Assembly: GCA_903928965.1 (NCBI GenBank)
Contig: CAIYSZ010000010.1
Span: forward strand, 1-46,729
Source: an uncultured Pseudomonadota bacterium
GTDB taxonomy: Bacteria; Pseudomonadota; Gammaproteobacteria; Methylococcales; Methylomonadaceae
Direction: 5' to 3'
Length of the DNA stretch: 46,729 nt
In this document: positions 1-46,729 of the stretch, one piece after another
How positions within the stretch are numbered: position 1 is the stretch's first letter
Layout of the letters: each line of letters opens with the position of its first letter
Program-made: the position numbers and the translations under genes
The notes under the pieces: model-generated
The model's input: the letters and a program-made list of their open reading frames with translations, nothing else
What the model was told of the DNA's origin: nothing
Databases searched by the model: none

Positions 1-99
1 ATGAAGGATATATTTTAAAAATCGAGCCGAAAACGCGGATGACCTCCCTTAAACTACTCGTAACACGGATTCAGGTTAAATATAATTATACAAACAGAA

Positions 100-225
100 G
101 TCCATCTCGGCTCTCATAGTCTAATGGTAATACCCTGCGCTCGGCCTTGAGCCGGTTGAAAGCCTGATCGCCAGAAATTCTACCGAATGCAAGGGAACCT
201 TTGGCTGTATCTAATAGAGATTTGA
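100..225 (+). ncRNA. Possible structured RNA (HEARO/omega-RNA-like?)
   Basis: The stretch is GC-richer than its surroundings and has no open frame. It shows nested complementarity: CGGCTC near 108 with GAGCCG near 150, a CGGC/GCCG hairpin around 141-155, and AAGG-GAA-CCTT near 192. It also contains GGTTGAAAGCC (about 153-163). A GGTTGAAAG segment that closes a stem with an upstream GGCTC is reminiscent of the guide-scaffold RNAs of IscB-type IS200/IS605 elements (HEARO RNA). No iscB or tnpB gene follows in the next 500 bases, so it would be a solitary or decayed copy. The D-arm-like run TAGTCTAATGGTAATAC also recalls a tRNA, but no complete cloverleaf can be drawn. The assignment is speculative. 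Confidence 0.22.
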
Positions 226-240
226 TTTCTATGAGGAAAC

Positions 241-763
241 AGAACAATACTCAAATTGAAATTTGACTCACAAATAGAACAATCCATTACCTTTCTTGCA
301 ATGTTGTTATAAATCACCCGACGGTTTTTTGCGTGATATCGTTATTAATTCAGTTAATAACCGTTCAATAAGTCTGCTTTGGTAAACGTCGACGTCGATC
401 AGGCATTGGTAGATACATTAAATTGGGATGCAGTTTTTGATAAAATAAATGAACTATCAAAACAAAAACCATCGCCATCATTTGTAATCAAACTTCAAGC
501 AAGCCGACTTTAAATCATGATGAAATTTATACCGACCGTTTGTGTTGGTGATAATATTTAGTAGAAAGTTTTATTTCATTCCTTTTGGAATTTCGCTTGT
601 CACAATATAATCATCCCATCCGTTACGTCGGTACGTTTTTACTCATTTCAGTAAATATCCAAACCCTGAGAATAATCCTGTTGTGAGGTAAATTAAAAAC
701 TTTAATGGCAATGTAAATGCTGTTTCACTTTAATGTTGTTTAAAATTAAGTTATATTCGATCT
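241..763. other. Gene-poor AT-rich stretch with an orphan frame fragment
   Basis: No complete gene is visible. A frame open from about 349 to a TAA near 513 encodes roughly 50 residues ending in SFVIKLQASRL. It has no start codon with a ribosome-binding site and looks like the broken C-terminal end of an unidentified protein. The rest has many stops in all frames. It joins an accessory gene (the acyltransferase) and then phage genes, and its composition differs from the host genes to the right. It is probably decayed accessory DNA. Confidence 0.35.
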
Positions 764-1909
764 ATGAATCAAGGTTTTTCTTCGTTTTTGAATTTTTCTC
801 GATGGCTGTCAGCTTTTCTGGTTTTAATTCACCATATTAGACATATAGTTTTTGTTGATTTAAAGGATGTACATCAAAGTACGTTTTTTGTTAAGTTGTT
901 TTATTTTTTTACTGGTTTTGGTCATGAGGCTGTAGTTATTTTTTTTGTTCTGAGTGGTTTATTAGTAGGGGGTTTAACATTTGATAAATGGTTAAATGAA
1001 GAAAAAAAACTCATGTTTCAATACTTCATACATAGATTCTTTAGGATTTATATAGTATACGCTCCAGTATTAGTTATTGGTTATTTTATCGATAACATTG
1101 GGTTGAATTATTTTGATGACTCGATGTTGTATTCAAGATCACCGCAATATAAAACGTTGTCTTTGGATACAATTATAAAAGATAACCTAGGTTTTGATGT
1201 GTTTTTGTGTAATTTATTTATGCTCCAAGGTATTGATGTAGGTGTGCTTGGCAGTAATGGGCCGTTGTGGAGTTTGTCTTACGAATGGTGGTATTATTGC
1301 TTGTGGGGAGCGTTTTTGGGTGTGTTTTTTTTTAATGGCAGCAAGCGTTTTATTTATTTGGTTTTTTGTTTGTTTGTTGTCATTTTTTTGCCAGAAAAAA
1401 TATTGTTGTGGATGGTTATATGGTTGTTGGGGGTTTTTTCATACTTTTTGGCAAAAAAAGAGATTAAGTTTAAGGTATTTAAATATATTTCTGTTTTCGT
1501 TTTTATTGCGCTTTTAACGGTATCTAGATTTGATGCTTTATATTTTGTTTTAGATGGTGTTAGCGGGTTGTATATAGATTTTTTAACTGACTTTCTCTTG
1601 GGTGTGTCTTATGGTTTTGTTTTAATTTGTTTTTATGGTGTTGAAAGTTATTTTTCGAGTAGTTTTAATAGTTTTTTAGCGTCTTTTTCTTATTCGTTGT
1701 ATTTAGTTCATTTTCCATTTATTGTTTTTGTTGTTGCAGTTTTGAATCAGTTGTTTGGGGTTGGTTTTTTATTGCAGCCAGATTATTATTCTTATTTATA
1801 TTTTATTTGTTTGTCTGTATTTTTATTGCTTCTAAGTTACTTTATTTATTATATTACTGAGCGACATACCAAAAAAATAATTCAATTTTTTTCGGTATTA
1901 CAAAAATAG
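764..1909 (+). CDS. Membrane acyltransferase (Acyltransferase_3 / OafA-type)
   Basis: This 381-residue polytopic membrane protein belongs to the acyltransferase-3 family, which transfers acetyl or other acyl groups to sugars of O-antigen, exopolysaccharide or peptidoglycan. Seen in the sequence: an N-terminal LNFSRWLSAFLVLIHH segment with the family's conserved histidine region, the VIFFVLSGLLVGG motif near residues 57-70, an RFFRIY basic motif near 90-95, GPLWSLSYEWWYY near 165-177, and about ten hydrophobic helices. The full family length is present. The gene is strikingly AT-rich (long T runs, TTT/TTA codons), unlike its neighbours on the right, which suggests separate acquisition. It directly precedes a phage virion cassette, a place where serotype-converting acetylases can be carried. 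Whether it belongs to the phage or is an independent insertion is not decidable here. Confidence 0.85.
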   Translation: MNQGFSSFLNFSRWLSAFLVLIHHIRHIVFVDLKDVHQSTFFVKLFYFFTGFGHEAVVIFFVLSGLLVGGLTFDKWLNEEKKLMFQYFIHRFFRIYIVYAPVLVIGYFIDNIGLNYFDDSMLYSRSPQYKTLSLDTIIKDNLGFDVFLCNLFMLQGIDVGVLGSNGPLWSLSYEWWYYCLWGAFLGVFFFNGSKRFIYLVFCLFVVIFLPEKILLWMVIWLLGVFSYFLAKKEIKFKVFKYISVFVFIALLTVSRFDALYFVLDGVSGLYIDFLTDFLLGVSYGFVLICFYGVESYFSSSFNSFLASFSYSLYLVHFPFIVFVVAVLNQLFGVGFLLQPDYYSYLYFICLSVFLLLLSYFIYYITERHTKKIIQFFSVLQK

Positions 1910-1972
1910 AATATTCAAACTTCCTTTTCTCTCTGTGCGGATGACTTTTTTATTTCGTCCTATCATGAACCC

Positions 1973-2284
1973 ATGAACAGAGAACAAGATAATTTTACCA
2001 ATGACGATCCGGACTTATTAGTCAAGCAAAGGCGTGAAGCTTTGCTTGCGGAAATGGATTTTAAAGTTTTGGCGGACACACCGGAAGGTCGGCGGTTTCT
2101 GTGGCGGTTATTGGCCGAGTGCGGAGTGCATCACGGCTCTTTTGGAACAGACGCCTTGAGTATGGCTTACCGTGAAGGCCGCCGCTCCATAGGTCTGTTT
2201 GTGCAGAATATGTTCCGGGACATGCCGGATCAGTATTTGTTGATGTTAAAGGATGGCTTAGGCGGGCCGAGGAAACGGGATTAA
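1973..2284 (+). CDS. Bbp19-like phage protein
   Basis: This 103-residue protein carries the signature EGRRFLWRLLAECGVHHGSF followed by AYREGRRSIGLFV, which matches the Bbp19 family found next to the head genes of BPP-1-like podoviruses. In those phages it lies between the portal region and the scaffold. Here the scaffold gene follows, but the portal is absent and an acyltransferase lies upstream instead. The exact function of Bbp19 is unknown, though its position suggests head assembly or a head-tail role. The start ATG at 1973 is supported by a T-rich leader after the acyltransferase; an in-frame alternative is not obvious. It is the first gene of the cassette. Confidence 0.75.
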   Translation: MNREQDNFTNDDPDLLVKQRREALLAEMDFKVLADTPEGRRFLWRLLAECGVHHGSFGTDALSMAYREGRRSIGLFVQNMFRDMPDQYLLMLKDGLGGPRKRD

Positions 2285-2412
2285 AGTTGCCGCAAACGTG
2301 AATACAAGGGTTTGATTATGCGCTTGGGTTTGAAGCGCTGGCACAGAATATAAAGAACAGCTAGACGCTAGGCAAGTATTATTTTATTAGCTATTGTTAG
2401 GAGGAATAACGC

Positions 2413-3120
2413 ATGAGCGGTGAATCGAATTCTATATTATCCGATGCCGGTAACGGTGGCGGCGCAAGCGCGCAGGTTGACGGCGCTAATCCTGTTTCGG
2501 CGGCTATGAATGCAACAGCCGGTGATTCCGGGAGTTCTGCAAACCCAAGCCTTACCGAATCCGCCGCCGTGGATGGGAATTTAACCGGTCAAGCAGCGGA
2601 TTCCGGTAAAGAGGCCGACACCTCAAGCCAAGAAATAAGTTCAGAATTGTCCGGTGCGCCGGCGGAGTATGCGGATTTTACTTTGCCGGAAGGAGTGACG
2701 GCGGACGCGGCGTTGTTGGGCGAGTTGAAGGACTTGGCCAAGGGTTTGAATTTGACGCAGGCGCAGGCGCAGCAGTTGGCCGATTTGGGCCTTAAGCAGT
2801 TGCAGGGTGTTTTGAGCGCGCAGCAGCAGGCGTTGACCGATCAGGTAAAGGCCTGGGCTGAGGCGGCTAAGACGGACAAGGAATTCGGCGGGGATAAATT
2901 CGAGGCGAATCTGGCGGTGGCCAAGCGGGCGGTGGATGCGTTTACCACGCCGGAGTTGCGGGCGCTGTTTGACAAAACCGGTTTGGGAAATCACCCGGAT
3001 ATGATCCGGGCGTTTTATAAGGCCGGGAAGTTGATTAGCGAGGATGCCCTATTGCCGGGCGGCGCTAAGCCGGCCGGAGCGGGGCCGAAGTCGGCGGCTG
3101 ATGTTTTGTATGGAAGTTAG
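2413..3120 (+). CDS. Phage capsid scaffold-like protein
   Basis: The 235-residue acidic protein has a low-complexity N-terminus rich in S, A, G and N (residues 1-80), then a helical middle rich in Q, A and L (about 100-165, AQAQQLADLGLKQLQGVLSA region), and a compact C-terminus ending in SAADVLYGS. This architecture and its place just before the capsid gene fit phage scaffolding proteins, in which the disordered and coiled segments guide capsid assembly and are then removed. The start is fixed by a strong AGGAGG about ten bases before ATG. The C-terminal ADVLYGS ending is common in podovirus scaffolds. The preceding 128 bp hold no gene. Confidence 0.7.
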   Translation: MSGESNSILSDAGNGGGASAQVDGANPVSAAMNATAGDSGSSANPSLTESAAVDGNLTGQAADSGKEADTSSQEISSELSGAPAEYADFTLPEGVTADAALLGELKDLAKGLNLTQAQAQQLADLGLKQLQGVLSAQQQALTDQVKAWAEAAKTDKEFGGDKFEANLAVAKRAVDAFTTPELRALFDKTGLGNHPDMIRAFYKAGKLISEDALLPGGAKPAGAGPKSAADVLYGS

Positions 3121-3155
3121 CTTAGGTTTTTATTTGTTTGGGTAACGAGGGTTTT

Positions 3156-3914
3156 ATGAGCGGTACGCAGGTAGAGGTGTCGGTTACGGTGCCGAATAAT
3201 ACGGTGTTGCAGAATTCTTGCAGCTCGCCCTTGGCGGCATTGTCGGGGGCGAATTACACGGTCAGCGGGGTGCTGCCGGTGTTGACCAATGGTTTTAATT
3301 ACGTGGGAACCAACAATGGTAACGCGGCGGCGGGTGATGCTTTAGGGTTGCCTTTGGCTGAGCCTGGCTTGGAGATTTTGGTCTTTAATGCCTCCGGGGT
3401 GGAGCTGGCTTTGTTCGCCACGGGTACGAATGACACGATTAACGGGCTTTTCAGCGGGTCTTATGTGCGCTTGCCGCCGAATTCTATCAATTTGTTTTAT
3501 TGCGCGGAACAAACTGTTTGGGCTAGCGAGACGATTGGTTCAGGGTTTTTGGGGAATTTCCCCACCGCCAGCGGTCACGATGGCATAAGCGCGGCGGGTA
3601 CGACGCAGGCGGGGGCTACGCCGTTGACGGCGTTGTACAACCGGGTAACGACGGTGGCTTCCGGCGCGGGGGTGTCGTTGCCGGCGACTTCTGGCTTGTT
3701 ATTGGCCGGGGCGTGTTTGGCGGTTACGGTGGTCAATGCGCAAGGCACGAATGCGCTGAAGGTGTATCCGGCGGGTTCCGAGGTGATTGAGGGCGGTTCC
3801 GCTGGCGGGGCGTTTTCAGTTGCGGCGGCGACCAGCGGTCAGGGCGGTAAGGTGGCGACGTTTTTCAAGCTGGGCGGATCTTCGCCTTGGCATGTGATGT
3901 TGTCGAGTAACTAA
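3156..3914 (+). CDS. Phage virion-associated protein, unknown role
   Basis: The product is about 252 residues, starting at ATG 3156 behind ACGAGGG; a longer frame from TTG 3138 lacks a ribosome-binding site. It is rich in G, A, S, T and V with few charged residues and no membrane segment, giving a beta-rich composition like capsid-decoration or minor head proteins. The central part has two similar G/T-rich blocks with cysteines (around residues 115 and 185). It lies between scaffold and major capsid genes, so a head-associated role is inferred. I do not recognise a named family. Confidence 0.55.
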   Translation: MSGTQVEVSVTVPNNTVLQNSCSSPLAALSGANYTVSGVLPVLTNGFNYVGTNNGNAAAGDALGLPLAEPGLEILVFNASGVELALFATGTNDTINGLFSGSYVRLPPNSINLFYCAEQTVWASETIGSGFLGNFPTASGHDGISAAGTTQAGATPLTALYNRVTTVASGAGVSLPATSGLLLAGACLAVTVVNAQGTNALKVYPAGSEVIEGGSAGGAFSVAAATSGQGGKVATFFKLGGSSPWHVMLSSN

Positions 3915-3939
3915 TTTGGCGGGGTTGTGAGGTGAGTGT

Positions 3940-4956
3940 ATGGCGACAGTAGCGCAGGGCAGTAATGCGATTACGCTGGCGGAATGGGCAAAATTGTTAG
4001 ATCCGGACGGCAAGGTTGCGGTGGTGGCGAATTTGTTGGCGCAGACCAATGAGATTCTGGAGGACGCGGTGTTTATGGAGGGCAATTTGCCAACCGGGCA
4101 TCGGGTGACGGTGGCGACGGGGTTGCCGGCGGTGTATTGGCGTTCTTATAACGTGGGTGTGCCGAGTTCGAAGGCGACGTATGCGCAGATTGATGAGAAC
4201 ATCGGGATGTTGGAGGCGTATGCGGTGGTGGATAAGGATTTGGCTTTGTTGAACGGCAACACGGCGCAGTTCCGCATGCAGGAGGATTTGTTGTTCTTGG
4301 AGGCGATGAATCAGGTGCAGGCGAAAACGTTGTTTTATGGTAATCCGGCGAATGATCCGCGCCAGTTCATGGGCTTGTTGCCGCGTTATAACAATACGGC
4401 GTCAGGGAATGCGACCAATGTGTTGGACGCCGGCGGGACCGGAACGACCAATACGTCGATTTGGTTGGTGGTGTGGGGGGATAACACGGTGTTTTGTCCG
4501 TTTCCAAAAGGTTCTAAGGCGGGTTTGATTCATGAGGATATGGGTGAGGTGACGACGTACGATAGCAATCAGAACCGGTATCAGGCGTATCAAACCCGTT
4601 ATCAGTGGAAAAACGGGTTGGTGGTGAAGGATTGGCGTTATGTGGTGCGGATTGCGAATATTCAGGTGACGCCGGGGAATAATCCGCCGGTGACGGCTGA
4701 TTTGTTGTCGTTGATGTCGCGGGCGTTGGACCGTATCCCGAATTTGAATATGGGGCGGGCGGCGTTTTATATGAACCGTACGCTTTATTCGATATTGCGC
4801 TTGCAGGCGTTGAATAAGTCGAATATGGCGTTGGCGATTGAGCAGGCGTTGGGTCAGTTTGGTACGCCGCAGCGGTGGACGAGCTTTATGGGCGTGCCGC
4901 TGAGAAAGGTGGATGCGATTTTGAATACGGAGTCGCAGGCGACTTCTAGCTCTTAA
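3940..4956 (+). CDS. Major capsid protein (Bbp17-like, HK97 fold expected)
   Basis: The 338-residue protein builds the icosahedral shell. It resembles BPP-1-type major capsid proteins: an N-terminal helix (ITLAEWAKLLDPDGKVAVVANLL), the NEILEDAVFMEGNLPTGHRVT region near 37-57, LPAVYWRS, and a long spine-helix-like part with the QAKTLFYGNPANDPRQFMGL motif near 128-147. The C-terminal half contains NMGRAAFYMNRTLYSILRLQ. An SD (GAGGTGA) precedes ATG. Position after scaffold and before the cement protein supports the call. HK97 fold is known for this family, not visible directly. The gene is intact, so a functional shell protein is plausible even though portal and terminase are missing nearby. Confidence 0.88.
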   Translation: MATVAQGSNAITLAEWAKLLDPDGKVAVVANLLAQTNEILEDAVFMEGNLPTGHRVTVATGLPAVYWRSYNVGVPSSKATYAQIDENIGMLEAYAVVDKDLALLNGNTAQFRMQEDLLFLEAMNQVQAKTLFYGNPANDPRQFMGLLPRYNNTASGNATNVLDAGGTGTTNTSIWLVVWGDNTVFCPFPKGSKAGLIHEDMGEVTTYDSNQNRYQAYQTRYQWKNGLVVKDWRYVVRIANIQVTPGNNPPVTADLLSLMSRALDRIPNLNMGRAAFYMNRTLYSILRLQALNKSNMALAIEQALGQFGTPQRWTSFMGVPLRKVDAILNTESQATSSS

Positions 4957-5055
4957 TGGCAAGTTGTTTGGTTTTGCCGAATAACTGAAGCCGCGTAAGT
5001 AACCGGGGAAGTTACCGGGGAAGCTATCTTGGTTTAGTTTAATTTGATGTGTGAG

Positions 5056-5074
5056 TTGTCAAGTATTCCTTGAC
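5056..5074 (+). promoter_or_regulatory. Hairpin between capsid and cement genes
   Basis: TGTCAAG-TATTC-CTTGACA forms a 7-bp stem with a 5-nt loop in the 144-bp gap after the capsid gene. A run of seven T follows about 8 bases downstream, just before the AGGAGGGG ribosome-binding site of the next gene. It could act as a leaky terminator or as an RNA-end stabiliser that keeps capsid mRNA levels higher than those of downstream genes. The function is inferred only from position. Confidence 0.4.
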
Positions 5075-5100
5075 ATGTGAAGCTTTTTTTAGGAGGGGCC

Positions 5101-5634
5101 ATGGCCTTGATGGATAGTAAGTTGTTGATTGCGGGGACGCCGAATCCGAGTGTGTCGGCGCAGAATGCGAGCAGTTCTAATCCGCCGATTACCGGTCAGG
5201 ATTTGACCGGGACTACCGCGGGGACGGCAGTGTTGTCTACTTATTCGATTGATTTGAATCCGAACGCGCAGACGGGGATTGATATTGGCGAGGGTACGCC
5301 GATGTTTATCCGGGTGGTGATTCAAACCGCGTTTACCGGTTGCACCGGGTTGACGGTGGGGGTGGTGGTGGATACCACGGCAGCCTTGACCAGCGGGAAC
5401 GTGCAGACGCTTGCTTCCATGGCGTTTACGTCTTTGGCGGCGGGTACGCAGTTGTTTTTGCCGGTGCCGCCGCAGGTGGCGAATAACCTGAGTAGCGGCT
5501 TGGGTTTTGAGTTTATCGGGGCGAGTTTTACGCCGACCGGCGGCACGGTGACGGCGGGTAAAGTGGTGGCGGAGTTGACGCAACAGGTGGATGATCCGAA
5601 GTCGTTTTATAAATCCGGTTTTGCGGTGACTTAA
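5101..5634 (+). CDS. Bbp16-like capsid cement protein
   Basis: This 177-residue protein starts at ATG 5101 behind a perfect AGGAGGGG; an upstream in-frame ATG at 5077 has no such site. Features match the Bbp16 cement family: MDSKLLIAG near the start, a TYSIDLNPNAQTGIDIGEGTPMFIRVVI stretch near residues 47-75, a beta-rich core with LASMAFTSLAAGTQLFLPVPPQ, and a C-terminal QQVDDPKSFYKSGFAV. Cement proteins bind the outer or interlocking surface of the capsid and stabilise it. Its place right after the capsid gene is as in BPP-1. Confidence 0.8.
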   Translation: MALMDSKLLIAGTPNPSVSAQNASSSNPPITGQDLTGTTAGTAVLSTYSIDLNPNAQTGIDIGEGTPMFIRVVIQTAFTGCTGLTVGVVVDTTAALTSGNVQTLASMAFTSLAAGTQLFLPVPPQVANNLSSGLGFEFIGASFTPTGGTVTAGKVVAELTQQVDDPKSFYKSGFAVT

Positions 5635-5672
5635 TCAACGCCTAGGCGTTTGGGGTTTTGGGAGTAAAGGTT

Positions 5673-5942
5673 ATGCCTAAATATGAGGTGTTGGCGGAGT
5701 CGGTCATCGGCGGGCGGTTGGTGCCGGCGGGGACGATTCTGAATGAGGGCGGCGCGGAGGATTATCATCCGGACAGGCACGGCGAGGCGGGGGCGAATTT
5801 GCGGTTGATTAAAGACCCGTTACCTAAACGGCGGCCCAGTTTGCCGGAGCCGGCGGGCTCAGGTTTGGCGCTGCCGGATTCCGGCGCGGTGGCTGAGCAG
5901 GTTGGCCAGCGCGAGATTTTGGGCGGGGAAGGGCAGGCTTAA
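5673..5942 (+). CDS. Small phage late protein, unknown
   Basis: The 89-residue protein starts at ATG 5673 after GGGAGTAAAGG. The N-terminal half (YEVLAESVIGGRLVPAGTIL) looks like a small beta domain; the C-terminal half is rich in P, G and E and is probably flexible. No membrane segment or catalytic motif is visible. It sits between the cement protein and another small gene in the late operon, so a minor structural or assembly role is the most that can be said. Confidence 0.55.
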   Translation: MPKYEVLAESVIGGRLVPAGTILNEGGAEDYHPDRHGEAGANLRLIKDPLPKRRPSLPEPAGSGLALPDSGAVAEQVGQREILGGEGQA

Positions 5943-5975
5943 GCCGATTGGGTTTTATTGAGTTTTGGAGGGGTT

Positions 5976-6233
5976 ATGGAACAGGTTAACCGGATTGTGG
6001 AGCGGGTTGAGAAGATTGAGCAGGCGCGGATTACGGCGATTACGATTGATTGCGAGGACGGGACGGAGTTAAAGATCGGGGCGGAGGATGATCCGCTTAA
6101 TTCCGTGCCGTTGGAGAACGTGCAGTCTTTGCGCCTGGGTGATTATTTGGTGGTGGATAGCCAAGGGCAGCGGCATATCGTGGGGAAGGAGCAGCACGAG
6201 GCGAGTTTGGTCAAGCCCGGCGGTGCGGTGTGA
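5976..6233 (+). CDS. Small phage protein with coiled-coil start
   Basis: The 85-residue protein starts at ATG 5976 directly behind GGAGGGGTT. Residues 1-17 (MEQVNRIVERVEKIEQA) are a short amphipathic coiled-coil-like helix, followed by a beta-rich part with a LRLGDYLVVD segment. No known domain was recognised. It may be a minor virion or chaperone protein. The next 217 bp (6234-6450) carry no supported gene. Confidence 0.5.
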   Translation: MEQVNRIVERVEKIEQARITAITIDCEDGTELKIGAEDDPLNSVPLENVQSLRLGDYLVVDSQGQRHIVGKEQHEASLVKPGGAV

Positions 6234-6450
6234 GCGGGGCGGATGTTATGTAGTATTTTCAAGCCGCCAAGGGTTGTCTTAAAAATGATGTCCGTTTGTC
6301 GCGGGCTTGGTTGATAGGCTTTAAGGGGGGAAGGGCCTTATTTGGCCGCTGGAAACGGCGATCTTTTTTGGCGATTGCCTTGGGGTGCGGTCATGACGCT
6401 ACAAGGATGTATTCAGGGCAATCACCAAAGAAATTTAAGTGGAGGCGCGG

Positions 6451-6687
6451 GTGTTGTCGGAAGAGAAATTGCGAACGATTTTGCAGGAGTTTTTTGAGGA
6501 GCGGGCCCGAGTGGATGCGGCGACGCATGGAATTCATCATGAATGGATTGCGGCGAAGATTGAGCGTGAACGTGTGCTGGCGGAGATGTACCGTACGGTG
6601 ACCAAGGCGGCGGTGAGTTGGTCTATTCCGGTGTTGCTGGGGGCGGTTTGGTATTTTTTTCAGCATGGGAAATGGCCGGGAGGGTAA
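6451..6687 (+). CDS. Small single-TM phage protein (possible holin)
   Basis: The product is about 78 residues. GGAGG at 6441-6445 sits 5 bases before GTG 6451 and 8 before TTG 6454, so the start is one of these; an earlier GTG at 6439 is upstream of the SD. A charged helical N-terminus (EEKLRTILQEFFEERARVD and ERERVLAEM) is followed by one hydrophobic segment near the C-terminus (AAVSWSIPVLLGAVWYFF) and a short basic tail. Size and layout fit small phage holin-like proteins, which form lesions in the inner membrane at lysis. No endolysin lies nearby, so a structural membrane role is an alternative. Confidence 0.45.
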   Translation: MLSEEKLRTILQEFFEERARVDAATHGIHHEWIAAKIERERVLAEMYRTVTKAAVSWSIPVLLGAVWYFFQHGKWPGG

Positions 6688-6689
6688 AT

Positions 6690-6995
6690 ATGTTGCTGGA
6701 ATTTTTGGCTAATTTGTTTGGCGGTTCGGGCGGCGGTAATTTGCAGGCGACGGCGGTGAGTCAGTCGCAGCCGTTGCCGGTGGCGGAGCAGCGGAATTTT
6801 TTGACAAAGTTGATCGATACGACGACGTTCACCGGCTATACGTTAACCGGTTGGGCCGCGCCGGGGACGGCGCAGACCTCGGCCACGTGGGCTATTTCGC
6901 GGACGGATAGCACGGGGAATGTGTTGTGGGCGAACGGGACGGCGGGGTTTGTGAATGCGTGGTCAGGACGTGGTTCGATTTCTGCTTGGGCTTAG
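6690..6995 (+). CDS. Small phage late protein, unknown
   Basis: The 101-residue protein starts at ATG 6690, two bases after the previous stop, with the SD GGGAGGG inside that gene's end, so the two are translationally linked. It begins with a hydrophobic MLLEFLANLFGG followed by a glycine-rich turn; the rest is rich in T, S, W and G and looks beta-structured (TGYTLTGWAAPGTAQTSATW). It could be a small tail-associated or adsorption-apparatus protein. No family is recognised. Confidence 0.5.
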   Translation: MLLEFLANLFGGSGGGNLQATAVSQSQPLPVAEQRNFLTKLIDTTTFTGYTLTGWAAPGTAQTSATWAISRTDSTGNVLWANGTAGFVNAWSGRGSISAWA

Positions 6996-7074
6996 GTTTG
7001 GCTGTTGGTGTCTGGTGGCTAAGATTTTAAAAGCGTGTAGGGGGCTGGCTAGCTGAGAAACAAGAGGGGGCATT

Positions 7075-7176
7075 GTGGAGAAATTGGTGGATTGGGCGCG
7101 GCGGAAGAAGAAGCGGGAGTTCTTGGCGATGAGTCCGGCTGAGGTTGGTAAAAAATTTATGAGGTGTAGGAAGTGA
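7075..7176 (+). CDS. 33-residue basic peptide coupled to tail gene
   Basis: A GTG at 7075, preceded by GAGGGGG (6-bp spacing), opens a 33-codon frame. Its TGA overlaps the GTG start of the tail protein as GTGA (7173-7176). The peptide is basic (a run of arginines and lysines around residues 9-14). Such a coupled mini-frame may serve mainly to deliver ribosomes to the tail gene, or be a true small phage protein. It is supported by the SD and overlap only. Confidence 0.45.
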   Translation: MEKLVDWARRKKKREFLAMSPAEVGKKFMRCRK

Positions 7177-8939
7177 GTAAAATTTCTAATTTGCCACTAG
7201 CTGTTTGGAATGATAGTGGGCAGCAGTTTCAGGGATGGTTGTCTCCTAACGCTAATATTAATGATTCGATTGTTCCTTACCCAAGCCTTTCTAGGTTACA
7301 GGGGGATGCGGCGGCAGGTAATCTGTTGCCAACAGGTGGCAGTTATCGGGTAGGTAATCGCTTTTTTTGTTGGAATGGTTATGCTTTGGCCGAGATTTCG
7401 CAGAAAGCTTATAACAATTGGCCGCACGTCAATATTTCGCATGCGGTGATTCGGTCTTTTTTGAATAATCAAGGTGCCAATCTTTACGATCAGCATAGAC
7501 AAGCGTTGGAAATTGCTTTGCCGCCGCTGATGACTTCAACAGCTTGGAATAAGATTCAAGAGTTGTGGGTGCCTTTGGGTGCGAATTTGACAGGGTCTTT
7601 AGTCAAGCTGAAGTATCCTTCTGGAAACAGCAACAGTTTTACGAATAATAATTTTGTTACTGGTGATTATACAGTGACAGGAGGATTAACAGGTGACGGA
7701 TCGACTAAGTATTTGACCAGCGATTTTAATCCTAAAATTCAGGGGTTCAGTGCGAATAATTGGGGCATGGCTTTTCATACTCCTAGTTTGCCTGTCGCTG
7801 GCTCAAGCTTAAATTCTAATTCCGTTGCTGGCGGTATTTTTCAAGCTAACGGCAGCCATTATTTTTATGGCTTGGGTCAGTTTAGTAATAGTTATTGTTA
7901 TGACAATGACATTCTTAATCCGGTATGGCCGCCGAATGTTAATTATTACAATGGCATAGGAGGAGTGACGCCCCCATATGGCTTAGGTCGGATGACATGG
8001 ATTCAGGGGTATAATAATGTAACAAGTTCGGGTGTTGGCGGGTTGACTGTACAATCTAACCTATCCACAGTTACAAATGTTGTGCCTAACTCTACGATGG
8101 AGTTATTCGGAATTAATGGAGAAAATAGTTTATTTAATGGTACTTTGACCGGATATGCGATATTTAGCGGCATGCTAAACAGTGAGCTGGATGCTCTTTC
8201 CCGGTTTTTTGATTTCGTGAACCATTTGGCTTACCGTCCTGTGCAGGATGGTTTGTTAGCTTTCGGGGATTCGATTATTCGCGGCAATACGTTAAGTAGC
8301 TATACGACACAACGCTGGACGTATTTGCTGGCGAATATGCTAGGGCTTGTGATGAGTAATTACGGCATGGATGGTTTTACGATGTCAGTCTGTCCAACTA
8401 TCGGGAATAATGGAGCTACTAATACTTATGGTGCGTTTGTTTTGAATCCTGCTAGTAGCTCGAATATTAGTCCAGAAGCGAATAAAACTGGTTATTTGGC
8501 AATGCCGTTACAGGGTGCAGGAGGTTTGGTGGTGATCGGTCTTGGTATGAACGATTTAAGTTACTCCGGTAATTTGAGTAATTTTATTTCCGCTTATCAG
8601 CAGACTATCACTCAATTGCAATCAGCCGGGTTTAATAATATTTTGATCGCTGGTATTACCTACGCTTCAGCTAATGGAGGTAGCGCTCCAAATGGTGGGT
8701 ATTACAATCCAGCGTTGTGTCAGCAGTGGAACGCGGCTTTGCAAAATTTAGCATATGACAATAACTGCATTTATGTTGATATGTTCGATTTGTGGAACGC
8801 TTCAAACGCCAGCACTTATTTGTATATTGATGGCATCCATCCGAATTCGACCGGTCATCAGTTAATGGCGCAGCAAGCCTATAACGCGATTTGCACGGCG
8901 CGGATGCCCATAGTGGCACAGTATGTGCCGACAAATTAA
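7173..8939 (+). CDS. Tail/receptor-binding protein with LamG-like and SGNH esterase domains
   Basis: The 588-residue protein has three parts. Residues 1-150 are an N-terminal part, presumably for virion attachment. Residues about 150-350 are beta-rich with LamG/concanavalin-like character (repeated G/N/S turns and LTGYAIFSGMLNSELDALSRFF at the end). The C-terminal SGNH/GDSL hydrolase has GDS with nucleophile Ser367, a GLGMND block (the N of SGNH), and DGIH with Asp553/His556 completing the triad. SGNH tail enzymes deacetylate or cleave acyl groups on surface polysaccharide during adsorption. The start is GTG 7173, overlapping the previous stop. The gene is AT-richer, with more TTA/AAT-type codons than the structural genes around it, which suggests module exchange, as is common for receptor-binding genes. 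Confidence 0.8.
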   Translation: MSKISNLPLAVWNDSGQQFQGWLSPNANINDSIVPYPSLSRLQGDAAAGNLLPTGGSYRVGNRFFCWNGYALAEISQKAYNNWPHVNISHAVIRSFLNNQGANLYDQHRQALEIALPPLMTSTAWNKIQELWVPLGANLTGSLVKLKYPSGNSNSFTNNNFVTGDYTVTGGLTGDGSTKYLTSDFNPKIQGFSANNWGMAFHTPSLPVAGSSLNSNSVAGGIFQANGSHYFYGLGQFSNSYCYDNDILNPVWPPNVNYYNGIGGVTPPYGLGRMTWIQGYNNVTSSGVGGLTVQSNLSTVTNVVPNSTMELFGINGENSLFNGTLTGYAIFSGMLNSELDALSRFFDFVNHLAYRPVQDGLLAFGDSIIRGNTLSSYTTQRWTYLLANMLGLVMSNYGMDGFTMSVCPTIGNNGATNTYGAFVLNPASSSNISPEANKTGYLAMPLQGAGGLVVIGLGMNDLSYSGNLSNFISAYQQTITQLQSAGFNNILIAGITYASANGGSAPNGGYYNPALCQQWNAALQNLAYDNNCIYVDMFDLWNASNASTYLYIDGIHPNSTGHQLMAQQAYNAICTARMPIVAQYVPTN

Positions 8940-8942
8940 GCC

Positions 8943-9644
8943 ATGACCTCAATTCAAATCGCTAACCTTGCCCTAGCTAAGATCGGAGAGAATCCGGATG
9001 TGACGGATGTGACGGGGCTGGATACGTCTTTGCATGGGACGTATGCGGCGTTGTTTTATCCGCAGGCGATGGGGATTATGTTGAATGCGCATGCGTGGAG
9101 TTTTGCGGTTGAGACGGCGACGCTTACCGCGGAGTCTACCAATAATAATCCGTTGTGGTGGTATGCCTATCAGTTGCCGAGTGATTTTTTGAATTTGATG
9201 TTGGTGGTGGATGCAAACTTTGTGGAGCAAGCGCAGCAGCCGGCGGATTCTAATTTTTCGATTGAAAGCAATGTGTTATATACGAATATTAACAATGCGG
9301 TAATTACGTATGTAAGTAATGCGGTGGCGGCGTCGCCGTTTACGCCGCCGGCGCAGGGGTTTAGCGCGTTGTTTGTGGAGGCGTTGGCGACGTTGTTGGC
9401 GGCTTATTTTGCCGGGGCGATTATCAAGGGCGCGGAGGGGGCGGCGGCGTTTCAGAAGTATATGCAGCTGTTTGAGCCGGCGTTGGCGAGCGCGATGGCG
9501 AATGATGCGCAGTATAGAAAGGTTAGGCCGTTGTATATTCCGGAGGCGATTCGGGCGCGTTGGGGATATGGGTTGTTTCCTGGCTTGCAGGCGGGGGAGA
9601 CTTGGGCGGAGCTGGGGCCGGTGGGGTCGAATAATATTAGTTAG
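8943..9644 (+). CDS. Tail tubular protein A-like (adaptor)
   Basis: The 233-residue protein opens with SIQIANLALAKIGENPDVTDVTGLDTSLHGTYAALFYPQAMGIML, the hallmark of podovirus tail tubular protein A (gp11-like) proteins: short helices binding the portal, then a WSFAVETATL strand and YQLPSDFLNLMLVVD. It forms the ring joining portal to nozzle. It starts 3 bp after the tail protein stop. The C-terminal helices (FVEALATLLAAYFAGAIIKG, EPALASAMANDAQYRKVRPLY) are as in the family. Its partner, the tubular B-like protein, is encoded 1.4 kb downstream rather than directly adjacent. Confidence 0.82.
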   Translation: MTSIQIANLALAKIGENPDVTDVTGLDTSLHGTYAALFYPQAMGIMLNAHAWSFAVETATLTAESTNNNPLWWYAYQLPSDFLNLMLVVDANFVEQAQQPADSNFSIESNVLYTNINNAVITYVSNAVAASPFTPPAQGFSALFVEALATLLAAYFAGAIIKGAEGAAAFQKYMQLFEPALASAMANDAQYRKVRPLYIPEAIRARWGYGLFPGLQAGETWAELGPVGSNNIS

Positions 9645-9652
9645 GGGTTGAT

Positions 9653-9922
9653 ATGTATACGCAAATTTCAAGAGAAAATTTAATTAAAAAAAACGCTCAA
9701 CGGCGGCCCATAGCGGGTGATCGGCATTTTATTTTAGCTGATCCTGAAAAGCCGGACGAATGGGCTTTGCCGGGGACTTGCCAAGTAGTGGGTACGTTAA
9801 ACGGCGTTAGGTTGTTTAGCAGGCCGAAAACCATTTCTACCGATAACTTGAAGGCCTGGGCTAAGCAAACTAATCGGCGCTTTATGATTATGGATGATTG
9901 TTCTTTGGTGAGAACAGAATAA
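9653..9922 (+). CDS. Small phage protein, unknown
   Basis: The 89-residue protein (ATG 9653) is charged, without membrane segments, with an alpha/beta look (HFILADPEKPDEWALPGTC, GVRLFSRPK). It is AT-richer than the flanking virion genes and is followed by terminator-like hairpins, so it and the next three genes look like an accessory island inserted in the late operon. No family is recognised. Confidence 0.5.
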   Translation: MYTQISRENLIKKNAQRRPIAGDRHFILADPEKPDEWALPGTCQVVGTLNGVRLFSRPKTISTDNLKAWAKQTNRRFMIMDDCSLVRTE

Positions 9923-9928
9923 ACATTT

Positions 9929-9992
9929 ACGGCTAAGCCGGTTTTTTGTTTTTTTGCAAAGCGGCGGGGCTGGTTGGCCAGCCGCTTTTTTT
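9929..9992 (+). terminator. Two tandem terminator-like hairpins
   Basis: CGGC-TAA-GCCG followed by six T (about 9930-9946) is a weak terminator. A stronger one is GGGCTGG-TTGG-CCAGCC within 9961-9983, followed by seven T. Together they would stop transcription in the middle of the virion operon. The tail nozzle and internal virion genes downstream would then need read-through, antitermination or another promoter. Confidence 0.65.
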
Positions 9993-10016
9993 GTGATTTT
10001 TAGTGGAGAGTAAAAC

Positions 10017-10430
10017 ATGACAAGTTTGTTGGAAAAAATTTTAGATATTCCGCGCCGAGTGGAGCCGCTTGGCGGTCAAAATTACACCTATGTCCGTCTT
10101 GAAGAGGTGATAACTTTGGCTGCTGAATACAATGCAAAACAAAACATTCGTTTTACTAAAGGCGGTTTAGATGTGGCCGCCGAACGTCAGCGGCAAATGG
10201 ATGTGAAAAATTTCGCGCCGGAACGGGATGATGCTTATGTGCGCGGAGAATTATTTAAAGCGGCTTTGTTTTTTATTACAGGCAATTATTTAGATTGGCC
10301 GTGGAGTATGGAGTCTCTTATGGCTGTAAAAAACAAAAAATATGATCGAAGGGCGTGCCTGGTTCGGGCCGCGGCGTTATTGGTAGCGGAGATTGATCGT
10401 CTTGATCGTATGGCTGCTACAAAAGACTAA
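10017..10430 (+). CDS. Phage accessory protein, AERQRQ/PERDD family
   Basis: The 137-residue protein contains VAAERQRQMDVKNFAPERDDAYVRGEL, a motif I recognise from many uncharacterised proteobacterial phage proteins (usually written as ..ERQRQ..GW.PEHDD..). These occur among early or accessory genes and have no established function. The rest is helical (LFKAALFFITGNYL, ACLVRAAALLVAEIDRLDR). ATG 10017 follows GGAGAGTAAAAC. It belongs to the island between the two tail tubular genes. Confidence 0.55.
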   Translation: MTSLLEKILDIPRRVEPLGGQNYTYVRLEEVITLAAEYNAKQNIRFTKGGLDVAAERQRQMDVKNFAPERDDAYVRGELFKAALFFITGNYLDWPWSMESLMAVKNKKYDRRACLVRAAALLVAEIDRLDRMAATKD

Positions 10431-10570
10431 AAAACATTAAGGTTAGTAGTTTTGTGTGATGCGCCGCGCGTTGCTTGGCGGCATCCTACGTTATTTTGTT
10501 TTTGTCGGTGAAACAATACGGCGGCCACGCTGCCGGGAAGCGGTTTTATTTTGAAACAATGGGGTAATTT

Positions 10571-10888
10571 ATGACGTTTAATGAAACCACAGAGCAGGCT
10601 AATACTTTAACTAAACATTGCAATCAATATTTCACAGCTATACCGGAGAATGGACAATGGAAAGTTTCTTGTTGTTTTGATCCTTTTTACATTTCGCGTA
10701 AAGAAGCGTGGCCGGAATATCTAGCCGTTCATGATCCTTTTTATCCTGCGAATAAAAAAAAGTGGGAGGAATATTTAGCCTCTAAACAGCCGGAGTGGGA
10801 TGAAAATCAAATTACTATTGCTTTGTTTGAATTACAACTTAACCAACAACAAGGCAAAACTAAAGAAGGGGTGGTTTATGACGTTTGA
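10571..10888 (+). CDS. Small phage protein, paralogue 1 with internal repeat
   Basis: The 105-residue acidic-aromatic protein is paralogous to the next gene. The first 43 residues of each (starting MTF, then EQAN/KQAN, an ENGQW block and a Y-I-x-R-K ending) are about 65% identical by eye. Relative to its neighbour it has an extra copy of a short unit: DPFY...W.EYLA occurs twice (around residues 37-51 and 54-69). No function is known. The start at 10571 has GGGGTAA upstream. Confidence 0.55.
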   Translation: MTFNETTEQANTLTKHCNQYFTAIPENGQWKVSCCFDPFYISRKEAWPEYLAVHDPFYPANKKKWEEYLASKQPEWDENQITIALFELQLNQQQGKTKEGVVYDV

Positions 10889-11087
10889 TGAAGCCACAAA
10901 GCAGGCTAATGCTTTGAGTAAGCAATGTAAACAATATTACACTGCCGTACGGGAAAATGGGCAATGGACTGTTTCTCGCCGCTTTAATCCTTCTTACATT
11001 GCGCGTAAAAAAGAGTGGGAGGAATATTTAGCCTTTAAAGATCAAGAGTGGCAGGAATATCAAACTACTATTGATTTGCAGGCTTAA
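10878..11087 (+). CDS. Small phage protein, paralogue 2
   Basis: The 69-residue protein starts at ATG 10878 inside the end of paralogue 1 (11-base overlap), behind GGGGTGG. A longer frame from 10800 is only the overlapping reading of paralogue 1. The nucleotide sequence is still visibly similar to the first copy, so the tandem duplication is fairly recent. Aromatic and charged residues dominate (KEWEEYLAFKDQEWQEYQ). Function is unknown. The tail nozzle gene follows directly. Confidence 0.55.
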   Translation: MTFDEATKQANALSKQCKQYYTAVRENGQWTVSRRFNPSYIARKKEWEEYLAFKDQEWQEYQTTIDLQA

Positions 11088-11089
11088 CC

Positions 11090-14000
11090 ATGGCCAATGT
11101 GCGCACTTTAAAGCAGACGTTTAATGGCGGGGAGATTACGCCGGGGTTGTTTGGGAATGTGGATCAGGCGAAGGTTCAGTCCGGGTTGGCGTTGTGCCGG
11201 AATTTTTTGCCGTTGCCGCATGGTCCGGCGCAGAATCGGGCGGGGTTTGCGTTTGTGAATTCGACGCGGATTAACGCGCCGACGCGGTTGATTCCGTTTT
11301 CGTTTAGTAGTGCGCAGACGTTTGCGGTGGAGTTGGGGGCGGGGTATTTTCGGTTTCATAGCGCGGGGGAGACGTTGCAGGTGACGGCTTTTCCGGGTTT
11401 GTTGTTGAATGATACGTTTGCGTCGGGGGATTTGACGGATTGGTCGAAGTTGAGCGGGACGTGTACGTTTAGCGGCGGTCAGTTGCTGTTGTCGGCGGGG
11501 GCTTCGGTTTGTCAGGCGGTGGCGACGACGCCGGGGCAGCGGTATTCGGTGGGGGCGCAGTCGGATAGTGTGGCGAATACGGGGGCGCTGACGATTCGGG
11601 TGGGTTCTTCCGCCGGCGGTTCGGATGTGTTTAGTAATGGCGCCTTGGGCGGGCTGCCGTTTTCTAATGGTCAGAATAATTCGGCGTATGTGAATTATTT
11701 TACGGCGACCGGGACGACGTCTTATGTGACGATTTTGAACGGCGGTTCGAGCTCTCAGTTGTTGTTGGCGACGGATTGCCGGGTGTTTGATCAACAAACG
11801 CCGGTAGGGTGGTTTTCGGTGGTGTCGTATTTGGCGGGGACGCTGGTTTGCGATGCTTCGTTGAATGTGTATGTGGCGGTGCAGGCGGTTCCGGCGGGGA
11901 CGGCGTTGACGAATACGGGGTATTGGATGGCGTTGGGGGCTTCGCCTACGCCGTATACGGTGTTAAATCCTTATGCGGCGGGTGATTTGTTTGCGGTTCA
12001 TTATGTGCAGTCGGGGGATATTATTACGTTGACGCATGCTAATTATGCGCCGTTGCAGTTGGAGCGGTGGGGGCCTTTGTTGTGGCAGTTGGCGGGGATT
12101 AGTTTTGCGAGTAGTTTGGGCGCGCCGATTAGCGTTTCGGCGACGCGCACGGAGAGCGCCGGCAGCGCGACGCCGTTATATCGGACGCCTTTGGGTTATG
12201 TGGTGACTTCGGTTGATCAGTATGGCTTGGAGGAGAGTTTGCCTTCCGCGGCGGTGAGCGTGAATGCTGATTTAACGATTGCGGGGGATTATGTGACGGT
12301 GGCTTGGAGCGCGCCGGCGAGCGGGCCGGCGCCGGCTTTTTATAATGTGTATAAGTCGATTGGCGGCGGGGCGTTTGGGTATGCGGGGCAGGTGGCGGCT
12401 TCCGCTTCTATGAGTTTGGTGGATAGGAATATTACGCCGGATTGGACGCAGACGCCGCCGTTGAGTGATTCCGCTTTGTCGAGCGCGGGGAATTATCCGG
12501 CGGCGGTGGGCTATTATGAACAGCGGCGGGTGTTCGCGGGGACGAATAATCAGCCGCAGAATGTGTGGGCGACGCAGCCGGGGACGGAGAGTAATTTGAG
12601 TTATTCGGTGCCGAGTCAGGATAGTGACGCTTTGCGGTTGCGGATTGCGGCGTTGAAGGCGAATGCGATTGAGCATGTGGTGACGTTGTGGGATTTGTTG
12701 TTGTTGACGGCGTCGACGGTGTGGCGGGTGTATTCGTCTAATGGGGATGCGTTGACGCCGTCGACGGTGACGATTAAGGCGCAGTCGCAGGTGGGGGCGA
12801 ATAGCGTGCAGCCGGTGGTGGTGAATCAGGCGGCGTTGTATGCGGCGAGTCAGGGCGGGCATGTTCGGGAGTTGTCGTATCAGTGGCAGTTGCAGGGGTA
12901 TCAGGATCGGGATTTGTGTCTTTTGGCGCGGCATTTGTTTGATGGCTTGTCGGTTGTGGATTTGGCGTTTAGCCGGTCTTTGTATCCGGTGGCGTGGGCG
13001 GCGTCGAGTTCGGGTGCGTTGTTGGCGTTGATGTATATTCCGGAGCAGGAGGTGGTGGCGTGGAGCCAACATACGACGTTTGGGTTCGGGTCTTTTGAGT
13101 CGGTGTGTGTGGTGCAGGAGGGGAATTTCGATGTGTTGTATGCGGTGGTGAACCGGATTTTGAACGGGGTGCAAAATCGTACCATTGAGCGTTTGGATAC
13201 GCGGCAGTTCGGGGCGAATGTGAGTGATGCGTTTTTTGTGGATAGCGGGGTGACGCAGACGTTTGAAACGCCGCAGACGATAGTCAGCGGTTTGTCTTGG
13301 CTGGCGGGGGCGACCGGCGGGGTTTTAAGTTATTGGCAGTTTTTGACTTCGGCGGCGGGCTGGGTTACGTATAGCGATGCGGCGAATCCTTTGAATATGA
13401 GCGCGGGGTTTACGGGTTGGGTGGCCCCTGGCCAGAACGGCGCGCCGCCGCTGTATGGGGCGTTTAGGATTTCGTTTACCGGGACGGCGGACGGGGTGTT
13501 TCGGTCGAGCGTGTATGGGTTGCCGCAGGCGGTGGCTTGTTCGCCGGGCGAGGTATTGGAGGCGCAGTGTTATGCCTTGGCTTATCGGGGCGGGGCTCAG
13601 TTGTATGTGTCGTTTTATAACGCTAGCGGGTTTGTGAGTTCGGTAGTGGTGTCTGGCGGGGTGAGTACGTTGAATGATTCGCCGGTGTGGCCGCCGTCTA
13701 GTCTGGCGGATTTTGGGCATTTGTGGGGGTTTGTGACCGCGCCGGCGGGGGTGACGTTGGCGTATGTGGAGCTGAAGGGGTGTTTGAACGCGGGGCAGTC
13801 GGAGGCGGATGTGTATTTGGCGTTGCCGTTTTTGCGGGTGGCGAGCGCGGGACAATCGACGCCGAGCGCGTGGCCGGCGGCGGGGATGTTGTCGGCGCTG
13901 TTGGATGGGAAGCCTTACACGGGTTTGCAAATCGATCAGTCCGGAGCGGTGGCGTTGCCGGTGGCGGCTAGTACGGTGACGTTGGGTTTGCCGATCAGCG

Positions 14001-14317
14001 CGGAGATTAGAACGCCGCCGGTGGCTTTGGGCGGTGATGGGAGTTTGGGCCAAGGGCGGGTAAAAAACGTGAATAAGATTTGGGCGCGGGTGGAGGAGTT
14101 TTGCGGTTGTCAGGCGGGGCCTGATGATGCGCACTTAGTGAATGTGCCGGCGCAAGCTTATCAAAGCGATGGGGTGACGCCTGTGCCGTGGTCGGGTGAG
14201 TGGCGGGTGAATTTGTTGCCGGGCTTCGGGCCGGATGGTCAGGTGTCGGTGGTGCAAAATTTGCCGTTACCGATTACGGTGTGTGATTTGAGTTTGGAGG
14301 TGTCGGTTGGAGGGTGA
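11090..14317 (+). CDS. Tail tubular protein B-like / tail nozzle
   Basis: The 1075-residue protein opens with a TFNGGEITPGLFGNVDQAK stretch, then LALCRNFLPLPHGPAQNRAGFAFV, the conserved N-terminus of podovirus tail nozzle (tubular B/stabilisation) proteins. It also has the family's RRVFAGTNNQPQNVWATQPG block near residue 480, LRIAALKANAIEHVVTLWDLLLLTA near 520 and a beta-propeller-like middle. Insertions near 110-200 and 730-920 look like carbohydrate-binding or jelly-roll domains (two similar blocks beginning NDTFASGDLTDW and containing GWVAPGQNGAPP), making it longer than the T7 protein. It forms the distal tail tube. Extremely GC-rich codons produce long antisense open frames, which I discount. 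Confidence 0.82.
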   Translation: MANVRTLKQTFNGGEITPGLFGNVDQAKVQSGLALCRNFLPLPHGPAQNRAGFAFVNSTRINAPTRLIPFSFSSAQTFAVELGAGYFRFHSAGETLQVTAFPGLLLNDTFASGDLTDWSKLSGTCTFSGGQLLLSAGASVCQAVATTPGQRYSVGAQSDSVANTGALTIRVGSSAGGSDVFSNGALGGLPFSNGQNNSAYVNYFTATGTTSYVTILNGGSSSQLLLATDCRVFDQQTPVGWFSVVSYLAGTLVCDASLNVYVAVQAVPAGTALTNTGYWMALGASPTPYTVLNPYAAGDLFAVHYVQSGDIITLTHANYAPLQLERWGPLLWQLAGISFASSLGAPISVSATRTESAGSATPLYRTPLGYVVTSVDQYGLEESLPSAAVSVNADLTIAGDYVTVAWSAPASGPAPAFYNVYKSIGGGAFGYAGQVAASASMSLVDRNITPDWTQTPPLSDSALSSAGNYPAAVGYYEQRRVFAGTNNQPQNVWATQPGTESNLSYSVPSQDSDALRLRIAALKANAIEHVVTLWDLLLLTASTVWRVYSSNGDALTPSTVTIKAQSQVGANSVQPVVVNQAALYAASQGGHVRELSYQWQLQGYQDRDLCLLARHLFDGLSVVDLAFSRSLYPVAWAASSSGALLALMYIPEQEVVAWSQHTTFGFGSFESVCVVQEGNFDVLYAVVNRILNGVQNRTIERLDTRQFGANVSDAFFVDSGVTQTFETPQTIVSGLSWLAGATGGVLSYWQFLTSAAGWVTYSDAANPLNMSAGFTGWVAPGQNGAPPLYGAFRISFTGTADGVFRSSVYGLPQAVACSPGEVLEAQCYALAYRGGAQLYVSFYNASGFVSSVVVSGGVSTLNDSPVWPPSSLADFGHLWGFVTAPAGVTLAYVELKGCLNAGQSEADVYLALPFLRVASAGQSTPSAWPAAGMLSALLDGKPYTGLQIDQSGAVALPVAASTVTLGLPISAEIRTPPVALGGDGSLGQGRVKNVNKIWARVEEFCGCQAGPDDAHLVNVPAQAYQSDGVTPVPWSGEWRVNLLPGFGPDGQVSVVQNLPLPITVCDLSLEVSVGG

Positions 14318-14789
14318 GATAAGCGCTAGGCAAGTTAGTGGGCGTGCTATCCTTGAGTTGGCGCGCGGTCTGCGGGAGTTGGATAGGCAGGAGTTGCAAG
14401 CGGTGTGCGATTTGCCGCCGTTGCAGGCGGTGCGGGCCAGTGTGTTGGCCAGCGATGTTCGCTTTTTACGCGCCTGGTACGCGGGGGAGACGTTGTTGGC
14501 GATCGGCGGTTGTTCGCCGGGGGCGGAAGCGGGCGCGGCCGCGCCGTGGTTGCTGGGCACGGAGGCCTTGGATGCTTATTTGTATACGTTGACGCGCACG
14601 GCGCGGGCGTGGCTAAGATTGATGGCGGCGGAGTATCCGCGTTTAAGTAATGTGATAGACGCACGGCAGGCGCGGACGGTGCGATGGCTGCAAGGTTTGG
14701 GTTTCAAGTTTTATTTCGAGCCGCCTAGGAAGGCGGGTTATGCCTTATGGCGTTTTGTTTGGGAGGCCGAGGATGTGCGACGGATTTAG
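14307..14789 (+). CDS. gp13-like internal virion protein A (DUF2833, GNAT-like)
   Basis: The 160-residue protein starts at TTG 14307, overlapping the nozzle gene by 11 bases, with GGAGG six bases upstream. The layout (VRFLRAWYAGETLLAIGGCSPG, then APWLLGTEALD, then LSNVIDARQARTVRWLQGLGFKFYFEP) is that of the T7 gp13/DUF2833 family, which has a GNAT-like fold (N-terminal sensing of environment or virion assembly). The C-terminal LxxLGF pattern is typical of acetyltransferase-like folds. Enzymatic activity is not implied. Confidence 0.75.
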   Translation: MEGEISARQVSGRAILELARGLRELDRQELQAVCDLPPLQAVRASVLASDVRFLRAWYAGETLLAIGGCSPGAEAGAAAPWLLGTEALDAYLYTLTRTARAWLRLMAAEYPRLSNVIDARQARTVRWLQGLGFKFYFEPPRKAGYALWRFVWEAEDVRRI

Positions 14790-15432
14790 CGAGGCGTTTG
14801 CGGCGGCGGCCGCCGGGGCGAGCGAGGGTGTGGGGGCGCTGGCGGGCGGTTATACGACCTTGGCCGGGGTGGGCGAGGCGTTGGGTAGCGCGGCGGCGGG
14901 GGTTGGAGAGTACGGCGGGGCCTTGGCCAGCGTCGGCGGCGCGGGCATGTCGGCTTATTCGGCTTACGCGCAGACCAATGCGCAGAGCCAGGCGGCGGCG
15001 TATCAGGCGCAGGTAGCTAGGCAAAACGCGGTGCTGGCCGGCTATCAGCAGAGCGCGGCCGTGCAACAAGGGCAGTTGCAGGCTAGGCAGGCTATGTTGC
15101 AGCAGCAGCAAACCTTTTCCGCGCAACGGGCGGCGTTGGCGGCGAACGGGGTGGCGCTGGATTCCGGGTCGGCGTTAGACCAGTTGGCGACCACGCGTTA
15201 TTTGGGAGCGCAGGATGTTAACGCCTTGCAGAGTAACGCGGCGCGGGCGGCCTGGGGTTATGCCGTGGATGCCGGCAATTATACGTCGCAGGCGGGCTTG
15301 AACGCTTGGCAGGCGGCGAATGCCAGTCCGGCCGGCATGGCGGGACTGGCCGGCGCTTCGTCTCTTTTGGGCTCGGCTTCATTGTATGCCATGGGGCGGC
15401 GGACTAATTTGTTCAATGCCTTGGTGGATTGA
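14773..15432 (+). CDS. Internal virion protein B-like (gp14-like)
   Basis: The product is about 219 residues, starting at ATG 14773, which has GGGAGG upstream and overlaps the previous gene by 17 bases. It has a hydrophobic glycine/alanine-rich N-terminus (about residues 10-70, possibly membrane-inserting on ejection), then a long Q/A-rich helix (AQTNAQSQAAAYQAQVARQNAVLAG near 70-95) and the motif RAALAANGVALDSGSALDQLATTRYLGAQDV, commonly seen in podovirus internal virion proteins. It would be ejected with DNA to form the channel across the cell envelope. Confidence 0.7.
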   Translation: MCDGFSEAFAAAAAGASEGVGALAGGYTTLAGVGEALGSAAAGVGEYGGALASVGGAGMSAYSAYAQTNAQSQAAAYQAQVARQNAVLAGYQQSAAVQQGQLQARQAMLQQQQTFSAQRAALAANGVALDSGSALDQLATTRYLGAQDVNALQSNAARAAWGYAVDAGNYTSQAGLNAWQAANASPAGMAGLAGASSLLGSASLYAMGRRTNLFNALVD

Positions 15433-15443
15433 GAGGATAGTCT

Positions 15444-17531
15444 ATGCAAGTTCCCGATTATCAGCGACAGGCGGATTGGGCCGATTTGCCGCCGGCGCGG
15501 CGGCAGATTGAGGCGAACGCCGATGATTTTATGTCGGCCGATCAGGCCGGGTTGGCGCAATACGGGGGGGAAGCGGCGCAGCGCCTGGATCATGCCGCCG
15601 CCGAGTTATATTCGCAGCAGTTGCAGGAGGCTAACGCGGCGCGGGTGGCTGATGCACGCAATGCAACGCAGGCGCGGGTGAACGATTTGCTGTATGGCGA
15701 GCAAGGCGTGTTGCGGCGGCAAGGGGCGGCCGCGTTCGAGCCTGACGCGGACGGCAAGCCGGCTTCGGCGGGCGTATTGGAGGCGGTGGATGCTCATGTG
15801 TCGGAAACGGCGGCCGGTTTGGGTAATGAGGCTCAACGGCGGGAATATGCGTTGTGGGCCGAGCAGTTGAAGCAGCAAACCGCGGGTTTGTTGCGCCAGC
15901 ACGAGGGACAACAGTTCCGGGTCTACCGGCGCGGGGTGGCGCAAGCGGCGTTGGCGGTGCAAAAACAAACCATGGGCTTGAATTACAATAATATGGATTT
16001 GCTGGAGCAGGGCGCGGACGCCATGCGTCAGGCCGGGGTGGATTTGGCGAGGTTGGAGGGCGCGCCGGACGGGTTGGGCGCGGCCGAGGGTGACCGGGCG
16101 GCCAGCGAGGGCTTGCATGCGGCTTTGTCGTTGGCCTCGCAACAAGGCGATGCTGACAGCGTGTCGGAAATACTACAGCGTTTCGGCGCTCGCTTGGCTC
16201 CGGAGCATGTTTTGGATGGCCGCCGGCAGTTGGCGGAGTTGCGGGCGGACCGCGCCGCCGGTGCGGTGGCGAATCAGGTGATGGCGGAATTGGAGCCTAG
16301 GTTTCAGACTGGAGATTTTGCCCGTATGCGCGGCTTGGCCTTGGCGGATGCCGAGGCCAAGCCGGAGCGCTTGGCGGAGCATGGCGCTCAAGCCGCGGCG
16401 GAGGCGGGTCAGGTTTGGGACCGTTCTTTGTTCTTGGGGCGCGGACCTGAGGCGGCGGAGTATCGGCGGCGGTTGACGGATGCTTATTTACAGCGGCAAT
16501 TGCGCGATTTTAACGGCGAGCCGGAGCAGGCTTGGGCGGCTTTCGCGGCGGGGCCGGATGCGGTGCGGGAGGCCTTAGGCCGCGCGGAGGCGGCTGGAGG
16601 CGGTGATTGGTTGGCTTATTTGCCGGCCGGAACCCAAGCTTATGTGCGGGGGCGGATGCAGGGTTTGATTGCCGGGGAGGGCGGCGGGCGGCCGGGCATG
16701 GCGGAGGCGGAGACGCTGGCTTTGGCGCGTTTAGCGCCGAACGCGGACGCTACCTTGCGCGGGCGGGTGTTGGCGGAGGTGCAACGGCGGTTCAGCGTGC
16801 GTTTGCAACAGCGGAATCAAGAGATGCAGAGGCAACGCGCGGCGGCGGTGGGTTTGCTGTTGGACAACGGCGGCGATTTTAGCGCCTTGCCGCCGGCGTT
16901 GCGTAATACTTTGCCGGCACGGCAAAGACGGAATTTGCTGGATTTCGGCCAGCGCTTGGCGCGCGGCGAAGCGGCGGCCACGGATTGGGGTTTGTATTAC
17001 CGTTTGCAGGCGGACGAGGCTTTTTTGGGGCGCAGTTATTTGCCGGCGTTTAAGGATAGGTTGAGCGAGGCGGATTATAGGCAAATCAGCGCCTTGCAGG
17101 CGTCGTTGCGGCAAGGGGATACGCCGGACGCACGGCCGGAGCGGGATGTGTTGTTCCGTTATTTGCGCGCGGCGGGGATTAATCCGCATCCGGCAGCGGA
17201 GGATACGGAAGGAACGCAGGCGATGGGCCGGATTTGGTCGGCGTACGCGCAGCGCTTGGCGGCGGCGCGGCGCGACAGCGGCAAGCCGCTGAGCGAGGGG
17301 CAAGTCGAACAAGTGGCGGCGCGTTTGTTTGCCATGGTCGGGGTGCGCCGGGGTTGGTTCGGCGCGAGCGAGAAGCCGGCGGTGCTGGTGGATAGCCGCA
17401 AGGATACGGTGGTAGTGCCGCCGCGCGACCGGGCGCAAATCATTGAAGCGTTGCAGGCCATGCAGCCGGGGCGGTCGGTAACGGAGGATCAGGTGTTCGA
17501 CCAATATATGCGGTATAAGGGCTTTTGGTAG
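15444..17531 (+). CDS. Large internal virion / ejection protein
   Basis: The 695-residue highly helical protein is rich in A, Q, R and E (e.g. AELYSQQLQEANAARVADARNATQARV near 53-78). Long amphipathic segments and its place after the gp14-like gene fit gp15-like ejection proteins. No lysozyme or transglycosylase motif is visible, unlike T7 gp16, and no further large ejection protein follows. ATG 15444 follows GAGGATAG. It is the last phage gene; a terminator lies 50 bp after the stop and the host gene ald begins 125 bp after it. Confidence 0.65.
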   Translation: MQVPDYQRQADWADLPPARRQIEANADDFMSADQAGLAQYGGEAAQRLDHAAAELYSQQLQEANAARVADARNATQARVNDLLYGEQGVLRRQGAAAFEPDADGKPASAGVLEAVDAHVSETAAGLGNEAQRREYALWAEQLKQQTAGLLRQHEGQQFRVYRRGVAQAALAVQKQTMGLNYNNMDLLEQGADAMRQAGVDLARLEGAPDGLGAAEGDRAASEGLHAALSLASQQGDADSVSEILQRFGARLAPEHVLDGRRQLAELRADRAAGAVANQVMAELEPRFQTGDFARMRGLALADAEAKPERLAEHGAQAAAEAGQVWDRSLFLGRGPEAAEYRRRLTDAYLQRQLRDFNGEPEQAWAAFAAGPDAVREALGRAEAAGGGDWLAYLPAGTQAYVRGRMQGLIAGEGGGRPGMAEAETLALARLAPNADATLRGRVLAEVQRRFSVRLQQRNQEMQRQRAAAVGLLLDNGGDFSALPPALRNTLPARQRRNLLDFGQRLARGEAAATDWGLYYRLQADEAFLGRSYLPAFKDRLSEADYRQISALQASLRQGDTPDARPERDVLFRYLRAAGINPHPAAEDTEGTQAMGRIWSAYAQRLAAARRDSGKPLSEGQVEQVAARLFAMVGVRRGWFGASEKPAVLVDSRKDTVVVPPRDRAQIIEALQAMQPGRSVTEDQVFDQYMRYKGFW

Positions 17532-17578
17532 GCAGCGGCGGCGATGTTTTGGCCTTGGGTTTGCTAGATATTTATATT

Positions 17579-17604
17579 AAACCCGGCCGCTAGGGCGGGG
17601 TTTT
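17579..17604 (+). terminator. Terminator ending the phage cassette
   Basis: AAACCC at about 17579 pairs with GGGTTT at about 17598, with GCC/GGC pairing inside, followed by TTTTG. It separates the virion operon from ald and would protect the host gene from phage late transcription. Confidence 0.65.
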
Positions 17605-17656
17605 GTGGTAAAAACCAAGTAAGACTGAAATTCCCTTAATCTGGAGACCTTAAGAT

Positions 17657-18772
17657 ATGAAAATTGGCGTTGTGAAAGAGATTAAACCTATGGAAAACCG
17701 GGTGGGTTTGACGCCGTCCGGGGCGGCCGAGTTGAGCGCAAGCGGCCATCAGGTGTTTGTGGAGCGGGGGGCCGGATTAGGGTCGGGATTTTCCGACGAT
17801 GCCTACCGGGCGGCAGGGGCGTCGATTACGGACGCGGCGGGCGCTTGGGGGCAAGCGTTGGTGATTAAGGTCAAGGAGCCGGTGGCGGCGGAGTATGCTT
17901 TTTTGCAAGGGCAGTTGGTGTTTACTTATTTTCATTTGGCTGGCGTGGATTGGGGTTTGACCGAGGCCTTGTTGCGCAGCGGGACCACGGCGATAGCCTA
18001 TGAGACGTTGGAGGACGGGGCCGGCGGCTTGCCGTTGTTGGCTCCGATGAGTGCGGTGGCCGGGAATATGGCGGTGCAGATGGGTAGTCATTATTTGGCC
18101 AAGCATTACGGCGGCAAGGGGATGATGTTGGGCGAGGTGTTGGGTGAGCGTTTCGGCCGGGTGTTGATTATCGGCGATGGCGTGGTGGGGCGGCACGCGG
18201 CCGCCACGGCGTGGGGTCAGGGGGCGCGGGTGACGGTGGCGAGTTTGTTTCCTGAGAACGGTCTGCGTTTGCGGCAGGCGATTGCCGAGGGGATTGCGTT
18301 GATTCCGTCTACGGCGGAGAGTATCGCGGCGGCGCTGCCGGAGACGGATTTGTTGGTGGGCGCGGTGTTGTTGCACGGGGCGCGGGCGCAGCACGTGGTG
18401 ACCGAGGAGATGATCAAGTTGTTGGCGCCGGGTTCGGTGGCGGTGGATGTGAGTATTGATCAGGGCGGTTGCATTGAGACGGCGCGCCCGACGACGCATG
18501 ATGATCCGGTGTATACGGTGCATGGGGTGTTGCATTATTGCGTGAGTAATATGCCGGGCGCTTATCCGCGCACGTCTACCTTGGCTTTGACGCAAGCGAC
18601 GCTGCCTTTTGCGCGGCGCTTGGCGGATCAGGGTTTGGCGGCTTGCGACGCGGACGCGGGATTCGCCAAGGCGGTGAATACGCATCAGGGTTATATTTGT
18701 TGCCGTCCGGTGGCTTTGGCTTATGGCGCGGAGGCGTCTTACCGGCCGTTTTCTGAGTTGAGGGCGAATTAA
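17657..18772 (+). CDS. ald: Alanine dehydrogenase
   Basis: Reversibly deaminates L-alanine to pyruvate and ammonia with NAD+. The 371-residue length equals the family norm. Seen: N-terminal KIGVVKEIKPMENRVGLTP, substrate-binding lysine in VIKVKEP (about residue 75), catalytic histidine in YFHLAG (about 96), YETLEDG, the NAD-binding GDGVVGRHAA (about 172-181; family usually GGGxxG), and DQGGC near 270. Its start is given by GGAG and the KIGVVKE beginning. In some methylotrophs this enzyme assimilates ammonia; here it may do so or feed on alanine. It follows a phage terminator and seems singly transcribed. Confidence 0.93.
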   Translation: MKIGVVKEIKPMENRVGLTPSGAAELSASGHQVFVERGAGLGSGFSDDAYRAAGASITDAAGAWGQALVIKVKEPVAAEYAFLQGQLVFTYFHLAGVDWGLTEALLRSGTTAIAYETLEDGAGGLPLLAPMSAVAGNMAVQMGSHYLAKHYGGKGMMLGEVLGERFGRVLIIGDGVVGRHAAATAWGQGARVTVASLFPENGLRLRQAIAEGIALIPSTAESIAAALPETDLLVGAVLLHGARAQHVVTEEMIKLLAPGSVAVDVSIDQGGCIETARPTTHDDPVYTVHGVLHYCVSNMPGAYPRTSTLALTQATLPFARRLADQGLAACDADAGFAKAVNTHQGYICCRPVALAYGAEASYRPFSELRAN

Positions 18773-19016
18773 GCGCTTGAGCCCCCGGCGCGGGTTTGCT
18801 TATGCAGCCTCGGTTTTGTTCGGTTTCGCACTATACTTAGATTTGAGGGCTTATATAATTTGGTTGCTGGTTTAAGCTGGGTAAGTTTTGTTAGCCGTAA
18901 TAGTCGGCGATAGGCCGTTGGCCCTATTTCGGCCTAGGCGGGCGAAAAGACCGTAGGCGGTTTTATGGAGCGCTTGCGCTTCTGTCAAATTCAACTCTTG
19001 AGGCTAGGTTTGATGT
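18773..19016 (+). promoter_or_regulatory. Leader and probable promoter of hflKC
   Basis: A perfect -10 box TATAAT lies at 18854-18859; the -35 region (18831-18836) is poor. The transcript would have a leader of about 150 nt with strong local complementarity (ATAGGCC/GGCCCTAT near 18910 with one bulge, and AGCGCTTGCGCT near 18971). No known riboswitch is recognised. Confidence 0.4.
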
Positions 19017-19991
19017 ATGAGTGAGAATAATTTCGATTTAAACAATTTGCCCTGGTCGGACAAGGTGTTTTCCTGGCCGGTGTTGCTGGGTGTTATGGCG
19101 GCGGTGGCGTTGAGTCAGTCGGTGTATACGATACAGGCGGAGTCGGTGGGTATCGTTTTGCGATTTGGCCAATATATCGATAAGACGTCGCCTGGTCTGC
19201 ATTTTAAGTTGCCTTTCGGCATTGACCGGGTGATTCCGGTTCCGACCCAGCGGCAGCAAAAATTGGAGTTCGGTTTCACCACGCCGGGGTTTACGAGTCC
19301 TGAACAACCGAGCGAGTTTCCGGCATTGGAGAAGTCCATGGTGACCGGGGATTTGAACGGGGCCTTGGTGGAGTGGATTATTCAATACCGCATCACTGAT
19401 CCGGAGCAGTATTTATTTGACGTGCGCGATCCGGCGAAAACTCTGCGCGATTTGTCCGAGGCGACCATGCGCGAGATTGTCGGCGACCGTACGGTGGATG
19501 AAATTATCACCGTGGGCCGGCAGCAAATCGAGGAGACGGTGTTGTTGCGCTTGAGCGAGTTGTCGACGCGTTATCAGTTGGGGGTGACGATTAATCAGGT
19601 GCAGTTGAAGAACGTGAATCCGCCGGAGCCGGTGCAGCCGTCGTTTAATGAAGTGAACCGGGCGCAGCAGGATCGGGAAAATGCGATCAATTTGGCGAAC
19701 GGTGAGTATAACAAGGCGGTGCCGCGCGCGCGCGGCTTGGCCGACCAAAGAATCCGGGAGGCGGAGGGTTACCGGTTTAAGCGCGTGAATGAGGCGGAGG
19801 GGGACGTGGCGGCCTTTAATTTGGTGTTGGATCAGTATTTGAAAGCGCCGGACGTGACGCGGACGCGGATTTACTTAGAAACCTTGGCGGCGGTGTTGCC
19901 GCAGGCTAAACAGCAGGTGATCGTGGATGAAGGGGTGCAGCAGGTGTTGCCGTTGATGTTTTCGCCCTCGGCGGCGTTGGAGGCTAAATAA
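19017..19991 (+). CDS. hflK: FtsH protease modulator HflK
   Basis: Membrane-anchored SPFH/band-7 protein that forms the HflKC cage around the FtsH protease and limits its access to membrane substrates. The 324-residue protein has one N-terminal TM (about 19-37), the SPFH domain (YTIQAESVGIVLRFGQYIDKTSPGLHFKLPFGID near 37-70) and a long helical C-terminal part (REAEGYRFKRVNEAEGDVAAFN). It lacks the glycine-rich cytoplasmic extension that precedes the TM in E. coli HflK, so it is shorter than usual. The frame continues into hflC with a 1-base TAATG overlap. Confidence 0.9.
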   Translation: MSENNFDLNNLPWSDKVFSWPVLLGVMAAVALSQSVYTIQAESVGIVLRFGQYIDKTSPGLHFKLPFGIDRVIPVPTQRQQKLEFGFTTPGFTSPEQPSEFPALEKSMVTGDLNGALVEWIIQYRITDPEQYLFDVRDPAKTLRDLSEATMREIVGDRTVDEIITVGRQQIEETVLLRLSELSTRYQLGVTINQVQLKNVNPPEPVQPSFNEVNRAQQDRENAINLANGEYNKAVPRARGLADQRIREAEGYRFKRVNEAEGDVAAFNLVLDQYLKAPDVTRTRIYLETLAAVLPQAKQQVIVDEGVQQVLPLMFSPSAALEAK

Positions 19992-20950
19992 TGAATAATG
20001 ATAAATGGTTTTATGGTTTAGTGGCGTTGTCGGTGGCGGCGGTGGCGTATTTGTCGTTGTACACGCTGAATCAGACCGAGCAGGCGGTGATTACGCAGTT
20101 CGGCAGGCCGATAGGCGATCCGGTGAAGGAGCCGGGTTTGCATGTTAAAGTGCCGTTAATCCAGCAGGTTAATTATTTCGATAAACGTTATTTGGCTTGG
20201 GACGGGCCCATGGTGGAGATGTCCACCAAGGATAAAACGTATTTAGAGGTGGATACTTTCGCTCGTTGGCGGATTATTGATCCGTTGCGCTATTACTTGC
20301 GCTTGCGCGACGAGCGTAGCGCGCAATCGCGTTTGGAGGATATTTTGGGCAGCGAGACGCGCACGGCGGTGGCGCGGCAGGAGTTGATCGAGGTGGTGCG
20401 CACTACCAAGGAGCGCACGCCGATGCAGGATGATACTTTGGCGGAGTCCGGCTTGGGGAATAATTTAAAGCCGATTACCGTCGGCCGCACTGGGGTGGAG
20501 CAGGGGATTATCAACGCCGCCGCGCCTAAGTTGGCGGAGTTTGGCATTGAATTGTTGGATGTGCGCTTTAAGCGGATTAATTATAATCAACAGGTGTTGG
20601 ATAGGATTCATCAGCGGATGATTAGCGAACGTTTGCAGATCGCGCAACGCTTCCGCTCGGAGGGCGAGGGCGAGGCGGCCAGGATTATCGGTAACAAGCA
20701 GCGGGATATTAATCAAATCGAGTCGGAGGCGTATAAGCGGGCGCAGGAGATTCAGGGCGAGGCGGACGCGCAAGCGGTGCAAATTTACGCCAAGGCCTAT
20801 GGCCAATCCGCCGATGCGGTTGAGTTGTTCAAGTTTTTGAAGACCATGGATACTTACCGTAAGGTGATAAAACAGGATACTAGTATCGTGTTGTCGACGA
20901 ATAGCGAGTTGTACAGCGGTTTGAAGAGGGACGTGCAGAAAAACCGTTGA
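19991..20950 (+). CDS. hflC: FtsH protease modulator HflC
   Basis: Partner of HflK in the membrane cage that regulates FtsH. It has 319 residues: TM at about 7-24 and an SPFH domain (LNQTEQAVITQFGRPIGDPVKEPGLHVKVPLIQQVNYFDKR region, about 26-67), then the HflC-typical YLAWDGPMVEMSTKDKTYLEVDTFARWRI and RINYNQQVLDRIHQRM with coiled coil (RSEGEGEAARIIGNKQRDINQIESEAYKRAQEIQGEADAQ). Its start overlaps the hflK stop, indicating co-translation. Normal length. Confidence 0.93.
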   Translation: MNNDKWFYGLVALSVAAVAYLSLYTLNQTEQAVITQFGRPIGDPVKEPGLHVKVPLIQQVNYFDKRYLAWDGPMVEMSTKDKTYLEVDTFARWRIIDPLRYYLRLRDERSAQSRLEDILGSETRTAVARQELIEVVRTTKERTPMQDDTLAESGLGNNLKPITVGRTGVEQGIINAAAPKLAEFGIELLDVRFKRINYNQQVLDRIHQRMISERLQIAQRFRSEGEGEAARIIGNKQRDINQIESEAYKRAQEIQGEADAQAVQIYAKAYGQSADAVELFKFLKTMDTYRKVIKQDTSIVLSTNSELYSGLKRDVQKNR

Positions 20951-21079
20951 GTTTTTTTGGGCGGCGGCGGCCCAGGATTGGGCTATCCGCCAAGGCCTTA
21001 ACAAGCTGTTAAAAAATTCATTTTGTGAAAAAATCACCACAACATATTGTGTCAAAATGACTTCAATTCACTATATATT

Positions 21080-21297
21080 GATCAAGTCTGACAACATTTT
21101 GAGAAAGTCGACAGCCTATTAAGGGGCTTCCCGTTTAAGCCGGGACGGCATTGTCTTTTATCATGGAGTCGCAGCTTTAGGTTGTGGGCTGTCTAGTCGG
21201 TCTTGGTGAACGGGGAAAGCTATCCGCGAGTCACCGTGAACCCGTCCATGGGGGCCTGAAAGTGGGGCTTAGCCCCGTGCGGGGCGTGTTTTTTTTT
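21080..21297 (+). ncRNA. Structured intergenic RNA candidate between hflC and proB
   Basis: This convergent gap of 371 bp has no gene but strong secondary structure on the plus strand. GGACGG 21143-21148 pairs with CCGTCC 21242-21247 as a closing stem. Inside are GCAGC 21171-21175 / GCTGT 21188-21192 and GGTGA 21205-21209 / TCACC 21231-21235. It ends in a GCCCC-GTGC-GGGGC hairpin plus nine T (21272-21297). The GCCCC arm can alternatively pair with GGGGC 21264-21268, giving mutually exclusive hairpins. A possible promoter is TTGTGT 21047-21052 with TATATA 21072-21077 (19-bp spacing). No named RNA class was recognised. It could be a small RNA or the 3' end of the hflKC transcript. Confidence 0.5.
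21272..21297 (+). terminator. Strong rho-independent terminator
   Basis: The 5-bp all-GC stem GCCCC/GGGGC with GTGC loop is followed by GTG and nine T. The orientation is plus, so it ends hflKC or the RNA candidate just before the convergent proB end at 21322. Confidence 0.75.
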
Positions 21298-21321
21298 CGG
21301 ATTTTAGCGATGGGTGCGGCT

Positions 21322-22446
21322 TTAACCGATGATGACTAGGTTGTCGCGGTGGATGAGTTCGTCTTCGTCGGCGTAGCCGAGCAGGGTTTCAAATTCGCTG
21401 CTGGGTTTGCCGGCGATGACGGCGGCGTCCTGCGCGCCGTAGTTGATGAGGCCGCGGGCGATTTCCTGGCCGAGTTCGTCTTGGCAGGAGACTAGGTCGC
21501 CGCGGCGGAAGTTGCCGTGCACGGCTTTAACGCCAATCGCCAGCAGGCTTTTGCCGCCGTTTTGCAGGCTATTGACCGCGCCTTGGTCCAAAGTCAGTTC
21601 GCCTTTGAGTTGCAGTTGCGCGGCCAGCCATTGTTTGCGCGCGGCTAGGGGGGCGATGTCAGGGATCAGGTGGCTGCCGAGGTCTTCGCCGTTCATGACG
21701 CGGGTGACGACTTGGTCGATTTTTCCGGAGACGATGACGGTGGCCGCGCCGGAGCGGGCGGCTAGGCGCGCGGCGCGTACCTTGGTGGTCATGCCGCCGC
21801 GGCCGAGGCCGCTGATGCTGTCGCCGGCGACTTGATCCAGCAGTTGGTCGTTGACGCCGATGCTGCGTATCAGTTTGGCTTCCGGATTGAGGCTGGGGTT
21901 GGCGTCGAAGATGCCTAGTTGGTCGGTTAGTATAATTAATAGGTCTGCTTGCACCAGATTGGCGACCAAGGCGCCCAAGGTGTCATTGTCGCCGAAACGG
22001 ATTTCCTCGGTGGCGACGGCGTCGTTTTCGTTGATGACCGGAATGACGCCGAATTCGAGCAGGGTCAGCAGGGTGCCGCGCGCGTTGAGGTAGCGTTGTC
22101 TGTCGGATAGATCGTCGTGGGTGAGCAAAACTTGCGCGGTGAGAAGCCGGTGTTCTTCAAATTCGTCTTCAAACCGCCGCACTAGGCCCATTTGGCCGAC
22201 CGAGGCGGCGGCTTGCAGTTCGTGCAATACCTTGGGGCGGGTCTTTAGTTTTAGGCGCGCCATGCCTTCGGCCACCGAGCCGGAGCACACCAGTACAATG
22301 TCTACCCCTAGGCGTTTGATTTCCGCCATTTGCGCCACCCATTCGCGGATGGCGGCGACGTTGAGGCCCCGTCCGCCGTTGGTGAGCAAGGAGCTGCCGA
22401 TTTTGATGACGACGCGGCCGGATTCAGAGAATTCCGCGCGGCTCAT
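21322..22446 (-). CDS. proB: Glutamate 5-kinase
   Basis: First step of proline synthesis: phosphorylates glutamate to gamma-glutamyl phosphate. The 374-residue protein has the amino-acid kinase domain ([18 protein letters not shown] near 11-28; [47 protein letters not shown] near 138-174; [13 protein letters not shown]) and a C-terminal PUA domain (about 280-374, [19 protein letters not shown]), the normal architecture. It starts 13 bp after the obgE stop, in the usual rplU-rpmA-obgE-proB order. Confidence 0.95.
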
Positions 22447-22459
22447 GTTAATTCCTCAC

Positions 22460-23614
<1,155 letters not shown>

Positions 23615-23626
23615 TTAGGGAGCAGT

Positions 23627-23884
23627 TTATTCGGCTGCGATGCTGACGAATTTGCGATTGTTTGGGCCTTTGATTTCAAATACTACCTTGCCGTCGCTGG
23701 TGGCGAACAAGGTGTGGTCCTTGCCGATGCCGACGTTGACGCCCGGATGAAATTGGGTGCCGCGTTGACGAACCAGAATGTTGCCGGCTTTGACGATTTG
23801 ACCGCCGAAACGTTTTACGCCCAGGCGTTGGGCATTTGAGTCGCGGCCGTTGCGGGTACTGCCGCCTGCCTTTTTATGTGCCAT
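23627..23884 (-). CDS. rpmA: 50S ribosomal protein L27
   Basis: L27 reaches the peptidyl-transferase centre with its N-terminal tail. The 85-residue sequence begins [19 protein letters not shown] and has the [24 protein letters not shown] core, fully typical. It is encoded 20 bp after rplU in one operon. Confidence 0.98.
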
Positions 23885-23904
23885 GATGTCTCCTGCTTGG
23901 TAAA

Positions 23905-24216
23905 TTACGCGGAAATGCCGGTGATTTGCACTTCGGTGTAGTATTGGCGATGACCAGCACGTTTCATGTGGTGCTTGCGTCTTCTAAATTTTATAATGTT
24001 GATTTTTTTGTGTCTACCTTGCGACAGGACGGTGGCGGTGACTTTGCCGCCTTCCAGGAAAGGGTGGCCGACTTTGATTTCGCCGCCGTCTTGAACCAGG
24101 ATTACTTTGTCGAATTCCACGCTGTCGCCGGCGCCCAGCTCCAGTTTTTCAATTTTGATCGTGGCGCCTTCTTCTACCCGGTACTGTTTACCGCCTGTTT
24201 GAATAACCGCATACAT
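23905..24216 (-). CDS. rplU: 50S ribosomal protein L21
   Basis: L21 binds 23S rRNA. The 103-residue protein starts at [14 protein letters not shown]. That ATG, not one 15 bases upstream, has GGAG at proper distance. Conserved ending [20 protein letters not shown]. First gene of the leftward rplU-rpmA operon, with its own promoter at 24263-24291. Confidence 0.97.
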
Positions 24217-24262
24217 GTGCGTCCGCTCCATTAAGGATGAGTCTGTTAATATTAAACGGTCT

Positions 24263-24291
24263 ATTTTATTGGGTTATAATGGTTCAGTCAA
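24263..24291 (-). promoter_or_regulatory. Sigma-70 promoter of rplU-rpmA
   Basis: On the minus strand TTGACT (24291-24286) and TAAAAT (24268-24263) are separated by exactly 17 bases, upstream of the rplU start at 24216. Near-consensus boxes and position make this a convincing promoter. Confidence 0.7.
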
Positions 24292-24308
24292 GTGTTTGTT
24301 TTGCGTTT

Positions 24309-25049
24309 TTAAGATGCGCCGAGAACGATTTGTTCCAGCAGGCGGATGGCGTTTTGCATGCCGGTTTGCAAATTGCGTTCAATTTCAGCCATGGTGATTT
24401 CGCCCGGCGTCAGGCCGGCGCCCCAGTTGGCGACTACGGATAGATTGGCGTAGGGCAGTTCCAATTCTCTGGTCAGCGCGGCTTCCGGCATGCCGGTCAT
24501 GCCGACTACCGTCGCGCCGTCTTGGATCAGGCGTTTGATTTCGGCGGCTGTCTCCAGGCGCGGGCCTTGGGTGCAGGCGTAGACGCCGCCAATTTTGGCG
24601 TCCAAGCCGATGGCGGCGGCGGCGGTGATGATTTGCGCGCGCGTTTCGGGGTGGTAGGGTTCGGTAAAGTCGATGTGGGTGACATGCTCCAGATCGTCGG
24701 CGAAGTAGGTGTGTTCGCGACCGTAGGTGTAGTCTATGATTTGGTCGGGTATGACGATGCGGGCGGGCGCGGCGTCTTGGCTGACGCCGCCGACCGCCGC
24801 GACGCCGATGATGCGACTGGCTCCCAGTTGTTTTAGGCCCCAGACATTGGCGCGGTAGTTGACTTTGTGCGGCGGTATCCGGTGCGGCGCGCCGTGTCGC
24901 GCCAGAAATATGACTTTTTGGCCTTGCCAGTCGGCGATTTGGTAGGCGGCGGAGGGAGCGCCGTAGGGGGTTTCCAGCGTTTCCCGGCTTTGGATGACGA
25001 TGTTTTCGATTTGCGTGAGGCCGGTGCCGCCGATGATTGCGAGTGTCAT
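24309..25049 (-). CDS. mtnP: S-methyl-5'-thioinosine phosphorylase (MTAP/PNP family)
   Basis: Phosphorolysis of a methylthio-nucleoside in methionine salvage. The 246-residue protein has family motifs: AIIGGTGL near 4-11, the phosphate-binding RHG (51-53), HKVNYRAN (61-68), YGREHTYF (109-116), TQGPRLET (160-167), GMTGMPEA (183-190). At the base-binding site, where human MTAP has two aspartates for adenine, this protein reads ANWGAG with Asn208 and Gly210, which fits 6-oxopurines. The Pseudomonas aeruginosa homologue next to nagZ uses methylthioinosine. The gene overlaps hpt by 4 bases; the released hypoxanthine is the Hpt substrate, supporting that reading. Confidence 0.85.
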   Translation of the reverse strand: MTLAIIGGTGLTQIENIVIQSRETLETPYGAPSAAYQIADWQGQKVIFLARHGAPHRIPPHKVNYRANVWGLKQLGASRIIGVAAVGGVSQDAAPARIVIPDQIIDYTYGREHTYFADDLEHVTHIDFTEPYHPETRAQIITAAAAIGLDAKIGGVYACTQGPRLETAAEIKRLIQDGATVVGMTGMPEAALTRELELPYANLSVVANWGAGLTPGEITMAEIERNLQTGMQNAIRLLEQIVLGAS

Positions 25050-25591
25050 GAGGTTTCCTTGCAGGCGAAGATGCCCGCGGCGTTTCTTAAGTAACCTTTG
25101 TAGTCCATGCCGTAGCCGAACAGGTAGTGGTTGTCCACCGGCAGTCCGACGAAGTCGGCGGCAAGCGGTTTGGCGCGGCCTAGGTTTTTGTCGAGCAGCA
25201 CGGCGGTGTGTACGCTGCTCGCGCCGGCTAGCCGGCAGTAGTCGACGATGCCTTGCAGGGTGTGGCCTTCGTCTAGGATGTCGTCGATGATCAGCACGTT
25301 GCGCTGTTGCAGCGGGGTGGCCGGTTTATATTGCCATTGCAAATCGGAGCCGGCGGTGTTGTTGCGGTAGCGGGTGGCGTATGCGCAGTCTAGGGTCAGC
25401 GGAAAATTCAATTTCGGCAGCAATTGGCCGGTGACGATGATGCCGCCGTTGATGACGCAGAGGATTAACGGGTTTTGGTCGTGCAGTTTTTGGGTAATGG
25501 CTTGCGCCATGCTGTTCAGCGCGGCTTCGATTTGCGTTTCAGTATACAGGAGCCGCGCTTGTTGTTGCACTTGTTGAATTTCTTTAAGCAT
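25046..25591 (-). CDS. hpt: Hypoxanthine-guanine phosphoribosyltransferase
   Basis: Converts hypoxanthine/guanine plus PRPP to IMP/GMP. The 181-residue protein has the PRPP-binding motif NVLIIDDILDEGHTLQG near 98-114, the ICVING-like ILCVINGGIIVTGQLL, and a C-terminal VDNHYLFGYGMDYKGYLRN that binds the purine. It is encoded between nagZ (8-base overlap) and mtnP (4-base overlap) on one transcript. The coupling suggests recycling of the purine released by mtnP. Confidence 0.92.
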   Translation of the reverse strand: MLKEIQQVQQQARLLYTETQIEAALNSMAQAITQKLHDQNPLILCVINGGIIVTGQLLPKLNFPLTLDCAYATRYRNNTAGSDLQWQYKPATPLQQRNVLIIDDILDEGHTLQGIVDYCRLAGASSVHTAVLLDKNLGRAKPLAADFVGLPVDNHYLFGYGMDYKGYLRNAAGIFACKETS

Positions 25592-26603
25592 GGGCCGGGC
25601 TCAGGTTGGCTAATGATGTGGCGATGCGCCGCCATTCCGGTGAAGCATGCAGTTCGGCGCGGCTGATGGCGGGGGCTCGTTGGCCGAGTCGCCGCAGCCG
25701 TTCCGCGCGCTCCGGGGACGGTATTTGCGGCAGGCGGTCGAGGATTTGTTCGGCGGCGGCCGGATTGTTGCAGATCAGGATCATGTCGCAACCGGCTTGC
25801 AGCGCCAGTTCGGCGCGTTGCGGGTAGTCGCCGGCGCAATCGGCCCCGGCCATGTTGAGGTCGTCGCTGAGTATCGCGCCTTGGAATTCCAGCTCGCGGC
25901 GCAGGATCTGTTGCAGCCACATGCTGGAGAATCCGGCCGGCAGCGGGTCTATTTGCGGATAGAGGACGTGAGCCGGCATGATGGCGTCCAGTCCGGCGTC
26001 GATGAGGCGGCGGAATGGAATCAGGTCGCCGGCGCGGATGTCGTTTAGGCTGCGTTCGTCCACCGGCAGGGTTAGGTGCGAGTCGGGGCCGACGCCGCCG
26101 TGGCCGGGAAAGTGCTTGCCTACCGAGGCCATGCCGGCCGCGCGCATGCCGCGCATGAAGGCCAGCGCCAGCGCGGCGGTTTGTTCCGGGCCGGCGGCGA
26201 AGGCGCGGTCGCCTATGATTTCGCTGACGCCGTAATCAATATCCAGCACCGGCGCGAAACTGAAGTCCAAGCCGCAGGCAAGGAGTTCGGCCGCCATCAG
26301 CCAGCCGGCCGATTCGGCTAGGCCGGGAAATTCCGTGTAGGCCGCCGCCGGGGGCAGGCGCGTGAAGCCGGCATGGAAGCGTTGCACTCTGCCGCCTTCG
26401 TGGTCGACGGCGATTAATAGCGGGCCGCGGCGGGCTTGGCGTATGCTTTGGGTCAGCGCGGCAAGCTGAGCGGGTTCCTCGTAATTGCGGGTGAATAGTA
26501 TGACGCCGCCGGTGTTGGGATGGGCGAGTTTTTCCTGGTCCAGAGCCGTTAGGCTAACGCCTTCGATGTCCAGCATGACAGGGCCGGGTTGGGGTGTGGG
26601 CAT
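25584..26603 (-). CDS. nagZ: Beta-N-acetylhexosaminidase NagZ
   Basis: Cytoplasmic family-3 glycosidase that removes GlcNAc from anhydromuropeptides in peptidoglycan recycling. Starting from the MPTPQPGPVMLDIEGVSL methionine it has 339 residues (an upstream in-frame ATG would add 13). Seen: GGVILFTRNY, AVDHEGGRVQRF (about 77-88), the catalytic loop GKHFPGHGGVGPDSHLTLP with the His of the Asp-His dyad, and SDDLNM with the nucleophile aspartate. No convincing SD is visible at either start. First gene of nagZ-hpt-mtnP. Confidence 0.92.
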   Translation of the reverse strand: MPTPQPGPVMLDIEGVSLTALDQEKLAHPNTGGVILFTRNYEEPAQLAALTQSIRQARRGPLLIAVDHEGGRVQRFHAGFTRLPPAAAYTEFPGLAESAGWLMAAELLACGLDFSFAPVLDIDYGVSEIIGDRAFAAGPEQTAALALAFMRGMRAAGMASVGKHFPGHGGVGPDSHLTLPVDERSLNDIRAGDLIPFRRLIDAGLDAIMPAHVLYPQIDPLPAGFSSMWLQQILRRELEFQGAILSDDLNMAGADCAGDYPQRAELALQAGCDMILICNNPAAAEQILDRLPQIPSPERAERLRRLGQRAPAISRAELHASPEWRRIATSLANLSPAHA

Positions 26604-26642
26604 AGGTAGCTTAGTATTGAGTAATGATAGGTTGCTAGGCAA

Positions 26643-27059
26643 ACAAGTCTATCAAGTCATGGGGTTTAGTCAAATGGTTTGCGTGATTCGGCTCAGGGCG
26701 GGCTTGCAAGCCCTTGAATGCGTGGAGTTAGCCGCAAATCGGTCTTTCATTCGCGGTTTTTGCAAACAGGGGGCGCTTAATTCCGGGTTAATTCGTTCTA
26801 AAATCTCGGACGGCGTCAATTAGCCGGTTTCATTTTTCGGATTGCGCATAATGTTTACGCCGCATCCTTGCCACGCTTGCGCGTCGGGTTTATGATTCAG
26901 TGGGTTTAGCATGAATCAGCGTATTGCTTGACCGATTGTCTTGCTTGGCCGATTCGGGGTGGCGGCGCTTTCGGCTTGGACGAACCGGGTTTCAGCTAGG
27001 ATGGTTGCGCTGGTTGAGAGTTTTGATAATAAGCTGTAAACAATAATTCTCTATGTGTC
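26643..27059. other. 417-bp intergenic region without a gene
   Basis: It separates leftward nagZ from the rightward MBOAT gene, so it should contain both promoters. A perfect 14-bp palindrome GGGCTTGCAAGCCC lies at 26700-26713. No near-consensus promoter or riboswitch was recognised, and open frames in it lack ribosome-binding sites. Confidence 0.4.
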
Positions 27060-28535
27060 ATGTTATTTAATACTTTTGTTTTTGTTTTTGTTTTTCTGCC
27101 GTTGGCGTTGTTTGGATATTATGTTATTTCCAAATATTCCTTGCGTTATTCGGTATTCTTTTTGTTTTTGGCTTCGTTGGTGTTTTATAGTTATTGGAAG
27201 GTGGTTTTCCTGCCGCTGTTGCTGGGTTCGATTGCGGCCAATTATTTTTTCGGGAAGAAAATTTCTGAATACACTGAGTTGAATGACGATAAAAGCGCGA
27301 AATATTTTTTAACCCTGAGTTTGATTTTTAATCTGGGGTTATTGGCTTTTTTTAAATATGCCGATTTTTTCCTCGGCTTTATTGCCGCCTTGTTCGATTA
27401 TCCGTTTACGCCGTTTGGCGTTACTCTACCGATAGGAATTTCTTTTTTTACCTTTACGCAAATCGCTTATTTGGTTGATTGTAGAGTGGCCAAAATTAAG
27501 GAGTATAAGCCGGAGAATTACGGTTTGTTCGTGACTTATTTTCCGCATTTGATCGCCGGTCCGATTTTGCATCATAAGGATATGATGCCGCAGTTCGATC
27601 AGGTTAAGTCGCATGTTTTTTCCGGCAGCCGTTTGCTGGTTGGCTCCTTGTATTTTCTGATCGGTTTGTTCAAGAAGGTGGTGTTGGCGGATGGGGTGTC
27701 TAAATTCGTCGGTCCAATATTCGATGTTAATTATGCCTCCTTAACGCCGTTGGAGGCTTGGTGCGGGGCCTTGGCTTACACGTTTCAGTTGTATTTCGAT
27801 TTTTCGGCTTATTCGGAAATGGCTTACGGTTTGTCTTATATGTTCGGCATTATTTTGCCTATCAATTTTAATTCTCCGTACAAGTCGAAATCAATTATTG
27901 AGTTTTGGCGGTGTTGGCATATTACCTTGTCAACGTTTTTACGCGATTATTTGTATATTATTACCCTAGGCGGCAATCGCCGCGGTTTCTTCAGGCGCTA
28001 TTTTAATTTGTTGTTGACTATGTTGCTGGGGGGCTTATGGCACGGCGCTAATTTTACTTTTGTGATTTGGGGCGGGTTGCACGGGATTTATTTAATTATT
28101 AATCATGCCATCCGCAATGCGCTAAACGGCCGAAAGCATGCGCTGATTACTTTTATGGGCTGGTTATTGACTTTTGCGGCGGTGGTGCTTGCTTGGGTGT
28201 TGTTTCGCGCCAATAATTTGAGTATTGCCTTGCAAATTTTACGCGCAATGTTTGCGGGTACTTTTACGCCCGGCGACGGTGATTATTTAATGGGCTTGAA
28301 TCGCATTATGTCCATTGATGAGTGTTTGGCTTGGCTCGGCTTGACTGCTGCGATTAGTTTTTTTGCGCCGAATACTTATGAGCTGCTGGGCGTTGGAATC
28401 CGCGAACGGCTGGAGCTGCGCTTGCAAGGTTTGTTCGGCGGTTTGGTGATGGGCGCAGTGATGGTGATGTCGATCTTGCTGGTCTTGATTAGCGAAACCG
28501 TGGGCGTTTCCGAATTTTTATACTTTAACTTTTAA
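27060..28535 (+). CDS. MBOAT O-acyltransferase (AlgI/DltB-like)
   Basis: Polytopic membrane enzyme that moves acetyl groups across the inner membrane to an envelope polysaccharide. The 491-residue protein has about ten helices, the AlgI-type start MLFNTFVFVFVFLPLALFGYY, PIGISFFTFTQIAYLVD (124-140), FPHLIAGPILHHKDMMPQF (161-179), FDFSAYSEMAYGLSYMFGI and FWRCWHITLSTFLRDYLYI with His287, and the catalytic His328 in GGLWHGANFTF. The gene is followed after 21 bp by an SGNH protein, the usual partner. No alginate biosynthesis genes are nearby, so the target polymer is unknown. Confidence 0.9.
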   Translation: MLFNTFVFVFVFLPLALFGYYVISKYSLRYSVFFLFLASLVFYSYWKVVFLPLLLGSIAANYFFGKKISEYTELNDDKSAKYFLTLSLIFNLGLLAFFKYADFFLGFIAALFDYPFTPFGVTLPIGISFFTFTQIAYLVDCRVAKIKEYKPENYGLFVTYFPHLIAGPILHHKDMMPQFDQVKSHVFSGSRLLVGSLYFLIGLFKKVVLADGVSKFVGPIFDVNYASLTPLEAWCGALAYTFQLYFDFSAYSEMAYGLSYMFGIILPINFNSPYKSKSIIEFWRCWHITLSTFLRDYLYIITLGGNRRGFFRRYFNLLLTMLLGGLWHGANFTFVIWGGLHGIYLIINHAIRNALNGRKHALITFMGWLLTFAAVVLAWVLFRANNLSIALQILRAMFAGTFTPGDGDYLMGLNRIMSIDECLAWLGLTAAISFFAPNTYELLGVGIRERLELRLQGLFGGLVMGAVMVMSILLVLISETVGVSEFLYFNF

Positions 28536-28556
28536 CTTTAATTTTAACTTAGCATC

Positions 28557-29618
28557 ATGCGTTCACCACATAATACCTTGCGATTTTTTGCCGGTTTGGT
28601 TCTAGGCGCAGTGGGTTGTTTATTGGTTCTGGAAATTGCGCTGCGTTTTTTGCCGGTTTACTCCGGCATCCGCATGACAAGCGGCGGCGGCGAGCAGGCG
28701 TTTATGCATAAGTTGCCGCATCAGCCTTATGTGTATTCTTACGGTTGGAATTTGGCTAATGCCAACCGAGGCATGGTGAATGCCTTGGGTTTCACTAATT
28801 CGCCGGATTCCATGGCCCCCGGCGGGGTAATAGTGGTGGGTGATAGTTATATTGAAGCCTTGATGTTGGATTTTCCGGATACTTTGCAAGGCCGTTTGGC
28901 GCGGATGATGCCCGGTCAGGTGCTGGCCTTGGGTACTTCCGGCTATGGTTTGGCCGATTATTTGCCGTTGTTGGAGACTTATGCTTCAAAATTTCATCCC
29001 GCCACGGTGGTGATATTTATCGGCGGGCGGGATTTGGACGAGTTATTGGTGAAGCCGTTGCCGGGGTATAATTATTTTTGGCTGGATGACGGGGTGGTGA
29101 AAACTCGGCAAATTCCTTATATTGAATCGCCGTTGAAAGAAAAAGTCATGCAGTCGGCCTTGGTGCGTTATTTATTCTATAATTTGAAAGTTTCTTTATG
29201 GATTAATCAGTTGACTGGACGTTTCTCCGTGGTTAAGCCGGCGCTCAAGGCGGATTTGCAAACGAATAAGGAATTGAAGCAGCGTTATTTGGATTATTTT
29301 TTTGATCGCTTGCAACAGATTGCCGGGCAATACCGCTTCAAGCCGGTTTTCTTGCTGGATGGCGACCGTAAGAATATTTATTTGGGCCGGCTGGAGACGG
29401 AAAAATCCAAGCTTGATGAGGTGGAGGCGGATCGACGTCTATTTTTAGGTTATGCGCGGCGCGCCAATATGTCGGCGATTGATATGGAGCCGCTGTTTAA
29501 TCGCCATTGGCAAGTCAATCGGGAAAGATTGGATTGGCTGCCGATGGATGGGCATTGGAATCCGGCGGCGCATAAATTGGCCGCCGAGGCTATTATTCAG
29601 GCTTTGAAAGAACCTTAG
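28557..29618 (+). CDS. SGNH-fold acetyl-transfer partner (AlgX/AlgJ-like)
   Basis: The 353-residue protein is anchored by an N-terminal TM (about 8-28) and is otherwise probably periplasmic. It has GDS (95-97, nucleophile Ser97), [23 protein letters not shown], and DGHWNPAAH with Asp331/His333, i.e. a complete SGNH triad. Such proteins receive acetyl from MBOAT partners or transfer it to the polysaccharide. The upstream gene is MBOAT, and together they form a two-gene acetylation unit. Its 3' end overlaps the convergent mnmA end by 4 bases. Confidence 0.8.
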
Positions 29619-30751
29619 GCTGAGCCGGGCGCGGCGTTGTAGCGGTGTTCGATGATGGCTCCGCCCAAGCATTGTTCATCAAGATAGAATACGACCGATT
29701 GTCCCGGCGTGATGGCGCGTTGCGGCTGGTCGAAGCTGACTTTGAGCCGGCCGCCGGGCAGCGCTTGAAGCAGGCATGGCTGGTCCGGTTGCCGGTAGCG
29801 GGTTTTCGCGGCGCAGCGCAATGGGGTTGCCGGCGGATGGTTTCCGCACCAATCCGCTTGGCCCGCTTCGAGGGTGTCGTGCAGCAGTAAGGGGTGGTCG
29901 TGGCCTTGTCCCACTAGCAATACGTTGTTGCTTAAATCTTTGTCCAGTACGAACCAGGGTTCGTCGGGCGCGTTTTTGACGCCGCCTATGCCTAGTCCTT
30001 GGCGCTGGCCCAGTGTGTAATACATTAAGCCGTGGTGTTGGCCCAGATATTGGCCTTCCGGGGTGCGGATTTCGCCCGGTTGGTTGGGCAGGTAGCGTTC
30101 GAGGAATTCCTTGAATTTGCGTTCGCCGATGAAGCAGATGCCGGTGCTGTCCTTTTTGCGGGCGTTGGCGAAGCCGGCGGCTTCGGCCATGGCGCGGATT
30201 TCCGTTTTGTGTAGATGGCCGATCGGGAACAGGGTTTGACTTAAGGCGGTTTGTCCCATGGCGTATAAAAAGTAGCTCTGTTCTTTGTTCGGGTCCAGCC
30301 CTTTCAACAGGCGGTGTTCGTTGTCCGCGGCGTCAACGCGGGCGTAATGGCCGGTGGCGATGGCTTCCGCGCCCAGCGTGTCCAAGGCGTAGTGCAGAAA
30401 CGCATTGAATTTTACGTGTTTATTACACAAGATGTCCGGGTTGGGGGTGCGTCCGGCTTGAAATTCGGTCAGAAAGACTTCAAACACTTGTTCCCAATAT
30501 TCGGCGCTGAAATTGACGGCCAGAAGTTCGATGTCCAGTTTGTCGCAGACTTGCCGAGCGTCCGCCAGGTCGCGCATGGCGGTGCAGTATTCGGTGCCGT
30601 CGTCTTCCTCCCAGTTTTTCATGAACAGGCCGGTCACGCGGTAGCCTTGCCGCTGGAGATAGAGAGCGGTGACGGCGGAGTCCACGCCGCCGGACATGCC
30701 TACGATGACGTGAACGTCGTTTGATCCGGCGCTGATTGAACCTACACTCAT
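29615..30751 (-). CDS. mnmA: tRNA 2-thiouridylase MnmA
   Basis: Thiolates U34 of tRNA Lys, Glu and Gln. It has 378 residues: the PP-loop [16 protein letters not shown] (near 17-32), [25 protein letters not shown] with the first catalytic Cys, [20 protein letters not shown] with the second Cys, [14 protein letters not shown] and a C-terminal beta barrel. The start overlaps the nudJ stop by 4 bases, and nudJ-mnmA is the E. coli order. HflD, the third member in E. coli, is not here. Confidence 0.95.
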
Positions 30752-31206
30752 TGATCTAGGAAGTTTTGTACCACGGACAGCGGATAGCGGTCGCCATTTA
30801 GATAGCTTTCTATGCTTTTTAGCACCAGCGCGCTACGCAGTTGGGTGGTTCGGGCGCGGATTTGCGCCAGGGTTAGCCAGTGGGTGGCGATGATATCCAA
30901 ATCCAGGGCTTGCGCGGCGTCGTGGTCGTGAACCTCGCCGGTGAAGCAAAAGCGCACGAAGCTGGGCGCTTCCGGATTTTTGCGCCATAGTTGCACCGCT
31001 ACCAAGGCCGTGGGTTGGAATCGCCAGGCGGTTTCCTCGCGCACTTCGCGGATTGCGGCGTCGATGATGGATTCACCGCCTTCCAAGTGGCCAGCCGGTT
31101 GGTTGAACAGCTTGCCGCGCTCCACGCTTTCCTCGACCATAAGAAAGCGTCCGTCTTGTTCGATCACGGCGGCGACGGTGACATGGGGTTTCCAGATTTG
31201 CGTCAT
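30748..31206 (-). CDS. nudJ: Nudix phosphatase NudJ-like
   Basis: The 152-residue Nudix hydrolase has the box [21 protein letters not shown] (about 39-59). The N-terminus [21 protein letters not shown] and the link to mnmA match NudJ (HMP-PP/nucleoside triphosphatase) of E. coli. NudJ hydrolyses hydroxymethylpyrimidine pyrophosphate; the substrate here is inferred by synteny. The thiamine genes thiD and thiE occur 12 kb away in the same window. Confidence 0.88.
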
Positions 31207-31416
31207 CTTGCATCAAAACATATATGATAACTTTTAATTATAGCATATTGAAGAAAAATATTATGCGATTAATTTGTGCGCCTGATATTTATTGCTAGCG
31301 CGCAATCTGGCGTGTTGTGTGTTTTGTGTTTGGCCGCCTTGCCGGATGGTTGCGGTTTCTTTTTCAATGCGCTTTTTCGGAAAACAATGTTTTTCATTTT
31401 TTTTTACGCTTACGCA

Positions 31417-31459
31417 TTGAAATTTGCCGAGATTGCCGCTATGGTAAGCACATGCTTAC
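31417..31459 (+). promoter_or_regulatory. clpSA promoter with overlapping palindrome
   Basis: TTGAAA (31417-31422), 17 bases, TATGGT (31440-31445), 33 bp upstream of clpS. A perfect palindrome GTAAGC-ACAT-GCTTAC (31444-31459) overlaps the expected start point, as a repressor operator would. The factor is unknown. The rest of the 272-bp gap (31207-31478) shows no gene. Confidence 0.5.
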
Positions 31460-31478
31460 AAATTTACGCAGCTAGTTT

Positions 31479-31802
31479 ATGTCCGATTTTAATCCTTTCA
31501 AGGATTCCGATAACAGTATTGAGGTTGAAGAATCCAAGCCTGAATTAAAAAAGCCCCCTTTATATAAAGTTATTCTTTTGAATGACGATTTTACTCCCAT
31601 GGATTTTGTAGTCGAAATCCTGATGGAATTTTTTAGTATGAACCAGGAAAAAGCAACTCAGGTCATGCTGCAAGTGCATACTCAGGGCGTGGGAGTGTGT
31701 GGAACTTACAGCAAGGACGTGGCGGAAACCAAGGTGCATATTGTCAATCAATACTCCCGTGAACACCATCACCCGTTGATGTGTGCCATGGAAGAGGCCT
31801 AA
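31479..31802 (+). CDS. clpS: ClpA adaptor ClpS
   Basis: Adaptor that delivers N-degron substrates to ClpAP. The 107-residue protein has a flexible acidic N-terminus and the conserved core [23 protein letters not shown] (27-49), [20 protein letters not shown], and substrate-pocket residues of the family. It is encoded 10 bp upstream of clpA, as usual. Confidence 0.96.
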
Positions 31803-31812
31803 GAGGTGATTT

Positions 31813-34098
31813 ATGCTCAGCAAAGAACTTGAAAACACATTGAACAAGGCTTTTGCCTTGGCGCATAGCCAGAGGCATGAGTTTATCACCGTGGAGCACA
31901 TCCTATTAAGTTTGCTGGACGATGCCGACACCGTACCTATTTTGATTGCTTGCGCTTGTAACGTGAACGCCTTGCGCGCCGAGTTGAAGGAGTTTATTAC
32001 CGCGACGGTGCCGCGGATTCCGAAGGAATCGCCGCGGGATACGCAGCCGACCTTGGGTTTTCAGCGCGTGTTGCAGCGCGCCGTGTTTCATGTGCAGGCT
32101 TCCGAGAAACAGGAAGTCACCGGCGCTAATTTGTTCGTGGCCTTGTTCAGCGAGCAGGAGTCGCATGCGGTGTATTTGTTGTACAAACAAGAAATAACCC
32201 GCTTGGATGTGGTTAATTATCTGGCGCATGGGGTGTCTAAGATTGAGAAGCAACCGAATAAGGCCGCTCTCGGCGCTGAACCGGAGCAGGAAAAAAGCAA
32301 TGCCGCCGAAGCCCAGTCCAATCCGTTGCAGCGTTACGCCACCAACTTGAATGCCGAGGCGCTGAAGGGCAATATTGATCCCTTGATCGGCCGGGAGTCG
32401 GAAGTGGAGCGCTTGATTCAGGTCTTGTGCCGCCGGCGTAAAAACAATCCTTTGTTGGTCGGCGAGGCCGGCGTGGGTAAAACCGCGATCGTGGAGGGCT
32501 TGGCCAAGCGCATCGTGGATAAGGACGCCCCTGGGGTATTGTTGAGCAGCGTTATTTATTCCCTGGATATGGGCGCTTTGGTGGCGGGCACCAAATACCG
32601 CGGCGATTTTGAAAAACGGTTAAAAGAGCTGGTGGCGCAATTAAAGAAAGAGCCGCATAGTATTCTGTTTATCGACGAGATTCACACCATAATCGGCGCG
32701 GGTTCCGCTTCCGGCGGCGTGATGGACGCCTCTAATTTAATCAAGCCGGTGCTGGCCTCCGGCCAGTTGCGTTGCATAGGCTCCACGACTTATCAAGAAT
32801 ACCGGGGCATTTTCGAGAAGGATCACGCGCTGGCGCGGCGGTTTCAGAAAATCGACATTACCGAGCCGAGCATAGAAGACACGGTGCAAATTTTGCGCGG
32901 TTTGCGTTCGCGGTTTGAGGAGCATCATGAATTGCATTACACCACCGATGCCTTGCAAACGGCGGTGGAGTTGTCGGTGCGCTATATCACCGACCGGCAT
33001 TTGCCGGACAAGGCCATCGATGTGATAGACGAGGCCGGCGCGCGGCAGCGTTTGTTCGCGGAAAGCGAGCGCAAGACGATTATCGACATCGCCGACATTG
33101 AGGAAATCGTCGCCAAGATGGCGCGGGTGCCGGCGCAAACCGTTTCCGAAAACGACATCGACAAGCTGTCGAATTTGGAGAAAAATTTGAAAATGCTGGT
33201 GTTCGGACAAGACGAGGCCATCGGCGAGTTGGCCACCGCGATTAAATTGTCCCGCGCCGGATTGCGCGACAGCAGCAAAACCATAGGCGCGTTTTTGTTC
33301 GCGGGGCCTACCGGCGTCGGCAAGACCGAGGTCACCCGGCAATTGGCCAAGGTGTTGGGCATTGAGTTGATTCGTTTCGACATGTCTGAATATATGGAGC
33401 GGCATACGGTGTCGCGCCTGATAGGCGCGCCGCCGGGCTATATCGGCTATGACCAGGGCGGTTTATTGACCGACGCGGTGACCAAGCATCCGCATTCGGT
33501 ATTGTTGCTGGACGAATTAGAGAAAGCGCATCCCGACGTGTTTAATTTGTTGCTGCAAGTGATGGATCACGGCGTGTTGACCGACAATAACGGCCGCAAA
33601 GCCGATTTCCGTAACGTTATTTTAGTCATGACGACTAACGCGGGCGCGGAAGAGGGGGCGCGGGCTTCCATCGGATTTACCCACCAGAATCACGCGACTG
33701 ACAGCATGAAGGTGATCGAGCGGTCGTTTTCGCCGGAGTTCCGTAACCGGTTGGACGCCATTGTGCAGTTCAAGCCTTTGGATATGTCGGTCGTTGGTTT
33801 TGTGGTGGATAAATTTATTTTTGAGCTGGAAGCCTTGTTAGAGGATAAAAACGTGACCTTGACTTTGGAGCCGGAGGCGCGCGCATGGTTGGCGCGGCAC
33901 GGTTACGATGCGCGCATGGGCGCGCGGCCTATGGCGAGATTGATTCAGGACAAGCTGAAAAAGCCTTTGGCGGAGGAATTGTTGTTTGGCCGCTTGGTGG
34001 AAGGCGGCAGGGTGCGGGTGTTCGTAAAAGGCGAGGACTTGGAGTTCGCCATAGACGGCAAGCGTTTGGTGGCAACTTCGCTGTCGCGGACGGTATAG
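31813..34098 (+). CDS. clpA: ATP-dependent Clp protease ATP-binding subunit ClpA
   Basis: AAA+ unfoldase that feeds ClpP. It has 761 residues: double Clp_N domain (1-150), first AAA module with Walker A GEAGVGKT and Walker B ILFIDEIH, second module with GPTGVGKT (about 497-504), [13 protein letters not shown] and arginine finger SPEFRNRLD, and a C-terminal D2-small domain. The IGF/L-type loop needed to bind ClpP is seen as ASIGFTHQN near 624. clpP itself is not in the window. Confidence 0.96.
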
Positions 34099-34113
34099 AG
34101 CGCTTAAGCGCTC
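34098..34113. terminator. Palindrome between clpA and infA
   Basis: GAGCGCTTAAGCGCTC is a perfect 16-bp palindrome at the end of clpA (its first base is the last base of the stop codon), between convergent genes. No T-run follows, so it is at best a weak bidirectional terminator or mRNA-end hairpin. Confidence 0.35.
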
Positions 34114-34129
34114 GCCCGCTGTTTCAAGA

Positions 34130-34348
34130 TTAACGATTACGGAAGGTGATGCGGCCTTTGGTCAGATCGTAGGGCGTCATTTCCACCCTGACTTTGTCGC
34201 CGGTAAGTATGCGAATGTAGTGTTTACGCATTTTGCCGGAGATGTGCGCGGTGACGATGTGTCCGTTTTCCAATTCGACGCGAAACATAGTGTTCGGCAG
34301 GGTGTCGATGACCTTGCCGTCCATTTCAATTTGATCTTCTTTTGACAT
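34130..34348 (-). CDS. infA: Translation initiation factor IF-1
   Basis: The 72-residue S1/OB-fold protein ([66 protein letters not shown]) binds the ribosomal A site during initiation. The clpS-clpA-infA neighbourhood is typical of gammaproteobacteria. Confidence 0.98.
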
Positions 34349-34461
34349 ATAATTTCTTAAGTAGCTAGATTCCCCATTTTAACATGCTTTAGGGCTTGCC
34401 GGCGGCAATGCCTAGAAATTTTGTCGTTCTTGTTTAATTAAAAACGCCTTTCTTGACGATT

Positions 34462-34737
34462 CTATGGGTTTCCCGTTGCCGGAGCCTGCTGCGCCGCGTG
34501 ACGCAATTGCGTGATGCGCGCGCCTATGCCTTCAGGTTGAAACCAACCTAAGGCGAGCGCGATGAAGATAAAAATAAACAACAGCAGGGAAAGGCCGATG
34601 CGAACGGCCAGCGATTTGAAGATTTTCTCTGATGCGGCTTGATCTTGATTTTTATTGGTTACCAATAAGCGAAGTGCATTGACCAGACTGGCGACGATGA
34701 CCAGGAATGTTGCGATGGCGAGGACTTTGATTAACAT
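34462..34737 (-). CDS. DUF2909 twin-transmembrane protein
   Basis: The 91-residue protein has two hydrophobic helices (about 5-25 and 47-67) flanking a charged loop, with the KVLAIATFLVIVASLVNALRLLV and RIGLSLLLFIFIFIALALGWF segments of the DUF2909 family. Genes of this family lie beside SURF1 in cytochrome oxidase clusters. Here it is divergent from SURF1, 74 bp apart. The function is unknown, probably in terminal oxidase assembly. Confidence 0.8.
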   Translation of the reverse strand: MLIKVLAIATFLVIVASLVNALRLLVTNKNQDQAASEKIFKSLAVRIGLSLLLFIFIFIALALGWFQPEGIGARITQLRHAAQQAPATGNP

Positions 34738-34811
34738 AATGCGGTCTAAACAAATTAAAATGGCATTTTCGGTTATCCTGCGCGGCTTGCCAATAGTCTA
34801 GGGCGTTAAAT

Positions 34812-35564
34812 ATGCGATTTGAATTCGGGTTTTTGGGTCAACGTTATGCTTGTTCGTTGTGGCTGCTTATAGCTTATTGTTGTTTAACTGTTTTATTATG
34901 CGGGCTGGGTTTTTGGCAGCTGGAGCGGGCCGGGCTGAAGGCGGAGTTTCTGGCGCGGCGGCAGGCGGCGCTGGAGACGCAGGACGTAGTGGATTTGAAC
35001 CGGGAGGAAGCGGCCGACGTTCGCGAGTTGCGTTATCATCTTGCCAAGGCAACCGGCCATTATGACGCCGAGCATCAGTTTTTGTTGGATAATCGGATGC
35101 TGGATGGCCAGCCGGGTTATGATGTATTGACCCCATTCAAATTGTCCAATGGTCAGGCGATTCTGGTTAACCGCGGCTGGTTGCCGCTCGGCGCGGACCG
35201 CCGCGTGTTGCCGGATGTGAGGTTGGAGCAGGCTATTGATCAGGTTAGGGGGCGCATCAACCGTTTCCCCGAAGTGGGTTGGAAACTGGCCGGCATGGAG
35301 AAACCGGGCGCGGGTTGGCCGGCGTTGTTGCAGTTGGCGGAACCTAAGGCCTTGTCAGAGCATTTGGGTTACCCGGTTTACGATTTTCAATTGGAGTTGG
35401 CCCCGGAAATGGCGGGCGGTTATCGCCGGGAATGGCGGCAGCCGGAAGTGATGCCGCCCGAGCGGCATATCGGCTACGCCGTGCAATGGTTCGGTTTGGC
35501 GGCTACGCTAAGCGTTTTGTTTATTTTGAAAGCGATAAAAAAAATGGGTGACCGATCGGAATAG
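34812..35564 (+). CDS. SURF1 family cytochrome oxidase assembly protein
   Basis: SURF1 helps insert heme a into the oxidase subunit I. The 250-residue protein has the classical layout: an N-terminal TM (about 15-35, GFWQLERAGLKAEFLARRQ following), periplasmic loop with GYDVLTPFKLSNGQAILVNRGWLP near 97-120 and a C-terminal TM ending HIGYAVQWFGLAATLSVLFIL. No cytochrome oxidase structural genes are beside it, unlike in Pseudomonas, so it may be an orphan or serve an oxidase elsewhere. Confidence 0.9.
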   Translation: MRFEFGFLGQRYACSLWLLIAYCCLTVLLCGLGFWQLERAGLKAEFLARRQAALETQDVVDLNREEAADVRELRYHLAKATGHYDAEHQFLLDNRMLDGQPGYDVLTPFKLSNGQAILVNRGWLPLGADRRVLPDVRLEQAIDQVRGRINRFPEVGWKLAGMEKPGAGWPALLQLAEPKALSEHLGYPVYDFQLELAPEMAGGYRREWRQPEVMPPERHIGYAVQWFGLAATLSVLFILKAIKKMGDRSE

Positions 35565-35622
35565 TACCCATGGGCAGCCGTTGGTCTGTTATTTTTCGGC
35601 AATAGAGTTATTTTTTGTAACG

Positions 35623-36210
35623 ATGTATAGATTAAGTAAAAATCGATTAATGATTATCGGCATTTTCGCTATGAGCGTAGCGCCGTTCTCCTTGGCTTGG
35701 TTCTTGGCCGAGCATCCGGAGTATGTGCGTCTGGGTTCCAGTAATGGCGATTTAATCAAGCCGCCGGTGACGACGGAGTTGCGCGAGTTCACCGGCATAG
35801 ACGCCTTTAGCGCGGATAATCTGCGCGAATTGTCCGGACATTGGGTGTTGTTGACCGTGGGCGGAGAGGATTGCGGACCGGTGTGCCTGGAGAGCTTGTA
35901 TAAAGCGCGGCAACTGTCGCTGATGTTCGGCAAGGACGTGCCTAGGATACGCCGCGGATTGTTGTTGACGCCTGCCGCGCGGGCGGATTTGCCGCCGGAG
36001 TGGGCGGACGACGGCAGGCTGTTGAAGTTGCGGGCGGATGCGAAATTGCTGGACCGGGTGCGCGCCGCCGGCGGCAAGGAATCGGAAGCGGGCGCGATGC
36101 TGTTGATGGATCCGTTGGGCAATATCATGATGCGTTATGCGGCGGGGTATGATCCATACCGGGTTAGAAACGATTTAACCAAATTATTAAAAATTTCACA
36201 AATCGGTTAA
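35623..36210 (+). CDS. Membrane-anchored thioredoxin-fold-like protein of oxidase-assembly cluster
   Basis: The product is about 195 residues from ATG 35623 (a GTG 75 bases earlier overlaps SURF1 and lacks a better SD). One N-terminal TM (about 8-27) is followed by a soluble part with SGHWVLLTVGGEDCGPVCLESLYKARQL: a C-x3-C arrangement in the position where SCO proteins have CxxxC, and LLMDPLGNIMMRYAAGYDP, typical for SCO/thioredoxin-like proteins. Uncharacterised genes of this type sit between SURF1 and ctaA in Pseudomonas. A copper or disulfide role in oxidase assembly is inferred. Confidence 0.65.
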   Translation: MYRLSKNRLMIIGIFAMSVAPFSLAWFLAEHPEYVRLGSSNGDLIKPPVTTELREFTGIDAFSADNLRELSGHWVLLTVGGEDCGPVCLESLYKARQLSLMFGKDVPRIRRGLLLTPAARADLPPEWADDGRLLKLRADAKLLDRVRAAGGKESEAGAMLLMDPLGNIMMRYAAGYDPYRVRNDLTKLLKISQIG

Positions 36211-36215
36211 TTACG

Positions 36216-38195
36216 ATGTTTAAAAAATTATGTTGGCTGGCTAGCGCCCTGGCGCTGGCGTCGCTATTGCTGGGCAGTTATTCTCGTTTACGGGAGGCCG
36301 GGTTCGGTTGCGATGATTGGCCGGTCTGCTACGGGCAGTTGGGGAAAAGCGCGGACATTGCGGCTGGCGGGGCGGACGGTGTAGAGGTTTGGACCGCGCG
36401 GGCGGCGGATGCGGCGCGGGGCCTGTTGTTATTGACCGCGGCTTTGCTGTCGCCGGCGGTGCGATTTTCGCGAGACCCGGTATTGGGCGGCGGCGCGCGG
36501 CGCGGCTGGGGGGTGGCGGTGGCCGGTTTGGCGGTCGCGGCGGCGCAAAACGGTTTCTTTTGGTGGCCGGCGGTGTGGAAAAACATGCCGTTGGCGCAAA
36601 CCGCGCAAATCGGTTTGGACTGGCTGGCGGTTTGGGTCTTTGTTTGGCTGGCCTGGCGCGGCTTGCGGCCGCGCCGTTTGCCGGCTCCGGTTGGGCCGCA
36701 AGTTTGGGCGCTGGCGGCGATGCTGGTCTTGGGCTTGCAGATGTGGTTGGGCGCTTGGGTAAGCGTGGATTTCGCTTCCTTGGCCTGCGGCGAGTTTCCG
36801 CGTTGCGCCGGCGCTTGGCTGCCGGCGGCTGATTTCGCCGGTTGGCTGGGCAGCCTAGGGGCGGCCGATGCGTCGGTGATACCCGATGCGGTGAAGGTGG
36901 CGGCGCATTGGTTGCATCGTATCGGCGCGGCGCTGGTTTTTGTGGTGTGCACGGGTTTGATGTTGCGCGCGACTGACGAGGAAAATCCCAAGCCGATGCG
37001 GGCGGCCGGGGTGATTTTAAGCGGTTTGCTTTTGGTTCAGATTGGCTTGGGCATTTTCGCGGTCAAGCATGTGTTGCCATTCTGGGCGGTATTGTTGCAC
37101 CATGCCTGGGCGGCGGTGTTGATGACCCCAGTCTTGGCGATTTATTTTTATGGCCGTTATGCGCTGGCCGGCGCGGTCGAGGCGGAACCCGTCGCGGAGC
37201 CGCCGCTAGGGGCGGAGCCGGCCGCAGCGCCGGAGCCTGTAGAGCCGGTGGAGTCGTTAGAGCCGGCGGAAGCCAATTTAATGTCTCGCCTGAAAGCGCA
37301 ATTGAGCCGCACCCGCGGCAGCATGCGGGCGGTGTTGGCTAATTTGCAATTTGGGCAGGACCGCGGCGTCAAGGAATTGCTGGATGAGGTGGAAGCCAGT
37401 TTGATTATGGCGGATGTGGGCATGGAAACCACCACGCGCATTATCGAGCAATTGACGGCGGGTTTAAGTCAGGAGCAGTTGCGCGACGGCGCGGCGTTGA
37501 CCGGTGAACTTAAACAGTTGCTGCGCGCCATGCTGTTGCCGTGCAGCCAGCCGTTGCGGATTCCCGCCGAGCGCGACGGCCCGTTCGTGATTTTAGTGGT
37601 CGGCGTCAACGGGGCCGGCAAGACGACGACTATAGGTAAGATGGCGCACCGATTGAAGGGCCAAGGTTATAGCGTGATGCTGGCGGCGGGAGATACCTTC
37701 CGCGCCGCGGCGGTGGAGCAATTGCAAACCTGGGGCGAGCGTAACCAGGTTCCGGTGGTGGCGCAAGCCACTGGCGCGGATTCGGCGTCGGTTATTTTCG
37801 ACGCTTTGCAATCGGCGCGGGCTAAGGAAGTGGATGTGTTGATCGCCGACACCGCCGGCCGTTTGCATACTAAATCGAATTTGATGGACGAACTGAAAAA
37901 AATCAAACGCATTATCGGTAAGTTGGATGCATCCGCGCCGCACGAGGTGTTGCTGGTATTGGACGCCGGCACCGGACAAAACGCGTTGTCGCAAGCGCGC
38001 TTGTTTAATGAAGCGGTTAATTTAACCGGTATTGCCTTGACCAAGCTGGATGGCACCGCCAAGGGCGGGGTGATTTTTGGGTTGGCGAATCAATTGCAAT
38101 TGCCGATTCGGTTTATCGGGGTGGGGGAATCCGCGGCGGATTTGCAGGATTTCGACGCGGAAACGTTTGTCGAGGCCTTGTTCGACGCTGATTAA
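36216..38195 (+). CDS. Fusion: degenerate heme A synthase (CtaA) + SRP receptor FtsY
   Basis: One 659-codon frame. Residues 1-315 are a CtaA/COX15 membrane domain with about eight helices (GSYSRLREAGFGCDDWPVCYG 20-40; LGAWVSVDFASLACGEFPRCAG 178-199; AAHWLHRIGA 229-238; LLHHAWAA 293-300). Residues 320-355 are an E/P/A-rich linker. Residues 357-659 are the FtsY NG domain: GVNGAGKTTT (463-472), DTFRAAAVEQL (493-503), DTAGR (545-549), TKLDGTAKGG (609-618). FtsY receives SRP-ribosome complexes at the membrane. In the CtaA half the C-terminal heme ligands His234 and His295 remain, but the N-terminal pair is gone (Gln131 in place of one; the other replaced in the ARAADAARG segment), and the catalytic-Glu loop is shortened. 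It is followed by ftsE and ftsX as usual for ftsY. An internal ATG (codon 356, nt 37281, with GGAAG upstream) might also yield soluble FtsY. Confidence 0.9.
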   Translation: MFKKLCWLASALALASLLLGSYSRLREAGFGCDDWPVCYGQLGKSADIAAGGADGVEVWTARAADAARGLLLLTAALLSPAVRFSRDPVLGGGARRGWGVAVAGLAVAAAQNGFFWWPAVWKNMPLAQTAQIGLDWLAVWVFVWLAWRGLRPRRLPAPVGPQVWALAAMLVLGLQMWLGAWVSVDFASLACGEFPRCAGAWLPAADFAGWLGSLGAADASVIPDAVKVAAHWLHRIGAALVFVVCTGLMLRATDEENPKPMRAAGVILSGLLLVQIGLGIFAVKHVLPFWAVLLHHAWAAVLMTPVLAIYFYGRYALAGAVEAEPVAEPPLGAEPAAAPEPVEPVESLEPAEANLMSRLKAQLSRTRGSMRAVLANLQFGQDRGVKELLDEVEASLIMADVGMETTTRIIEQLTAGLSQEQLRDGAALTGELKQLLRAMLLPCSQPLRIPAERDGPFVILVVGVNGAGKTTTIGKMAHRLKGQGYSVMLAAGDTFRAAAVEQLQTWGERNQVPVVAQATGADSASVIFDALQSARAKEVDVLIADTAGRLHTKSNLMDELKKIKRIIGKLDASAPHEVLLVLDAGTGQNALSQARLFNEAVNLTGIALTKLDGTAKGGVIFGLANQLQLPIRFIGVGESAADLQDFDAETFVEALFDAD

Positions 38196-38213
38196 GACCT
38201 ATTTAACTGAACC

Positions 38214-38885
38214 ATGTTGAAACTGGAAGGCGTGTCTAAACGTTACCCCGAGGCCGGCGAGGTGTTGAGCGACGTCGGCTTTCATCTGGCGCGCGGGGAA
38301 ATGGCTTTTTTAACCGGGCGCTCTGGGGCCGGCAAAAGCACGTTGCTAAAGTTAATCGCCATGATGGAGTGGTGCAGCCGCGGCAAGATTTTTTTTGACG
38401 GCCAAAACATCAGCCGGGTCGGCGAGTGGCGGATTCCATTTTTGCGGCGGAAACTGGGGCTGATTTTTCAAGACTATAAATTGTTGAACGACCGCACGGT
38501 GTTCGATAATGTGGCGCTGCCGTTGATTGTCAGCGGCGTTAACCATCAGGAAGTGCCGCGGCGGGTGCGGGCGGCCTTGGATAAAGTGGGTTTGCTCGGC
38601 AAGGAGAAAAAATATCCGTTGGCGTTGTCGGGCGGGGAGCAGCAGCGGGTCGGCATTGCCCGCGCCATCGTCAACAAGCCGAGCTTGATTCTGGCGGATG
38701 AGCCGACCGGTAATCTGGACCCGGATTTGTCGGCGGAGATCATGGCCATGTTCGCCGAGTTTACGCAGGTGGGCGTTAGTTTGTTGATTGCTACCCATGA
38801 TATTGAGTTGATCAATAGTTTGCATTACCGGGTGCTGGTTTTGCACCGGGGGCGTTTGCTTGAGGCTGGGGACGGCGATGATTAA
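38214..38885 (+). CDS. ftsE: Cell division ATP-binding protein FtsE
   Basis: ABC ATPase of the FtsEX complex that controls peptidoglycan amidases at the septum. It has 223 residues: Walker A GRSGAGKSTL (37-46), signature LSGGEQQRVGIARAI (about 138-152), Walker B LILADEPTGNLD, and switch histidine in ATHD. It begins 18 bp after the ftsY stop. The standard ftsY-ftsE-ftsX order is preserved despite the fusion. Confidence 0.95.
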   Translation: MLKLEGVSKRYPEAGEVLSDVGFHLARGEMAFLTGRSGAGKSTLLKLIAMMEWCSRGKIFFDGQNISRVGEWRIPFLRRKLGLIFQDYKLLNDRTVFDNVALPLIVSGVNHQEVPRRVRAALDKVGLLGKEKKYPLALSGGEQQRVGIARAIVNKPSLILADEPTGNLDPDLSAEIMAMFAEFTQVGVSLLIATHDIELINSLHYRVLVLHRGRLLEAGDGDD

Positions 38886-39849
38886 GCCGGCCCGCAAAGG
38901 CCGCGCTCCGTTTTGGCGGCGAATGCAAGACCGTGGCCACGCTTATTTACTGAATCATGCGCATAGTTTGTTTTCCAGTCTTGGGCGTTTGAGCCGCAGT
39001 CCGTTTAATACATCCATGACGATTTTGGTGCTGTCTACCATTGTCGCCATGGCCGGCGGATTTTATATCGCCGTGGCGAATTTGCAGTTATTAACCGGCA
39101 ATTTGAAAGGGACGAATCAGATTTCTCTGTTTTTGCAGGAATCGGTCAGCGAAAACGCCGCCCTTAAATTGGCGGAGCAATTGCGCCGGCGCGAGGATAT
39201 GCAGGATGTCAAATTGATCACCAAAAAGCAGGCGTTCGAGGAGTTTAAGCAGCATAGCGGTTTTGCCGATGCTCTGAAAATTCTGGATTTCAATCCCTTG
39301 CCGCACGTTTTGCAATTGACGCCCAAATCGCAAACTGACAGCGCGGAGCAGGCGAACGCCTTGACCGCCGAGTTCAGGCAATGGCCGCAAGTTTATTTTG
39401 TGCAAGTGGATATGCAATGGATTGCGCGTTTGCAGGCGATCATGCAATTGGTGGACTCCGGCGTGAAAATGGCCGCCGGTTTGTTGGCGCTGGCGGTGAC
39501 GTTTATCGCCGGTAACACCATACGCCTGGAATTGCAAAACCGGCAGGACGAGGTGTATATTTCCAAACTGGTGGGGGCGACGCAGGCTTTTATTCAGCGC
39601 CCGTTTTTATACGCGGGTTTTTGGCTGGGTTTTATCAGCGGCTTATTTGGCTGGTTTATCATTACCGTGGAATTATACTTGCTGCAAGGTCCGGTGGAGC
39701 GCTTGGCCAGTTTATACGAGGGCGGGTTTGGCCTGCGCTTTATGAATTTTCGGGAATTTCTGGGTTTGTTGCTGGCGTCCACTACCGCGTCTTTGGTGGG
39801 GGCTTGGCTGGTGTTGAATTATCAGTTAAGGCAGTTGAAGCCGCAGTGA
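38878..39849 (+). CDS. ftsX: Cell division protein FtsX
   Basis: Membrane partner of FtsE. I place the start at ATG 38878 (MIKPARKGR), overlapping the ftsE stop by 8 bases; an ATG 18 bases upstream is less likely. The protein has about 323 residues: a cytoplasmic N-terminus, TM near 50-70, periplasmic ECL1 domain (FLQESVSENAALKLAEQLRRREDMQDVKLITKKQAFEEF), and three C-terminal TMs with NRQDEVYISKLVGAT, the FtsX permease motif. Confidence 0.93.
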   Translation: MIKPARKGRAPFWRRMQDRGHAYLLNHAHSLFSSLGRLSRSPFNTSMTILVLSTIVAMAGGFYIAVANLQLLTGNLKGTNQISLFLQESVSENAALKLAEQLRRREDMQDVKLITKKQAFEEFKQHSGFADALKILDFNPLPHVLQLTPKSQTDSAEQANALTAEFRQWPQVYFVQVDMQWIARLQAIMQLVDSGVKMAAGLLALAVTFIAGNTIRLELQNRQDEVYISKLVGATQAFIQRPFLYAGFWLGFISGLFGWFIITVELYLLQGPVERLASLYEGGFGLRFMNFREFLGLLLASTTASLVGAWLVLNYQLRQLKPQ

Positions 39850-40054
39850 TTAGTCAGGCCTTTGGCAAATGAGCGCCGTTCCGCTTCCGAGTACCGTTTG
39901 GATGTTCTTATCGGGTTGTATGGCAATTCTGGGTTTGTATCACCGTAAACAGCAAGGGTAATCAGAAGTAACTCTAAACACAGTGTAATGATAATAGTCT
40001 CTTTCGAGCGGATTTTTTTGTCTATTGCATTATCAATGAATGGTATGTGAGCTT

Positions 40055-40090
40055 AAGCAGGCATCGGGATTTTTAAACCGATGCCTGCTT
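40055..40090. terminator. 13-bp perfect hairpin after ftsX
   Basis: AAGCAGGCATCGG and CCGATGCCTGCTT form a 13-bp stem around a 10-nt loop (GATTTTTAAA), about 205 bp after ftsX. No long T-run follows, but A/T ends on both sides allow a bidirectional terminator. The surrounding 39850-40221 (372 bp) has no gene. Confidence 0.5.
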
Positions 40091-40163
40091 TCGGTCGTAT
40101 CCAGCCATCGGAATTAAACTAAATATATACAGGTCGCGTAGGTTTGTGCGAAACTAAAAATGT

Positions 40164-40169
40164 TATAAT
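40164..40169 (+). promoter_or_regulatory. -10 box upstream of ycgN
   Basis: A perfect TATAAT lies 52 bp before ycgN, flanked by ATGTT and AACAT arms. The -35 region is weak. Position is right for the ycgN promoter. Confidence 0.4.
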
Positions 40170-40221
40170 AAACATGTCATTAAGTAGCGAGCTGCCTAAG
40201 GCTAGCCGAAAAGAGTAGAGT

Positions 40222-40653
40222 ATGAAATTAGGCCGGCTGTCCGTGTTTCGCGGGTTGAACGAGGCGGAATGGGAGGCGTTGTGCGATGGTTGCGGGCGTT
40301 GTTGCTTATTTAAATTGGAGGATGAGGACAGCGGCGAGATTGCGTTTACCCGCGTCGCCTGCCGTTTGTTGGATACGCACACCTGCCGCTGCCGCGAGTA
40401 CGCGCGGCGCAAAGTGTTGGCGCCGGAATGTTTGCGCATTCGGGAGATGAAAGTCTCGCAATTGCATTGGCTGCCGCCGACCTGCGCCTATCGCTTGTTG
40501 GCCCTGGGTCAGCCGTTGCCGGAATGGCATCCGTTGCGTAGCGGCAACCCGGATTCGGTGCGTTTGGCTGGCATAGCGGTGGGCGGTTACGCCGTTTCAG
40601 AATTGGAGGCGGGCGATTTGGAGGATTATATTATTGAGGATTGGGACGCTTGA
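40222..40653 (+). CDS. YcgN family CxxCxxCC protein (UPF0260)
   Basis: The 143-residue protein has the iron/zinc-chelating CDGCGRCC cluster (residues 21-28) and later cysteines in DTHTCRCREYARRKVLAPECL and PPTCAYR, the full pattern of the YcgN/UPF0260 family (YkgJ-like). The function is unknown and the metal is inferred. Normal family length. It has its own promoter and stands alone. Confidence 0.9.
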   Translation: MKLGRLSVFRGLNEAEWEALCDGCGRCCLFKLEDEDSGEIAFTRVACRLLDTHTCRCREYARRKVLAPECLRIREMKVSQLHWLPPTCAYRLLALGQPLPEWHPLRSGNPDSVRLAGIAVGGYAVSELEAGDLEDYIIEDWDA

Positions 40654-40768
40654 GAGTTTGTTGGTGGAGGTTTAGGTTCGCCGCGACGCGCTTTGAGCCG
40701 CGCGCAAGTTCGATCTAATGTCATTTGCAGCGGATTTGACGTGATCCGCCGCTAAAAGCGTCTTTTTC

Positions 40769-40809
40769 TTGACGTGTATCAATATTTATTTTTGGCGCTT
40801 GGATAGAAT
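40769..40809 (+). promoter_or_regulatory. FNR-type box and class II promoter
   Basis: TTGACGTGTATCAA (40769-40782) matches the FNR/ANR consensus TTGAT-N4-ATCAA at 9 of 10 defined positions. Its centre (40775.5) lies 41.5 bases before position 40817, and a -10 box TAGAAT is at 40804-40809. This is exact class II geometry for an FNR-activated promoter starting near 40816. An FNR-type regulator is encoded at 45476. Confidence 0.65.
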
Positions 40810-40815
40810 TATCCC

Positions 40816-40905
40816 ATGTCGGCTGACTACTGTTGACATAATCCTCTTGAAAGATTTTTTATGTCTTTGCGGGCGGGTCGGCCTCCTTCCCCCGCCCTTT
40901 TTTTT
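40816..40905 (+). ncRNA. Candidate FNR-dependent small RNA
   Basis: Starting from the FNR-type promoter, about 90 nt are transcribed before a strong rho-independent terminator. The RNA would hold a GACATAA/TTATGTC stem (40835-40841 with 40859-40865), with an AU-rich loop between, and a GC-rich terminator stem ending in eight T. There is no ribosome-binding site with a credible frame. It resembles in logic, not sequence, the anaerobically induced sRNAs of other proteobacteria (FnrS, PhrS). The -10 box of ligA lies just downstream. Confidence 0.55.
40871..40905 (+). terminator. Rho-independent terminator before ligA
   Basis: GGGCGGG (40871-40877) pairs with CCCGCCC (40891-40897) around a 13-nt loop, followed by eight T. 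A terminator here argues against translation starting upstream of it in the ligA frame. Confidence 0.8.
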
Positions 40906-40920
40906 TGCCGCCTTGGCCGG

Positions 40921-40926
40921 TATAAT
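40921..40926 (+). promoter_or_regulatory. -10 box of ligA
   Basis: A perfect TATAAT lies 33 bases before the chosen ligA ATG (40954). The -35 region is only a T-run from the terminator tail. It supports ligA having its own start after the terminator. Confidence 0.4.
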
Positions 40927-40953
40927 CAGATACCGGTGTCTTTATTGTTTCTC

Positions 40954-42906
40954 ATGCTTACCCCCCTTCAAATAGATTTAATGCGGCAGTCCGGCGTGGA
41001 TGCGGGCCGGCTTAGTCCCGAACGCGCGTGCCATATCGCCGCCGCCCGTTCCGCCGAAACCTTGAGCGAGCAGGAATTACTGGATTTTCTGACCGTGGCC
41101 AATGCGTTGTACCGCGGCGGCGCGCCTGTGATTGATGACGCCGATTACGATTTTATTTATTTGGCCGCCTTGCGCGCGCGCCATCCGGAGCATCCATTTT
41201 TGCATATGGTGGAACCGGAGCCGGAATTCGCCGGCAAGGCGGTGGAGTTGCCGGCCCCGATGTTGTCCACTGAAAAGGCTTATTCCCTGGAAGAGGTGGA
41301 GCGCTGGCTGGCGCGGGTGGAGAAAGCCGCCGCCGAATTGGGCCTGGACCCCGCCGACTTAAATTATAGATTGACGCCTAAACTAGACGGTTACGCGGCC
41401 TATGACGACGGCCAGGTTTTGTATACCCGCGGCGACGGCCGGCGCGGGGCCGACATTAGTCGGGTGTTCGCGCGCGGCTTGCAGGTGGCGAATGGCGGCG
41501 AGCGCGGCCAAGGGCCGGGGGAGATCGTGGTTAGCCGCGCTTATTTCGATGCGCATTTGGCCGAGTTTTTCGACAATCCGCGTAATTTTCAAGCCAGCGT
41601 GATTAAGGAAAAAGAATTGGATGTTTACGCCGAGCAAGCCATTGCCGCCGGCGCGGCGGTGTTTTATCCGTTTAGCGTCTTGCCGGCTTGGGAAGGCGGC
41701 AAGGACGAGTTATTGCGGGATTTCGAGCAAAGGGTGCAAGCGGCTTGGCAATCGGTGGATTATGACGTGGACGGCGTGGTGTTGGAGGCGACGGACCCGG
41801 AATTGAAGCAGTACATGGGCGCGACCCGGCATCATCATCGCTGGCAATTGGCGTTCAAAATCAATCAGGAAAGCGCGGAAGTGACGGTTGTGCGAGTGGT
41901 TCCGCAAACCTCGCGCTCCGGCCGGGTGACGCCGGTGGCCGAATTCGAGCCGGTGCGTTTGAGCGGGGCGCTCTTGTCGCGCGCCACGGCGCATCATTAC
42001 CGCATGGTGCAGGACAAAGGCATAGGGCCGGGAGCGGTGATTAGTCTGGCGCGCTCCGGCGAGGTGATTCCTAAGATCGAAGCGGTGTTAAGCCCCGCCG
42101 AGGCGGAGATTCCGGAACATTGCCCTAGTTGCGAACATGTTTTGGCCTGGGACGGCGATTATTTGGTGTGTCCGAATAATTTGTCGTGTCCGGCGCAAAT
42201 CAGCAATAGCATGGCGCATTTTTTCAAGGTTTTGGCGAATAACGACGGTTTCGGCGGCAAAACCATTGATAAATTGTATCAACACGGCTTGCGTGGCGTG
42301 GAAGACATTTACGCTTTGCGGGCGGCGGATTTCGAGGGCATGGGGTTCGGGCCTAAGCAATCGCAAAACCTGGAGGCGCAATTGTTGCGCAGCCGGCAGG
42401 AGGCGGTGGAAGATAGCCGATTTTTGGCGGCGTTTGGCGTGTTCCGGTTGGGGTTGGGTAATTGCGAGCGTTTATTGCAGTATTATCCCTTGGCGGAGAT
42501 TTTTGATTTGACGGAAGAGGATATTTGCCGGGTCGAGGGTTTCGCCGAGAAAACCGCCGCCGTGGCGCGCGCGGGGTTGGCGGCGATTAGGCCGATGTTC
42601 GAGCGTTTGCTGGCTTTGGGCTTTAACGTGCAGGCGACGCCGATTGCGGCCGCGCCGCCCGATCATCCCTTGCAAGGCAAAACTTTGGTGTTGACCGGGA
42701 CCATGCAGGCGGGCGGGCGCGAGGCTTTGGCTAAGCAGGCCAAGGCGCGCGGGGCGAAAGTCGGCGCCGCGGTGTCGGCGAAAACCGATTATTTGGTGGC
42801 CGGAGAGGACGCCGGCGCGGCCAAGTTGAGCGCCGCCGAGGCGAAAGGGGTGCGGGTGATAGACGAAGCGGAATTTTTGCGCTTGTTGGCCGGGGAGACG
42901 CTATGA
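40954..42906 (+). CDS. ligA: Divergent NAD+-dependent DNA ligase (LigA-like)
   Basis: Seals nicks using NAD+. I start it at ATG 40954 (650 residues) because an ATG 93 bases earlier lies ahead of a terminator. Domains: Ia (1-75, DDADYDFIYLAALRARHPEH), adenylation domain with catalytic Lys143 in PKLDG, TRGDG (158-162), DGVV (273-276), AFK with Lys302, OB fold (RSGRVTPVAEFEPV), four-Cys zinc finger (390, 393, 406, 412), HhH, and BRCT (571-650). Two usually invariant residues differ: the Glu before PKLDG/LKLDG is Thr141, and the Lys of DGVVIK is Glu278. Both contact the adenine in E. coli LigA. It may be the only ligase or a second copy. thiD overlaps its stop. Confidence 0.85.
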   Translation: MLTPLQIDLMRQSGVDAGRLSPERACHIAAARSAETLSEQELLDFLTVANALYRGGAPVIDDADYDFIYLAALRARHPEHPFLHMVEPEPEFAGKAVELPAPMLSTEKAYSLEEVERWLARVEKAAAELGLDPADLNYRLTPKLDGYAAYDDGQVLYTRGDGRRGADISRVFARGLQVANGGERGQGPGEIVVSRAYFDAHLAEFFDNPRNFQASVIKEKELDVYAEQAIAAGAAVFYPFSVLPAWEGGKDELLRDFEQRVQAAWQSVDYDVDGVVLEATDPELKQYMGATRHHHRWQLAFKINQESAEVTVVRVVPQTSRSGRVTPVAEFEPVRLSGALLSRATAHHYRMVQDKGIGPGAVISLARSGEVIPKIEAVLSPAEAEIPEHCPSCEHVLAWDGDYLVCPNNLSCPAQISNSMAHFFKVLANNDGFGGKTIDKLYQHGLRGVEDIYALRAADFEGMGFGPKQSQNLEAQLLRSRQEAVEDSRFLAAFGVFRLGLGNCERLLQYYPLAEIFDLTEEDICRVEGFAEKTAAVARAGLAAIRPMFERLLALGFNVQATPIAAAPPDHPLQGKTLVLTGTMQAGGREALAKQAKARGAKVGAAVSAKTDYLVAGEDAGAAKLSAAEAKGVRVIDEAEFLRLLAGETL

Positions 42907-43691
42907 AGGCGCGCCTGCCGGCGGTGTTGTGTTTTTCCGGGCATGATCCGAGCGGCGGGGCGGGGGTGCAGGCGGATATTGAGACTATCCGCGCGCTAGG
43001 CTGCCATGCGTGCAGCGTGCTGACCGCCTTGACCGAGCAGGATACGCATAACGTGAAGCGGGTGTTTCCGCAACCGGCGGAGCGGATAGCGCGGCAAGCG
43101 GAAACGCTGCTGGCCGACATGCCGGTGGCGGCGGTGAAAATCGGCTTGCTGGCGCACGCGGAAACCGCTTTGGCGGTGGCGGAGATTATGGCGCGCCTGC
43201 CGGGCGTGCCGCTGGTGTTGGACCCGGTGCTGGCCGCCGGCGGCGGCGCGGATTTGGCGGACAACGCCTTATTGGATGCGGTGCGCGGGCGTTTGCTGCC
43301 CTTGGCGCGCATGGTGACGCCTAATAGCCATGAGGCGCGGCGTTTGGCCGGGGTGGAGGATTTGCGCGCCTGCGGCCGTTATTTGCTGGATAAAGGCGCG
43401 GAGTTTGCGCTGTTGACCGGCGCGCACGAGCCGGGCGAAGAGGTGCGCAATTTGCTGTTTTTTCCGAATGGCCGGGTGGAGGCGTCCAACTGGCGGCGTT
43501 TGCCGGGTGAGTTTCACGGTTCCGGCTGCACCCTGGCCAGCGCGGTGGCCGCCTTGTTGGCGCAGGGTTTGGATGAAGCGACCGCCGCGCACGAGGCGCA
43601 GGATTTTACTTGGCAGGCCTTGCAGGCGGCTTACCCTACCGGCTCCGGGCAGGCCAATCCGGACCGTTTGTTTTGGAGCGGCGGATGTTGA
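42903..43691 (+). CDS. thiD: HMP-P kinase / hydroxymethylpyrimidine kinase ThiD
   Basis: Phosphorylates HMP and HMP-P for thiamine synthesis. The 262-residue protein has FSGHDPSGGAGVQADIETI (11-29), TALTEQDTHNVKRV, MVTPNSHEARRLAG, and FHGSGCTLASAVAALLAQG with the catalytic Cys near 209. ATGA overlap with ligA. Its end overlaps thiE. Confidence 0.93.
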   Translation: MKARLPAVLCFSGHDPSGGAGVQADIETIRALGCHACSVLTALTEQDTHNVKRVFPQPAERIARQAETLLADMPVAAVKIGLLAHAETALAVAEIMARLPGVPLVLDPVLAAGGGADLADNALLDAVRGRLLPLARMVTPNSHEARRLAGVEDLRACGRYLLDKGAEFALLTGAHEPGEEVRNLLFFPNGRVEASNWRRLPGEFHGSGCTLASAVAALLAQGLDEATAAHEAQDFTWQALQAAYPTGSGQANPDRLFWSGGC

Positions 43692-44353
43692 GTTTTCCGC
43701 GCCGCGGCGTCTACATGATTACCGATTGCGCGGGCAGATTGGCCGCCGAGGTATTGGCCAATGTGGAAGCCGGCCTGCAAGGCGGCGTGGCGGTGGTGCA
43801 ATACCGGGATAAACAACCTTTGGACGCCTTAGGATTGGCGCGGCGGTTGACGGTTTTATGTCACCGTTACCAAGCGCCGTTGCTGGTTAACGATGATGTG
43901 GAGCTGGCGGCGGCGGCCGGCGCGGACGGCGTGCATTTAGGCCGCGATGACGGCGATGTCGCGGCGGCGCGCCGCCGCTTGGGGCCGGGGGCGATTATCG
44001 GCGTTTCGTGTTATAACGATGTATCCCGGGCGGCGGAAATGCTGGCGCACGGCGCGGATTATGCGGCGTTCGGCCGCTTTTTTGCTTCAAATTCCAAGCC
44101 CATGGCCGCTCCGGCGCAATTGGAGACTTTAATGTCGGCCAAGGGTTTGCTGAAGGCCCCGATTGTGGCGATAGGCGGCGTGACGCCGGAGAACGGCGGG
44201 CTGTTGCTGGCGGCCGGGGCGGATGTGTTGGCGGTGATCGGCGGCTTGTCCGGCGCGGACGCCCGGCGGGCGGCGGAGCGTTATGCCGGTTTGTTCGCTC
44301 AAGGCCGCGCCACAATGGCGGGCGATCTTGATACAATATCCCAAGATTCTTAA
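43685..44353 (+). CDS. thiE: Thiamine-phosphate synthase ThiE
   Basis: Couples HMP-PP and thiazole phosphate. It starts at ATG 43685, overlapping thiD by 7 bases (222 residues). Motifs: [59 protein letters not shown], and [11 protein letters not shown]. The usual KxT/PT phosphate loop is seen as FFASNSKP. Together with thiD it forms a small thiamine operon behind ligA. Confidence 0.92.
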
Positions 44354-44450
44354 GGTTAGTGATTCGCTTGGTAGCTGCCCCGGCTTTAGGATTCCCGGCC
44401 GAAGGCATTTGGTTTTTTTCAGGAAATTCGTAAAATTACGGAGATTTGTT

Positions 44451-45470
44451 ATGTCCGAGCAGGTCACACTGACCCAGTTTATCATTGAGCAACAGCGTGG
44501 GTTGCCTGACGCTTCCGGTACTTTCACTTTATTGTTGAACAATATCGTCACCGCGTGCAAGCAAATATCGCACCGGGTGAACCGCGGCGCATTGCTGGGG
44601 GTGTTGGGCAGCGCCGGCACGGAGAACGTGCAAGGCGAGGTGCAAAAAAAACTGGATATCATCACCCATGAAATCATCGTCAAGGCCTTGAATTGGAGCG
44701 GGCACGTCGGCGGCATGGCGTCCGAGGAAACCGACGACCCAATCAAGATTCCGAAGAAATATCCCAAGGGCAAGTATTTGGTGTTGTTCGATCCGTTGGA
44801 CGGATCGTCGAACATCGACATTAATTTAACCGTGGGGACGATTTTTTCGATTTTGCGTTGCCGGGAGGGCGTGGACCCGGAAACCGAGGATTTTTTGCGC
44901 CGCGGGGCGGAGCAGGTGTGCGCCGGCTTTGTGTTGTACGGGCCGTCGACCATGTTGATACTGACCACCGGCAAAGGCGTGAACGGTTTTACCCTGGATC
45001 AGGATATCGGCGAGTTTATTTTGACGCATTGCAATATGCGGATTCCGGAGGAAACCGAGGAGTTTGCGATTAATATGTCCAATCAGCGGTATTGGGAGCC
45101 GCCGGTGCGGGAATACATTGAGGAATGCTTGGCCGGCGAAACCGGGCAGCGGGGTAAAAATTTTAATATGCGCTGGGTGGCCTCCCTGGTGGCGGATGTG
45201 TACCGGATTTTGAACCGCGGCGGCGTGTTTTTATATCCCGCCGATTTGCGCAACCCGGACAAGCCCGGCAAATTGCGTTTGATGTACGAGGCCAATCCCA
45301 TGTCGTTTATCATTGAGCAGGCGGGGGGCTTGAGCTCTACCGGGCGGGAGCCTATTTTGGATATCAAGCCGCAAAGCATACATCAACGCACGCCGTTAAT
45401 CATGGGCTCCAAGCGTGAGGTGGAGCGGATCATCGATTTGCACCGCCGCTTCGACCGCCCCGAGGTTTAA
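44451..45470 (+). CDS. fbp: Fructose-1,6-bisphosphatase class I
   Basis: Gluconeogenic removal of the C1 phosphate. The start is [15 protein letters not shown] at 44451, behind ACGGAGATTTGTT; the frame is open further upstream through the thiE end but without homology. It has 339 residues: [22 protein letters not shown] (about 111-132), ASEETDD metal site, YGPSTML, and [16 protein letters not shown] near the C-terminus. It lies 5 bp before fnr. Confidence 0.95.
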
Positions 45471-45475
45471 CTGTG

Positions 45476-46222
45476 ATGCGCAAGCCGGCTTCCGTTTATT
45501 TGTTGAAACAGCCGCCTCCACGCACTAACCAAGTTAGCTGCGCTAATTGCGCCTTGGATCACATTTGCTTGCCGCGCGGTCTGTCGCAAGAAGAAATTGA
45601 CGATATCAGTCAGGTGGTTAAGGCCAGGAAAGTGCTGCAACGCGGTGAGTTTCTGTATCATGAGGGCGACGATTTTCGCGGCATTTTGGCGATTAAGTCC
45701 GGCAGCGCCAAGCTGGTGGCTAGCGACCAGCACGGCAACGAGCATATTGTTAATATCTTGTTGCCCGGAGAGTTGCTGGGCTTTGACGGCTTGCCGGAGG
45801 AAAAGCATCATTGCGCGGCGATTGCATTGGAGACCACCAGTTTTTGTCTGTTGCCGGCGGATAATATGGAGGAGTTGTTTCACAATGTGCCGAGTTTAAC
45901 TAGGGAGTTGTTTAAACATACCGGCGAGATGATGAATCAGGATCGGACTCAGTTAATCCTGGGCAAGCGCCCGGCGGAGGAGCGGATGGCTTACTTTTTG
46001 ATGAGTTTGTCGGAACGCTTGAAGCGGCGCGGTTTTTCCGCGTCTGAATTCAAATTGTCGCTGACGCGGCAGGAAATCGGCAATCATTTAGGCCTGGCGC
46101 TGGAAACGGTGAGCCGCTTGCTGAAGAAATTTCAGGACGAGGATTTGATCGTGGTGCAGAACCGGTTTATTACGATTAAGAATTTGGCGGCCTTGAAGAG
46201 TATGTTGGACGCGCCGGAGTAG
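45476..46222 (+). CDS. fnr: FNR/ANR-type oxygen-sensing regulator
   Basis: CRP-family activator that binds DNA when its [4Fe-4S] cluster is intact under low oxygen. The 248-residue protein (ATG 45476; a GTG just before gives one more residue) has the cluster cysteines C22, C25, C31 and C113, a cyclic-nucleotide-like beta roll, dimer helix, and HTH LTRQEIGNHLGLALETVSRLL with the E..SR recognition residues of FNR for TTGAT-N4-ATCAA. It is encoded 5 bp after fbp. A matching site lies at 40769-40782. Confidence 0.93.
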   Translation: MRKPASVYLLKQPPPRTNQVSCANCALDHICLPRGLSQEEIDDISQVVKARKVLQRGEFLYHEGDDFRGILAIKSGSAKLVASDQHGNEHIVNILLPGELLGFDGLPEEKHHCAAIALETTSFCLLPADNMEELFHNVPSLTRELFKHTGEMMNQDRTQLILGKRPAEERMAYFLMSLSERLKRRGFSASEFKLSLTRQEIGNHLGLALETVSRLLKKFQDEDLIVVQNRFITIKNLAALKSMLDAPE

Positions 46223-46341
46223 GGGTGGGATTTCGGCCGTATTGGCTGTTCTTCATCTGATTGTCAAATTGCCGCTGAGTTTTACTGCCTATGTGACCGG
46301 AGGGTTTGCTGTCATTTGCTGTCAGTGGAAACTTGCGCCGA

Positions 46342-46389
46342 TTGACAAACAAGTGCTTTGCGATTACAGTGTACGAAGATTTTCGTACA
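46342..46389 (+). promoter_or_regulatory. Promoter with overlapping palindromic operator
   Basis: TTGACA (46342-46347), 17 bases, TACAGT (46365-46370). Directly overlapping the start point is the perfect inverted repeat TGTACGAA / TTCGTACA with GATT between (46370-46389). The geometry is that of an autorepressed promoter, as in toxin-antitoxin operons. Confidence 0.65.
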
Positions 46390-46399
46390 TGGAGGGCGT

Positions 46400-46693
46400 G
46401 TGGAAACTGGCTATAAAAAAGCTAGACAAAAAATAATCCAAGCATTATCAGATCAAAACTACCAATTTGCTGAGCGTAATAACATTGATGAAAAGAATTT
46501 ATTGGCTACCGGGGATGTATCACCCGAAGATGTGATTAAGCTTATCAAGAAAAGCAGTGGTAAGCATCATACTAAGTCACCCCATCATAGAATACCCAGT
46601 GTTAGTACGCATATAATAAAAATTGATGGATGGTATATTAAGTTCTATTTTATTGATCCAGATGCGTTCTTTATAAGTGTTCATCCTTATTAA
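46400..46693 (+). CDS. Small protein, possible toxin of a toxin-antitoxin pair
   Basis: The 97-residue protein starts at GTG 46400 behind GGAGGG (46391-46396); longer upstream starts fall within the promoter. The N-terminus is helical and charged (ETGYKKARQKIIQALSDQ); the end is beta-like (IIKIDGWYIKFYFIDPDAFFISVHPY), weakly recalling MqsR-type mRNA interferases, which are encoded before their antitoxin. The gene is AT-rich relative to the host. The window ends 36 bases after its stop, so a partner gene cannot be seen. Family assignment is tentative; the operator is the better evidence. Confidence 0.4.
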   Translation: METGYKKARQKIIQALSDQNYQFAERNNIDEKNLLATGDVSPEDVIKLIKKSSGKHHTKSPHHRIPSVSTHIIKIDGWYIKFYFIDPDAFFISVHPY

Positions 46694-46729
46694 GACGAAA
46701 AGTTTTTGAGCTAATTGAAATTGCATAAG

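Follow-up and report, generated by a model that had tools for sequence, protein, structure and literature searches.

The window, the whole 46,729-bp stretch of DNA that was analyzed, comes from an uncultured member of the Methylococcales, a relative of methane-oxidizing bacteria, and carries a gene, ctaA::ftsY, in which a CtaA/COX15 membrane domain and a complete FtsY are encoded by one open frame of 659 codons starting with ATG (36216..38195, + strand). It is immediately preceded, as in relatives, by the gene of a PA0111-like redox disulfide protein (35548..36210, + strand, listed start uncertain), whose NF058629 score of 54.5 bits is below the cut-off of 230. SURF1 (34812..35564, + strand; PF02104, 147.6 bits) lies upstream, next to a gene on the opposite strand for a DUF2909 twin-helix protein (34462..34737, − strand; PF11137), which belongs to the cox cluster in relatives. 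Farther upstream, clpA (31813..34098, + strand; TIGR02639, 1092 bits) occupies the site where several relatives have their cytochrome oxidase operon, coxB-coxA-ctaG-coxC. Downstream, ftsE (38214..38885, + strand) and ftsX (38860..39849, + strand, listed start uncertain) score over the cut-offs of TIGR02673 (279.6 bits) and TIGR00439 (310.5 bits), respectively. At the other end of the window, phage structural genes (2413-17531; PHROG protease, major head protein, tail proteins, internal virion protein, and endolysin) lie beside host genes and are probably part of a prophage.

The fused protein and its frame

The fused protein belongs to both families: it matches the Pfam COX15-CtaA profile (PF02628) at 100.8 bits (cut-off 29.9) and the NCBIfam ftsY profile TIGR00064 at 357.9 bits (cut-off 260.7), and Pfam SRP54 matches it at 257.6 bits. 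The names on its database matches are just FtsY, which hides the CtaA half. Over positions 37000-37399, around the junction, the frame contains no stop, the other two frames having 10 and 2 stops, and third-position GC stays at 0.65-0.82 throughout the gene without a break at the junction. The same kind of frame occurs in 54 of 61 genomes surveyed, the window's included, which excludes a local sequencing or assembly artefact in practice. The original prediction of a single CtaA/COX15-FtsY protein with an E/P/A-rich linker and about eight membrane helices, read from the letters of this locus, is thus borne out, the helices as a prediction.

Residues 1-314 (36216..37157) form the CtaA/COX15 domain, with predicted transmembrane helices at residues 2-25, 54-78, 93-121, 125-148, 162-184, 224-252, 259-284, and 289-314. 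As searches with the full structural model (Foldseek, VIA) gave only FtsY and other SRP-GTPase chains among the matches listed, this half was also modelled alone, and its predicted structure has the eight-helix, two-bundle fold of the family. An acidic E/P/A-rich linker predicted to be disordered follows (residues 315-354, 37158..37277), with pLDDT below 50 over residues 325-371 and a net charge of −8 over the 42 residues counted. The alphaN1 helix of FtsY, the lipid-binding helix in E. coli, spans residues 355-376 (37278..37343). The NG GTPase (residues 383-655, 37362..38180) has the NG fold and every motif of a working receptor, including GVNGAGKTTT, DTFRAAA, DTAGR, and TKLDG.

In the window's own genome (3.25 Mb in 116 contigs, 91.9% complete), a profile search identified one match over the ftsY cut-off, the fused gene; no second ftsY was found in this 92%-complete assembly, and the only FtsY found adjoins ftsE-ftsX. 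The second match, at 224 bits, is below the cut-off and corresponds to a 452-aa frame with the size and score of Ffh.

Distribution and probable single origin of the fusion

The fusion had been proposed for one genome; it proves to be a trait of most of an order. A protein search with P0001 identified the fused frame in all 37 genomes of the window's genus, window included (one copy, in G017, is cut by a contig start), and in 17 of the 24 other members of the order that make up the 61 genomes surveyed. The seven unfused genomes belong to two families, f7 and f8, and encode FtsY alone and CtaA alone, the FtsY of G049 being a fragment only. The names on the matches identify the order as Methylococcales and the window's genus as Methylomonas. 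Among 311 genomes of this order, the fusion is present in about 260, mostly as judged by score. For 257 of them the best match has an E value below 1e-160. FtsY alone should hardly reach this level, the top scores of FtsY-only matches being 434 bits (the highest in the class-wide search, among the matches listed), 438 bits (G043), and 453 bits (a piece in G609, E 1.5e-135). Three more genomes (G034, G046, and G441) are fused by their frames, and all 150 rows listed for the order span both domains. None of the 20 genomes of families f7 and f8 in the order is fused, G434 having no FtsY and G049 the fragment. The remaining 31 genomes fall in neither count: 13 have intermediate scores, and in 18 the draft has contig-end pieces (as in G609, G525, G578, and G478, where a piece of FtsY lies at the contig end), interrupted frames, or no piece of FtsY at all.

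A search of 5.8 billion proteins with the CtaA half of a relative returned 6430 matches, of which the best 120 all carry both domains; the names shown among these are FtsY of Methylomonas, Methylomarinum, and similar. Named genome contigs of Methylobacter, Methylomicrobium, Methylovulum, and a mussel methanotroph symbiont also carry the fusion. For a wider spread of the fusion we looked in 369 genomes of the class and 398 of the phylum. Among the best matches, which were the ones listed, the full-length ones are restricted to G308, G000 (the window's genome), and G039 in the class, all Methylococcales, and to G000 in the phylum. Long FtsY frames, up to 993 aa, occur in some other genomes. Two fused genes of the order are broken, in G599 (L168) and in G468 (L171, also without part of NG). 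Both are in draft assemblies and keep the ctaA-ftsY order, and we judge them to be probably draft errors rather than a real fission.

When 82 NG domains are placed in a tree, a single branch (SH-aLRT 96) separates all 69 fused rows from the rest, so that one change accounts for them. This tree is a quick search without bootstrap, and some of its end branches are long, the window's among them (0.3). The grouping points to one origin of the fused gene, probably in an ancestor shared by most of the order. The unfused families f7 and f8 illustrate the likely starting point. In G056, G059, and G043, a SURF1-PA0111-ctaA-cyoE cluster, which in G056 and G059 also contains DUF2909, converges on ftsY-ftsE-ftsX on the opposite strand. 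An rpoH-like gene lies between, and ctaA and ftsY are 4.6-8.8 kb apart (cyoE and the sigma factor were checked in G056 and G043 and read by likeness in G059). In fused genomes, SURF1, PA0111, ctaA::ftsY, ftsE, and ftsX are mostly codirectional: ftsE is next in 53 of 59 distinct fused loci, and among the 54 loci with room upstream, PA0111 is on the same strand in 52 and SURF1 in 51. CyoE is located elsewhere in the window's genome. A rearrangement would have set ftsYEX directly behind SURF1-PA0111-ctaA, joining the two frames; an inversion and loss of cyoE from the site would yield the fused arrangement. The suggestion that two separate operons had merged here thus finds its unfused, nearby counterpart in two families. 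In one fused genome, G040 (L180), ftsX was not seen beside ftsE, and an exonuclease-like gene follows, as read by likeness.

Heme sites of the CtaA half and the source of heme A

Heme-site residues are numbered as in Bacillus subtilis CtaA and were placed by alignment to 6a2j, in which the chain count is higher by six (this offset is our reading). The CtaA half encoded in the window lacks the residues of the substrate-heme site. At the E57/H60 site, WKEMxHR in relatives (residues 61-64, 36396..36407), E57 is replaced by Ala and H60 is Ala or deleted, and the H123 site has Gln131 instead (36606..36608). Conversely, both ligands of the cofactor heme b are present, H216 as His234 (36915..36917) and H278 as His295 (37098..37100). 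The two cysteine pairs, C32 with C38 (36309..36329) and C191 with C197 (36786..36806), are also kept. Lacking counterparts of E57, H60, and H123, the window's protein likely no longer makes heme A, and its CtaA half is probably not a heme A synthase. The original description as heme A synthase-like holds for the family (PF02628); the loss of the enzyme residues had gone unseen.

Most relatives are different, and in them both halves look competent on the basis of their residues. Among 167 distinct fused proteins, E57 is conserved in 141, H60 in 154, and H123 in 154, all five heme-site residues (E57, H60, H123, H216, and H278) are present in 136, and C191, C197, H216, and H278 are kept in every one. 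This set consists of the proteins nearest to one Methylomonas protein in the search and leans for that reason to intact copies. In the tree, 14 of the 69 fused rows lack H60 and/or H123, which requires at least eight changes. These 14 proteins keep 377 of 714 conserved cells of the N bundle (375/686 without two group-defining columns) versus 408/518 C-bundle cells; for the window's protein alone, 24 of 51 N-bundle columns and 32 of 37 C-bundle columns are retained. As a smaller share of N-bundle than of C-bundle cells is likewise retained by 17 fused proteins in which only E57 differs (535/867 versus 480/629), part of this shift may be general divergence. Five unfused CtaAs of families f7 and f8 have the opposite balance, with 46-47 of 51 columns in the N bundle and 27-29 of 37 in the C bundle. 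All 14 proteins that lack H60 and/or H123 retain 11 of the 89 columns that are conserved in intact fused proteins: Met1, the four cysteines, Gly185, Pro201, Pro209, His239-Arg240, and His300 (P0006 numbering). Across 46 CtaA halves, including one unfused and a stand-alone copy, the invariant residues are Gly179, His234, Arg235, and His295 (window numbering).

Since the window's lineage has no close relative for such a test, selection was measured in another genus, g12, in whose six genomes the fused CtaA has Arg at H60, with Gln at H123 in the three g12 rows among the 167 fused proteins. Pooled over 15 pairs, dN/dS is lowest in NG (0.041), followed by the C bundle (0.109) and the N bundle (0.186). 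The N bundle is thus also under purifying selection, and values well under 1 indicate that selection still maintains some role of fused CtaA halves whose substrate site is no longer intact.

The window's genome encodes a second, stand-alone CtaA on another contig (G000 C116:12780-13673; L006:4709-5725), in which position 60 is Asn and the second cysteine pair is absent. Asn60 is found in all 11 stand-alone second copies examined (ten from relatives and the window's own), and PMC8239418 gives it for one CtaA type; the loss of one ligand alone is thus no proof of lost activity. In G007 and G046, a fused copy without H60/H123 coexists with CtaD and a second CtaA carrying Asn60, which would probably make their heme A. 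In G040 the fused protein is the only CtaA match, has all five residues, and is accompanied by two CtaD matches, so there the fused copy is probably the enzyme. G050 fits poorly, its fused copy lacking H60/H123 and no second CtaA being found in this 85%-complete draft.

CtaD was matched in 59 of the 61 genomes, the exceptions being G003 and the window's genome. G003 is left out as an oxidase-less case because its contig ends inside the cox operon. In the window's genome (92% complete), no heme-copper oxidase subunit I was found, a strong match to cytochrome bd is present, and the heme-copper oxidase has likely been lost. SURF1 and DUF2909 (window 31813-35564) survive in this genome all the same. 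In G019 (L176), the place upstream of SURF1 is taken by sdhCDAB-like genes instead of a cox operon, and ctaD and the fused gene are on different contigs, which shows that the fused cluster can become separated from the oxidase genes.

A probable membrane anchor for the only SRP receptor found

FtsY, the receptor that directs newly made proteins to the membrane, is almost universal and essential, and the way in which it must contact the membrane is a matter of long debate. The reading we favor, with a probability of roughly 0.7, is that the only FtsY found in this genome is joined to a CtaA half that likely no longer synthesizes heme A and is held in the membrane by the eight predicted helices. 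The captured enzyme is best read as an anchor that ties the sole SRP receptor permanently to the membrane and probably holds heme b, and that has been retained beyond the death of the enzyme. The CtaA fold should have its C-terminus in the cytoplasm, where NG would hang on a flexible acidic linker. This linker would take the place of the A domain, with the alphaN1 lipid helix retained. In the model outlined in PMC5533587, first contact is made by the N-terminal helix of the A domain and stable binding by alphaN1; the anchor would replace the former, and alphaN1 would be kept for the latter.

In known heme A synthases, as described in PMC7327177, heme B is bound in the C bundle and the substrate heme in the N bundle (B. 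subtilis), and the C bundles form the trimer core (Aquifex aeolicus). In several lineages, the window's among them, the substrate-heme bundle of the fused copy has lost its residues, but selection has preserved the C bundle, including both heme b histidines, and the cysteine pairs of the loops. This is likely because an essential FtsY would be carried by the C bundle, the part that binds heme b and makes up the trimer core in known heme A synthases. FtsY follows directly on this bundle, so the parts kept are those that would hold the anchor together and the part lost is the substrate site. A more far-reaching version, which we put forward tentatively and consider doubtful as a whole, is that most Methylococcales have a b-type cytochrome as their sole SRP receptor. 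The C-bundle heme b would staple, and perhaps trimerize, the anchor, membrane-protein insertion would depend on heme supply or redox state, and in lineages like the window's the enzyme would now be a pure heme-holding anchor for protein targeting.

Three other explanations bear on this anchor. The two halves might part during or after translation, by proteolysis of the linker or by initiation at an internal ATG (37281..37283, + strand), leaving FtsY a normal peripheral protein and the join a matter of co-expression only. The linker is predicted to be disordered, E. coli FtsY is cleaved near its A/N junction, and the ATG, from which a soluble form had been proposed, does exist with GGAAG upstream. 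However, this start is not conserved: the helix motif was located in 134 of the 167 fused proteins examined, and only one of these 134 has a Met within six residues before the alphaN1 helix. In addition, among the matches listed in the 61-genome search, no fused genome has a second high-scoring FtsY. We therefore consider a parting of the halves unlikely, and the proposed soluble form is not supported.

The fused protein might instead have both functions in the window as well, with an active heme A synthase attached to the SRP receptor and supplying heme A where SRP delivers oxidase subunits. This fits many relatives, as shown by the 136 fused proteins with a complete set of heme-site residues and by G040, where an intact fused copy is the only CtaA match beside two CtaD matches. 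For the window it is improbable, since three of the five residues are gone, no heme-copper oxidase subunit I was found in its genome, and a stand-alone CtaA is present. At the opposite extreme, the CtaA half could be ballast, a decaying pseudo-domain kept because an upstream stop would kill ftsY. The poor conservation of the window's N bundle agrees with decay, but its C bundle keeps most of its conserved columns, the heme b histidines and C191/C197 are invariant in the 167 fused proteins, and dN/dS of H60-less CtaA halves in one genus is well under 1. This makes ballast the least probable of the three, and a very improbable one.

If the fused CtaA half is a permanent anchor, evolution seems to have carried out the tethering experiment, in that most of an order would manage with a receptor fixed permanently to the membrane and a soluble stage of FtsY would be dispensable. 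An enzyme also appears to be turning into a structural anchor here: residues of its substrate site were lost repeatedly while its cofactor site stayed fixed, so that the two roles should be separable by simple mutants.

Comparable arrangements are known. Like E. coli-type FtsY, the fused protein has an NG GTPase with alphaN1, 61-64% identical to E. coli chains across some 270 aligned residues, and its gene precedes ftsE and ftsX; unlike it, an eight-helix enzyme domain and a short acidic linker stand in place of the A domain. The integral-membrane FtsY of actinobacteria (Streptomyces lividans; Bibi 2001 as cited in PMC6022935) also has a built-in N-terminal membrane anchor, and a passage of PMC2780400 states that Gram-positive and archaeal FtsY may carry a true membrane helix. 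The actinobacterial anchor is, however, a short hydrophobic N-terminal segment; in the window protein, from a Gram-negative order, the N-terminal part is a polytopic CtaA domain bearing heme sites. In E. coli, FtsY still works when it is permanently tethered (PMC2780400, citing Zelazny 1997). There, NG is likewise held permanently by an integral membrane protein, as predicted for the fusion, but the tether is a laboratory construct, whereas here it is natural, clade-wide, and uses an enzyme as anchor. The CtaA/COX15 heme A synthases of known structure (B. subtilis 6a2j and A. aeolicus 8aw5) differ in having the substrate-heme residues that the window's protein lacks and no C-terminal FtsY. We found no description of a CtaA-FtsY fusion in the titles and abstract beginnings of the literature searched, which covers few subscription papers, and FtsY is not mentioned in the main text of PMC8239418 or PMC9145763. 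These two papers do describe natural CtaA-CtaB fusions, in which CtaA is also naturally fused; the partner there is an enzyme of the heme A pathway, whereas here it is a protein-targeting receptor.
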